Source: Miscanthus floridulus (taxonomy: Eukaryota > Streptophyta > Magnoliopsida > Poales > Poaceae). Taken from it: a DNA stretch of 64,000 bases. The notes under the pieces were generated by a model, which did no database searches, was not told the origin of the DNA, and saw only the letters and a program-made list of their open reading frames with translations. Positions within the stretch are counted from its first letter, which is position 1. Each line of letters opens with the position of its first letter. The translations under genes were made by a program, and so were the position numbers. Location: positions 60,961,633-61,025,632 of the forward strand of contig NC_089584.1 in the NCBI RefSeq assembly GCF_019320115.1. Direction: 5' to 3'. Positions 1-64,000 of the stretch are shown piece by piece.

Positions 1-711
1 CTATTTACTTGTATGCCTTTCATGTTTATCTAGTTCATGCCTTAGTTGTTTAGCTAAAGTGTGGTTATTATAGTTGTATTTCACCTTAGAATGGGATCTC
101 CACTCGCATTGAGTGCTTTAGTTATAGATCATGACTAGAGTAGTAATTGTTAGCGTAGACATGGTGTCTAGGCTAGTGTTTACCTGAGTTTGCCCCCAAT
201 CCCATAGATAGTTGTGGTAGCCCCAAAGGTGATAGCTCTATAAGGCCTTTGTAATCCACCATGTTCAGATTGGTGTTTTCATAGAGCTTTTTGGTAGCCT
301 TCCCCCGACCATTCTTTCTCACCTCATTCGAGGGTCAAGAAGGTACTATTGCTCCAAAGTGTTATTGTGTGATCACTATGTTTTATCCATTCCTTAGTTA
401 TCCCCTCTGATGTGTACTAGAATAGAACCATAGTTATCGAGAAGTGCATAGGAACCTTGTACTCCCCCTTTGTCCTCTCACCAATGAATTCTCCTATGTG
501 TGTCATTATCCAGAACTCTTATCATATATCACTTACCCCCACTTTAGTCTAGTTGATATACTAGTTATTAGATACATGATGGCTAATTGTCACCTTCTTT
601 ACCATTGCTTCCCTATGGATAAATACGATACCCTAGAATACTTCTGGGTGAAAGCTACATCGGTATTCGTGCGCTAATGGATTTCTCTGTGTGCGTTAAT
701 AAATACCAACA
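1..711 (-). repeat. Athila-like LTR fragment, cut by the window edge
   Basis: Read on the minus strand from 711 this begins TGTTGGTATTTATTAACGC. The first 16 bases match the end of the element E LTR at 2190, and it continues with similar phrases (a CCCAGAAGTATTCTAGGG-like block, a GTATCGTATTTAT block, a GGGGTAAGT block). I infer an LTR of a related family, inserted opposite to E and truncated by the window edge. Short open frames inside it have no recognisable content. Confidence 0.5.
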
Positions 712-1479
712 TCATCTCCACCGATGTCTCTGCTCTGGTGGAGCTCCTTAGGATACCAACATTCTTCAAAAAAGGTTTTTGCTGCTTGCCTAGGAGGGGC
801 GCTTGCCCTAGTAGAGGCAAAGAACCTTGGAAATAGCATCAGCACTAGTCATTGGTTGTTGCCCATCAGCAACAGGTTTTGCTTGCATAGCTTCCATAGC
901 TTCCTATGAAATTCAATCAGTAAAACATTAGGTTACAAATAGTGGAAGAGGACTTCAACTAAAAACCCAAGAGATTAATTCATAACAAGTAATGCATAGG
1001 ACTTCTTTAGATGACTGCTGACAGAGATTCCATAAGCACAATGCATAGGTCTTTTGTAGCCTACTTCTAATAGAGATTATATAAGCACAATGTACATGTA
1101 CCATATAGAATGGTGTAAAATTGCAACTACAAAATTAAATGATGTTGCCACATTTGGCTCCTGCTGTGTTTCCTTCTTTTATGGCAATGGGTTCATTAGA
1201 TTTCAAGGAAAGCAAATGAAGGTACTTACAACGGTTGCTCTTGCAGCATTGCTTAGGCCCTTTTTTGTACTGGTATGGAAGTCCTTGAAGACTTCCACAT
1301 CATTAACATCTTCATTAGGTTGACCATGTTTATCAAGTCCTTGATCGTGTTCTACAACCTTTCTCTTGTTCTCCTTCTATTCACATTGCACACGAGTTTC
1401 TATTTATATATATACAAAGGCAAGAGTAACAATAAAACACAACCATCACTTACAAATTTTTGCAGCTGGACAACATAGG
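712..1479. other. Unassigned DNA, no gene seen
   Basis: AT-rich sequence between the LTR fragment and the CACTA-like coding remnant. No conserved protein could be read on either strand. It may be downstream, non-coding sequence of the same decayed transposon. Confidence 0.4.
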
Positions 1480-2189
1480 AGCGAGATCCTATAGACTGGT
1501 GGTACTTCACTTTTGCATGGTTTCACTTGTTCATCTTAGATGTTTTAGCTTCGTTTGTGTTAGACTGCAGCACAAGTAGACCATAGCAAGACTAGATAGG
1601 AAATTGATAGGTTCACACACACCTTGTTCTTAGCACTAGACCAAGTCTTGACATGTTCACACCACTGTGCATCACTCATGCAAGGGACAGGAGAGGTCGT
1701 ATGGATCTAATTAGCAGGGACGCCATTGAAGTAGGGTTGCTTCAACCTATAGCGTGCCTGCTGTACCCCACACTGCAATACATTCCAGCAAGCTTCTTGT
1801 GTTGGTGGGTGAGCCTTGTCAATGTCTAGCCTTGACTGCACAGAGTAGTATGAATGAAAAGTAAATCCATTAAAGTTGTTCAAAGTAGAGTTGAATGTCA
1901 AGAGAAGATACCCATACATACAGTTAGCCTCTCCACACAATTCCTATAATGGATGACACCGGAGGGCTTCTTGCAATGTTTCTAATGTGTCAAAATTGGT
2001 ATTTTATGCCAGACTACTACACCTGCCTCTGAGGCAAACTTGGCAGCTTGCACTAGATCATGTGGCCTTCTGTTCCCCTCGACAACAGAGATGGGCATCC
2101 TCAATCCTCCCATTGATTTGCTCATTTTGTCAAGCAAAATTCCATGAGTTAGAGGCCTTGGCTTCCTCACACTTCTTGGCAATGGTACT
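1480..2189 (-). pseudogene. CACTA (En/Spm-like) transposon protein remnant, Transposase_24-type region
   Basis: Minus-strand pieces read NRRPHDLVQAAKFASEAGVV (about 2060-1995), then CGVQQARYRLKQPYFNGVPA (about 1770-1710), then a TSPVPCMSDAQWCE-like stretch (about 1690-1640). These are typical of the Transposase_24-type protein encoded by plant CACTA transposons (recognised from memory of the family). Stops and frame breaks separate the pieces, so it is a relic. Its upstream part should lie beyond element E, at 22894-24085, because E landed within this unit. I cannot see the transposon ends. Confidence 0.6.
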
Positions 2190-2381
2190 TGTTGGTATTT
2201 ATTAACTTGTCACTTGTTTTAAGTAGTCACCTGTAATATGACTACATTTCTTGGCATCACTTGTACTAGGTTGTCATCCCTAATGATGGTGCCAAAAATA
2301 TTTGTTTGTACTACATAGCATTACTACTAGAATAATACTAAGCAATTCTTTATTTATTTATGTGACTAGGAAAAATAGTTA

Positions 2382-2438
<57 letters not shown>

Positions 2439-3822
2439 GGAATATGCAAACGTATAGATAATTATACCATTGTAGCACTTCACTCGGGAGTATTCTAGGT
2501 ATCGTTATTTATATTTTTACCATATGGAAGGTCTGGCACGAACATATATTCATAACTTATACTATTGATAGAGAAATAAACCATAACCAATATTCTACTC
2601 ATAATAGGGGTAAGTCATAGGATAAGATATATGATAAGTATTGATCAATGATAATGATAAATCACTAAGAGCACTACTTTCTATGGCCTTAGCATGGTCT
2701 GGTAGAATATTAGAGGAATAATTTCTAAGTCATTCTTAATTACAAGTCAAAGCATACATTGATTAGTGCAATTATACCTAGTAGTCATTGCTAAGATCAT
2801 CTTCATATCTACACATAAGGGATATTACTAAGGAAGATTAAGAACAGAGCTTGTTCTTCCTTCGTAACCGGACCCTACATGTGCCTATATTCGGGGAGTG
2901 CACTACAAAGGACTCAACGGGTGTGTCACATCTATGATCTACCACATGACCTAGAATATAGGGTGTATCCACAGGTAAACAACGTATAAGCACCAGGCTT
3001 TACACAATGTTGACCACTCACCCATGGTACCTTAGAGTGAGCGCTATACAAACTTATCCATGAACATGATGATAATCTAACTATACTAAGCATATAATCA
3101 AAGTAGACGATGAACATTATAACGAAGAACATAAATAAGATGAATACTAATATTGTCATAACAATTGTATGTAGTATATAAAAATAATGGAGGTACAAAA
3201 GAGAAGGAGTATAAAGATTATACCAAACCACGCTCTTGACAAGATCAAGAATCCAAGCGAAGCCTGCTTGCCTCCCTCTAGACCAAGCCTAACTAGCTAT
3301 GCCCTAGAATATGGTGGAGCTCTAAGGATGATTAGGGTTTCTATCTTCTCAAATGACTTGATGACTAGAGTTATGATTATGCCTGGGGGTGGTAGGGGCT
3401 GATATATAGCTCAAAGCGTCCAACGTGAGCCCTTGGATCAAACCAACTTAAAGGACGGCGTAGATGCAACCTAGGAGGTGTTAGAGAACCAACATTAAAA
3501 GGAGGGGCTGACATGTGGGCCTAGGGGGTCAGGCAGCATGCAGGTGGGGTCGGTCGGCCCCACCTGGTAGCCTCTGCCTCTTTGCCTCGGCTCAAAGTCC
3601 TCTTGAGTCTTCTAGTGTTCGTTTTGCTACAGATAAGCACGATTAAATCTGACATGTAGGTCCACCTTGATGGTTTTCTGAATAAACCCTACAAAAAATA
3701 CAGATTCACCAAAACTCATGGAATTTGTTAGTTTAAACCCTTAGACCTTTGTTGGTGATTATATTTATGCCCTTATACATGTTATATTGACAGTTTATAA
3801 TGGTTGTTAACTATCATCAACA
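2190..3822 (-). repeat. Element E 3' LTR (left copy, 1633 bp)
   Basis: It aligns along its length with 8947-10234 plus 22610-22888 (1567 bp). On the plus strand it begins TGTTGGTATTT and ends ATCATCAACA, giving TG...CA ends. It is longer than its partner mainly because of an (AT)n stretch at 2385-2434. A TATATATC box near 3403 (minus sense) is a possible core promoter. Confidence 0.9.
2385..2434. repeat. (AT)25 microsatellite inside the E left LTR
   Basis: About 25 uninterrupted AT units. The matching place in the other LTR (about 9128-9140) has no such tract, so it arose after E inserted. Confidence 0.95.
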
Positions 3823-3841
3823 AACTCCCCCAAGCTTAACC
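3823..3841 (-). other. Element E polypurine tract
   Basis: Minus-strand AGCTTGGGGGAGTT directly abuts the start of the 3' LTR (TGTTGATGAT). This is the expected primer for plus-strand DNA synthesis and confirms that E runs on the minus strand. Confidence 0.8.
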
Positions 3842-6059
3842 TTTGCTAGTCCCTTAGCAAAGCTAAACTTAGTAAATAGATCAGGAGGTTAAGGATTTTG
3901 AAAATATCAACACAACTCCTCAAAAGTACACATGCGTTCAAACAAGAATTCTCCTCCAGATTAGAATGAACCGATATGACTTTCAAACTTACCCATATCA
4001 CCTTCAACCATAGGGCTTTTTAGCCTTCACTTGGCTCTTGAGCAATTGAAAGACATAATGATCAAGTCAAGCACTGTCTCAAGTTCTTTGCTCAACTATT
4101 ATTCCATAGTTTTTATAGATTTTCAAAATAAAACTCAGAGCTTCCATTGTCTGACACTCTCAAGTCTCTCAATATGTGTGGTATTTATGGATCCTCACCA
4201 AGGCAAAAGTGATGTCATGCCTTTCTTTCTTCCTCAACTAAAGCTTATGTGGAGCTCATAGGAGTGAAGAAAGCATAAAAGAGCATACTTGTAATACATA
4301 TATTGTAAAGTCAAACCTCAGATCCAAGTGAGTTGAGTCATACAATCAAATCAAGAAGTGCATGTGTGTGGGTGTATGTGGTGGATATATATGATGGCTA
4401 ACCTATTTCTACTATGCTCCTTGAAAACGTATCTCTCTTTTGAAACTTAAAAACAACTTTGCAAGAAAACATGGGCTATCTTATTCATCTTTTCTTTCTT
4501 TTTTTGGCGGCCATCTAAGTACCCATTGTTTTAAATATCTTGGACACTTGTACATTTTTTCTCATCTCTTTTTTCTTTTTCTCTTTTTTTATGAATAACT
4601 TTTGCATAGCCACATGCTTCTTTTATGCAACAAAACTTTTGAGAGATAGCAATAAGAACTTAGAGCATTTATTTGGTGGATATCCTATCAAGAATATTTG
4701 TTGGTGTTTACTCCTAGTGTAGGAGTAAAATTTATTTGGGTGGATCTAGATGAAATGGCATGTTGTTGCGCCTACCCCTAGTGTAGGAGTAGTGCATACG
4801 TGGGTGGTGTGTATGTGATATAGATTTTAAGAGCATGACAAACCTCTCATAATGGTCAACAAAGCTTGACTAAACTCAATGCAATGCAAGCAGCAAATAT
4901 GTGGAAGTTTTCCTAATCTAAATATCATATATGGCTCTGGTAGGAATTCAAGTTTTGTCATACTAGAGCTCATCTTGTAACATTTTTATATTTTCAAAAG
5001 ATAAATCTCTAGAACTTTAGTATCACTTGGAACAAGATAAAAAGCAGCTCAGACCTTCTCATATAATATCTGTCAATTACCTAGACTTAGATCAAGCATA
5101 TGATACCCACGAGTTTCAAGTTCAGAGTAAATTCTTATATCAAAACAGTCATATCCAAAACTTGGGAGAATTCAAGGCTGAAAACTAGGTACTTGAAAGG
5201 AATTACGATAGAGCAACTATTCATCATTTCCATTGCAAGAGATTATCCTTAGAGTTCATTTATTCAGCTCCTAAAAATAGAAAATTAGAAACACACTTTT
5301 TATTTTGTTTTTCATTTTTAAGATCACACCTTACTATGTATATAACTAGCTAAGATAAATTTTCATTTTGCTTTTGTTTGTTATGCATCTTTTTATTTCT
5401 TTTAGCAAATATGAAGCAGACTTAAAAGTAGTAAAACCAAAAGGGAATGAAATACTTAGCTAGATACATGGGGGATGCTCCTCCCCCAAGCTGGATGTTG
5501 TCGTGGTCTTTCTTAGAGTGAGTCTACCAGCAGAAGTCTTTTTCATCCGTCTAGAAGTAGGGTTCCTTATGCAGCGGGTGTAGTAGCGGTTCAGAAAAAT
5601 ATACTTCGGATGGATGGCTTTACTCTTAATCATCCTACAAAATACTCCAACAAGAACACCAAAACTCATGACATGGATTAGGATAAGGGGTTAGCGGTCA
5701 GCCATTCAGAGATTTGTTGTCCTTAGGGGTTTAGATAGATTTTCTAATTGGCAAAGTTCTAGTAGGATGTCTATTTAATATTTTTAGATTTCCTTATTTA
5801 TATAATACAAAAAGAAAATGTGCATGCATGATATATATTTATATTTTTTATTCCACCATAGTGAATACTCTCTTGGGCTTTTACACATTGAGAAAATTTT
5901 TCACATGGGGCTTAGGCTTTATGATGCAACGATGTAATGCAGTCATGAAACATTTTTATCTTTCTTTTCTAAATGCAATGCTAATGCAGAAAAGTAAATA
6001 TGCTGAAGTGAAAAGTAAGTCATGCAGTACTAGAAAGTAAATATGGATAATTATCGATG
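3842..6059 (-). other. Element E 3' internal region without recognisable genes
   Basis: AT-rich sequence between the protease-like modules and the PPT, where RT, RNase H and integrase would normally lie; no trace of them is readable. A 69-codon open stretch at 5460-5669 (minus) has no recognised domain. The long T-rich tracts near 4500-4590 look like untranslated sequence. Confidence 0.6.
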
Positions 6060-6745
6060 TTACCTCACGGTGAGGGTTCGGAATTTTTAGGTCCTCCGGA
6101 CAGACTTGACTAGAGAAAAGCCCTTTATTCTTCAGGTGCATCATCCGGTCTTAGCGATGGAGACCTACATGGCTACACATCTTGTGATAGTGTCTCTGAT
6201 GGTGATGTCACCTTCTTTTTCCATACCTACTTGGTCTGTGGACTTGACTTACGTAGAGTAGGTTTCTCTTTTATAACTTCTTTAGGTTCCTTATCTTCCT
6301 CCCAACTTTTCTTTGGGGATTGATTCTTTTGGTTTTAGGATCATCGACGTCTCGTCCTAGAGTGGGACTTTTTTGGCTACTCATAAGTGGTATAACTATT
6401 AAAATAATAACATACCTTCTCTCTAGGGAATTGGAAGTGGACTTGTCCAGATCCAACATAGATGATTGCATTGGTAGTGTTGAGGAAGAATGATGAGCGT
6501 ATCATCTTCTTCTTCACCCATGTCTAGAACCATGAAATTGGCAGGGGCATAGTGATCATGTATTCTTACCATAACATCTTTTGCTATTCCTTCCAGAAAT
6601 CAGATTGATTGGTCCGCCATCTGCAATTGCATATATGTAGGGAACAAGGGTTCATCACCGAATAAGGATTCATATGTTACCTTGGACATTATGTTAACAC
6701 CTGACCCAATGTCGCAGAAGGTCTTATGGAATATTCTTTGTCCAA
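6060..6745 (-). pseudogene. Element E second protease-like module and C-terminal tail (PR2)
   Basis: On the minus strand the stretch around 6715-6620 reads CDIGSGVNIM, then SLFGDEPLFP and LQMADQSI. This is the aspartic-protease-like signature of Athila-type elements, with D-I-G-S at the active site. It is followed by DHYAPANFMVLDMGEEEDD (about 6560-6500) and a lysine/arginine/proline-rich tail to about 6060. Several stops interrupt the frame. It lies downstream of a first, similar module (PR1), so the element carries two. Confidence 0.6.
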
Positions 6746-6955
6746 TGGTACACTCGATCGTGGGACACCTGGATCATCCTTCTTAGCAAGGAATGGTGAA
6801 GCAAGGAGGTGGTTGTACTCTGATCGAAGTGTGTTGATCATATTAACTGATTCTTCTTGAGGCTGCCTAGTCTTGTTCTTCCTCCTTCTATTGTTCTTCT
6901 TCTTGGTCACTATTGTCTCTTCGGGCAGGTATGGCATTTGTGGATGTCTAGGAGA

Positions 6956-7320
6956 TTACAGGATGTGATTCTTGAAAGAAAACTTCTCCTTTCTATCCTT
7001 GATTGTGAAGCAGATCTTGGGACTATCCACGTAGATGATGGCTTTTGCTATGCTTAGGAAAGGTCGACCCAAAATAATGGGTGCCCTTACATCTCCAACT
7101 GTTTCTGAAACCACAAAGTTTATGGGAACATATGATTGTCCCACTCGAATAATGGCATCTTCAAGAACTCCCTTGGGGTAATAGATTGACTGATCTGTAC
7201 GCTATAAATGCATATTTGTGTCCAACAAAGTATCTCCATTAATTTGATCATAAATTAGATTAGGCATGATGTTGACACTTGCTCCAAAGTCACAGATAGC
7301 TTCTTAGAAAATGTGAGGTC
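6956..7320 (-). pseudogene. Element E first protease-like module (PR1)
   Basis: Minus-strand sequence around 7293-7264 reads CDFGASVNIMPN with a D-F-G-A active-site motif. It is followed, with one stop, by YDQINGDTLL and then the flap and C-terminal strand APIILGRPFLSIAKAIIYVD (about 7080-7020). This is the usual retropepsin fold order. It lies between gag (7415-8650) and PR2. The frame is broken, so it is inactive here. Confidence 0.65.
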
Positions 7321-7414
7321 CAATGACGATGGGGATGACAGGTCTCCCTAGATCGCTCTTCTTTTTAGGCAAGGTATAGTCTGTCCACCTTCACGTCGAT
7401 GGTTGTATATAATA

Positions 7415-8650
7415 TCATGCTACATTATGAATATCGACAAGATTTGCAGTTTCTAGATCTTTTGGTTGCCCCAGAATCTTACCTTTGTTGGATGGAGGAA
7501 CAATAGCTGCCAACTGAGCTATTTGTGATTTTATCATTTTATTAAAGCTATGCTGGTTCTTAATGGTAGAAGCAAAGCTATTCATTCTATTATTTATGTT
7601 CTCTAGAATTTTATCATTAGTAGCTACCTTTCTATATAATCCCTCCATAAGTTTTGGATTGGCCAACAATTAATTCTCTCAAGGGTAGTTGGTTGAAATT
7701 ATTTCAATTATTACCTTGAGGGTTACCTTGGTAGTTCGATCTCTATTGCTGGTTACATCCTTGATTCTGCTGTGGATGAAAGTAGTAGCTGTTGTTGACA
7801 AAGTCCACATCCTCTTGGGTTTTAGGATAGCTGTTCCCTGAATGCTCAGTATTTCCACACTCTTCATATGTCATGCGAGAATCATGAATGTGCATGACTT
7901 CTTGCTTCTCATTGGCTCGATCTTTAAACTTCTTTATCAGTAGGTCCATCTTGGCAGATAACATGTCTACCTCCTTGAGTTGATGCATACCTCCACCTCT
8001 CTTGTGGGTCTAAAGACGTTCTTCATTCCAACTTTGGTTGGAGGTCATCTTCTCCACAAGAGCTGTTGCAGCTGGTATGGTAGTGACAGGAATGCACCTC
8101 CAACAACAGCATCCATAGTCTCATGAGTATTGTTGGTCAACCCATGGTAGAAAGTCTGCATGAGTAGCCAGTTCTCCATCCCATGATGAGGACATTCTGC
8201 AATGTAATCTTGAAAGCATTCCCACACCTTAGGGATAGATTCATCATGTTGTTGCTAAAAGCTTGAGATTCTCCCATGTAGAGCATTGGTCTTGCTTGTG
8301 GGAAAGAACTTTGCTAGAAAGGTAGTGGAGAAGTTATCCCATGTAGTATTTCTATCTTTGTTGGCGTAAAACCATTGCTTTTCCTTCCCCAAGAGTGAGA
8401 ATGGGAAGAGGCAAAGTAATATGGCATCTTGGGTTACTCTTTTGATGGTGAAAGTGCTACAGATCTCTATGAAGTGTTGGAGATGTGCACTCACATCTTC
8501 ATGCGCCTTTCCACTAAACTGGCTTGCTTGCACCATGTTGATGAGGGCTAGCTTGGGCTCAAATCCATTGTCTTCGACATTGACTGTCGGTCTAGTACGG
8601 ATGTTGGCTATAGTTGGAGCAGAGAATTCACATAGAGTCCTGTTAGCCAT
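7415..8650 (-). pseudogene. gag: Element E gag (Athila-like)
   Basis: Capsid-like polyprotein on the minus strand, starting at the ATG at 8650 (MANRTLCEFSAPT). Recognisable parts are the retrotransposon gag domain (QASQFSGKAHEDVSAHLQHF, then FPFSLLGKEKQWFY, about 8560-8350), a second part at 8227-8045, and a zinc-knuckle relic at about 7870-7810. The knuckle reads YEECGNTEHSGNSY where the family has cysteines at both ends. Both losses fit TGY to TAY, a G-to-A change. A coiled-coil-like stretch follows at 7669-7415. Several stops separate the pieces. Confidence 0.7.
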
Positions 8651-8921
8651 GGCTTCAAATTCAGGTTATAAGCTTCGCCTTATATGGTTGTTCTCTGACT
8701 TTAAAGCTAGAACTTTCTTCAGTCCAGCCTTAGTCCTCTAGATTAATGCTTCTAGATCTTCAACGTAGTTTGCTAGAAGGTCAAAACCGGTCATACATTA
8801 CCCTGCATAAGATACACAAGTAGACAAAACAAGGGTAACTCTGCTTGAGCAGAGGTCAATGGTTATTTCGATCACATCAATAAGTATAAGTTTATCAATA
8901 CTTCCTTTGCCTAGCTTCCTA

Positions 8922-8938
8922 CCCCGGCAACGGTGCCA
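8922..8938 (-). other. Element E primer-binding site
   Basis: Minus-strand TGGCACCGTTGCCGGGG lies 8 bp inside the 5' LTR edge at 8947. It matches the tRNA 3'-end type (Asp-like, from memory) reported for Athila elements. Confidence 0.75.
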
Positions 8939-8946
8939 GAAATGCT

Positions 8947-10234
8947 TGTTGGTATTTATTAACTTGTCACTTGTTTTAAGTAGTCACCAGTAATATGACT
9001 ACATTTCCTAGCATCACTTGTACTAGGTTGTCATCCCTAATGACGGTGCCAGAAATGCTTGTTTGTACTATATAGCATTACTACTATAATAATACTAAGT
9101 AGTTCTTTATTTATTTATGTGACTAGGAAGAATAGATACAGATAATTATACCATTGTAGCACTTCACCCAGGAGTATTCTAGGTATCGTTATTTATATTT
9201 TTACCACAAGGAAGGTCTGACACGGACATGTATTCATAACTTATACTATTGATGGACAAATAAACCATAACCAATATTCTACTCATAATAGGGGTAAGTC
9301 ATAGGATAAGATATATGATAAGTATTGATCAATGATAATAATAAATCACTCAGAGCACTCCTTTCTATGGCCTTAGCATGGTCAGATAGAATATTAGAGG
9401 AATAATTCCTAAGTCATTCTTAATTACAAGTCAAAGCATACATTGATTAGTGCAATTATACCTAGTAGTCATTGCTAAGATCATCTTCATATCTACACGT
9501 AAGTGATATTACTAAGGAAGATTAAGAACAGAGCTTGTTCCTCCTTCGTAACCGGACCCTATGTGTGCCTATATTCAGGGAGTGGACTACAAAGGACTCA
9601 ATGGGAGTGTCACATCCGCGATCTACCACATGACCAATAATATAGGGTGTATCTGTAGGTAAACAACGTATAAGCACCCCCTTACACAATGTCAACCACT
9701 CACCCATGGTACCTTAGAGTGAGCGCTATACGAACTTATCCATGAACATGATGATAATCTAACTATACTAAGCATATAATCAAAGTAGATGATGAACATT
9801 ATAACAAAGAACATGAATAAGATGAATACTAATATTGTCATAACAATTGTAATTAATATAAAATAATGGAGGTACAAAAGAGAGGGAGTATAAAGATTAT
9901 ACCAAACCACGCTCTTGACAAGATCGGGAATCCATGCGAAGCCTGCTTGCCTCCCTCTAGACCTAGCCTAACTAGCTATGCCCTAGAATATGGTGGAGCT
10001 CTAAGGATGATTAGGGTTTCCGTCATTTCAAATGACTTGATGATTGGAGTTATGATTATGCCTAGGGGTGGCAGGGGCTGATATATATAGCCTAGAGCAT
10101 CCAACATGAGTCCTTGGATCAAACTGACTTAAAGGACAGCATAGATGCAACCTAGCAGGTGGTGGAGAACCGATATTCGAAGGAGGGGCTGACATGTGGG
10201 TCCAGGGGGTCGGGCGGTCTGTAGGTGGGGCTGG
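8947..10234 (-). repeat. Element E 5' LTR, first part
   Basis: Direct repeat of 2190-3822. It begins TGTTGGTATTTATTAACTTG and is interrupted at 10234 by element A; it resumes at 22610. A PBS-like copy (ACGGTGCCAGAAATGCTTG) is embedded at 9043-9061, about 113 bp inside the LTR edge. Confidence 0.9.
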
Positions 10235-10359
10235 TGTTGACACCGTTTTTTGCACGTGTTAAAATGATCGGAGTGGACTAATCGGCAAGGGGAAAGTTAC
10301 TGTATACTTTGATAGCCGATGAAAGATAGCTTGTAAAGATGGTTGCCGATAGCTGGTGA

Positions 10360-10503
10360 TGCCGATGAAGGGAGGCTTGAAGACTACTGCCGATGAAACA
10401 GGGAGTATGCCAATAAAGGAAGACTTGAGGAGTACTGCCGATGAAACAAGGAGTATGCTGATGAGGGAAGACTTGAAGACTATTGCCGATGAAACAGGGG
10501 GTA
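10360..10503 (+). repeat. 48-bp tandem repeat in the U3 of element A (three units)
   Basis: Each unit is a 28-bp and a 20-bp half, each half starting with TGCCGATGA or a close variant: 10360-10407, 10408-10455, 10456-10503. The 3' LTR carries the same three units. Element B has about one unit in its LTRs, so the copy number changed between sister elements. Confidence 0.85.
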
Positions 10504-10681
10504 TGCCGATGGGAAGGAGGACGGTGAGATTTCCATCGTAATTGAGGCGGACAGGGAAATAGATAGGAGTTGATTTCCTTTTCTATAGTTGTTAGAGTAT
10601 GATTCATGTAAGAGTCACGTGTTTCCTTAGATATGGGCTTGGTGTCCTAGTTGTGTTTGGTTGTGTCTCTTTAGATCAGGG

Positions 10682-10689
10682 TATAAATA
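10682..10689 (+). promoter_or_regulatory. TATA box of the element A LTR promoter
   Basis: TATAAATA within GGGTATAAATATGG. The 3' LTR has it at 22253-22260, and element B has the equivalent at 41993-42000 and 53618-53625 (minus). This is the likely start region for genomic RNA. Confidence 0.7.
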
Positions 10690-11037
10690 TGGAGTGAGGG
10701 GCAATGTAATTAGATATATCAATCAATATCAAAACCAATTTTTACTCCCATTTGCATCTACTTACTTTTCGGCGACTTCGTCAATTTGCATTATTTTCTC
10801 TTTACAAGTTCTCATTGATTCGGCGAGCTGCATCGCTTCAGTGCGACCTTCGGCGATCCTCGAGTTCCGCATGAGTACCTCTTGGCCATGACTTCTGGGT
10901 GTATCGCTGTTGTCAGGACCAAAGTGCTCGTATCTTCATCCTTGTCGATTAACAGGTCAAATCGACTAGCACGCCTTGGATATCGATTCGGGTATTAGCC
11001 CTTTGTGTTTGCAGATCCACTTTTGCATCAACACATC

Positions 11038-11059
11038 TTTTGGCATGCCCAGTGGGACA
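11038..11059 (+). other. Element A primer-binding site
   Basis: TTTTGGCATGCCCAGTGGGA begins four bases after the LTR edge. B (53249-53270) and C (61464-61486) have the same site with one or a few changes (TTTTGGCACGCC... and TTTTGGCATGCC...). I cannot name the primer tRNA with certainty. Confidence 0.7.
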
Positions 11060-11075
11060 AATCAATCCAATCAAT

Positions 11076-14000
11076 ATGTTCAATTCCGAGATCGATGCGG
11101 GGAACATTATCGCGGTATCAGAAGAAGATCTTAAGGAAGAACAGAGGCAGGCTATGGAAAAGGCCGTAGAAGAATACAGGCAGCTTTGTCTGAAATCGTT
11201 TAGCCTGAACAAGAGTGGACAAGTCATCCAAAAGCAAGATTTGTCGTTGCCTCGGCAGGTTACCTTTGACTCCAATCCTGGTAAACTTCAAGAGATGGTT
11301 AATTCTGTAGTAAATCATGCTTTGATTAATCATTCCAATGTGTTGTCCAATACTGTTCATAATGCTGTGGTTCGAACTCTCAAGGAAGGACAAGCGTCAC
11401 CGCATTATGTTGGGCCTACCTATCACCAACCAGAGCCGACATCTGTCAATACTTCATCGGCTCCCTCTGCCGTTGTGGGTACAGAAGTTACTTCTTCTCC
11501 AGTATCGGCAGGCTTACATAATATTCAATCTACACCGATACGATCAGATCCGGTACTACCAGGAGGACGAATTCAGCTTAGTACAGATCTATCGGCATCA
11601 GCTATGTCAGGCCCTATGTCTCAGAATAGCTAGATTCCTACTAATTGGTGGGAATATGGTATGCCTCCGGAGTCATCTGCTTTCAATCCTGGATTACCTC
11701 AAGTGTTTGATGTAGTAGGAAAAGCTCCTATACCATCGGCTATTTCGCCGATGGCCCAAGTGCCTCAATATGCCACAGCAACTACTATGCAACCAACTCC
11801 AGGGGGTTTCCAGATGCCTTTGGTTCAAACGCCCAGTTCAAATCCATTGGCAAGCTTACTGCCGATGCAGCAGAAAGCCCCTGTTATGAGTCAAACTGGG
11901 GTTCAGTTTATGCCTCAAGCTGGTTATAATTATCCAACAATGTCAGCAAATTACCAGCCATCGGTAAGTTTTGTACCGATGGGTTCTAATAATGGTTGGT
12001 TAGGACAGTTACCTGTTCAACATACAGTTCAGCAAAATCAACAGATTGCAGGGATTCAACAAGGTTATATGCAAGCTGGTGTCCAGAATCAAGCATCGGC
12101 AGCTCAGCCGATGAATCCTTTCCAACAGGTTAATGGACCACAAGTGACGGCAAATATGCCGATTGCTGGAGATCGTGGGCCACAAAGATATGTGGAAGGA
12201 TATCGGCAGGTACCTCCTGTAGAAATTCAGCCAGTTCGTCAGCAGGAAGCTGATGCTTTTTGGGCCGATAGGATAGCAGAAATTATGAAGGATCAGTTTG
12301 GGATAAAGCCCAAGGTCAATACTTATTCTTATCGGACTCCATATCCTCCTGCATATGATTTAATTCCTCTCCCAAATCGGTACAAGGTACCAGATTTCAC
12401 TAAATTCTCCGGGCAGGATGATACATCAACAATGGAACACGTCAATCGCTTCATTATTTAATGTGGAGAGGCAGCTAGCAGAGATGAATTAAGAGTTCGA
12501 TTATTTTCATCATCTTTGTCTGGATCGGCGTTTACGTGGTTCATTTCATTACCACCAAATTCTATTATTACCTGGGCTGATCTAGAAAAACAATTTCATA
12601 AGTATTTCTTTGCTGGAATCCATGAAAAGAAGCTTACCAATTTAGTAAGATTGAGACAGCGCAATGATGAATCGGTAGAGAGCTTTGTGCAAAGACTACG
12701 AGATGTAAAAAATAAGTGCTACAATCTGGTGCTGGATGATCGGTAGCTTGCCGATCTGGCTTTCCAAGGGTTATTGCCACTTCTTAAAGACAGATATGCT
12801 TCTCAGGAGTTTGAAAGCCTCAGTCATATTATGCAAAGGATCTCTGATCAAGATACTAGGGTTTTTGAACCTAAAAAGAATTGGAGTAAAAAGGTATCAT
12901 TTGTTGAAGAAGTAGGAGATTCTGATTCTGATGAAGAACCAGTTATCGGCTTAGCTGAGTGGGTTAAGAATAAAAAGCCGATATCTTGTCCCTTTGGTCA
13001 AAAAGAGCCAGAAAAGTTTACCTTTGATATCACCAAGGCTGACAAAATATTTGATCTTCTGCTTCAAGAGGGCCAAATTAAGCTGTCACCTAATCATGTG
13101 ATCCCATCAGCAGAAGAGTTGAAGAAGATCTTGTACTGCAAATGGTACAATGCAACTTCACACAGTACAAATGAGTGCAAGGTGTTTAGGCAACAGTTAC
13201 AATCGACTATTGAATCTGGGAGAATTAAGTTTGGTACTTCCAATGCCCAAAGGCCGATGAAAATTGATCAACACCCTTTTCCAGCAAATACGTTGGAGGC
13301 CAAAGGGAAGACCAAGGTATTGACGTTCGAGGCTGTTGAGAAAAATGCATCAGTGGATCCCCAACATCGGATAACTACTGATGATGCAAAAAGTAAGGGT
13401 TTGCTGGGAGAAAGCAGTAGTTCCAAAAAACCTCCTCGACCTGGCATTGTGATTACTCATCGAAGGCAGCAGGAGGGTTGGCGTCAGCATAATGATCGAT
13501 ATCGACAACAGCAAGAAGAAAGACGTCGAGAAGAGTGGCATTGGCATAAAGATCATTGGAGGTGCCCGTTTTTTATCCATTGCTAGGAAGAAGGTATTAA
13601 ATTGCCAACTGTTGAAAATTGCCCTGAGTGCAATGGTTATTATGGGGTTAATCGGTCAGAAAGAAGATTTCAACCTGGCAATCAGGGTTTATTTATCAAT
13701 GAGCCGATCAGAAGCAGAGCATCAGTGCATGATCGGCTGGGGGGCAGACTTAGTGTACATGAAAGGCTTGGTAAACGTGCTGGATATTTTCCAAGGAATC
13801 AAGAGGAGCTTGAGGAAATGGCAAATGCAAGAGTTCCCAATGAGGAAATATTCTACAGGGACCCTAATATACGCCGTGTAGAATCGACTAGGACCTGTTA
13901 TCAGCCGGTTTGGAAAACCAAGTTTCCTCGATGGTGCCCGAAGGGTCTAACAAAGACACAGAGAAGGAGGATGCAACGTGAGCGTCAGGAGGATTTATAC

Positions 14001-14753
14001 CAAGAGGAAAATTCCTCCAATGAGAGGTCCGGTCATCAGCAGTGGCAGGTAAAACACAAAAATAAGGGTCCATCGGCAGATGTTAATATGGTATTCATGT
14101 TGCCGATGGAATTTTTGGCACTATCTGATAATGAGGAAGAAGTTGTTCTCTCTGATCAAGTAGCTCAGTTGACACTAGATCCAATGATGGCTATTTTTGA
14201 GAAACCTACCGATGACGAGAGACAGCATCTTAAGGCTTTGTTTGTGAAGGGCAGAGTTGATGGGCAGCCTGTGTCTAAGGTACTTATTGATGGAGGGGCT
14301 GCGATTAATATTATGCCTTATGTGATGTATCAGAAACTTGGTAAGGGAGATCAAGACTTGACCAAAACCGATATGATGCTGAAAGATTTTGAAGGCAATG
14401 TGTCACCGGCTAAAGGGGCAGTATGCGTTGAATTGACCATCGGCAGCAAAACCTTGCCGACGACGTTCTTTGTTATTAACGGCAAGGGTGCATATAATCT
14501 GCTTCTAGGGAGGGATTGAATTCATGCTAATTGTTGTGTTCCTTCTACAATGCATCAATGCCTCGTACAGTGGATTGGGGATAAGATTGAGGTTGTCCCT
14601 GGTGATTCTTCTTATATCATCGCATCGGCAGAATTAGATACTTATGAGCGAACTAAATGCATATCAGGAGAAGCTTGGGAAAAAGAGTTCCTTAGAGTTG
14701 CTGATTATGAAATTCCACCGATCCAAGCAGTCGGTTCTGAAGAAGAATTTTAA
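11076..14753 (+). pseudogene. gag: Element A gag-protease
   Basis: A single frame of 1225 codons from ATG 11076 to TAA 14751-14753, with no frameshift but five internal stops (11631, 12459, 12744, 13584, 14517). Parts: N-terminal acidic region; proline/glutamine-rich region (residues about 190-390); capsid domain (about 392-560); a zinc knuckle of CX2HX4HX4C type near residue 688, whose first His is Tyr here (CKWYNATSH) but His in B; a second Cys/His cluster (CPFFIHC...NCPEC) near residue 830; protease with LIDGGAAINIMP, catalytic Asp about 1072. Start chosen at MFNSEID because B lacks the ATG that lies inside the PBS. The final TAA overlaps the pol ATG by one base. Confidence 0.9.
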
Positions 14754-17700
14754 TGGATAGGTTTGCCGATGATGGAAAATTAGGTCAAGGGTTCACATCG
14801 GCAGATGATTTAGTAGAAGTAGATATCGGTGATGGCGATAGGCCAAGACCTACTTTTATTAGTGCTAAGTTAGATTCCAAGTGTAAGCAGCAAATAATTG
14901 ATGTGTTAAAGGAGTATAAAGATTGTTTTGCTTGGGATTATACTGAGATGCCTGGATTAGACTGATCGGTAGTTGAACATCGGTTACCTATCAAATCTGG
15001 ATTTCGGCCACATCAGCAGCCAGCGCGCCGATGCAACCCTAATATACTTCCTGATATTAAGGCCGAAATAACTAAATTAATTAAGGCAAAGTTTATTCGG
15101 CAGTGTCAATATGCAGAGTGGATCTCTAATGTGGTTCCTGTTTATAAGAAAAATGGAAAACTTCGTGTTTGTATTGATTTTAGGAATCTCAACAAAGCCA
15201 CACCGATGGATGACTATCCAATGCCGATTGCTGATTTATTGATTGATGCTGTAGCCGGACATCAAATTATCAGCTTTATGGATGGTAATGTAGGCTACAA
15301 TCAAATATTCATGGCTGAAGAAGATATTCCCAAGACTGCTTTCAGATGTCCAGGTCATGTAGGGTTGTTTGAGTGGGTAGTCATGACGTTTGGCTTGAAA
15401 AATGCTGGTGCTACTTATCAGAGAGCTATGAACTTTATTTTTCATGAATACATCGACACATTAGTGGAAATCTACATTGATGATGTGGTGATTAAGTCTG
15501 GAGATATCACAAAACATCTAGCCGATCTACGAAAGATACTGGAGTGTACAAGGAAGCATGGATTGAAGATGAATCCTAATAAATGTGTATTTGGTGTATC
15601 GGTAGGTCAATTCTTGGGTTTTATGGTGCATCAGTGGGGCATCGAAATCAGTAGGAAGTCTATTGATGCAATTAACAAGGTGGTTGCTCCTGCCAATAAG
15701 ACTGAATTGCAATCTTTGATCGGTAAGATTAATTTCATTAGAAGATTCATATCTAATCTGTCGGGTAAGATCAAGGCTTTCAGTCCATTACTTAAATTGA
15801 AGGCCGATTAGGAATTTGTATGGGGAGCTGAGCAGCAGTTAGCCCTCGATGAAATTAAGAAATATTTAACAAATGCTCCAGTGCTGGTTCCACCTCAACA
15901 CGGGAAGCCTTTCAGGTTGTATTTGTCAGCTGATGATACTGTTATTGGTTCAGCTCTTATTCAAGAATTTGAAGGGAAAGAACGTGTTATTTATTATCTG
16001 AGCAGAAGATTAGTGGATGCTGAGACAAGGTATTCGGCCGTCGAAAAATTATGCCTATGTTTATACTTTTCTTGTGTCAAATTGAGACATTATTTGTTAT
16101 CTGCCGAATGTACGGTCATATGCAAAGACGACATAGTCAAGTACATGCTGTCAATGCCGATATTAAGTGGTAGAATCGGCAAGTGGATTTTAGCATTATC
16201 AGAATTTGAACTGTGTTACGAATCGACCAAGGCAGTTAAGGGGCAAGTTATGGCTGATTTCGTTACTCAGCATTATAATACAGTGGACTCTCTGGAGATT
16301 GCCCCTTGGACACTTTTCTTCGATGGTTCCACATGCGGTGAAGGAGCAGGTATCGGCATTGTGTTGATTTCACCTCAAGGAAGGAAATATGAGTTTTCAT
16401 TGCCGATTGTTGCTACATCGACAAACAATCAGGCTGAATACCAAGCCTTGATAAAAGGGTTAGAATTACTGAAGGAGATACGTGCCGATGCTGTTGAAAT
16501 TTTTGGTGATTCTATGCTAGTTATAAATCAATTGGCTGGAATTTATGAATGCCGAAGTGAAGCTTTGATTTCGTATTATGAAAGATGTTTGCAATTGTTG
16601 AAAGGATTTAGAGATTTTCGTCTTGAACATATCTCTCGGTTGCATAATGAGGAAGCTAATCGACTAGCTCAGCATGCTTCAGGGTATCAGCCTATTCAGG
16701 AAGTGCTAACATTGGCAATTGATACCGATGACTGGAGGAAGGAGGTTGTCGATTATTTAAAGGATCCATATAGAAAGGTTGAGAGACGTATAAGGTTCCA
16801 AGCTACTAAGTATGTGCTCCTCGATGATGAATTATATTATTGAACTATAGATGGAGTTTTACTCAGATGTGTTGGCAGTGATGAATCGAAAACTTTGATG
16901 GGTGAAATTCATGAAGGAGTGTGTGGTGCGCATCAATCGGCTTTTAAGATGAAGTGGATGATCAGAAGGAATGGATACTATTGGTCGACTATTCTTGAAG
17001 ATTGTTTTAAATATTTTAAAGGATGTCAGGGATGTCAAAAGTTTGGTAATATTCAAAGAGCGCCTGCATTGGCTATGAACCCTATAATCAAACCGTGGCC
17101 GTTCCGGGGATGGGCTATTGATCTCATTGGTCAGATTTATCCGCTATCGAGTAAGGGACATAAATTTATTCTGGTTGCTACCGATTATTTCACAAAATGG
17201 GTTGAGGCAATTCCTTTGAAAAAGGTGACATCGGTTAATATGATTGATTTTGTGAAAGAGCATATTGTTTACCGATTTGGTATTCCTCAGACTATCACTA
17301 CCGATCAGGGAACTATGTTTACATCAGGAGAATTTGATGAGTTTGCTGTAGGTATGGGAATTAAAGTTTTAAATTCTTCTCCATATTATGCTCAAGCTAA
17401 TGGTCAAGCTGAGGCTTCTAACAAAGGGATCATCAAACTCATTAAGCGCAAAATCGAAGAAAATCCTAGGAGGTGGCATACAGTATTAAATGAAGCCTTA
17501 TGGTCATATCGGATGTCATGTCATGGTGCAACCAAAGTAACGCCTTATCAGTTAGTATATGGACACGATGCAGTATTGCCTTGGGAAATTAAAGTTGGCT
17601 CTAGGCGAATACGTTCTCAAGATCAGCTGACAGCCGATGATTATAATACTATTATGAAGGATGAGTTGGAAGATGTGGCGGGTCATCGGTTAAGGGCTTT

Positions 17701-17989
17701 AGTTAGCATCGAAGAAAATAAGAAAAGAGTAGCCAGATGGTATGACAAGAAGGTGAAGATAAAGGAGTTTGCCGATGGAGATCTGGTCTGGAAATTGGTT
17801 TTACCGATTGGGACTAAAAGTTCAAAGTTTGGAAAGTGGTCTCCTAATTGGGAAGGTCCATATCAGATAAATCAGTCTGTTCCTGGTAATGCATATATTC
17901 TAGAAACCCTCAAAGGGGTTGTGTTTCCTAGAGCATTAAATGGAAAATATTTAAAGAAATATTACCCTAGTATCTGGATGGATGCATAA
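14753..17989 (+). pseudogene. pol: Element A pol: reverse transcriptase, two RNase H domains, integrase
   Basis: One frame of 1078 codons starting at an ATG that shares its A with the gag-pro stop (TAATG), in the -1 frame. Order: linker (1-120); RT with YIDD at residues 241-244; RT-linked RNase H (about 377-480); a second, archaeal-type RNase H (FFDGS about 522-526, Glu about 562, Asp about 586, HNEEAN about 632-637); integrase with an H2C2 finger (about 720-761), catalytic D790, D851 and E887 (D-35-E spacing), and a GPY/F-like C-terminus. No chromodomain is seen. Stops at 14963, 15809 and 16841 break it. The double RNase H places it in the Tat lineage. Confidence 0.93.
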
Positions 17990-18074
17990 AAGTATAAGTG
18001 CCGATAATAGTCCTATCGGCTAGAAGTATGCAAGGATGTCAATGTCTCATAAAGTGCCGATACAATAAACAAGA
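17990..18074. other. 85-nt gap between convergent pol and antisense PMD gene
   Basis: It separates the pol stop from the stop of the minus-strand gene. B has an 86-nt counterpart (46238-46323). Both transcripts must end or read through here; I see no clear poly(A) signal shared by A and B. Confidence 0.7.
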
Positions 18075-21000
18075 TTACAAGTTCAACAAGGATTGGATAG
18101 CTAATATCGCACACAGGCGAATCTACTCGGCTTCCTCCATTTCTTTGATATCGTCATCGGTAGTACCCTCCACAGGCTTGAGTTTTTTCTTCATGGCCAA
18201 AGCTTTGCGAGCCTGGATATCTCTTTCTTGCTGAAGGGTTTTGATGGCATTGGGTAGATGGCTTTCTTCTTGTTGAGCATGAGTTAAGGCTGCATCAATT
18301 TCCTTCAATTCAGCCAATAGGGCCATCTTCCTTGCTGATAAATCCAAGATTTTCTGCTTAAGTTCAGCACCCGAAGTCTGCAAGTTGCCGATGCCCTTGT
18401 GCTTCTCATCGGCAATTTGTTTTAGTTGTAGCATCTCTTCTTTGAGTTGAGCCTGAGCTGCTCTATCGGCAATACGTTGAGCAGCCCGTTGATATTGTAG
18501 TTGGCGACTCTCTAAATGGGCTGCTGGGAAGAGTACTTCTTCAACATCGGCAGGGACCTGGCCACGGATTGTTTTGAAAATTGCCTTTGCGGGGTCCGAG
18601 TCATCTACCAGTTGGGCGGTATCCTGCTGTAGCAAGTTCAGGAGAGCTTCCAACCTGGACTTAGTTTCTGCCGATATTGTTCCCAGTGCAAGGGAAGAAC
18701 TTGTTTCCTCTCCATCATCGTTAGAGATGTCAATAGCGAAGGAGAATAGGCTGTTTGGGGAGTCTTGTTCCTGAGAGAAAGAAAAGGAGGTCGGTTAAGG
18801 ATAAGTATGAATATTGTAAATCAGCTAGGTTAATCGGTTTACCTGTTTCAAGGCAATTTCCTATGCTTGACTGGAAGAAACAACCTGGAGTGTGCCGTGT
18901 GAGGGATCGGCTGAGCTTGCCGATGGGATGTCCTCTGTGACTTCATCAGTGGTTGGCTCTTGAGGTATGATGACCGATGACATTGGGGCAGATGTAGGGA
19001 TCGGCATGGATCTTTGTCGTTTTGGCTGTGCCTTGGCATCTGTTAAAGCTTTGCGCTTTGCTTGGGCATCGGCAATGATTGGCTGGGGGGCATCGGCACT
19101 TGTTGGTTGTGAAGCTTGGACGTCTGGTACGCTTGCCGATGTACCCAATTGTTGCTGCAAAACAAGTGTAAGGTATGATATTTAACGGATAAAATGAGAA
19201 GTCAAGAGAATACCTCTGAAGGTTTGTCAAAAGAAGTGGTGCTTCATATCGGAGGAATTGCCGATGACAATCCAGTGGCAGCTCTTACCCCCTGATGATT
19301 AATGTTAATACAGTTTGTAATCGGTATAAGTAGAAATAAACAAGGTTGTTACCTTGAATGCCTTGACCAAGGTTGTAGCAGCAGCCGATGGAGTGGCCCT
19401 AGCTGTAGCCAATTTGGACTTAGAGGTGATGGTCTTGGTACGGATCTTCTGGTGGGTCAAAGCAGTTAAGGTGGGGGCGTTGTAGCCGATCGGTGATATC
19501 GGGGAAACAGGCTGAAGATCGAAGGGTTTCCCACTTTTGCTCACTGATGGTGCTGGGTTGTTAGCCTGTCATAAGAGAGTCAGTTACTGATATATGTAGG
19601 GAAAAAGCAAAAAGGAGTTAAAAGAAACTTACTGCGTCGTCAGGAATGGCATATTCAGGGTCGATCATGTGCCGATATGTGTGAGCAGAAGTTGCAAACA
19701 GTTGTTCCTTCCACTCTCGCCACCATTGCTTGTATGACTCGGTGATGAAGGATACTGGCGTCCAGGTGGATATATCAACATCTATGGTATCGGCATCGGG
19801 GGAGAGTTGTACTACCTTGTTCCAATCTGTTCCACAGGTGATTGTTTCCCTAGGTTTGATCACATCGGCAAAGCAAAGTTTGATTGGCAGTTGCCCAAAA
19901 GCCAATTGACGGGATACTGCCGATGGGTTGTAAAATTCATATGAAATGTTGGTGTTTTTCCTGCTACCAAATGTATTTACTGGAATTGCCCTAGGAGTAA
20001 TGATGGCCATCATGAGTTCCTTATCCTGATTCAGGGTGTTATCGGCAAAGTTGAAAAGAAGGGGAAATCTGTTTTCCTCGTCAATATAAGGTACCCAGGC
20101 CCTATGATCATGAGAAAGACCATTGTAGAAGTTTTGGAAGAATCTACCAATCTGGTCTTCATTGGCCTCTGTTCTAGGAAGGACAATTATGGCTTCACCA
20201 AAATTGAGGGGTGAGCGTGTTGCCGATTCATCATCCCCAAGCACATAGTCTTCAGCAATTTCTCATGGGAATTGTTGGGCAAAAAAGTCCCATTGCAAAC
20301 GTTTGTGCATATGGGCATTCAGCCACATGTTGATAAACCACCATGGGCCTCCTAGGTTGCCGATGGGTTCGCCAAGCAGAAGTTTCTGAGACACTTGATG
20401 AAGAAGATGATAAGTGGAGCTCAGAAGGTATCGGCCAAGAGGAAACCTTACACCATTAGCCAAAAGTTCAGCTGCGGGGAGGAAGGCGTTGGTTGGTCCT
20501 ACTGATCGACCACAGAAGATAAATTTTTCTAACCACATATTCAAGAATGTGGCATGTTCCCTCTGGTTAAGTGTCCCAGTCTTCTGGTATTCTTGAATGT
20601 ATCCCGTCCAACCGCCGATGTTGCGGGTATTCACCCTATATTCAGATTTTCTACCATAAATGGAGCCTTCATCGGCAGTTGAAATATCCAAGCCAGTGAG
20701 CATGTGGACATCGGCAAGTGTAGGAGTAGCTGGGCCATGTCCAAACATAAAAGTGTTTGTTGTGTCTGACCAGAAGTAAGCAGCTGCAATCATCATCGAT
20801 TCATTCTTCTGCATATCGGCAATAGATAACCTAATGCATTGGTCTAACTTCTGTTCTACCCAGTATACTTGCATCGATCTATTAACCCTCAAGTACCAAT
20901 CTTTCCACCCTTTGGTGGTTTTGGGCCAAGATCGGAATGTGTCTTTCCATAAATTTAGAGAGAAATTTTGGGCTCTAAAGGGGATTATGTTAACCTCTGC

Positions 21001-21225
21001 ATTAATCAGATCGGTTGGATCTGGGTTGCCCATTGGTCCTAGGCATTGGACATGCGGCTGATCGGTTGGAATAACTAATTTGTTCCGCAGTTCCTAAGTT
21101 TGAAGGGTCCGGAGAACAAAAGAAAGGAAAAATCACCAACTGTATGGATTTGCAAAAACTAGGGGAATCAAAGTAAAGGCAATGGAAGTGGAGCGAACCG
21201 CGGGGACATCGAAGTTGATTGCCAT
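18075..21225 (-). pseudogene. Antisense six-exon plant-mobile-domain (PMD) gene of element A
   Basis: Exons on the minus strand: 21225-21199, 21093-19633, 19565-19353, 19291-19214, 19154-18843, 18770-18075. Introns are 105, 67, 61, 59 and 72 bp, all GT-AG and all phase 0. The product is about 928 residues: a PMD-like domain (exon 2; AAYFWSDTTNTFMFGHG then TLADVHMLTGLDI), a low-complexity Ser/Thr/Pro/Ala middle, and a coiled-coil tail in exon 6. Two stops disable it: TGA at 20263-20265 (CGA in B) and TAG at 18123-18125 (CAG in B). PMD proteins of plants include MAIN/MAIL1, nuclear factors tied to transposon silencing; the role of this copy is unknown. Exon 5 lacks 22 codons present in B. Confidence 0.85.
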
Positions 21226-21387
21226 TATCTTGAGGAAGATGAGGGCACGAGCCGGAGACTTGAGGTAACGCTGGAGAAGGGTTCTTGTTGGTTGAGGTCA
21301 TGCAGTGGTTCGTCGGAGTCGCTGCCAGAAAGAGAAAATGTTAAAGATTGGAGTCTGAGGGTAGAAGACGAGTGTTCCGGAGGAATC

Positions 21388-21395
21388 TATTTATA
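21388..21395 (-). promoter_or_regulatory. TATA box for the antisense PMD gene of A
   Basis: Minus-strand CTTATAAATAG lies about 163 bp upstream of the ATG. B has the same box at the same distance (42847-42854), so the antisense gene appears to have its own promoter between the PPT and its first exon. Confidence 0.65.
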
Positions 21396-21784
21396 AGCCG
21401 CTTGGAGTAGGGGTATTTTGGACTTATCTCTATGCCGCGCACATGTAGGTCGAAGTGGTTCAGATGGATATGGTAACTGTTCGCACGATAATCAGGGGAT
21501 TGTACAGATGGGTTGATGGCAAGTAATCATGACTTGGAAGAGATATCGGTACAGGATATTTTTATTCTGAAAATGACAGCATTATCATGTTAAGATCTTG
21601 CCGATGGGTTATTGTTTCGGTATCTTAACCATAATCAAGGCAAGAGTGGTTGGCAATTGTGCGATATTTACTGAAGTGCGTGAATCAGGATTAGATTTGA
21701 TTAGATTTGATAACAGATCAGGTTTTGGCTTGGAGAATGAGTTACGGTAATCTGGAGTAAATTTTGGAGCATTAATGGTTTTAT

Positions 21785-21805
21785 ACTCCGAAATTGGGGG
21801 GCATG
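21785..21805 (+). other. Element A polypurine tract
   Basis: CCGAAATTGGGGGGCATG directly precedes the 3' LTR (TGTTGACACC). The same tract abuts the LTRs of B and C. Confidence 0.85.
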
Positions 21806-22604
21806 TGTTGACACCGTTTTTTGCACGTGTTAAAATGATCGGAGTGGACTAATCGGCAAGGGGAAAGTTACTGTATACTTTGATAGCCGATGAAAGACAG
21901 CTTGTAAAGATGGTTGCCGATAGCTGGTGATGCCGATGAAGGGAGGCTTGAAGACTACTGTCGATGAAACAGGGAGTATGCCGATGAAGGAAGACTTGAG
22001 GAGTACTGCCGATGAAACAAGGAGTATGCTGATGAGGGAAGACTTGAAGACTATTGCCAATGAAATAGGGGGTATGCCGATGGGAAGGAGGACGGTGAGA
22101 TTTCCATCATAATTGAGGCGGACAGGGAAATAGATAGGAGTTGATTTCCTTTTCTATAGTTGTTAGAGTATGATTCATGTAAGAGTCACGTGTTTCCTTA
22201 GATATGGGCTTGGTGTCCTAGTTGTGTTTGGTTGTGTCTCTTTAGATCAGGGTATAAATATGGAGTGAGGGGCAATGTAATTAGATATATCAATCAATAT
22301 CAAAACCAATTTTTACTCCCATTTGCATCTACTTACTTTTCGGCGACTTCGTCAATTTGCATTATTTTCTCTTTACGAGTTCTCATTGATTCGGCGAGCT
22401 GCATCGCTTCAGTGCGACCTTCGGCGATCCTCGAGTTCCGCGTGAGTACCTCTTGGCCGTGACTTCCGGGCGTATCGCTGTTGTCAGGACCAAAGTGCTC
22501 GTATCTTCATCCTTGTCGATTAACAGGTCAAATCGACTGGCACGCCTTGGATATCGATTCAGGTATTAGCCCTTTGTGTTTGCAGATCCACTTTTGCATC
22601 AACA
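21806..22604 (+). repeat. Element A 3' LTR (799 bp)
   Basis: Full-length partner of 10235-11033 with no indels seen. Followed by the TSD copy GCTGG at 22605-22609. Confidence 0.97.
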
Positions 22605-22609
22605 GCTGG

Positions 22610-22888
22610 CTAGCCCCACCTTGTAGCCTCTACCTTTCTTCCTTGGCACGGAGTCCTCTTGAGTCTTCTAGAGTCTTCTAGTGTCTATTTCGCTACAGAT
22701 AAGCGATATTAAATCTGACATGTAGGTCCACCTTGATGGTTTTCTAAATAAACCCTGTAAAAAATATAGATTCACCAAAACCCATGGAATTTGTTAGTTT
22801 AAACCCCTAGACCTTCGTTGGTGATTATATTTATGCCCTTATACATGTTATATTGATGGTTTATAATTATTGTTAACTACCATCAATA
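22610..22888 (-). repeat. Element E 5' LTR, second part
   Basis: Continues 8947-10234 and matches the last part of 2190-3822. It ends CATCAATA where the other LTR has CATCAACA (a C-to-T change), followed by TSD GTACT. Confidence 0.9.
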
Positions 22889-22893
22889 GTACT

Positions 22894-24085
22894 ACAATGT
22901 TTTCATTCATTTAGATTGTTAGAAAAGTAACTTGGATATCAAATAGTTAGTGCAAATTAAGGTAATACCAACCTAGGCAACTTTCATTGTTCTACGGGTG
23001 GGTGAAGATGGGAGTTTGCTTAGAGGGCTCCTCTTCGACATGGCTACCATCATCTAGCTGTGGGAAGTCTCTCAAAAGGCTAGGTAGCTCAGAGGGCTCC
23101 TCTTCGGTATGACTATCATCATCTAGCCATGGGTAGTCTCTCACTAGGCTAGGTAGCTCAGAGGGCTCCTTTTTAGCATGGCTATCATCATTTAGCCGTG
23201 GGCACTCTCATAGGGCTAGGTAGGGAGCTGTCCCGACAAATGTCTCCAGTCAATTCATGAAGTTTCAATTGATCCTTGGGTACAAGTATCCATGGTGATG
23301 GAGAATTATGTTCACCTACTGTTGATACCTCCACCCTTTTGCTAGTGACAGCCCTTCGAGTATGAACTCCATGGTCAAACTCTCCTGGTCATGTTGAATT
23401 CACTCACTTGGAGTGCCTTTGCCCAGGACTCATGGCAGCGCTACCTTTTGTCCTACTAGTAGAGCCTCCTCTATGGCTCCTTCGACTCGGACACTAAAAT
23501 TGGAGATACAAACTTAAGTAGCAAGCTTGTACAAATTGCTATCCAAATAGTAAAGCATTGCATTGCTACGTACCCCTCCGAACTAAATACAAGATAGAAC
23601 AAGCACCTCAATTGCTAGGGGTACTGACTCATCTTCTAAATCAAAATCTATTTCATCTGTAACATCAAATTCCTCAACTACCCCCCTAGTTTAGCGATAT
23701 ATTCTAAATCTTCACCGTGTCTACCCTTTGTGCTTTACTTTTTTGCCTTTGGAGACACAGGTTTTGGGCCCACATGTATTCCAAGTTCTTCCATCTTTCT
23801 AGATTACAAAGGCATTTATTAACTAAAGCTTTTATGGAATGTCAACACAATAGAGAAAGAGTATGCAAATAAGAACCTAACTAGTACATAACTATAGTTT
23901 ATATGGAAGTCATTAATCCAATAAAGCACATGTTAGCTACACTCAATTATTGAAAATATGTAACCCCATCGCTATCTACATATCCTTAGTTCAGCCTCTA
24001 CAGTAGATCACACATCATAAAAGGAATTTGGGTACCTCTTCCTCCATGTCCATGTTCAAATCCAATCTTGTCATCGTGGTCGTGG
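22894..24085 (-). pseudogene. Upstream exons of the decayed CACTA-like gene
   Basis: On the minus strand the order would be a start-like segment MTRLDLNMDMEEE followed by a GT (about 24077-24039), then an acidic stretch (VTDEIDFDLEDESVPL, about 23670-23615), then serine/arginine-rich sequence, then three 23-residue repeats (23023-23229). Order and strand fit the N-terminal half of the protein whose later part is at 1480-2189. The evidence is composition and context, not a recognised domain. Confidence 0.4.
23023..23229 (-). repeat. 69-bp tandem repeat coding for 23 residues (three units)
   Basis: Units start at 23023, 23092 and 23161. On the minus strand each encodes ELPSLVRDYPWLDDDSH followed by TEEEPS or a near variant. 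The exact 69-bp period keeps the frame. The third unit is slightly degraded. Confidence 0.85.
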
Positions 24086-26565
24086 ATTAGTGCGGTCGGC
24101 GTTGACGTAGGGTTAACAGATCTGGCTCTGGCTAGGGTTCAAATCCGGTCAGTCATGGTAGTTTTTGAGGTAGGGGATCCAGATCTGGCTTGCACCATCA
24201 TTGAGCTACTATTTGTGCTTTTATGTGGCTATCACATTACCACAAATGCCCTTGTCTGAAATCGATGGCATGGTAAACCTATTTTCTACGTGGAGGTCAA
24301 AAGAGAGACGTCTAATTTTTGGTGTGTCTTGGTGGGACTGCTTGGCGCGGTGCGAAACCAAATTTTTGGGGCGTGTTGGCATGACTGCTAGGCATGGTGC
24401 TCAGCATAGACCAGAATTTATTCCGTGTTTTAATAGGAAATGATTACGACAAAATGTTACTTACCTAATATCCGTCTTTTTTTTCTCCTGTGTAGCTGTT
24501 TATATATCCGATGAGTTAGTTGTTGCCTTTTTGGTTTTTTATAATAATATAAATAAACATAAAACTAAAAGGGGATGATAATAAATAAATAATTAAAAGA
24601 TGCATGAATGTGACACCTAAAAATTACCAAAAAAAAGCTACTCGCTGTAGCTTGTTGCGCTGCATCTGCCATTTTTTATGTGTGTGACTGCATCTACGAC
24701 TGTTTGAACTAAGGCCTATAATTTGGAAGCAAGGGGAAGGCGGTCCCAGGGATGGAAAACCCTCCATAAATAACTAAATGGGTTATTGGATTTCTCATCC
24801 TAGAAAAGTCATGGATTCTAAGGGAATTTGAGTTTCCAGAGAAAGAGAAAAAACATCCTCCTCCTCGCTAGTGCTCTGGCGATTCGCCGACTCGCTAGAC
24901 TCATCGCTAGAGTATGTTCCCATTGCTCATTGCCATTACTACTCGATTTGCCAGTGTAGTAGTCGAGGGGTTGACGTATTTTCCTGCTCTAATAACAAGA
25001 AAGTTCATGGCTCTGTGTATTTAACGCTCCAGACTTTCTCATAATCAGAGTTGGAAAATGTGCCAACCCTATGACTACTACTCTAATGGCTCGTATTCTG
25101 AATGTATTTTATTAGTAATTAGTAACGCAACGGGGACTCATGTCTTCTAACATTTGTTAGCATCTACGTCGAGTATAAATATCCTTCTTAGTATCTTTTA
25201 CTTATAACATGCAAGTTGCTAGCCAAGGAAAGGAGGCAGTGTTACAACTTCGTTAGCAGCTATTGCCCATAGAACAACAGTGATCATCCTTATTGAGGTG
25301 AGTTTTTGTTTCTTTGTCATTTTATTCTAGTCAGGATCTCAATCGAGGCTAAGATATGGCCTAGGCAACATTCTATTGCTTTTTGCTGGTTCTTGCTGGT
25401 TCAAGGTGTAGTGTTTCATATGCGTTTTTTCTAATGATTTTTTCCTTATGTTTTTTGTATTATATGTATATAGAGAGATGTTGTCGTACCACAACACCCA
25501 TGTTTACTCCATCAGTAAGCTTGCGCTTTGGTAGCTAGGAGTGTCACCAGGTATCATACAAGGGGTGTTTGTTGCTTGGGGACATCATGTTCATCAACAA
25601 CCCTGATGGATCAGTGTTGAAGCTATAGTTCGTTATATGCTTGGTAAAGATTGCTTTGTCATAGTTGTTGAAGACTATGATAGTGGCGAGATTTTTGTCC
25701 ATGTTAGGAATTTTGAGCAAATGAAAAGACTTAGTAGTGTTATTGTGTTTATGGGAGGAGACTTTGTTATCTTTACTCATGTTGATCGATTGAATGAAAT
25801 TCGTCAACCGTCTGACATAAGTCCCCTTTGTAAGTTAAGTTATTTTAGACATTAGAGATTAGAGAAAAACTACATAATGTACTTTTTGTTATAATGGAAT
25901 GAAGTTTTTATGTTGGCCCAACTATATTTATCTTCCTTTTTTTTCTTTCATACTTCATATACTTTGGTTGATTCTTATTACATTGAGTTTTTTTATTTTG
26001 TCAAATTTGGTAATCTGACTCATCGATTTGGAATGGAGGGAGTAGTTGAATTCAGATTTGGGCTGATCAAAACCATCAAAGGACGCATGCATAGCTGTTG
26101 AAATGTTTCTACACCCTTTAGACAGAACGATCCTTTAAAATTTTCACTAGCTGGACACTAGTGGAGCATTAAGGTTTATCATAGAATGTTCGATGGTTTG
26201 AAATCGTGACTACCTGAATAGTATTGATGAACGGCGTGTGGTGTCCATTTTTGTCTTATAGGCTCCTGGATTCTCGTGCAGGCATGCGCATGGGTGGCAT
26301 CAGTAGGCAGTTCCAGCAGGGACGTCGCCTCGCGGCCCATCACATTGTTGTGATGGGGCGAAGCCAAACCGCCTGCCCACACAAATGTGTCAGTGTTCAT
26401 GGGGCGTGGGGTGGTTCCACGGCCCACAAACTATAGATGACATAAGGGCGTGAGAGGGAGGGTTATCTGTTGCCTTCTATGATCATCTACCTTCCCTCCC
26501 CAAATCTCCTCCTTTCATCCCAAAGCTTTTCCCCTCCACCCTACTGCACCCTTTGCGCCACCGAT
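24086..26565. other. Unassigned region, no confident gene
   Basis: Holds a GC-richer stretch (24280-24420) like grass transposon DNA, A/T-rich DNA, and an open segment at 25637-25852 (plus) whose translation I do not recognise. A possible splice donor (GAG then GTGAGT, about 25298) precedes it. 26200-26565 resembles the 5' region of the following Transposase_28-type gene. LTR ends were not found. Confidence 0.3.
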
Positions 26566-27076
26566 GCCTCCTGTGAGAACCATGACCACGCAGTGGACGA
26601 AGTCATTCGTCGACCGTAAGGGGTTCGACGAGCTACGACTAAACACAGTGATCCTAGAGGCCACCGACACAATTGGGTGGAGAGTCCTGCTGAGAACCGA
26701 AGTGGAGCCATGGTCGGAGAAGAATGAGGTCATCTCTTTCACCCATTTCCACTCTTTTGGGTTTGGGGTGCCGGCGCACCCCTTACTCTGATGGTTGCTG
26801 TACTACTATGGGCTCTGCCTCCATGACTTGACCACAGATGGGATCCTCTAGCTCTCCATCTTCATCATGTTGTGTGAGGGCTTCCTAGGAGTCCCTGCCC
26901 ACTATGAGTTGTGGCGGTCTTTATTCTGGGTGGTTCGCTCAATGCTCGGGGGTGTCCATCTTCCTCAGATGGAGGGCGCCTTGATCCAACTTCATCCTAA
27001 ATTAGAGGATAGGTACTTGAGCCTTGACCGCTACTGTCGACAAAAGATGCTCGGTAGTCCACTAAGGGGTATCCCA
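26566..27076 (+). pseudogene. Element F: 'putative gypsy type transposon' (Transposase_28) domain, N-terminal part
   Basis: Plus-strand frame from ATG 26566. Key phrases are FHSFGFGVPAHPLL, then, after stops, FIMLCEGFLGVPAHYELWRS and GGVHLPQMEGALIQLHP. These are typical of the Transposase_28 domain, found as an extra protein in grass Tat-like elements (recognised from memory). In-frame stops are present near 26789 and 26848. The frame is cut at about 27076 by a solo LTR and resumes at about 27435. Confidence 0.7.
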
Positions 27077-27434
27077 TGACGGTAGATTTGTCGGTGAGGG
27101 TGCACGTAATCAGGAACCAGATGGTGACACAAGGCATAGAGACAGCGATTTAGATAGATTCAGGCCTTCTGATCGAAGTAATACCCTACGTCCTGTGTCT
27201 TTTTTTATTATATTGAGTATGAGATGTATGTAGATGTCAACCAGAGGACCCCTACCTCTCCTTATATACTCTGGAGGGGTAGGGTTATAAGGAAATTATC
27301 CTATTTGGTACTATACAATATCTTGCGGTGCATGTCGACCAGTGCCATGCATGCCTTGATCTTGTGGGCTAGGCCACCTCTGATGGTGCAGCCCATGTCT
27401 TGTCTTATGGATACTGGGGGTCATATCCCCCACA
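27077..27434 (+). repeat. Probable solo LTR inside element F
   Basis: The segment begins TGACGGTAGATTTGTCGG and ends near CCCCCACA. It holds a TATATACT box (about 27265) and interrupts a protein frame that resumes immediately after (GWQKSWLYVPSE). I could not fix exact edges or a clean TSD; TATCCC occurs at both sides. Boundaries may be a few bases off. Confidence 0.5.
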
Positions 27435-27994
27435 GCTACCCTTATGCAGGCTTGGGGTGGCAAAAGTCATGGCTCTACGTCCCTAGTGAGAGCTCGTCGC
27501 TGCTGTCTTATTCTCCTAATTGGCTGCGTAGTGACCTCCTAGAGTCATGGGAGGAACCTCCACCCCTAGAGGCCTACAGGCACCATGTGCCCAACTTGTT
27601 GTATGTGATCAAGGACCTAAAGGACTAGGGCCTAACAAAATCGAGGGTGATCCATACCTTGATCGGCCGTCGGGTCTTCCCCTTGAAGATGAGGCACCAC
27701 CCCTAGTGGGAGTTCTGAGTCTCAACGCATCCTACAATTGAGTTGAGGGGGTCACCATCTACGAGGATGACCTAGACTAATGGGTGATGATAGTTATGGG
27801 AGAGTACACGATGGATCATGGCTGGGGGAGTCCTCGATGGCCTTTAGCTCCGGTCATCGTCCATCGACAAATAGACCTCTTGTCGGCATGGTCTCCCACC
27901 TGCTGCTAGTTCCTCCTAACGAGGTGATTTTTTCATGTACCGCTGTTCATTTTGTTTCTCTTCATTAAATTAACTAGAGTTTGCAAGCAATGCT
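27435..27994 (+). pseudogene. Element F gene, middle part and intron start
   Basis: Continues the Transposase_28 protein: GWQKSWLYVPSE, then LEAYRHHVPNLLYVIKDLKD and a GRRVFPLKMR-like stretch. Stops are present at 27626 and beyond. An intron appears to start at 27924 (GAG then GTGATT). Element G inserted 71 bp into this intron, which ends at 32029 (CAACAG). TSD copy ATGCT is 27990-27994. Confidence 0.55.
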
Positions 27995-28348
27995 TGATGA
28001 GGACATGACACCCATGCATATGACCATGTTTGGTGCATGGTATGGAGGGGTAGGAGGCCAACAAGGGTGTCCAAGTCAAGAAGGAGGCCCAAGGCTAATT
28101 CGGTTCGAGTCCCCAAGGTGGAGGCCCAAAGCAACTCAAGTTCGAGTCTGCTTCGGCCTCTAGGACCAGTCTACCTTAAACTGGTCACCCAGGACGCATC
28201 TGGACTCTGTTTTCAACGATCCATATATGGTTGGAAAGCTAATTTGATAAAGAAGCCAATCCAAGTGGTCTCACATAAAAAGACCTTCAGAATCAATGAA
28301 AATTGTCAAAACAAGTCAGTATCCATAATCTGCCACTATGCTGTGATC
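27995..28348 (+). repeat. Element G left terminal inverted repeat (inverted U3)
   Basis: Matches the reverse complement of 31603-31956. The clear match ends with TCTGCCA at 28335 and weaker similarity runs to about 28348. I count about 26 differences in 341 bp. Confidence 0.9.
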
Positions 28349-28396
28349 CTCCCCTTCTTGATGAAAAGCCGTCCTCGGCTTTGATTGTGCTTGAAA

Positions 28397-30004
28397 CTAA
28401 TCCTGCACAACACAAAGGAGAATGGGGTTGCGAAGACAAAGGAAACTGAAATAATTGTGAGAAGGAACGTGACCATGTTTCCAAGTTTCTAGCATGTCAT
28501 CTCGCATAAAAATTTCAGCAAGCATGTAGACTCTATGATTCGAATGCACACGATGTATGTCAACACTATCCTGCAAAAGATGAGAACTAACCAAAGACAA
28601 TGTAGGAATAGATGGTCTAGCAGACATAGGTAGCAACCAACAGTGCTCCCCTTCTTGGAAGTGAACTTGTTTCTTTGAGGAACATGAAAAAATATTTGTA
28701 TTATTATGGCTACCCTCTAAATGATCATAATCTTGTACAACAAAAGGAAAATTCATTTTACTATGAATGTATACTCGATGTATCATATATTGTCCCTTGT
28801 TGTTATATTTGCCAATAACATGATATGTGTGTTTAGAAAACTAAGGCAAATCAGCATATTTAAAAAGGCTCTCCTCCAAACAATCTAGGTTACACAAAAC
28901 ATCAAATTCAATGTAACCCAAAGTATGTAAAGAAAACAAAAGTTTGAACTCATTAGTTTTAGAAGCAATATGAATAACATGTTTATTTTCAACACAAGTG
29001 ACTGGTTCCAAAACATGTAAAACTGAAGCATCATCAACCAATTCATCTTTATCACAAGGAACTTCAAGCAAATTATCATGGGACAGAGATAAATCAAGAG
29101 AGTGTTCCACTAACAATTGCTCTATGATAGCATGGTTTGTGGAAAAATTTAGTACATTAAAACAATTCTCACCTTCCATGAGTGTAGCACCATGGGCATT
29201 ACCTTTGTTCTTAGCAGGAGTAATAGGTGCATTGTGAAGTGATGGTTTTGAATTTGCATATGAGGTTGTGAGCTCCTCATTTTCTTCCATGTCATCCTCT
29301 TGCTTATGGACATTATCCTGCAGAAGGTTAGTCATAGCAAGAGGAATAACAATAGACTCTTCCTCTAAATGCATCAATTTCTTACGCAAATCTCTAAGAT
29401 AAGGAGGAACAAAATGATCACACATAGCTATTGTAAGTTCTTTCCACGTACCAGGTAAAGCATCTTATGCAGCTAGCCCATTCCACCAAATAATGGCAAA
29501 GTCCTTAAACTCACTAGTAGCTTGCCGAACTCTATGATGCTCAGGCACAAGGTGTGCACTAAACTTTTGTTCTACTATCATCTCCCAATCAAGATATCCC
29601 TTAGCATCATAATGGCCCAAAAAAGGTGGTATTGTGAACTTAATCTTAGCATAAGAATCATTGGACACACGGTGATTATTTCCTTGATGGTGGTGGACAC
29701 CACCCATACCTATCGTGTTGTGGCGAAGACGTCGTCGTAATCTTGTTTGTTGGAAGACGTCGTTGTTGCCCACCACAAAGGTATCCAACTCAATAACCTT
29801 GTCGGTTAGCGTGGAAATTTGTTTGTCCAATCTCTCCATGCTGTTGCCAATGTTGAGTTCAATGAGTGCGTTGGTGATGGCCTTCCTAATGGCCTCATTC
29901 ATCCTTTTTTGGGCATTATCTATAGCAGCTTGCAATTGGTCTTGGCTAACACACTCATTGAAATCCGTGGGACTGTTATCTCTAGTCTGATCACCTCCTG
30001 CCAT
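28397..30004 (-). pseudogene. gag: Element G gag-like protein
   Basis: One minus-strand frame of about 535 codons from ATG 30004 (MAGGDQTRDNSPTDFNECVS) to TAG at 28397-28399, broken by stops at 29465 and 28841. It has an N-terminal helix-rich region (DQLQAAIDNAQKRMNEAIRK), a retrotransposon gag domain (YAKIKFTIPPFLGHYDAKGY, then LDWEMIVEQKF and ATSEFKDFAIIWWNGLAA, about 29650-29465), and a long C-terminal part without recognised motif. No protease, RT or integrase follows, so mobility needed a partner element. Confidence 0.7.
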
Positions 30005-31148
30005 TGTAAACACAAAAACAGGAACAAATGGTGAAAGTTATCCCTACCAAATGACTACGTGGTTGTAGTGGTGTCACTTTTCAAGCAAGTGGAAGTGTCT
30101 TACCAAGCTCTTACAAAGTTCCTACCAACGTAAGCAGTGGGTGGTACAACCGGCGGCTGGTTCGTGATACCTGTGACGCAGTGGTACCGAGATTGCAAGG
30201 TCCTTTTTCTGTACTGATCTAAAGATTTTGTGGAGCTTGGAAGGCACATAAAGAATAATATGTATATTTGGCACACAAGTCAGTAACAGAAAGTAATGCT
30301 GAATTATAGTCCAAAGTACTTGTTCTCGTTGCTGGTCTAAAATGTTCTAAGTACCAGGTGTGTAACAAAAAAGTATGATGGATAGCAAGGTGACAGTGGT
30401 GTGAAAATAAGTATGGCAGATAGAAAGAGCAACACAAACAAGGAACCAGACAGCACACGCTAACACAGCTCACTTTGGCCTTCTCTATGTGCTCCTCTAG
30501 ATATTGTTTCTCTTTTGCCCCTTTTTTCTATTTTTTTGGACTGTCGTTGTTTTTTTGGGAAATTTCAACTTTTTCTTTTTATTTTTTTGATATTTTTATT
30601 CACTTAGGAGCACAAAAGAAGTAACCACAGAAAATATGAGCTTAAACAAGTGAAAGGTGTGGCCTGTGGAAATTTCAGAAGATGTGCTCAAAATTGACAA
30701 AAAGCTTGTGACCACGAAAAGAGAATCTTGTGACCAGTTTTTGACCAAAATAAAATTTTTTGACCCCAACAATGCGGGTGATGGATGGATCCAAAAATTT
30801 TTTCTGGGCAATTTTGATATATGGAACATCAAAATCGGAGTTCATAAGCGAAAACTAGATCAGTTTTAAGAACGGACTCTAAATTAGAGGACAAAACGGG
30901 AACAATGCACATAAAATTGGTCATGGCAGCAAGGATTTGATGGAAACAATGGGGGAAAACAAATGAACTATACTCTAACATGACCTAACCAGCAACAAGA
31001 CCTCGACCAGGACACAAACTCAACACGACGGACTCTAAAACCAAAATATGTAAAGGCTATGGCGTGGAAGAAAAAAAAAATGGCACTAGACTATGGGATG
31101 AATGCGAAACATTCAAAACTAGGGGATAAATATGAACCTCATAGTATA

Positions 31149-31165
31149 CCTTAGCTCTGATACCA
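31149..31165 (-). other. Element G primer-binding site (initiator Met-tRNA type)
   Basis: Minus-strand TGGTATCAGAGCTAAGG, the standard initiator-Met-tRNA PBS of many plant LTR elements. It shows that the 5' LTR is on the right and the element reads on the minus strand. Confidence 0.85.
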
Positions 31166-31602
31166 CTTTATGGGAACAGGGATCCCAATCTTCCGTTAGG
31201 TAGAGGTAATTATCGTTGTGGCGGTGAATGACACACCGATCTAGCTTCAAATCAAAAGATCAAACCCTGCAATCTTAGCACCATAACTCCTCTGGTTATC
31301 AACCAAGACACGGATCCAGTTGACCTTTCCAAGAAGACTAATCTCTACCTTCGCAACAAAGAACACAAGCAAGAACAAGAAAGAAAACAACCAAATTGCA
31401 GATGAATGATTAATCTCATGAAGTTGGGGTCTCACAAATAGATGAACGACAAAACTATTCTTGACAGATTAATCTAAGCAAAACCCAAAACCTAATGATG
31501 GCAGTGGCGTATGATTATAAAGGTCTTAGGGTTTTCACCTACCCTAGACGCACTCCCTAATGGGCCCAAACATGATACACGGTCCAACGGACCAAAAGAC
31601 GG

Positions 31603-31956
31603 TGTCGTAGCACCCTGGCAGATTCTAGATGCTGACTTGTTTCGATGATTGTCATTGATTTTGAAGGTCTTTTGATGTGAGATCACTTGGATTGGCTTCC
31701 TTATCAAATTAGCTTTCCAACCATATATAGATCGTTGAAAACGGAGTCCGGATGCGTCCTGCGTGACCAGTTTAAGGCAGACTGGTCCTAGAGACCAAAG
31801 TAGACTCGAACTTGTGTTGCTTTGGGCCTCCACCTCGGGGACTTGAACCGAATTAGCCTTGGGCCTCCTTCTTGACTTGGACACCCTTGCTGGCCTCCTA
31901 CCCCTCCATACCATGCACCAAACATGGTCATATGCGTCGGTGTCATGTCCTCATCA
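31603..31956 (-). repeat. Element G right terminal inverted repeat (start of 5' LTR)
   Basis: U3 start of the 5' LTR, reading TGATGAGGACATGACACC on the minus strand. The LTR continues inward to about 31170, just before the PBS. Inverted partner is 27995-28348. Confidence 0.9.
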
Positions 31957-32029
31957 ATGCTCATGGTAGTATTTGTGTTCATGTTGCTTAATTTAACTAG
32001 TATTTGGAAGTTGCTTACTTTCCCAACAG

Positions 32030-32910
32030 GTGGATGAGGGCATGATGACATCCTAAGGATCGTTGGTCCTGGAGCCGAGTTCTTTGTCTGTGATCACACT
32101 TGGAAAGTGGCCCCAGGAACCATCCCCTAGTGGGGGCAGCCACCAGCGATGATTCCTTCCCACGCTGGTTCGGACAGTCTGGTGACTCGTTTGCCTTCTC
32201 AATTAGATCGCTCTCCCCCTTATCCTATGGGCTTGAACTTGGCTTGCATTGTGTAGAGAGATGTCTCATCGCCACATGCCATCACTGATCCCATCTGACC
32301 TCGGATAGTCTTCTGGTGATGTATCATCAGACCATGAAGTCCTATCTAACCTCGAATAATCTTCTGGTGATGCATCATTAGACCATGAGGAATACTTTAA
32401 ATTAAAGGAGGCTTACCTCAAGGTCATAGACTTGTACTCAGGAGCTAGTCAGGATGCTGACAAGCTACGCGATGAGCTAAAGGCCACGCGCGCCGCACTT
32501 GGCATCACCCAACAAGAAGCCACCCAGGCACGAGACGAGAAGGTGGCCACTGAGGCAGAGGTCCAGAACCTGCTTGTCGATGCTACTGCCACCCATGATG
32601 CTGCCTTCCCAGTGTAGACAGTGGATGATCCAGTCACTGCACTAGAGGAGCACCTTCGAGCTCTGCCGGTCCATATTTAGGCCATGGCATTTGAAGCCGT
32701 CCTTTAAGGGGTCACCACAGTGCTAGTCGCTGCCTAGCTTGAGTTTGGCGTAGTGGTCAAAGTCCGGGTGGTACAACAATCTTTTCCACCAGCACTAGAA
32801 GATGCAGATTATATTGATGATCTATTCAAGCGCATCGAGCCAGCCACCAGTGCCATCTTAGTGAAGGTGAACGTGGACGAGATCCTACACGACCACCTTG
32901 ACCATTGATC
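32030..32910 (+). pseudogene. Element F gene, C-terminal coiled-coil part
   Basis: After a splice acceptor (CAACAG, ending 32029) comes a diverged region and then a coiled coil (DADKLRDELKATRAALGITQ and following, 32450-32615). The tail (ALEEHLRALPVH, then LEDADYIDDLFKRIEPATSA) resembles the conserved C-terminus of grass Transposase_28-type proteins and of the module at 39680-40527. Several stops are present. Confidence 0.5.
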
Positions 32911-34304
32911 AGTGGGACATATCACTAGTACAAGTCATGACTAGGTTTTGTTTGTGGGACGACCGTATGTGAAGTCTTAATTATTTGCATGCTTGTCTGT
33001 GTTAACTTTTGTTGAACTTCGTATTAGGTATGTTAAACACTTAAGTGTGGTGTAGCTCAATTCCTTTGGTTATTTGGTAACTTGTTTCTACCCTTGTTGT
33101 TTGCTTTTGCCTGTAGATTTTTTTAGGTTCTCTTTCTGATCTATAAGGGCGTCCCCAACGGGAACCAAATCGGTAGCGTAGTCCAAATTCTATTTGCTGT
33201 GTGCTTGACTAATGCAAGTGATTGTTGTTTGGTCACTAAAACAACTTAGACACCCTTAGGATGGAAAATGGAACCAAGCTTATATTCATGAGTTGGTCCA
33301 AAAATGCTTCTAAGTGTTAGTATTACTAGAAATGCCTTTATTAAGTTGATTATTTGACCTAACTTGACTAATTACTTAGATAGCTTGCATGGCAGTGGGA
33401 CCTAAATAAAAGTTGTAGTTTAGGTCATGTAGAACAAACATTGTTTAAGGGTCAAGAGCTGAATCAATGCCTAAGTTGGTCAAATAGGGCTTCCAAAAAT
33501 CAACTTGATGTGTTGAAACTTGGAAAATTTTCTAAGTCTTAGGCTAACTTACAGTTTTCATGTAGCGCACTTTGGGGATTTTTAGTTTGAAAACCATTTG
33601 GAATTTGGCCAAACTTCTTTAAGCAAACTTGGGGTACTCCTGTAGCTCTACCAAGTGGTGAAGTTGGTTTGCCAAAATTCATCACGGTTTAGGAGTTCTA
33701 GTAGTTCAAAAATTGGGTTTTAGACGATGCTTTCAGGCCTAAACCGTCCTCGCTGCGTGCTGTGGCGGCCATACACCGGCGCCGGCCTGCCTTGCCATGA
33801 CAAATGGGCGAGCACTCGGTCACCCACACCCTCACGCGCTCACTCACTCTCTCGCTCTCTCTCTCTCACCCACGCGATGCTCCAGAGCGGAGCAAAGCAA
33901 CAACACCCCCACCGCCATGCCTTCACCAGCCAAGCATGCCACCACCATAGCACTGCCATTTGATTCATCATGCGCTACCCCATCAACCCGCTAGCAACGC
34001 TCTTTGAGCACAGGTAAAGCCCCTAGGGCCATCGCCGCAATGTTGCCATGACCACAGAGCGCCACTAAGCTTGCTGTGGCTAGTCCACCTCATGCCTGCA
34101 CCGCTCACTCTCTCTACCATTCCATAGTTGCTAGACCTTGTGGATGCTGTAGCCTCTAGCCTTTGGTCAATGCCGGCCTCACTGGGGGAAGAACGCGCAT
34201 CCACCGCCATGAGCCGACCAAGCCACCATGGTCGTCCTCGCCTCATCTTCTTCCTCCCTTGCTTTAAGGTGCTAGAGCATCGCCTAGGGTAGGTGAAGCT
34301 TACA
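32911..34304. repeat. LTR-like fragment, non-coding
   Basis: No gene seen. AT-rich sequence with short phrases like the element D LTR gives way at 33730 to a GC-rich part with a CT-rich simple repeat (33845-33868). It ends abruptly where the element C LTR begins. I infer a truncated LTR of a long-LTR gypsy family. Confidence 0.4.
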
Positions 34305-35694
34305 TGATAATAACAAACTAAAACCGAAGAATCCATAAAATCATCTATACTTTGACAGGCTTTCCGAAAGACATGCTATACATGAAGGCTTAGATGAATC
34401 GGCTGAAATAGCCCATTCAGGTGAAAAGGGACTACATCGTGTGAACAATCAACTATTTCATATGGACAAACCTATGGACTCATTAGACTTAACCTACTAT
34501 CTCTAATAGTGGGGTTCGACTGGATCGATGCAGCCGTGATAAAGACAACAAATCAAACCCTTAAAGTACACAGATCTATTCACACTTAACAGAATCATGG
34601 ACACACACTGTAGGCATTAAAGCATAGGCGATCAGCTATTTGGCCGATGTAGGCATAGCAAACAGCTAAGGTCATGCTTAATCGAGAACAGATCTACTAA
34701 CTAGCATCCTCCAAATCTACAGTGCCATCAGTGGGGATCGACTAGATCATTACAGCCATAATAGCGAACTATAGACCAGATTTAACTAACCAGCAAACCT
34801 CTTCAAGATCATACATGCCTTAATCGCGTACTATGCATAATCAGGATCGAAGTAGAACAACCGATGAAATGTAACCCGTCGCTTAGAGTAAGAAACATCG
34901 TGTTGTAATAAAGCAAATGATGGACTGAAAGGATATAAGGCCGATCTAACTCGATCTTGATCGAGCAGATTGATGTTGCTGCAAACTAATAACAATGAAA
35001 ACATCAACAAGATTGGTCACTTAATGAATCTACCCGAAGGACGCCACCCTTAGATAGAGCCGATAACTTGACCTTAATCTAGTTTGAGCAGTGGAGGTCG
35101 ACCAGATCAATGCAGCCATACTTAAACTTGACAAGAGTCGATAACTAGCTTATACTAGAGTTCATAGTGGAGGTCGACCGGATCGATGTAGCCATACAAA
35201 CCAAAGTATAAGCCATGATAGTACTTACTGACAAATCGGAGGTCAGCCAGACCGATGCAGCCTTGCTTGCTAAAGAACTCATTGAGATCTACTCTACTCC
35301 AAGTCCTAAGGGTTGGCCGGAGCTGAAAAAAGGTAAATTATATTTGATTGATTGGATGTCTTTTTATAATAGCCAGGGTCTAATATTTATACCTAGAGCC
35401 TAAATATGAATCCTATTCAAGTACAACTCATTACAATCTTTGGTATAAAAGACAATATTCCTATCTTAAGATAACTTGGACCCTAATCTTTCCCTTTTTG
35501 TAGAGTCCAATATGTATTTCGCGACGCCAACCGTAGCTCATTATCATTATCTGCTGACGTCATTCAAAGAGAGCCGATTCTAGTATTGCTTCTAAATCAG
35601 CTGATATCAATCCTTATGCAATCGATTCCTTGATCGACACAATTTTGGAAGCTTTGAGTTCCCGTGTTCTTCTTCCCAAATTTTGGTGTAAACA
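34305..35694 (-). repeat. Element C 3' LTR (left copy, truncated)
   Basis: 1390 bp matching 62013-63402 without net length change. It ends TTGGTGTAAACA, abutting the PPT (35695-35712). The partner LTR has about 520 bp more at its inner end, missing here. Five scattered copies of a motif like GTGGAGGTCGACCGGATCGA occur at about 34512, 34731, 35091, 35163 and 35230. Confidence 0.85.
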
Positions 35695-35712
35695 CATGCC
35701 CCCCAATTTTGG
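35695..35712 (-). other. Element C polypurine tract
   Basis: Minus-strand CCAAAATTGGGGGGCATG directly upstream of the 3' LTR start TGTTTACACC, near-identical to the tract in A and B. Confidence 0.8.
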
Positions 35713-35998
35713 GATAAAAATGATTTTATTCCAAAATTTCTATTTATCTGTTTACCACGATGCAACTATTTTGTTCTGAGATATACGCATGACTCCTAAC
35801 TTCCCAGCCCGAGTTTTATGTAATATCCTAATAGTATCTTTTCCAATTCACTTGGCCCGTTTGCTTTCCCCTTCTTTCTCGAGCAAATCCTAACAGCCGC
35901 CATCACCATCACCAAAGCCTCAACCCTAGCAAATCTTGTGCCCCATTAAGTTTTTTATTTGAGTGATCTTCCTCAGATTCAAATCCATTTCGGCTGTA

Positions 35999-38900
35999 AT
36001 GGCGACTAGTGACCACGTCCCTAAGGTATGCTTCCAAGTTTCCATCTTCCAAGTACCGGTCGCTACCCTATATTTCCTTTCTTCTCAAATTTATTTCATC
36101 CGATTTCTTGGAAATGAGGAACAAAATCTTGATTTCATTGACTAGTGTTCCCATGTCTATTTTCTGGGGCCTATGGGTGACCCTGATCCATCTAATTTTA
36201 TTTGTCAAGAAACCAACCAAATTCCTTTCAAACAATTTGTAGTGGATTCGTCTTCCTGGAACACCAAGACTCCCTTTAGAAACTGGCCCAAAATGCCTAA
36301 GAGATGAAGAAATTAGTTTTGAGGGTGTCTAAGAAAAAGGGTGGAGATTGGGAGCTTTATGATCTGAATCAATGCTTGACACTTTCATTGTCTAGAATGG
36401 AGAGGAATGATCCACTCCTGATCTCTGCATCTTATTTCTGGTCCAACACCCTAAATGCCTTTGTTTTTGGCCATGGCCTAATGACTATCACTTTGGCCGA
36501 TGTTTATATGCTGACCGGCCTCAGAATAATAGGATTGATGCAGCCTTATGACTTCTTAAGTGCTAGATTCAAGAAATTAGCCAAGATATCAGATTGCACA
36601 GGATGGGCTAGGTACATTCAGATCCACATCGTAGACAAATCAACCATTAGCGAAAAAGAATTTGTGGCCTTACTAAACATGTGGTTAGAAAGATTTATCT
36701 TCTGTGGGTCATCTTGTGGTCCGACTTACAATCACAAACTCATGGCAGAGCATCTAGCAGTAGGCAAGGATATCCCTCTTAGAAAGTATCTATTAGGAGC
36801 TACTTATCATCTGATGCACTAGGTAGCCACCTAATTACTAAAGAATGAACTAGTGCATACTATCAGTGGCCCTTGGTGGTTGATACAACTATGGCTCAAC
36901 CTATATATGCACAAGATTGTAAGGCCTGATCTCAAAACCTGAGTTTCCCTTCCTCCAAGTTTGATGAGGAATATAGAGGTGAAGAAGGAAGAACCCATCA
37001 GTGCATGAGCTATGGTGAGGTTGCATCAGGCATAACAATCAATATCGATGTTGGCCATCTCTTCAAAAAGTTTTATAGAGGGTTTGATGCAAATATCCTA
37101 TCTTGGCTAGCACACGATGAGGATGAGAACAATGAGCTAATCTTCCCATTTAAATTTTGATTTGAATTAGGCTGTTCGGATGAGATGGAGGCTACAATCT
37201 TTAACTCCTTCATCAAGCCCTGCGTTCTTCCAACCAAATTTCATCATGGTCATGGCAAAATGGCTACAAGCTCCTTTCTTCCAGGCAACCTTCCAACTTA
37301 TGAGTTTTACAACCCTTCTTTTGTAGCTCATCAGTTTAGTCTTGGTCAATTACCTCCTCAACTGTTCTTCAAGGATATACTGAGGCCAAGAGAAGGTATC
37401 AGTGAAGTAATGGAAACTTCTAGAGTTTTTCAACTAGGATCAAATCTCCCTTCTCTTTACTTGCATGACTAGGCAAGAGTCAACTTCGCTTCCATCCTTT
37501 TTGACTCTTGGTGGCAAGAATGACACTCCCATCTCTTCTATGGGCTGGCCCACCCTAGATGCATAGCCCTAGATGGAGAGTTTGCTTCTGACAGTGAGGT
37601 AATTTACTATTCTTTTTCAAAACAATTATTCGATGACCTCCCCTACCAACTATTCTAACAAACCTTTTTTAGGACATTGAGTTCAATCCCCCGAGCTTGG
37701 ACAGGAAAGGGCACCCCATAAATTATCAGCAACCATGCCTAGTTTCAAGAATAGGATCAGTTGTGCCTCCATTGAAGAAGCTAATGAAAACTGACGCTAC
37801 CCCTGCAATCGTAACGTATCAATCTTCAAAGCACAAGGTAGCTCAAGGGACGACCTAGAAAACCGTTATTGGGAAAAGACTCCATAGAACGAGACCATCA
37901 ACTACTCATGTAAACAATTCATCTTTTCCTCAAAATGATATTCAACTTCTGATCCCCTTTCTTCACAGTTATCAACCATTGCATCCCAATCGGTTCTGGG
38001 TGCGGAGTTGTTGTCCTAGGCATTTAATTCAGCATTGACTAAACCTTCATCGGCCAATCCCCAAGAGGAGCCAATTTTGGTTGAACCAACCGACGCTCCT
38101 AGGATTGTAGAAGATGAGGATCCTTCCATTTCAATCCCCGACGTTGCCAAGGTATCTCCTTAAAGTTCTTGATTCTTATTTAATTTCACCCTTCATCTGA
38201 TCATTTATTATGTCAGATACCCTTTGAGGGAACACCCATGTAGGAGCAGGAGTTTGATAGTCTACTTATTGAAAATGATCCTGTTGTTGTTGACACCCAG
38301 ATTGTTGATTCCACAATTCAGCACACAACTGATGGTAAGAAAATCATATATCCATTTTATCCTTCTGCAATAATTATGAACTAAAGATCTTCCTTGATAT
38401 TTGTAGATACCAATGTTGTGAACTTAGAGCCGATTCAACTAGATATCATTAGTGCATCATCAGTTGTTCCTCCTCTTTAGATAGAGGCTATCACAAAAAG
38501 GGTACTATATCCACTTCACCGTTCATTTTGTTAAAACTGATCCAAACCTCATAATCAAGATTTTCTTATACATAGGCACTCAATCTTCTAGCTCTGAGCT
38601 ACTCTTTTAATCTTGAGGAGTATCTAGATGAAGATGAAATCAGCTCGTCAGCCACCTCCTCTAAGGAAGCTTTGTCAGAAGAGACCAAAAATCAGCTAAG
38701 GGATATATTGCCAATGTTTGAGAAGAATATAGTCGATTTGGTCCAAGACACTAATTCAATGCAGAGAGTCTTCTTGGCTATTAAAGGTAATCCATCCCTA
38801 GTTCTCTCTAGAATTTTGTCACCTTTATCCATTATTGAAGATCAGGCCCTAAAGGTGAAAAAGGCTCAGATGAATCTATCTGACCGTGAAGCTTTATTGG

Positions 38901-39264
38901 CCAAGAGGAACTCCAACAGGCAAGTGGCTAAAGAGCTGACATAGTTGATTGATGATTTGAAAAACTCCTCCCTCAGGATCGACCCAGAGTTGTCCCAATT
39001 GGAAATCAAGTGTGCAGAACTTGAGAAGGAACTAGAGAACATGAAGGCTGCCATTGATCGCCATAAGTCCAACCTAGCTCAAATACCCGATGCCATCAAG
39101 CAAAAGAAACAAAAACTGCTAGCCAAAGTCAGAGAAGGCAGGGCCATCCATAGTAGCCTCGAGGACATTCCTAGATCAGTCGAAGAAGACAAACAACAAA
39201 TCACAGAAGTTCATGCTATCCAGCTAGAAGTATTAAAAGCAATCCAGGATGTTCTAGACTTTTG
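35999..39264 (+). pseudogene. Antisense PMD-like gene of element C
   Basis: Diverged relative of the genes in A and B, in the same antisense position. Exon 1 is MATSDHVPK then GTATGC (36026). The first acceptor has lost its AG (TTCTTG before 36111). The PMD region is at 36304-36822 (ISASYFWSNTLNAFVFGHGL, TLADVYMLTGL, LLNMWLERFIFCGSSCGPTY). It continues at 37185-37598 (YEFYNPSFVAHQFSLGQLPP), then a donor (GAG then GTAATT, 37599). The last exon carries a coiled coil (38672-39264; EIKCAELEKELENMKAAIDR). A frameshift near 36170 and several stops disable it. Confidence 0.75.
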
Positions 39265-39679
39265 ATCTATATATCAACGTGTATCTGGTGTAGAATCAAT
39301 GATAACCATACTTTTTATCGCCTCATTGTATTTCTTGTTTTTGGCTAAAGAGCCAATTTGAAAATAACCAATTCTAGACTTCCAACCTTAACCCAATTAA
39401 GTCTAAAAACATGACCTTTATTAAGAGAACCCCTTAATCTTTTGTCCTTAGTCACCCAGCGCCGTATTCTCTTCGGCATTAGTGAGGTGGCGCTTTGCCC
39501 TCTATTAATTGTGGTTGCCTTTTGCACGTCCCAAGGCATCCACCTCCTCACTCTATGGCTTCAAATACTACCCGAGGGCTCCATCCTCAAACACATCTAC
39601 ACTCACAACCGCTCCTGTTCCTTTGCTCTTCTCCACCCTCGCAAACTCTATAGCATCCTTTTCCCCTTCTTGTAGATTC

Positions 39680-40527
39680 AATGGCCAGTGAGGATAGCTA
39701 AGGCAAGTGTGCAACAGAGGAGATTTCGAAGGAGAATATGCTAGTGAATCAGCGCCTTCAACGCATGAGGTGAGATCGGCATCTTCTATTCATGACAATG
39801 AACTATTCTGACTTGTCTATAGGTTCATTTTGAATGACAGTCTTCATCCTCTTCCAAGGGCCAGTGAGCCCTCTGATGCTGCATCTTCTGCACCAGCCTC
39901 ATCATCGATTCCTCTAACTCGTACAATGGTGACAACGCCCGGTGTTTCCTCTGAGAGTGGAGGGCAGCCCAAGACTGTTATTCTAAGGCAACTCAGGAAA
40001 ACAGTTAGCTTGAGATCCACCTCGAGGTTTCTCATGCCACCCTTCACGCCACCAAAGAAGAGGCCAGTGCCGCTCAGGCATGGCTGGCCGAGTCCGACGC
40101 CATGGCGGCAGGTAAAATGAATTCTAGGAATGCTCTTATTCTAATTTCCATTATCTTTAAATTGATAGCTCTCCTGTTTCTGTGATCGCCAGCCCTGACG
40201 GTGCTATTGGAGTCCCTCCAACTAGCGATGAACGTGGCCATGGATGCTGTCAATGCTTGGGCCCCCCTCATCAACGCTTGCCTCCATGACATTCTGGCCC
40301 GTGTTCAGGAGATCACCCTCCATGGTTTCTATCATGGCGCATTAGTGGCGCTGGCCGCAGCACTGGTCTAGACTGAGCACAAACTCCACACCATGGAGAC
40401 CGGCTTCTCGATGGGTGATGGCCTCGAGGAGCATGGGGATTTGATCAAAGAGTTTGTCATCGCAGTGGAGGCCATTGTGGACATCACATCCGCTCAGGAT
40501 GTTTTGAACAAGGTCTTCGATTAGTTT
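39680..40527 (+). pseudogene. Second plus-strand module of element C: Transposase_28-type protein C-terminus
   Basis: Starts around ATG 39680 (MASEDS) and looks spliced (donor about 39770, acceptor about 39821; donor about 40112, acceptor about 40192). The last part reads LESLQLAMNVAMDAVNAWAP, then ARVQEITLHGFYHGALVALA, and ends with EAIVDITSAQDVLNKVFD. This resembles the C-terminus of grass Transposase_28-type proteins, as in element F. It sits where RT to integrase of C should be. Confidence 0.55.
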
Positions 40528-40859
40528 GCATTTAGGGCAAACTAATGAATACAATCTTCTACTCTTCCATGACTGTGTCTTAGTGCAATGTCCTTGTATA
40601 TGTCATGATTGTCTTTGTTTTCGCTTTTGCTCTATAAGCGATACATATCATATCGGCTTTTACATCTTTAGGTTTATTTTTTGAACTAGAGGTGATATCC
40701 TTTTGGTATCAGCTATTAGAGCTGATGACTGAACCTATCAATTGTCAAGCATTGAACTTAAATGTTGAGATAATACTCCTTCAATCATTTTCCACTGATC
40801 GCTTCTTGATAGGTTGCATCAGAACTCTTTAGATCAAAATTTAAACAATTGATTAACCT

Positions 40860-41649
40860 AGGCCAAGCATCTAATTAAGTAAAACAATCTTTGAACTTCC
40901 TTTAACAAATCCATCAACTCTAGCTTGTACTCAGGATTCAACATAGCATTCACATACATCGGCCTAGTCCTATGTCTAGGACCAATGTCTATCTCCCTTA
41001 ATCCACCAGCCGACTCGAAGCCATGATTATCCATCAAAACAAACTCTCAAAGTCGATTGCTTGGATTAGCTATTGGCATTCAAAGCCTTCTAGCTCCTAG
41101 TATACTAGATTGGCTATTGCGATACTCATAGATTCATTAGTGTGAACCAGCTCGACATCATCTCCATGCTATTGAATCAAACACTGATGCATGGTTGATG
41201 GCACATAGCAGTTTGCATGAATCCAATCAAGACCAAGGAGTAAACTGTATGAACCTTTTCCATCGATGATGAAGAATGTGGTGAGCAGAGTCTTACTCCT
41301 AATTATTAGTTCGACGTTCATTGCCCCCTGGGTCTTAGATGCATTACCCCCAAAATCCTTAAGCATCATGTCGGTCTCAATCAAATCTCCTAGTCCCTTG
41401 GCAAGTTTACGAAAAGTGGTGTAAGGCATAAGATTGATAGAAGCACCTCCATCCACCAACATCTTATTCATTGGCTTCCCATCAACAAAACTTTTTACAT
41501 ATATAGCCTTTAAGTGCCGATGCTTGACTAGCTTATCGAATATAGCCTGCTGTATAACTGTTAACTTGGCAACTATTTTCTCATACTTTGATTCATCAAA
41601 ATTTGAATAGACCTCTTGATCTGCTGGAGCTCTGACTTCTAATGGCAAC
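40860..41649 (-). pseudogene. Element C end of gag-protease and start of pol
   Basis: Protease on the minus strand at 41649-41169: NKMLVDGGASINLMPYTTF, then LLLGLDWIHANCYVPSTMHQ. The frame continues, with stops, to TGA at 41034-41036. This overlaps ATG 41032-41034 by one base. The pol start reads MDNHGFESAGGLREIDIG and then LMDLLKE, matching A and B. Similarity ends at about 40860, so everything from RT on is deleted. Element B inserted at 41649/41650. Confidence 0.75.
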
Positions 41650-42416
41650 TGTTGATGCAAAAGTGGATCTACAAACACAAAGGGCTAATACCCGAATCGA
41701 TATCCAAAGCGTGCCAGTCGATTTGACCTGTTAATCGACAAGGATGAAGATACAAGCACTTTGGTCCTGACAACAGTGATACGCCCGGAAGTCACAGCCA
41801 AGAGGTACTCACACGGAACTCGAGAATCGCCGAAGGTCGCACTGAAGCTATGCAACTCGCCGAATCAGTGAGAACTCATAAAAAGGAAAAATATGCAAAT
41901 TGATGAAGTCGCCGAAAAGTAAGTAGATGCAAATAGGAGTAAAAATTGGTTTTGATATTGATTGATTCATTATTACATTGCCCCTCAATCTATATTTATA
42001 CCCTGATCTAAAGAGGCATAACCAAATACAACTAGGACACCAAGTCCATATCTAAGGAAACACGTGACTCTTACATGAATCATACTCTAACAAATATAGA
42101 AAAGGAAATCAACTCCTATCTATTTCCCTGTCCGCCTCAATTACGATGGAAATCTCACTGACCTCCTTTCCATCGGCATACTTCCTGTTTCATCAGCAGT
42201 AGTCTTCAAGCCTTCCTTCATCGGCATCGATAATAACATCTCCAACCTTATCGGCAACGCCCGAGCCTAAATCAACCTTTCCATCGATCACCACCATTCA
42301 TCAGCAACCATCTTTTACAAGCTGATTCTCATCGGCTATCAGCGTATACAGTAACTTTCCTCCTGCCGATTAGCCCACTCTGATCATTTTGACACGTGCA
42401 AAAAATGGTGTCAACA
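41650..42416 (-). repeat. Element B 3' LTR (767 bp)
   Basis: On the plus strand it begins TGTTGATGCAAAAG and ends GGTGTCAACA. The PPT follows at 42417-42434 (minus-strand CCAAAATTGGGGGGCATG). The U3 repeat is reduced to about one unit compared with three in A. Confidence 0.95.
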
Positions 42417-42846
42417 CATGCCCCCCAATTTTGGAGTATAAAACTATTAATGCTTTGAAATTTACTCCAGATAACGTTTGCCTTCACCCAATTACCGTAA
42501 CTCATCCTTCAAGCTAAAACTTGATCTATTATCAAATCTAATCAAATCTAATCCTGATTCATGCACCTTAGTAAATATCGCACAATTGCCAATCACTCTT
42601 GCCCTGATTATGGTTAAGATACCGAAACAATAATCCATCGGCAAGATCCTAACATAATAATGTCGCCATTTTTAGAATTAAAATATCCTATATCGAGATC
42701 TCTTCCAAGTCATAATTACTTGCCATTAAATCATCTGTACAATCCCTTGATTATCGTGCAAACAGTTACCATATCCATCTGAACCACCTCGACCTACATG
42801 CGCGTGGCATAGAGATAAGTCCAGAATACCCCTACTCCAAGCGGCT

Positions 42847-42854
42847 TATAAATA
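42847..42854 (+). promoter_or_regulatory. TATA box for the antisense PMD gene of B
   Basis: GGCTTATAAATAGATT, about 164 bp upstream of ATG 43018 and identical in core and spacing to element A. Confidence 0.65.
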
Positions 42855-43017
42855 GATTTCTCTGGAACGCTCGTCTTCTACCCTCAGACTCCAATCTTTG
42901 ACATTCTCTCTTTCTGGCGGCGACTCCGACGAACAACTGCGCGACCTCAACCAACAAGAACTTTTCTCCAGCGTCAACCTCGAGTCTCTGGCTCGTGCCC
43001 CCATCTACCTCAAGATA

Positions 43018-46000
43018 ATGGCAATCAACTTCGATGTCCCTGCGGTTCGTTCCTCTTCCGTTACCTTTTACCTCGATTCCTCTGGTCTTTGCGAGTTCAT
43101 ACAGTTGGTAATTTTCCTCTTTTCTTTTGTTCTTCGGATCCTCTAAACTTAGGAACTGTGCAACAAATTAGTTATTCCAACTGATCAGCCACATGTCCAA
43201 TGCCTAGGACCAATGGGCAACCCAGATCCAACTGATTTGATTAATGCAGAGGTTAACAGAATCCCTTTTAGAGCCCAAAATTTCTCTCTGAATTTATGGA
43301 AAGATACATTCCGATCTTGGCCCAAAACCACCAAAGGGTGGAAAGATTGGTACTTAAGGGTCAATAGGTCGATGCAAGTACACTGGGCAGAACAGAAGCT
43401 AGACCAATGCATTAGGCTATCCATTGCCGATATGCAAAAGAATGAGTCAATGATGATTGCAGCTGCTTACTTCTGGTCAGACACAACAAACACTTTTATG
43501 TTTGGACATGGCCTAGATACTCCCACACTTGCCGATGTCCACATGCTCACTGGCTTGGACATTTCAACTACCGATGAAGGCTCCATCTATGGTAGAAAAT
43601 CTAAATATAGGGTGAATACCCGTAACATCAGCGGTTGGACGGGATACATTCAAGAATGCCAGAGAACCGGGACAGTTAACCAGAGGGAACATGCCACATT
43701 CTTGAATATGTGGCTAGAAAAATTTATCTTCTGTGGTCGATCAGTAGGACCAACCAACACCTTCCTCCCCGTGGCTGAACTCTTGGCTAATGGTGTAAGG
43801 TTCCCTCTTGGCCGATACCTTCTGAGCTCCACTTATCATCTTCTTCATCAAGTGTCTCAGAAACTTTTGCTTGGCGAACCCATCGGCAACTTAGGAGGCC
43901 CGTGGTGGTTTATCAACATGTGGCTGAATGCCCATATGCACAAACATTTGCAATGGGACTTCTTTGCCCAACAATTCCTACGAGAAATTGCTGAAGACCA
44001 CGTGCTTGGGGATGAGGAATCGGCAACACGCTCACCCCTCAATTTTGGTGAAGCCATAATTGTCCTCCCTGGAACAGAGGCCAATGAAGACCAGATCGGC
44101 AGATTCTTCCAAAGCTTCTACAATGGTCTTTCTCGTGATCATAGGGCCTGGGTACCTTATATTGACGAAGAAAATAGATTCCCCCTTCTTTTCAACTTTA
44201 CCGATGACACTCTGAATCAGGATAATGAACTCATGATGGCCATCATTACTCCCAGGGCAATCCTAGTAAACACATTCGGTAGCGGGAAAAACACCAATAT
44301 CACATATGAATTTTACAACCCATCGGCAGTATCCCATCAATTGGCTTTTGGGCAACTGCCAATTAAACTTTGTTTTGCCGATGTGATCAAACCTAGAGAA
44401 ACAATCACCTGCGGAATAGATTGGAGCAGGGTAGTGCGACTCTCCCCCGATGCCGATACTATAGATGTTGATATATCCGTCTGGACGCCAGTATCTTTCA
44501 TCACCGAATCATATAAGTAATGGTGGCGAGAGTGGAGGGAACAACTATTTGCAACATCTGCTCACACATATCGGCACATGATCGACCCTGAATACGCCAT
44601 TCCCGATGACGCAGTAAGTTTCTTTTAACTCCCTTCTGCTTTTTCCTTTCATATATTGGTAACTAACTTTCTTGTGACAGGTTAACAACCCAGCACCATC
44701 TATGAGCAAAAGTGGAAAACCCTTCGATCTTCGGCCTGTTTCCCCGATATCACCGATCGGCTACAACGCCCCCACCTTAGCTGCTTTGACTCACTAGAAG
44801 ACCTGTGCCAAGACCATCACCTCCAAGTCCAAATTGGCTACAGCTAGGGCCACTCCATTAGCTGCTGCTACAACCTTGATCAAGGCATTCAAGGTAACAA
44901 CCCTGTTTATTTCTACTCATGCCGATCACAAACTGTATTAACATTAATCATCAGGGTGTAAGAGCCACTGCTGGATCATCATCGGCAATTCCTCCGACAT
45001 CAAGCACCACTACTTCTGACAAACCTTTAGAGGTATTCCTTTGATTTTACATTTTATCTGTTAAATATCATACCTTACACTTGTTTTGCAGCAACAAATG
45101 GGTACATCGGCAAGCGTACCAGATGTCCAAGCTCCGCAACCAACAAGTGCCGATGCCCCCTAGCCAACCATTGCTGAGGCCCAAGCAAAGCGCAAAGCCT
45201 TAACAGATGTCGAGGCACAGCAAAAACGACAGAAGTCCATGCCGATCCCCACATCTGCCCCAATGTCTGCAATCTGGCCTGAATTAGTCGATGCAACTGA
45301 GCAAGCAGTTAATCCTCCTGTACAGGACATACCATCGGTCATCATACCCCAAGAGCCAACCATCGATGAGGCCACAGAGGATATCCCATCGGCAAGCTCA
45401 GTCGATCCTCCACATGGCATACTCCAGGCTGCTTCCTCCAGCCAAGTACAGGAAATTGCCTTGAAACAGGTAAGTCGATTGACCTAGTTGATTTATAATA
45501 TTCATACTTATCCTTAACTGACCTCTTTTTCTTTTTCTCAGGAACAAGACTCCCCAAACAGCCTATTTTCCTTTGCCATCGACGTTTCTGATGATGATGG
45601 AGAGGAAACAAGTTCTTCCCTTGCAGTGGGAACAATATCGGCAGAAATTAAGTCCAAGTTGGAAGCTCTCCTGAACTTGTTACAGCAGGATACCGCCCAA
45701 CTGGTAGATGACTCGAACCCCGCAAAGGCAATTTTCAAAACAATCCGTGGCTAGGTCCCTACCGATGTTGAAGAAGTACTCTTCCCAGCAGCCCATTTAG
45801 AAAGCCGTCAACTGCAATATCAACGGGCTGCTCAACGTATTGCCGATAGAGCAGCTCAGGCTCAACTCAAAGAAGAAATGCTACAATTGAAACAGATTGC
45901 CGATGAGAAGCACAAGGGCATCGGCAACTTGCAAACTTCGGGCGCTGAACTTAAGCAGAAAATCTTAGACTTATCGGCAAAGAAGATGGCTCTATTGGCT

Positions 46001-46237
46001 GAATTGAAAGAAGTTGAGGCAGCATTAACTCATGCCCAACAAGAAGAAAGCCGGCTACCCAATGCCATCAAAGCCCTTCAGCAAGAAAGAGACATCCAGG
46101 CTCGCAAAGCCTTGGCCATGAAGAAAAAACTCAAGCCTGTGGAGGGTGCTGCCGATGAAGACATCAAAGAAATGAAGGAAGCCGACCAGATTCGCCTACA
46201 TGCGATATTGGCTATCGAATCCTTGTTAAACTTGTAA
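43018..46237 (+). pseudogene. Antisense six-exon plant-mobile-domain (PMD) gene of element B
   Basis: Exons: 43018-43044, 43153-44613, 44681-44893, 44955-45032, 45092-45469, 45542-46237. Introns are 108, 67, 61, 59 and 72 bp with GT-AG ends (the second donor is GTAAGT). All junctions are phase 0, and coding length is 9+487+71+26+126+231 codons. Exon 2 holds the PMD (residues about 30-400: IAAAYFWSDTTNTFMFGHGL, then TLADVHMLTGL and LNMWLEKFIFCGRSVGPT). Exon 6 holds a coiled coil ending AILAIESLLNL. Stops at 44518, 44798, 45168 and 45752 all read Gln in A, each a C-to-T change. It probably made a nuclear protein, by analogy with plant PMD proteins. Confidence 0.88.
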
Positions 46238-46323
46238 ATCTTGTCTATTGCTTTGGCACTTTATGAGACATTGACATCCTTGTATAATTCTAGCCGATAG
46301 GACTGTTATCGGCACTTGTACTT
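46238..46323. other. 86-nt gap between convergent PMD gene and pol of element B
   Basis: Counterpart of 17990-18074. It contains two GCCGAT/ATCGGC motifs around 46292-46314. Confidence 0.7.
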
Positions 46324-49300
46324 TTATGCATCCATCTAGATACTAGGGTAATATTTCTTTAAATATTTTCCATTTAATGCTCTGGGAAACACAACCCCTT
46401 CGAGGGTTTCTAGAATATATGTGTTACCAGGAACAGACTAATTTATCCGATATGGACCTTCCCAATTAGGAGACCACTTTCCAAACTTTGAACTTTTAGT
46501 TCCAATCGGTAAAATCAATTTCCAGACTAGATCTCCATCGGCAAACTCCTTTACCTTCACCTTCTTGTCATACCATCTGGCTACTCTTTTCTTATTTTCT
46601 TCGATGCTAACTAAAGCCCTTAACCGATGACCCGCCACATCTTCCAACTCATCCTTCATAAGAGTATCATAATCATCGGCTGTCAGCTGATTTTGAGAAC
46701 GTATTCACCTAGAGCCAATTTTAATTTCCCAAGGTAATACTGCGTCGTGTCCATATACTAACTGATAAGGCGTTACTTTGGTTGCACCATGATATGACAT
46801 CCGATATGACCACAAGGCTTCATTTAATACTGTATGCCACCTCTTAGGATTTTCTTCAATTTTGTGCTTAATGAGTTTGATGATCCCTTTGTTAGAAGCC
46901 TCAGCCTGACCATTAGCTTGAGCATAATATGGAGAAGAATTTAAAACTTTAATTCCCATACCTGCAGCAAACTCATCAAATTCTCCTGATGTAAACATAG
47001 TACCCTGATCGGTAGTGATAGTTTAAGGAATACCAAATCGGTAAACATTATGCTCTTTCACAAAATCGATCATATTAGCCGATGTCACCTTTTTTAAAGG
47101 AATCACCTCAACCCATTTTGTGAAATAATCGGTAGCAACCAGAATAAATTTATGTCCTTTGCTCGATGGCGGATAAATCTGACCGATGAGATCGATAGCC
47201 CATCCTCGGAACGGCCAAGGTTTAATTATAGGGTTCATAGCCGATGCAGGCGCTCTTTGAACATTACCAAACTTTTGACACCCCTAACATCCTTTAAAAT
47301 AGTTAAAACAATCTTCAAGAATAGTCAGCCAATAGTGTCCATTCCTCCTGATCATCCACTTCATCTTGAAAGCCGATTGATGCGCTCCACACACTCCTTC
47401 TTCAATTTCACCCATCAAGCTTTTCGATTCATCACTGCTAACACATCTGAGTAAAACTCCATCTATAGTTCGATAATATAATTCATCATCGAGGAGCACA
47501 TACTTGGTAGCTTGAAACCTTATACGTCTTTCAACCTTTTTATATGGATCCTTTAAATAATCAACAATCTCCTTTCTCTAGTCATCGGTATCGACCGCCG
47601 ATGTTAGCACTTCCTGAATAGGCTGATACCCTAAAGCATGCTGAGCTAGTCGATTAGCCTCTTCATTATGCAGTCGAGAAATATGTTCAAGATATAAATC
47701 TCTAAACCCTTTCAACAATTGCAAACATCTTTCATAATACGAAATTAAAAATTCACTTCGGCATTCATAAATCCTAGCCAATTGATTTATAACTAGCATA
47801 GAATCACCAAAGATTTCAACAGCATCAGCACGTATCTCCTTCAGCAATTCTAACCCTTTTATCAAGGCTTGGTATTCAGCCTGATTATTTGTCGATGTAG
47901 CAACAATCGGCAATGAAAACTCATACTTCCTTCCTTGAGGTGAAATCAACACAATGCCGATACCTGCTCCTTCACCACATGTGGACCCATCGAAGAAAAG
48001 TGTCCAAGGAGCAACCTCCAGAGAGTCCACTGTATTATAATGCTGAGTGACAAAATCAGCCATAACCTGCCCCTTAACTGCCTTAGTCGATTCATAACGT
48101 AGTTCAAATTCTGATAATGCTAAAATCCACTTGCCGATTCTACCACTTAATATCAGCATCGACAGCATATACTTGACTATGTCGTCTTTGCATATGACCG
48201 TACATTCGACAGATAACAAATAATGTCTTGATTTGACACAAGAAAAGTATAAACATAGACATAATTTTTCGATGGCCGAATACCTTGTCTCAGCATCCAC
48301 TAATCTTCTGCTCAAATAATAAATAACACGTTCTTTCCCTTCAAATTCTTGAATAAGAGCTGAACCGATAACGGTATCATCAGTTGACAAATACAACCTA
48401 AAAGGTTTCCCGTGTTGAGGTGGAACTAGCACTAGAGGATTTGTTAAATATTTCTTAATTTCATCTAGGGCTAACTACTGCTCAGCTCCCCATACAAATT
48501 CCTGATCGGCTTTCAATTTAAGTAATGGACTGAAAGCCTTGATCTTACCCGACAGATTAGATATGAATCTTCTAATGAAATTAATCTTACCGATCAAAGA
48601 TTGCAATTCGGTTTTATTGGTAGGAGCAACCACCTTGTTAATTGCATCAATAGACTTTCTACTGATTTCGATGCCCCGCTGATGCACCATAAAACCCAAG
48701 AATTGACCTGCTGATACACCAAATGCACATTTATTAGGATTCATCTTCAATCCATGCTTCCTTGTGCACTCTAGTATCTTTCGTAGATCGGCTAGATGTT
48801 TTGTGATATCTCCAGACTTAATCACTACATCATCAATGTAGATCTCCACTAATGTGCCGATGTATTCATGAAAAATAAAGTTCATAGCTCTTTGATAAGT
48901 AGCGCTGGCATTTTTCAAACCAAACGTCATGACTATCCACTCAAACAACCCTACATGACCTGGACATCTGAAAGCGGTCTTGGGAATATCTTCTTCAGCC
49001 ATGAATATTTGATTGTAACCTACATTACCATCCATGAAGCTGATAATTTTATGTCTGGCTACAGCATCAATCAACAAATAGCAATCGGCATTGGATAGCC
49101 ATCCATCGGTGTGGCTTTGTTAAGATTCCTGAAATCAATACAAACACAAAGTTTTCCATTTTTCTTATAAACAGGAACCACATTAGAGATCCACTCTGCA
49201 TATCAACACTGCCGAATAAACTTCACCTCAATTAATTTAGTTATTTTGGCCTTAATGTCAGGAAGTATATTAGGGTTGCATCGGCGCGCTGGCTGCTGAT

Positions 49301-49559
49301 GTGGCCGAAATCCAGATTTGATAGGTAACCGATGTTCAACTATCGATTGGTCTAATCCTTGCATCTCAGTATAATCCCAAGCAAAACAATCTTTATACTC
49401 TTTTAACAAATTAGTTATTTGTTGCTTACACTTGGAATCTAACTTAGCACTAATAAAAGTAGGCCTTGGCCTATCGCCATTACCAATATCTATTTCTACT
49501 AAATTATCTACTGATGTGAACCCTTGACCTAATTTTCCATCATTGGCAAACCTATCCAT
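46324..49559 (-). pseudogene. pol: Element B pol: RT, two RNase H domains, integrase
   Basis: Minus-strand counterpart of A pol, one base shorter because of a 1-nt deletion near 49080 in the RT N-terminus. RT core with YIDDVV at about 48840-48823; RT-linked RNase H; archaeal-type RNase H (TLFFDGST, about 48005-47980); integrase with AIDLIG, TTDQGT and GQAEASNK (about 47200-46910). Stops at 49203, 48475, 47578, 47284, 47023, 46705, 46438 and about 46335 break it; most are single C-to-T or G-to-A changes relative to A. The start ATG shares its A with the gag-pro TAA (49559-49561). Confidence 0.93.
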
Positions 49560-52500
49560 TAAAACTCTTCTTTAGAACCGACTGCTTGGATCGGTGGAAT
49601 TTCATAATCAGCCACTCTAAGGAATTCTTTTTCCCAAACTTCTCCTGATATGCATTTAGTTCGCTCATAAGTATCTGATTCTACCGATGCGATGATATAA
49701 GAAGAATCACCAGGGACAAACTCAATCTTATCCCCAATCCACTGTATGAGGCATTGATGCATTGTAGAAGGAACACAACAATTAGCATGAATCCAATCCC
49801 TCCCTAGAAGCAGATTATATGCACCCTTGCCATTAATAACAAAGAACGTCGTCGGCAAGGTTTTGCTGCCGATAGTCAATTCAACGCATACTGCCCCTTT
49901 AGCCGGTGACACATTGCCTTCAAAATCCTTCAGCATCATATCAGTTTTGGCCAAGTCTTGATCTACCTTACCAAGTTTCCGATACATCACATAAGGCATA
50001 ATATTAATCGCAGCCCCTCCGTCGATAAGTATCTTAGATACAGGCTGCCCATCAACTCTGCCTTTCACAAACAAAGCCTTAAGATGTTGTCTCTCGTCAT
50101 CAGTAGGTTTCTCAAAAATAGCCATCATTGGATCTAGTGTCAACTGAGCTACTTGATCAGAGAGAACAACTTCTTCCTCATTATCAGATAGTGCCAAAAA
50201 CTCCATCGGCAACATGAATACCATATTAACATCTACCGATGGACCCTTATTTTTGTGTTTTACCTGCCACTGCCGATGACCGGACCTCTCATTGGAGGAA
50301 TTTTCCTCTCGGTATAAATCCTCTTGATGCTCACGTTGCATCCTTCTTTTCTGTGTCTTTGTCAGACCCTCCGGGCACCATCGAGGAAACTTGGTCTTCC
50401 AAACCGACTGATAACAGATCCCAGTTGATTCTACACGGCGTATATTAGGGTCCCTGTAGAATATTTCTTCATCGGGAACTCTTGTGTTTGCCATCTCCTC
50501 AAGCTCCTCTTGATTCCTTAGAAAATATCCAGTGCGTTTACCAAGCCTTTCATGTACACTAAGTCTGCCCCCCAGCCGATCATGCACTGATGCTCTGCCT
50601 CTAATTAGCTCATTGATAAATAAACCCTGATTGCCAGGTTGCAACCTCCTTTCTGACCGATTGACCCCATAATAACCATTGCACTCAGGGCAATTTTCAA
50701 TAGTTGGCAATTTAATACCTTCTTCCCAGCAATGGATGAAAAACGGGCACCTCCAATGATTTTTATGCCGATACCATTCTTCTCGATGTCTCTCTTCTTG
50801 CTGTTGTTGATATCGGTCCTTACGCTGACGCCAACCCTCCTGCTGCCTTCGATGGTAACCACAATGCCAGGTCGAGGAGGATTTTTGGAACTACTGCTTT
50901 CTCCCAGCAAACCCTTACTTTTTGCATCATCGGTAGTTATCCGGTGTTGGGGATCCACTGATGCGTTTTTCTCAGCAGCCTCTGATGTCAATACCTTGGT
51001 CTTCCCTTTGGCCTCCAACATATTTGCTAGAAAAGGGTGTTGATCAATTTTCATCGGCTTCTAGGCCTTGGAAGTACCAAACTTAATTCTCCCAGATTCA
51101 ATAGCCAATTGTAACTGTTGCCTGAACACCTTGCACTCATTTGTACTGTGTGAAGTTGCATTGTGCCATTTGCAGTACAAGATCTTCTTCAACTCTTCTG
51201 CCGATGGGATCACATGATTAGGTGACAGCTTAATTTGGCCTTCTTGAAGCAGAAGATCGAATATCTTGTCGGCCTTGGTGATATCAAAGGTAAACTTTTC
51301 TGGTTCTTTTTGACCAAAGGGACAAGATATCGACTTTTTATTCTTAACCCACTCAGCTAAGCCAATAACTGGTTCTTCATTAGAATCAGAATCTCCTACT
51401 TCAACAAATGATACTTTTTTACTCCAATTCTTTTTAGGTTCAAAAACCCTAGTATCTTGATTAGAGATTCTTTGCACAAGATGACTGAGGCTTTCAAACT
51501 CCTAAGAAGCATATCTGTCTTTAAGATGTGGCAATAACCCTTGGAAAGCCAGATCGGCAAGCTGCCGATCATCTAGCACCAGACTGTAGCACTTATTTTT
51601 TACATCTCGTAGCCTTTGCACAAAGCTTTCTACCGATTCATCATTACGCTGTCTCAATTTTACTAAATTGGTAAGCTTCTTTTCATGGATTCCAGCAAAG
51701 AAATACTAATGAAATTGTTTTTCTAGATCAACCCAAGTAATAATAGAATTTGGTGGTAATGAAATGAACCATGTAAATGCCGATCCAGACAAAGATGATG
51801 AAAATAATCGAACTCTTAATTCATCTCTGCTAGCTGCCTCTCCACATTGAATAATGAAGCGATTGACGTATTCCATTGTTGATGTATCATCTTGCCCAGA
51901 GAATTTAGTGAAATCTGGTACCTTGTACTGATTTGGGAGAGGAATTAAATCATATGCAGGAGGGTATGGAGTCCGATAAGAATAAGTATTGACCTTGGGC
52001 TTTATCCCAAACTGATCCTTCATAATTTCTACTATCTTATCAGCCCAAAAAGCATCAACCTCCTATTGACGAACTGGCTGAATTTCTACAAGAGGTGCCT
52101 ACTGATATCCCTCCACATATCTTTGTGGCCCACGATCTCCAGCAATTGGCATATTTGCTGTTACTTGTGGTCCATTAACCTATTGGAAAGGATTCATCGG
52201 CTGAGCTGCCGATGCTTGATTCTGGAAACCAGTTTGCATATGACCTTGTTGAATCCCTGCAACCTGCTGATTTTGCTGAACTATATGTTGAACAGGTAAC
52301 TGTCCTGACCAACCATTATTAGAACTCATCGGTACAAAACTTACCGATGGCTGGTAATTTGCTGACATTATTGGATAATTATAACCAGCTTGAGGCATGA
52401 ACTGAACCCCAGTTTGACTCATAGCAGGGGCTTTCTGCTGCATCAGCAGTAAGCTTGCCAATGGACTTGAATTGGATATTTGAACCAAAGGCATCTGGAA

Positions 52501-53232
52501 ACCTCCTGGAGTTGGTTGCATAGTAGTTGCTGTGGCATATTGAGGCACTTGAGCCATCGGTGAAATAGCCGATGGTATAGGAGCTTTTCCTACTGCATCA
52601 AACACTTGAGGTAACCCATGATTGAAAGCAGATGACTCCGGGGGCATACCATATCCCCACCAATTAGCAGGAATCTGGCTATTCTGAGACACAGGGCCTG
52701 ACATAGCTGATGCCGATAGATCTGTATTAAGATGAACTCGTCCTCTTGGTAGTACCGGATCTGATCGTATTGGTGTAGATTGAATATTAGGTAAGCCTAC
52801 CAATACTAGAGGAGAAGTAACTTCTGTACCCACAACGGCCGAGGGAGCCGATGGAGTATTGACAGATGCAGGCTCTGGTTGGTGATAGGCAAGCCCAACA
52901 TAATGCGGTGATGCTTGTCCTTCTTTGAGAGTTCGAACCACAGCATTATGAACAGTATTGGACAGCACATTGGAATGATTAATCAAAGCATGATTTATTG
53001 TAGAATTAACCATCTCTTGAAGTTTACCAGGATTGGAGTCAAAGGTAACCTGCCGAGGCAACGGCAAATCTTGCTTCTGGATGACTTGTCCACTCTTGTT
53101 CAGGCTAAACGATTTCAGACAAAGCTACCTATATTCTTCTACAGCCTTTTCCATAGCCTGCCTCTGCTCTTCCTTAAGATCTTCTTCTGATACCGCGATA
53201 ATGTTCCCTAAATCGATCTCGGAATTGAACAT
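49559..53232 (-). pseudogene. gag: Element B gag-protease
   Basis: Starts at ATG 53232 (MFNSEIDLGN) and ends at TAA 49559-49561. Compared with A it lacks one codon and one further base (frameshift near 50853). The zinc knuckle CKWHNATSHSTNEC is intact here. The second Cys/His cluster (CPFFIHCWEEG...NCPEC) and the protease (KILIDGGAAINIMPYVMY, about 50040-49990) are present. Stops lie at 53125, 52180, 52099, 52063, 51706, 51502 and 51061. Function as in A: capsid, nucleic-acid binding and polyprotein cleavage. Confidence 0.9.
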
Positions 53233-53248
53233 ATTGATTGGATTGATT

Positions 53249-53270
53249 GGTCCCACTAGGCGTGCCAAAA
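53249..53270 (-). other. Element B primer-binding site
   Basis: Minus-strand TTTTGGCACGCCTAGTGGGA, four bases inside the 5' LTR edge. It has no ATG, unlike A, which is why gag is taken to start at MFNSEID in both. Confidence 0.7.
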
Positions 53271-53274
53271 GATG

Positions 53275-54041
53275 TGTTGATGCAAAAGTGGATCTGCAAA
53301 CACAAAGGGCTAATACCCGAATTGATATCCAAAGCATGCCAGTTGATTTGACCTGTTAATCGACAAGGATGAAGATACGAGCACTTTGGTCCTGACAACA
53401 GCGATACGCCCGGAAGTCACGGCCAAGAGGTACTCACACGGAAATCGAGAATCGTCAAAGGTCGCACTGAAGCTATGCAACTCGCTGAATCAGTGAGAAC
53501 TCATAAAAAGGAAAAATATGCAAATTGACGAAGTCGCCGAAAAGTAAGTAGATGCAAATAGGAGTAAAAATTGGTTTTGATATTGATTGATTCATTATTA
53601 CATTGCCCCTCAATCTATATTTATACCCTGATCTAAAGAGGCATAACCAAATACAACTAGGACACCAAGTCCATATCTAAGGAAACACGTGACTCTTACA
53701 TGAATCATACTCTAACAAATATAGAAAAGGAAATCAACTCCTATCTATTTCCCTGTCCGCCTCAATTACGATGGAAATCTCACTGACCTCCTTTCCATCG
53801 GCATACTTCCTGTTTCATCGGCAGTAGTCTTCAAGCCTTCCTTCATCGGCATCGACAATAACATCTCCAACTTTATCGGCAACGCCCGAGTCTAAATCAA
53901 CCTTTCCATCGATCACCACCATTCATCGGCAACCATCTTTTACAAGCTGATTCTCATCGACTGTCAGCGTATACAATAACTTTCCTCCTGCCGATTAGCC
54001 CACTCTGATTATTTTGACATGTGCAAAAAACGGTGTCAACA
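53275..54041 (-). repeat. Element B 5' LTR (767 bp)
   Basis: Same length as 41650-42416 and ends GGTGTCAACA; followed by the TSD-like GCAAG. The TATA box (minus) is at 53618-53625. Confidence 0.95.
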
Positions 54042-56483
54042 GCAAGAAAAAAGCCATTTGAATATTAGCCGATGGTTGCCTTCTATCGACTGTTCGCTTA
54101 GCACGTCACACTTGAGGTCTACCAGATGCTTGAGCCTATTCTAGTTTTTTGTTCCTTAGCCATTGCAATCTTCTTTTCTGGCTTCTTGTCAGACCTCTTG
54201 GACACCATTCGCCTTCCTGCCAAACATATTCTTCTTTATTACTTTCTTCTTCATAATCAGCCCTGTTTTGATCAACAACTCGCTTCCCAAGCCAATCATG
54301 AACAGTCTTATTTTTTAAGTGCCGATCCATGTTATTATGATGATACTCATCTCGAGCATGGATAGACCGATAGTTGGCTTGAGATTGCCTGAACTCCCAA
54401 TATTGCTCGCTGCATTCTGGATAGTTATTTCTGGTAGGTAATTTCAAAGCTTCGTTCCAACAATGTCTGAAGAAAGGACAATTCTAATATGATTCAGCTT
54501 GCTTTCTTTCATACCTCTCTTTTTCCTACTAATGTTGGTATTCTTGCTCTTCTAACCAATGCTAATAATCCTTTTCTTTCTACCGCTGCCATTTGTTCAA
54601 CAAAATTTGAGATGTAGCACGTGGCCTTGTCGCCCCATCCTTCAATGTCTCTCCCTGCTCATATTGGCTCTTTTGTTGATCATGATGCCTCCTAATTTCT
54701 CTGTATTCATCAGCCAATATTTGGATCTCGAGATCAACTATTCTAGTTTCTTTTAGTCTAACTAATGTTAGGACTTTAGTCTTTCCTTTGAGCAGCCTAG
54801 CATCAACCATGTTCTAATCTCTTAGAAAAGGATTATGATCAACTTTCATTTTTCGAGGCACATCAAATTTGAGCCTTCCTTGTTGAATAGCCCTCTGTAT
54901 ATGCTGCCAAAAAACTCTGCACTCATTAGTAGAATGAGAAGTGGCATTGTGAAATTTGCAGAACTTCTTATTCTTCAACTGATCAAGAGGCAACATAACA
55001 TGATTGTTGAGCAACTTCATCTGTCCCTTCTCGAGCAAGAAATCAAAGAGCTTGTCTGATTTTGTGACGTCAAAGTCATAGCTCTCTTCGACTCCTCTTC
55101 CCTAAGGATTTGGCACCATTACTGTCTTCTTACCCCAATTCCATTTGGCCACAGCAACCTATTCTTCTTCGAAGTCCTCATAGCCATCATCGACTGAATA
55201 TGGATTATAGGCTTCGGCCATTGTGGTACTTTTATAGAATTGGGTGTCTCTGCGCATATTCTGGAATTGGCTATTGAGCACTGCCACTTGTTGAGCCAAC
55301 TGACCCAAGTTGTAAAATTCTTGTCCCAGTAGCTTCTCTCTCCACGTTGGCAACATTTCTTGAACGGCCAAAGCAGCAAGTTGATCATCGGTCAAGTTCA
55401 ATGAGAAGCACAAATTTCTAGTCTCTCGGAACCTCTGAAGAAACTTGGTGCCCGATTCATTAGTTCTCTACCTTATGGTCGTCAAATTGGTAATCTTCTT
55501 TTCTCTAGTCCTAGTATAAAAATATGTATGAAACTTCTCTAGGTCAGCCCAATTGGTAATGGAGTTAACTGGTAGTGATGAAAACCAAGTGAAGGCTAGC
55601 CCTGACAGAGACAAAGAGAAGAAACAAACTTGATGGGCCTCTTCAATGGATGCTTCGCCCAACTGTGTAAGATACCGACTGACATGTTCTATTATGCTTG
55701 TGCTATCTTGGCCAGTGTCTCCCAACTGTGTAAGATACCGACTAACATATTCTATTATGCTTGTGCTATCTTGGCCAATGAACTTACCAAACTCTGAGAG
55801 CTTGTAATTCACTGGAAGAGCGACCAAATCATACCATTCTAGATATGGGCATTTATACGAGAAGGTCTGCCCTTTTGGCTTCAAACCAAACTGATTCTTC
55901 ATCATCTCGGTCACTCTAAGCAACAACTCGTCAGCATTTAAATTTGGATTACTCTACAATTGCTGACCCATCTGTGAATTAAAATTCTAGGTACCTTGAT
56001 ACCCTAGATTTGGAATCATGTGAAGGGTGTTGTAATCTATGCCATAATGATACCCTTATCGAATCTCTATCTATTGGGTCCTCTACTAGTTTCCTCTTGA
56101 AGTCTCTAGTTGTAGATGTTAGGATCTATATCTCTATGAATCCTTTGAACTGATGGCACTATTTTCTGAGCCGAGGATGGTATCTGGCCTGATATGCCAA
56201 AATTGACCATTTGATTCTAAATTTGCCCTGTCGGCTGTTGCACATGCTATTCTGATGATCCTGGATTATACTGTATCTAATTAGTATTAGCACCCTGAAC
56301 TTGCTCAGATGAGCTCTGAACCACCTGGACATCATCATTACCAGCTGGTGCTATTTTTTGACGGCTAGTACTAGCTTGATTAGTCCCTTGAGTCAATGGA
56401 TGTGAATGTTGTAATAAGCCAGCCCAACCTGATCATCTAGAAACCCATGAAACACCTCTTTCATGGTGTTGTGGAATGCGTTC
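54042..56483 (-). pseudogene. gag: Element C gag, central part
   Basis: Minus-strand pieces: proline/glutamine-rich region with many stops (56483-55930); capsid domain (55926-55468: MKNQFGLKPKGQTFSYKCPY, FFSLSLSGLAFTWFSSLPVN); zinc knuckle CKFHNATSHSTNEC (about 54965-54924) of the same CX2HX4HX4C type as A and B; and a second Cys/His cluster with one Cys now Tyr (NNYPEC, about 54430). The piece at 54447-54136 ends near the B insertion. It joins the N-terminus at 61168-61453 across element D. Confidence 0.75.
55658..55783 (-). repeat. 63-bp in-frame tandem duplication in element C gag
   Basis: Copies at 55658-55720 and 55721-55783 encode a repeated GQDSTSIIEHVSRYLTQLG. A and B have this capsid segment once, so the duplication is specific to C. 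Confidence 0.9.
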
Positions 56484-59400
56484 TGTAACAGAACCGCCCA
56501 ATTTATACAAGATCAAGTATGGCTGTCCCCGCTAACATGTTGACACACATATACTTTCACTCATATAAACCCGGTAGTCCGCCGAGTGTCCCAAAAGACC
56601 TCGGTAAATCAACATCACAACCAAGATCGCGTGATTACGCAAATACACATCACATACGTAGGGTTGCAGCGGAAAATAATATTACAAATGAATTCATAAA
56701 TAATAGTACAAGTTTGGGTTTCAAAACCGATTAGTGAAAACAACATAGATTTCAAAAGATTACATTAATATATGTTCCAAATACATTGCTAGCATAAGTG
56801 ACATCATCCGACAAAAGCATATAGATGAGAAGTAAGTATAGAATCACCGAGCCCACCGGTGGTTAGCCACCATCATCAACAGGCCGAGAACTTCACCTGC
56901 AACATGGTGGGATAAACCCTGAGTATGAGAAGGTACTCAACTAGACTTACCCATCAAAACTAGAAATAAAGGACACCAAGGGTCATGCAAGGCTTATGAG
57001 GTGGGCTAGCTTGACATAGTTGCATAAAAGAGCTTATGAAGACAGTGACCAATTTAAACTTAGCATCGAGTTTATCATCATTTACCTGTCCACTAGATTA
57101 GCACCTGTACTAGAGCACTCACTTATTAGGAGCAAACAATATTAACCATAGCAGGTATAATAAGGCTATCATCATCATATCATCATTTCTGAACCATTAT
57201 GTTATTTAGTGTATCTACTTTGGAGATAAGCCCGTCAAGTTCTCACTAACCGGGAGAGACGACGACTCGAATCGAATTACAACTCAGCTGAGGGGGTATT
57301 CCTAACTCTCACCCTGGCATACTTTGCAAGGGTAGCCGTGGGTCATCTTTGGGACAACTTAGGAACCAAATTCGTGAGTTCGATCAGCGCCAGTGCTCTC
57401 AGGGATTACCCTTTTGCTAGGATGATCAGGACTTTTAAATCACCTGCCCTTGGACTCATGCCTATGGCTCCCTTCCAAGGCGTACTTTATACTTATCGAC
57501 TCCCGGCCTGAGTTGAGCTACTCGGCTTCGCGGTCGGTCTTCGGACACGGCCAACTAAGAGAGAGGCATGCGTTCAACATGAACAGGAAAGGCTCCAAGA
57601 TTCAGTCCTTAATCGACACAGACGGAGTCACTGCAAACCGGCAAGCCTCCGCCCGGTCTTCATTTCAAATTAAGACTGGTTCTTTTCCACGATAGCAAAT
57701 ATAGCCAACCGTGCCATATTTATCTTCCTATATCTCGCAGGTGATAGGAAATCACCTGACTTCTACCGTGTTAAAGCAGGGCTAAGCACTACACAAGCCT
57801 GAGCTACATAGGATTCAGGGTATCAATATCTGGACAAGGATTGGATAACCAATGCAGCAAGTGTTTGCATCCAACACCTAAACTTAATGCAATAATATAT
57901 ATATGTAACAATAATACTTTAACTGCATTTCGGAAATTAGGAGGCTTAATATGCTCTGGGGCTTGCCTGGGATCCGACACAAGTCAGTTCAGTTAGGTTG
58001 CACCGTCCTGGTGACATCTCAGGTCCTAGCACTTGCTTAGTCCTTCCATCTTCGGGATAGATCCATCAAACGATGTCTTTGGGTTTGGCTCCGACATCGC
58101 ATCCTTCACGTGGTGCATCTAGCGTACCTAGATGAGATGCAATATACAAGTGCATAAATATGAAGAATAGTACCATGAGACGCATCACAAAATAGCAAGC
58201 AAGACAAGCATAGTTTACACTAACACACTTAAGTACTTTGCGGTGCTTAACTTAAACATCACACAATCTATCATGCTAAGATGGCAAAGAAGACGACCAC
58301 ACCAAGCATGACATAAGTTTCCCAAGATCTCAGGTGCTCTAACTCAGTCATCATTCAAGGCATAAGTCACACTTAACAATATACAAGCAAACACTATAAT
58401 TGGAATCTGCCAATTTCTGAACGCAAACAGCAGCTACAAGATTTAGCTATAACTGGAGTTACACAATTCCAAATGACTTGCAAGAAGACATTTTGGAAAT
58501 CTTATGAAATTATTTACACTTCATCTGTAACCATCATAGCATGATTCACAAGTTAAGTAGGTCGAAATTATACATTTACAGAAACTGGTCCACAATTGAC
58601 AGAGAGCAGCCATTTCTGAAACCCAACTTTAAACAGGCATAACTCACAAACTACTTGGCCAAATATCACCAAATTTTAATAGAAGCTAGATACATGAATT
58701 ATCTACAACTTTTATATAAACAAGTTTCACAACAAAGCACATTATCATGAAGAACTTTGCTAAGTTCCTAGATCTGTCCAGAAACCATATTTGCAAGAAA
58801 ATAAATATTAACTTATGTTGCAAACACATAATTAGCCAAAACCAACTTTACCAACATGTCACACATGACTAAAGAACACCAGAAAAACTAGTGTCCATGA
58901 CCAAATAAATTCTTTTAATGCATTTCTTAATTTATTTTAGATAACAAGGTGACTTAATGAACATATACCAAAAGTATACAATAAATTATACAAAAATTAC
59001 AGTGGCTCACATATCCTCTCAATAGTCGACTGTATAAATTTCACTCCATTTGAATATGTATAGCAACCTCTATGAAAAAGACAAGTTGCTAAAGCAAGAA
59101 ATCATGTGAGAGAAAGATAAACCAATAACTCACTCATACTTCATCCAATACTCATGAAATTTTTACCACACATCAAACATCACATGAGTAGCATGCCACA
59201 AAAATTTCACTTCATTTGGAGCCTTAGATTTGCAGTTATGGAAAATAACAAATCAACTAGCATTACAACCTTACTACACAAATCTATTTTTACCGCAAAA
59301 TATTGAAACTAAAATATGCCATATTATAGATCTAATGCATAGAGAATTTCACAAGGATTCCAAAAAGTCCTCATTTGCTATTTTACGATTTTTCTACAAA

Positions 59401-61167
59401 TTGCTACGAATTTTCAAAGTTGAGCATGGAAATCTGCAATTAATAGATTAAACCGAAAAAAACATTTTGCATCGAGAACCAGGAGTTTCCACAAATCAAC
59501 CAAGCCCGGATTTGTAAATGTATGTGTCTGGCTATTTTGCAAAGTGAACATGGTAAAGAGTTTCTATTCGCATTTCACCCCTTCTTCACCATAGACCGAG
59601 CAGGTACGAGGACAGGCCGCCGTCGGGCGTCGGGGGCCGTCGTCGGGCCGGCCAGCGAGGGCTTCGGTCGGTTGGGGAGTGGCTCCAGCAGCCAAGGGGA
59701 AGGGCCACAGTGGCCAGCTTGGCGCAGCCAGCGGTAGCCAGAGGCTCAGCCGGCTCGGCCTACTTGGCCTGGCCGGTAGCCTGGCCGACAGCGGCGGCGC
59801 CTAGCGTGCTGGGCCTGCCGGGCCAGCAGCAGCGGCCGGTCTCCGCTGCGGCTAGCCCCAGCTCTGGCCCGGTGCTGTTCGGCTGCAGCCCGTGGGAGGG
59901 GCCAGAGGTGGCTGGGCGCGGTGCCTGCTGGGCGGCCAGCCATGGCGGCCTCACCGCGAGCAGCAGGGAGCGGAGGTAGAGAGCGAGAGGGCGAGGGAAG
60001 GAAGTGAGGGAGGAGAAAGGGAGCTTGGGAAGGCTCGGCATCCCCTTTTGGATGAGCAAGGACATGATAGGGAGGCGGCATGCGGCAGCAAAGCCCGTCA
60101 ATGGTGGCCACGTCCACGGACAGGTGTCGCCCGTTGAGGCATTTCACCGAGCACGTGGCGGGCAGCGATGTGGGCAAGGTGGAACGCCGTTTTGGGCCGC
60201 TTCCAGGCTGAATTAGACATTGGGCCATAAACAAAGTTTGTTCACCTCAGCCTGCTCTATGTTTCTTATTTAAGGTGCCCGGCCATTTGAGCTCTGTAAC
60301 AGCGGATAATTAAGCTCCAAAATGATAGTGTCAATATGTTAACAGCGATCACGGAAACTCGCTTTCGGAGGTCAAAACTCTATCAAACTTAGTGCAACTT
60401 TTTACATTCTCTTCTCCATAACATAACCTTGAACTTTTATTTTTGGACTAACTCAAGTTGCTTAGCAAAATTTGGAGAACGCGGAATGCCAACGTCATTG
60501 CTTAGCGAAACTGACTTAGAATAATTCTAAGTGTTGAAGACTGCAGCAAAATCAATCTTGTGCCCTTTGTTTGTCAAGCTTAGATATAGATTTAGACTTA
60601 GGTCCTTCAATAAAGTTTGTAGTACACAAACTATACTACAACTTTTATTTAAGGTCAAACCTTGTATCTTGAATATAAACCATTCTTTTACTTTGGTCAA
60701 AGTAGCATCTCGTTCACCCTAGAATTAGAGTTTTCAACCAATTGAGGCCTTTTCTTGACATGTGCTCAACACAAACCCTTCATGACTTTTGTTGTAGAGT
60801 TCAATTAGAGTCATTTAGGCAAGGTAGAAAGGTTTGGTTGATGGCCTATAATTCCCTTCACTTACTAGCGCAATTCAAGCAAGAATGTAACCCATCATTT
60901 CATGCGACTTCTTGATTCCAAACTTCATGAAACTTTTCCATGGGTCTAGATGGATGCATGTGGATGTAATGTACATGGAATAAGCATGTTTAACATTACT
61001 CTTGCATAATCTTAACAAGGGTCCATATGTAAGCAAATGTGCATGGCCCAAGTTAAGTTGGAGCTCCATCATGTAGATTTGATCTTGACACCTTCCTTAC
61101 CACTCGACATGTCATGTTTGAGCTCAAACCCATTGCTTAACTGGTGACAAACACCTAGGGTGTTACA
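56484..61167 (-). repeat. Element D: 4.7 kb solo LTR
   Basis: Ends are TGTAACA (56484) and TGTTACA (61161-61167), flanked by a 5-bp TSD with one transition (CGTTC at 56479-56483, CATTC at 61168-61172). It separates two parts of the C gag frame cleanly. No gag, pol, PBS or internal direct repeat was seen, so I read it as one very long LTR left after LTR-LTR recombination. On the minus strand it starts TGTAACACCCTAGG, a common start in grass gypsy LTRs. A GC-rich block (59600-60230) has long open frames that look compositional rather than coding. Confidence 0.75.
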
Positions 61168-61453
61168 CATTCAAGAAAACTTCATTATGATTCGACATGG
61201 CATCATGAACATACTTGTTTACAGCTTCTACGAAGAAACGCCTGTCTTCAGCTTCATCTGCATCTGTCTGCCCATGCAACCGAACTCTTGGTAGTGGATA
61301 TTTTTGAACAATTGTATTGTCACATGTCTTGGTGTAGGACAACAAACACTTATTCTAAAATTCTTCTATAGCTTTGCTGATGACATCTTTATCTCCAATA
61401 GGTAGGTCTTCATAAGGCACCATAAGGATGTCATTGTTGTTGTAAGCCACCAT
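61168..61453 (-). pseudogene. gag: Element C gag, N-terminus
   Basis: ATG 61453 (MVAYNNNDILMVPYEDLP), a stop near 61353 where A has Gln, then YTKTCDNTIVQKYPLPRVRL and AVNKYVHDAMSNHNEVFLN. The order and spacing match the gag N-terminus of A (VNHALINHSNVLSNT). It is cut by element D and continues at 56483. Confidence 0.7.
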
Positions 61454-61463
61454 GACAATTGTG

Positions 61464-61486
61464 GTATCCCACCAGGCATGCCAAAA
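61464..61486 (-). other. Element C primer-binding site
   Basis: Minus-strand TTTTGGCATGCCTGGTGGGA, four bases inside the LTR edge at 61491, as in A and B. It sets the true inner edge of the C LTR. Confidence 0.7.
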
Positions 61487-61490
61487 CATG

Positions 61491-63402
61491 TGTCGGCACA
61501 AAAATGCATCGACACATGGCAAGCTAGAAGGATCTTCTTGATGGAGCTAGAGATCCACTTGGCTTCAATGTAGGGGTAATCGATCTTGCGAATTCCTCCC
61601 AAGACGTGCCAGTCAATTTGACCCTACAATTGAAAAGGAGAGAAACTTTATCAGTAATTTAAGGTGGAACATGCTGGTCTTTGCCCAAACAGTTCCAAGT
61701 GTGCCACTTTAGGAGCAGCCAAATGGGAAAATTGACTAAATAGCCGATACGCACAGAAATTAGCTGTTACAGACAGTAAAGCTTATGGATCGTGATTAGT
61801 TTTATGTTGATAAGAACAATGCCCGTAGACATAAATGAGATCATCAGCTAGGTGGATATTACCAGTATGAATCGTTGAGCCGATGAATCTAATCAGGAAA
61901 AGATATAGCATGCAAACAAATCGACTGTCTAATACCAATGGATCTACAAACGCTCTGAATCTAATCTATTATCATCAACATTGAGGTTCGATCAGATCGA
62001 TGGTAGGTATGATGATAATAACAAACTAAAACCAAAGAATCCATAAAACCATCTATACTTCGACAGGCTCTCCGAAAGACAAGCTATACGTGAAGGCTTA
62101 GATGAATCGGCTGAAATAGCCAATTTAGGTGAAAAGGGACTACAGCGTGTGAACAATTGACTATTTCACATGGACAAACCTATGGACTCATCAGACTTAA
62201 CCTACTATCGCTAACAGTGGGGTTTGACGGAATCGATGCAGTCGTGATAAAGACAACAAATCAAACCCTTAAGGTACATAGATCTATTCATGCTTAACAG
62301 AATCATGGACACACACTATAGGCATTAAAGCATAGGCAATTAGCTATTTAGCCGATGCAAGCATAGCAAATAGCTAAGGTCATGCTTAATCAAGAACAGA
62401 TCTACTAACTAGCATCCTCCAAATCTATAGTGCCATTAGTGGGGATCGACAGGATCGTTACAGCCATAATAGCAAAATATAGACTAGATTTAACTAACCA
62501 GCAAACCTCTTCAAGATCATACACGCCTTAACCGCATACTATGCATGATCAAGATCGAAGTAGAACAGCCAATGAAACATAACCCGTCGCTCAGAGTAAG
62601 AAACATCATGTTGCAATAAAGCGAACGACGGACTAAAAGGATATAAGGCTGATCTAACTTGATCTTGACCGGGCGGACTGATGTTGCTACAAACTAATAA
62701 CAATGAAAACATCAGCAAGATCGGTAACTTAATGAATCTACCCAAAGGACGCCACCCTTAGATAGAGCCGATAACTTGACCTTAATCTAGTTTGAGCAGT
62801 GGAAGTCGACTGGATCGATGTAGCCATACTTGAACTAGACAAGAGTCGATAACTAGCTTGTACTAGAGTTCACAGTGGAGGTCCACTGGATCTATGCATC
62901 CATACAAACCAAAGTATAAGCCATGATGGTACTTATTGACAAACCGGAGGTCAGCTGAACCGATGCAGCCCTGCTTGCTGAAGAACTCGCCGAAATCTAC
63001 TCTACTCCTACACCTAAGGGTTGGCCAGAACTGAAAAAAGGTAAATTGTATTTGATTGATTGGATGTCTTTTTACAATAGCTAGGGGCCAATATTTATAC
63101 CCGGAGCCTAAACATGAATCCTATTCAAGTATGACTCATTACAATCTTTGGTATAAAAGAAAATATTCCAATCTTAAGATAACTTGGACCCTAATCTTTC
63201 CCTTTTTGTAGAGTCCAATATGTATTTCCCGAGGCCAACCATAGCTCATTATCGTTATCTGTTGACGTCATTCAAAGAGAGCCGATTCTAGTATTGCATC
63301 TAAATCAGCTAATATCAATCCTTGTGCAATCGATTCCTTGATCGGCATAATTTTGCAAGCTTCAAGTTCTGGCGTTCTTCTTCCCAAATTTTGGTGTAAA
63401 CA
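61491..63402 (-). repeat. Element C 5' LTR (1912 bp)
   Basis: Minus-strand start TGTTTACACC (63402), similar to the LTR start of A and B (TGTTGACACC); end GTGCCGACA (61491). Its outer 1390 bp match the left LTR. The inner 520 bp have no partner because the left LTR is truncated. It carries the same scattered GTCGAC-GGATCGATG-type motif copies (about 62216, 62435, 62798, 62875, 62944). Confidence 0.8.
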
Positions 63403-64000
63403 ATCATGTACGATATTGGTTGTATGTTGATGGTTAATCAAGACCCTTCGTGGTACTTGATGGACTATCGGGTTTATATGTGCTCAAGTATGATAGTGCG
63501 ACCACTTACGGGCTGTCATTGTACTTGTGCTCTTATAAATTGGTCGGTTCTGCTATAGCTAGCATCAGAGCAAGATTCAACATTAATTGCCACATGTGTA
63601 TTTAAAACAAAGGTTTTTGTTTTTCCCCAAACCTGTTTTGACAACTGATAGATATATATAGGTGTTTAAACCTAAAGTTTGAATCTAAAGTGTGCCAATG
63701 ATCACTTCCTTTATACCTAGTTAAGTACTTCATGTGGCTAATTAAGTACTAACTTGGGGGTTTTCCATTTTGTCGTCCATACGACATGCTATTGTATGGA
63801 TGCCATTCACTTGAGTGGCAATGTATGGATCAAATGCCTCTACGCCCAAGGTAAGATGTCACTCATCATCATAGTGGCATGACTGCAAGATGTGAGCGTG
63901 CGGTCTATGGGGAGAGTTAGCTTTGATACTAAAGTGTATATATGCCTCATATATATATATGGAAGTATTTAATTATGGGTTAGCTTTGATACTGCTATAT
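63403..64000. other. Flanking DNA, no gene seen
   Basis: Unassigned sequence to the window edge. A stretch around 63571 (AGCATCAGAGCAAG) looks like a degenerate Met-type PBS, which would suggest another plus-strand retroelement, but the support is weak. Confidence 0.3.

Follow-up and report, generated by a model that had tools for sequence, protein, structure and literature searches.

The 64,000-nt stretch of the Miscanthus floridulus genome analysed here (the window) contains a six-exon gene encoding a plant mobile domain (PMD), located at positions 43018-46237 inside an LTR retrotransposon, element B, on the strand opposite to gag-pol and between pol and the 3' LTR; a sister element, A, carries the gene in the same place. 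Sequence comparisons demonstrate a real, selectively maintained antisense gene of a Tat-type Ty3/gypsy element, whose introns have been kept through transposition. The observation made in the original prediction, namely that six phase 0 exons join through five GT-AG introns into about 950 codons antisense within an LTR retrotransposon, was confirmed, all of these features being read in the sequence, and its interpretation as an intron-keeping antisense PMD gene is supported by the comparisons. The score of the PMD, the 92 further genomic places of exon 2 and the splice sites conserved in 40 copies make the gene more than a chance arrangement, and it is almost certainly real and spliced. Plant LTR retrotransposons are said, in the available part of PMC12786077, to lack introns in general, and this multi-intron antisense gene shows how a retroelement can keep them.

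The window contains three related elements, of which B is nested in the older element C. The LTRs of B differ at 27 of 771 aligned columns, and its flanks, GCAAC and GCAAG, are interpreted as a target duplication of 5 bp in which one base has changed. Those of A (799 bp) differ at 15 of 801 compared columns, and GCTGG is present at both ends. The LTRs of C (1391 bp, at about 34305 and 62012) are 91% alike, and no target duplication was found at its flanks. A profile scan of A revealed RVT_1, rve, Integrase_H2C2, protease, and two RNase H domains, with the second (archaeal-type) RNase H following the first (RT_RNaseH and RVT_3/RNase_H in 15812-16840). A second RNase H is associated with the Tat lineage (PMC9289625, PMC6317226), and A was assigned to this lineage because its reverse transcriptase (RT), two RNase H domains, integrase and protease fit the description in the accessible text of these papers. 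The host elements thus fit Tat-type Ty3/gypsy retrotransposons, an assignment made by LTRs, target duplication and domain content.

Table 1. Features of the window (positions counted from its first letter).
Feature	Position	Strand	Basis or remark
Element A, sister of B, complete	10235..22604	+	LTRs 10235-11033, 21806-22604; target duplication GCTGG
GCCGAT/ATCGGC, 81 copies over A	10235..22604	both (48/33)	word count, 3.8 expected
Antisense six-exon gene of A	18075..21225	-	alignment to B
Exons of the A gene	21225-21199, 21093-19633, 19565-19353, 19291-19214, 19154-18843, 18770-18075	-	alignment to B
Element C, older relative, encloses B; ends approximate	34305..63402	-	LTR comparison
Antisense PMD gene of C, several stops	35999..39265	+	27-nt exon 1; intron 2 at 37599-37672; exon 6 from 38576
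Element B, Ty3/gypsy LTR retrotransposon, complete, nested in C	41650..54041	- (gag-pol)	LTRs, flanks, repeats
GCCGAT/ATCGGC, 66 copies over B	41650..54041	both (34/32)	word count, 3.6 expected
B 3' LTR, 767 bp	41650..42416	-	LTR comparison
B gene, exon 1, 27 nt, ATG, MAINFDVPA	43018..43044	+	27-nt first exons in C and D
Intron 1, 108 nt	43045..43152	+	GT 40/40, AG 40/40
Intron 1, alternative donor	43108	+	GT 38/40
Exon 2, plant mobile domain; TAA at 44518-44520 in B copy	43153..44613	+	profile match, alignment
Intron 2, 67 nt; position common to C, D and homologues elsewhere	44614..44680	+	alignments
Exon 3, linker; one TAG in B copy	44681..44893	+	alignment
Intron 3, 61 nt	44894..44954	+	alignments
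Exon 4, linker	44955..45032	+	alignment
Intron 4, 59 nt	45033..45091	+	alignments
Exon 5, linker with bipartite NLS-like KRKALTDVEAQQKRQKS; one TAG in B copy	45092..45469	+	alignment
Intron 5, 72 nt; position common to D, acceptor position common to C	45470..45541	+	alignments
Exon 6, coiled-coil-like tail; shared stop TAA 46235-46237; one earlier TAG in B	45542..46237	+	alignments
B 5' LTR, 767 bp	53275..54041	-	LTR comparison

With a 27-nt first exon, the B gene totals 950 codons. For its 5' end, the 27-nt exon and 108-nt intron are favoured over an alternative parse into a 90-nt exon 1 and a 45-nt intron, since the genes of C (MATSDHVPK) and of a further family, D (MATQDEIPE), also have 27-nt first exons. 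As predicted, exons 1-4, exon 6 (to the shared TAA) and introns 2-5 are of the same length in A and B; intron 1 of A is 105 nt long, and its exon 5 is shorter by 66 nt, in frame. The same exon 5 stretch is missing from two NCBI gene models, P0001 and P0002, and A was therefore placed in their subfamily. The stops of the antisense gene of A and of the convergent pol are 85 nt apart. The gene of C, whose PMD and tail are 45% and 25% identical to those of B, has intron 2 (74 nt) and the exon 6 acceptor at the same places. Both copies of the sister elements are broken, with in-frame stops in exons 2, 3, 5 and 6 of B and in exons 2, 4 and 5 and near the end of exon 6 of A. The separate promotion that had also been proposed stays a conjecture: a TATA-box-like 11-mer, CTTATAAATAG, lies at 42845..42855 (+) around TATAAATA, 171 nt 5' of the ATG of B, and 33 of the 37 copies that extend to this point have it unchanged (40 rows, three too short), while a pattern search upstream of the gene gave no hit in C and in two D copies.

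Exon 2 is present with 93-96% identity at at least 92 places besides B in the 2.68-Gb host genome (93 scored of 6580 candidates, B included). A set of 40 copies, B and 39 others, was picked by the 5' flanking DNA outside the gene (best 40 of 1543 candidates); it is not selected on coding sequence, but the flanks are those most like B's. With stretches unlike B masked (9 donor and 9 acceptor sites), donors are GT at 191 of 191 sites and acceptors AG at 189 of 191, the intron 1 donor being taken at 43045. Exon 2 measures 1461 nt in 23 of the 40 copies, and the shared exon 6 stop is found in all 37 unmasked ones. The predicted survival of introns through transposition was examined in 58 sequences (A, B and 56 genomic copies). 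Of their 290 introns, 276 are still in place and none has been precisely lost, the remaining 14, in five copies, being deleted, rearranged or unalignable. Genomic RNA is the complement of the gene, where GT-AG reads CT-AC, so that the introns would not be removable from it by splicing. In the alignment, 36 of the 58 sequences have a frame-changing exon indel and only one is without an internal stop, as expected of decay after insertion; the window copies are dead, while the gene family, judged by its conserved sequence, is not.

The two best protein matches to the antisense gene are Miscanthus floridulus entries. The NCBI models P0001 and P0002, which may be computed ones, come closest to supporting the predicted splicing. 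Both lack exon 1; P0002 has the junctions of B at introns 2-5 and then runs into an unrelated integrase, while P0001 has those at introns 2-4 and uses an earlier donor for intron 5. Among database homologues of at least 60% identity reaching the intron 2 junction, all 12 presumably unspliced frames read on for 4-27 codons and then stop, and 10 of them have VS at the junction or one codon further on, which is how GTxAGx would be translated. Lolium models leave their unspliced relatives near the same point (PADQ/QQDG versus PADQ/VPLL; P0012, P0020). Another model, P0006, in which gag is joined to the PMD, was taken as mis-joined.

Purifying selection on exons 2 and 6 was evident in comparisons between subfamilies. 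Within the 40-copy burst, variants are mostly transitions; singleton transitions (205 nonsynonymous, 110 synonymous; ratio 1.86 versus 1.88 expected) are neutral. Common transition variants (minor count of at least 6 of 40) comprise 23 nonsynonymous and 24 synonymous beside 8 stop changes, which makes recurrent decay at the same sites likely among them. Codon-position diversity in this recent burst is uninformative, since its variation consists mostly of post-insertion transitions. A was then compared with 35 copies, five of the 40 being left out as rearranged or partly masked. The dN/dS ratio was 0.14 for exon 2 (dN 0.030, dS 0.217), 0.19 for exon 6 (0.041, 0.210) and 0.42 for exons 3-5 (0.072, 0.171). 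The changes are mostly transitions (85.7 versus 9.4 transversions in exon 2), for which the method does not correct, and the neutral dN/dS under this bias therefore lies below 1: 0.56 for exon 2, 0.51 for exon 6 and 0.67 for exons 3-5. With ratios far below these levels, exons 2 and 6 are evidently under purifying selection as judged from sequence divergence, while the linker exons 3-5 appear only somewhat below the neutral level, or near it.

Family D was found by a search with the Lolium relative P0004 (53 scored of 9144 candidates); its copies were thus picked by similarity to a protein, which biases them towards intact ones, and locus L079, which belongs to another family, was removed from the counts. 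The D gene lies, in the one copy inspected for this, antisense to an integrase 70% identical to that of A; identity between the PMDs of D and B is 36%. Thirteen copies have a 27-nt exon 1 and an exon 2 of 1431 nt, the latter with a single stop in three of them. For the 77 pairs with dS of 0.03 or more, the dN/dS of exon 2 is 0.18, 0.11, 0.09 and 0.08 in successive dS bins, and it is 0.26 in a fifth bin holding one pair at dS 0.01; introns 1 and 2 diverge by 5-17%. Exons 3-6 measure 261, 154, 131 and 681 nt in 10 of 11 copies and are without a stop in 8 of 11, while the length of intron 3 ranges between 73 and 87 nt and donor 3 is GC in place of GT in 5 of 11. In these 11 copies dN/dS is 0.13 for exon 6, 0.36 for exons 4-5 and 0.53 for exon 3, the neutral levels being 0.54 for exon 2, 0.53 for exon 6 and 0.61 for exon 3. 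The predicted selection on the exons stands for exons 2 and 6 in both families and is weak for exons 3-5, which are near neutral. Despite the divergence of the PMDs, the alignments place introns 1, 2 and 5 of B and D at the same positions; intron 4 of D differs in phase from that of B and is perhaps not its homologue. With P0047 as the query, only the A/B family was found among the matches listed, with no intermediate family, and a tblastn search with P0001 against phages gave no match.

The PMD (PF10536), named from the letters alone in the original prediction, was recovered by profile search with 78.2 bits in exon 2 of B (cut-off 34.9) and 79.8 bits in A, and is present in all 51 members of the alignment A2 (E up to 10). 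The precomputed domains of P0001 are PF10536 and PF07197 (DUF1409); a Pfam scan of P0001 at E 0.01 returned the PMD only, and in exon 6 of A DUF1409 remained below its cut-off. The coiled coil claimed for the exon 6 tail is suggestive only: its heptad power is reached by 0.005 of shuffles in B and 0.06 in D, but the tested segment is the top one of many positions, and sampling was coarser for the shuffles. A first structure model of the PMD, built from 11 sequences, was useless (pLDDT 31.9). A second model has a single structural match, a DNA-bound anti-silencing factor, and shows a VANC21-like fold, which suggests that the PMD shares its fold with the VANC anti-silencing proteins. A BFVD search with this model gave 29 matches, all with E above 0.001; sequence searches against solved structures gave two matches each (best E 0.7 and 0.037), all to unrelated molecules and 9lnj not among them, and DUF1985 is not among the 25 listed of 33 families.

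The elements A and B are densely populated by the hexamer GCCGAT (log10 P -75 and -57, respectively, against -4.7 for the best word in 20 simulated sequences each). In A it is preceded by T in 57 and followed by G or A in 64 of 81 cases. C contains 21 copies against 3.7 expected. The favoured words differ in family D: in locus L065 with L067 (6.3 kb), the overlapping words AGCCGA and GCCGAA occur 18 and 17 times against about 1.9 expected each (best -11.6), and in L066 GCCGAA occurs 12 times against 1.2 (-8.1). In nine controls (window 1-10234 and 22605-34304, host PMD loci L001, L004, L007 and L008, and PMD loci L089-L091), no GCCGA word is in the top four and none falls below -5.8, words of fewer than three letters being left out. 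Seven coding sets contain 51 motif sites against 9.4 after synonymous shuffling; the observed number exceeds the maximum of 1000 shuffles in exon 2, exon 6 and exons 3-5 of B and in gag/protease of A, and is within it in the integrase, RNase H and RT. In D, exon 6 has an excess (6 sites, shuffle maximum 5), while exon 2 is without a clear one. Motif density is 4-10 per kb in the LTRs, pol, gag and the antisense gene and 1.7-2.7 per kb in introns and 5' of the ATG. The use of all codon phases, though unevenly, and of both strands speaks for a signal in double-stranded DNA rather than in peptide or RNA. As a sign of protection, CpG decay in the motif differs from that of all other CpGs (p 5e-6), but not clearly from two matched sets (p 0.057 and 0.069); likewise, motif hexamers are identical between A and B in 48 of 72 cases against 142 of 266 other CpG-centred words (p 0.046), with p 0.23 against matched cores.

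Taken together, the most likely reading is that the antisense transcript is spliced and yields a nuclear protein of about 950 residues, with a PMD, a linker carrying the bipartite NLS-like stretch, and a coiled-coil-like tail, perhaps for self-association. Its PMD would bind double-stranded DNA at GCCGA(T) sites in the LTRs and coding regions of the element, at about 5-7 per kb, and the bound protein would act against silencing of the element's own copies by the host, in the way VANC21 acts for VANDAL21. The single fold match, the NLS-like stretch and the motif array suggest such a DNA-binding anti-silencing role, to which we give somewhat less than an even chance, while the explanation as a whole, from gene and splicing to this role, seems to us evenly poised. 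A little more tentative still is the broader idea that grass LTR retrotransposons run their own VANDAL/VANC-like anti-silencing, in which a spliced antisense gene with long-kept introns supplies a PMD that keeps copies accessible through family-specific GCCGA-type sites scattered over the entire element and its coding parts as well, MAIN and MAIL1 being domesticated or related forms.

It is unlikely, though well within reason, that the gene is real and spliced while its protein serves another nuclear step, such as chromatin targeting or bringing the integration complex into the nucleus, with GCCGAT bound by a host factor or another element protein. The antisense gene23 of Grande, located at the same place, encodes a nuclear protein of unknown role (PMC7264820, as far as its text was available), the linker has an NLS-like stretch, and the link between motif and PMD is one of co-occurrence only. 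Against this, the only structural match is a DNA-bound anti-silencing factor, and different families favour different variants of the motif, which is compatible with a partner encoded by the element itself. A rather improbable variant would have the protein mimic or interfere with the host PMD silencing complex (MAIN/MAIL1/PP7L) instead of binding element DNA; it leaves the dense element-specific motif unaccounted for, although MAIN and MAIL1 carry a retrotransposon-related PMD and silence TEs (PMC5418596, PMC7156037) and the available part of a review, which gives neither binding site nor fold of TE PMDs, proposes these as counter-silencing (PMC8616336).

That the antisense RNA, rather than a protein, is functional, by dsRNA or siRNA regulation of pol, seems very improbable. 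Antisense transcripts of such regions have been proposed to act so (PMC7264820, in part), and in A the gene converges closely on pol; the purifying selection on exons 2 and 6, with dN/dS well below the neutral level of about 0.55, the in-frame exon lengths and the conserved splice sites argue otherwise. Least credible of all is a decayed relic, with the gene-like exons left functionless from a captured host gene. The broken state of A, B and most aligned copies, the neutral rare variants of the burst, the stop changes among its common ones and the near-neutral exons 3-5 would fit it, but any silenced copy would be expected to decay neutrally once inserted, and strong selection on exons 2 and 6 acts between subfamilies and in D, where most copies have open exons 3-6. 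A relic is therefore true of the two window copies and not tenable for the family. A DNA-bound structural relative together with a candidate binding site makes the function of the PMD, a matter that also concerns the host proteins MAIN and MAIL1, accessible to a binding assay.

Several components of this system have precedents in print. Antisense extra ORFs between pol and the 3' LTR are described for maize Grande (gene23, with its own promoter), rice RIRE2 and Silene Retand (PMC7264820, PMC11963269), in the same position and orientation as the gene studied here; PMC7264820 urges a look at antisense and spliced transcripts. In the accessible parts of these papers they are described as ORFs, without mention of five introns, a PMD or conserved intron positions. 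The Retand antisense ORFs carry TRP28 (PF04195); for the gene studied here, scans of P0001 (827 aa) and of exon pieces with an E limit of 0.01 found no match to it. Extra ORFs with PF10536 are likewise known from Ty3/gypsy elements, from the clades PMD-A1/A2 of Gypsy-encoded proteins (PMC5418596), from 57% of Ogre elements (PMC6317226) and from other reports (PMC9289625, PMC7156037), and the available text of PMC5418596 and PMC6317226 describes for these ORFs no introns, coiled-coil-like tail, VANC21-like fold or motif. Introns in plant LTR retrotransposons (Ogre, EVADE) are described as exceptions (PMC12786077, PMC6317226) and belong to the sense transcript of the element, unlike those of the antisense gene. 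The word 'intron' occurs twice in the consulted text of PMC6317226, for the Ogre sense intron, and not in that of PMC11963269, PMC7264820 and PMC5418596; introns of such antisense PMD genes thus go unmentioned in the text consulted, although an earlier mention in Gomez-Orte 2013 or Steinbauerova 2011 is possible.

VANC21 is the anti-silencing factor of VANDAL21, a MULE DNA transposon of Arabidopsis (PMC5735166, seen in part), and resembles the PMD gene in being TE-encoded and intron-bearing, with a matching fold by model; both VANDAL21 and A/B also have a dense short motif in their own element, with variants between related families. The present gene differs in belonging to an LTR retrotransposon, in being antisense, and in encoding a PMD rather than DUF1985 by sequence. 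The motif of A and B is spread through coding and LTR sequence, unlike that of VANDAL21, and binding and demethylation are here only conjectured. The HBZ transcript of HTLV-1 is spliced. HBZ and other retroviral antisense genes (PMC10186651, in its accessible part) lie, as here, near the 3' LTR of a retroelement; this likeness is one of layout, the present gene being a multi-exon PMD gene in plants. Genome annotation is affected as well, since such antisense PMD genes are listed as host proteins in Miscanthus.

The 64-kb window holds three elements carrying a plant mobile domain (PMD) gene (A, B and C), and element B is inserted into the older element C. A stretch resembling CAATTTyGGrrTAAAA adjoins the polypurine tract and is kept in all three families, those of B, C and the second element family D. 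Judged by eye, it has the character of an inverted repeat, and may belong to the priming signal or an antisense promoter.

Coordinates of element C and of the stretch adjoining the polypurine tract
Feature	Position	Strand	Remark
Element C	34305-63402	-	Older relative that carries an antisense PMD gene of its own
Polypurine-adjoining stretch	B 42417-42455; C 35696-35730; D L065:229-280		Similar in all three families

In the NCBI annotation, genes of the A-type subfamily are entered as host proteins (e.g., G000:C19:104748814-104751594, on one contig of this genome, and others); the cluster of the A-type gene model P0001 has 31 members, and among 53 scored loci, the exons are open in many. At other PMD loci of the genome (L089-L091), the antisense PMD gene was not matched by tblastn, and the GCCGAT/ATCGGC motif is absent.

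The intron 3 donor of family D is GC instead of GT in 5 of 11 copies (L066, L081, L085, L087, and L088); GC donors are rare yet functional in plants. Two genomic copies of the B-like gene located 19 kb apart on contig 1, L033 and L034, have in common a G-to-A change at the alternative intron 1 donor (43108), and perhaps represent a single insertion that was later duplicated. A further LTR-like repeat pair, its members about 6.7 kb apart, was observed at 2188-10235, its end coinciding with the start of element A.
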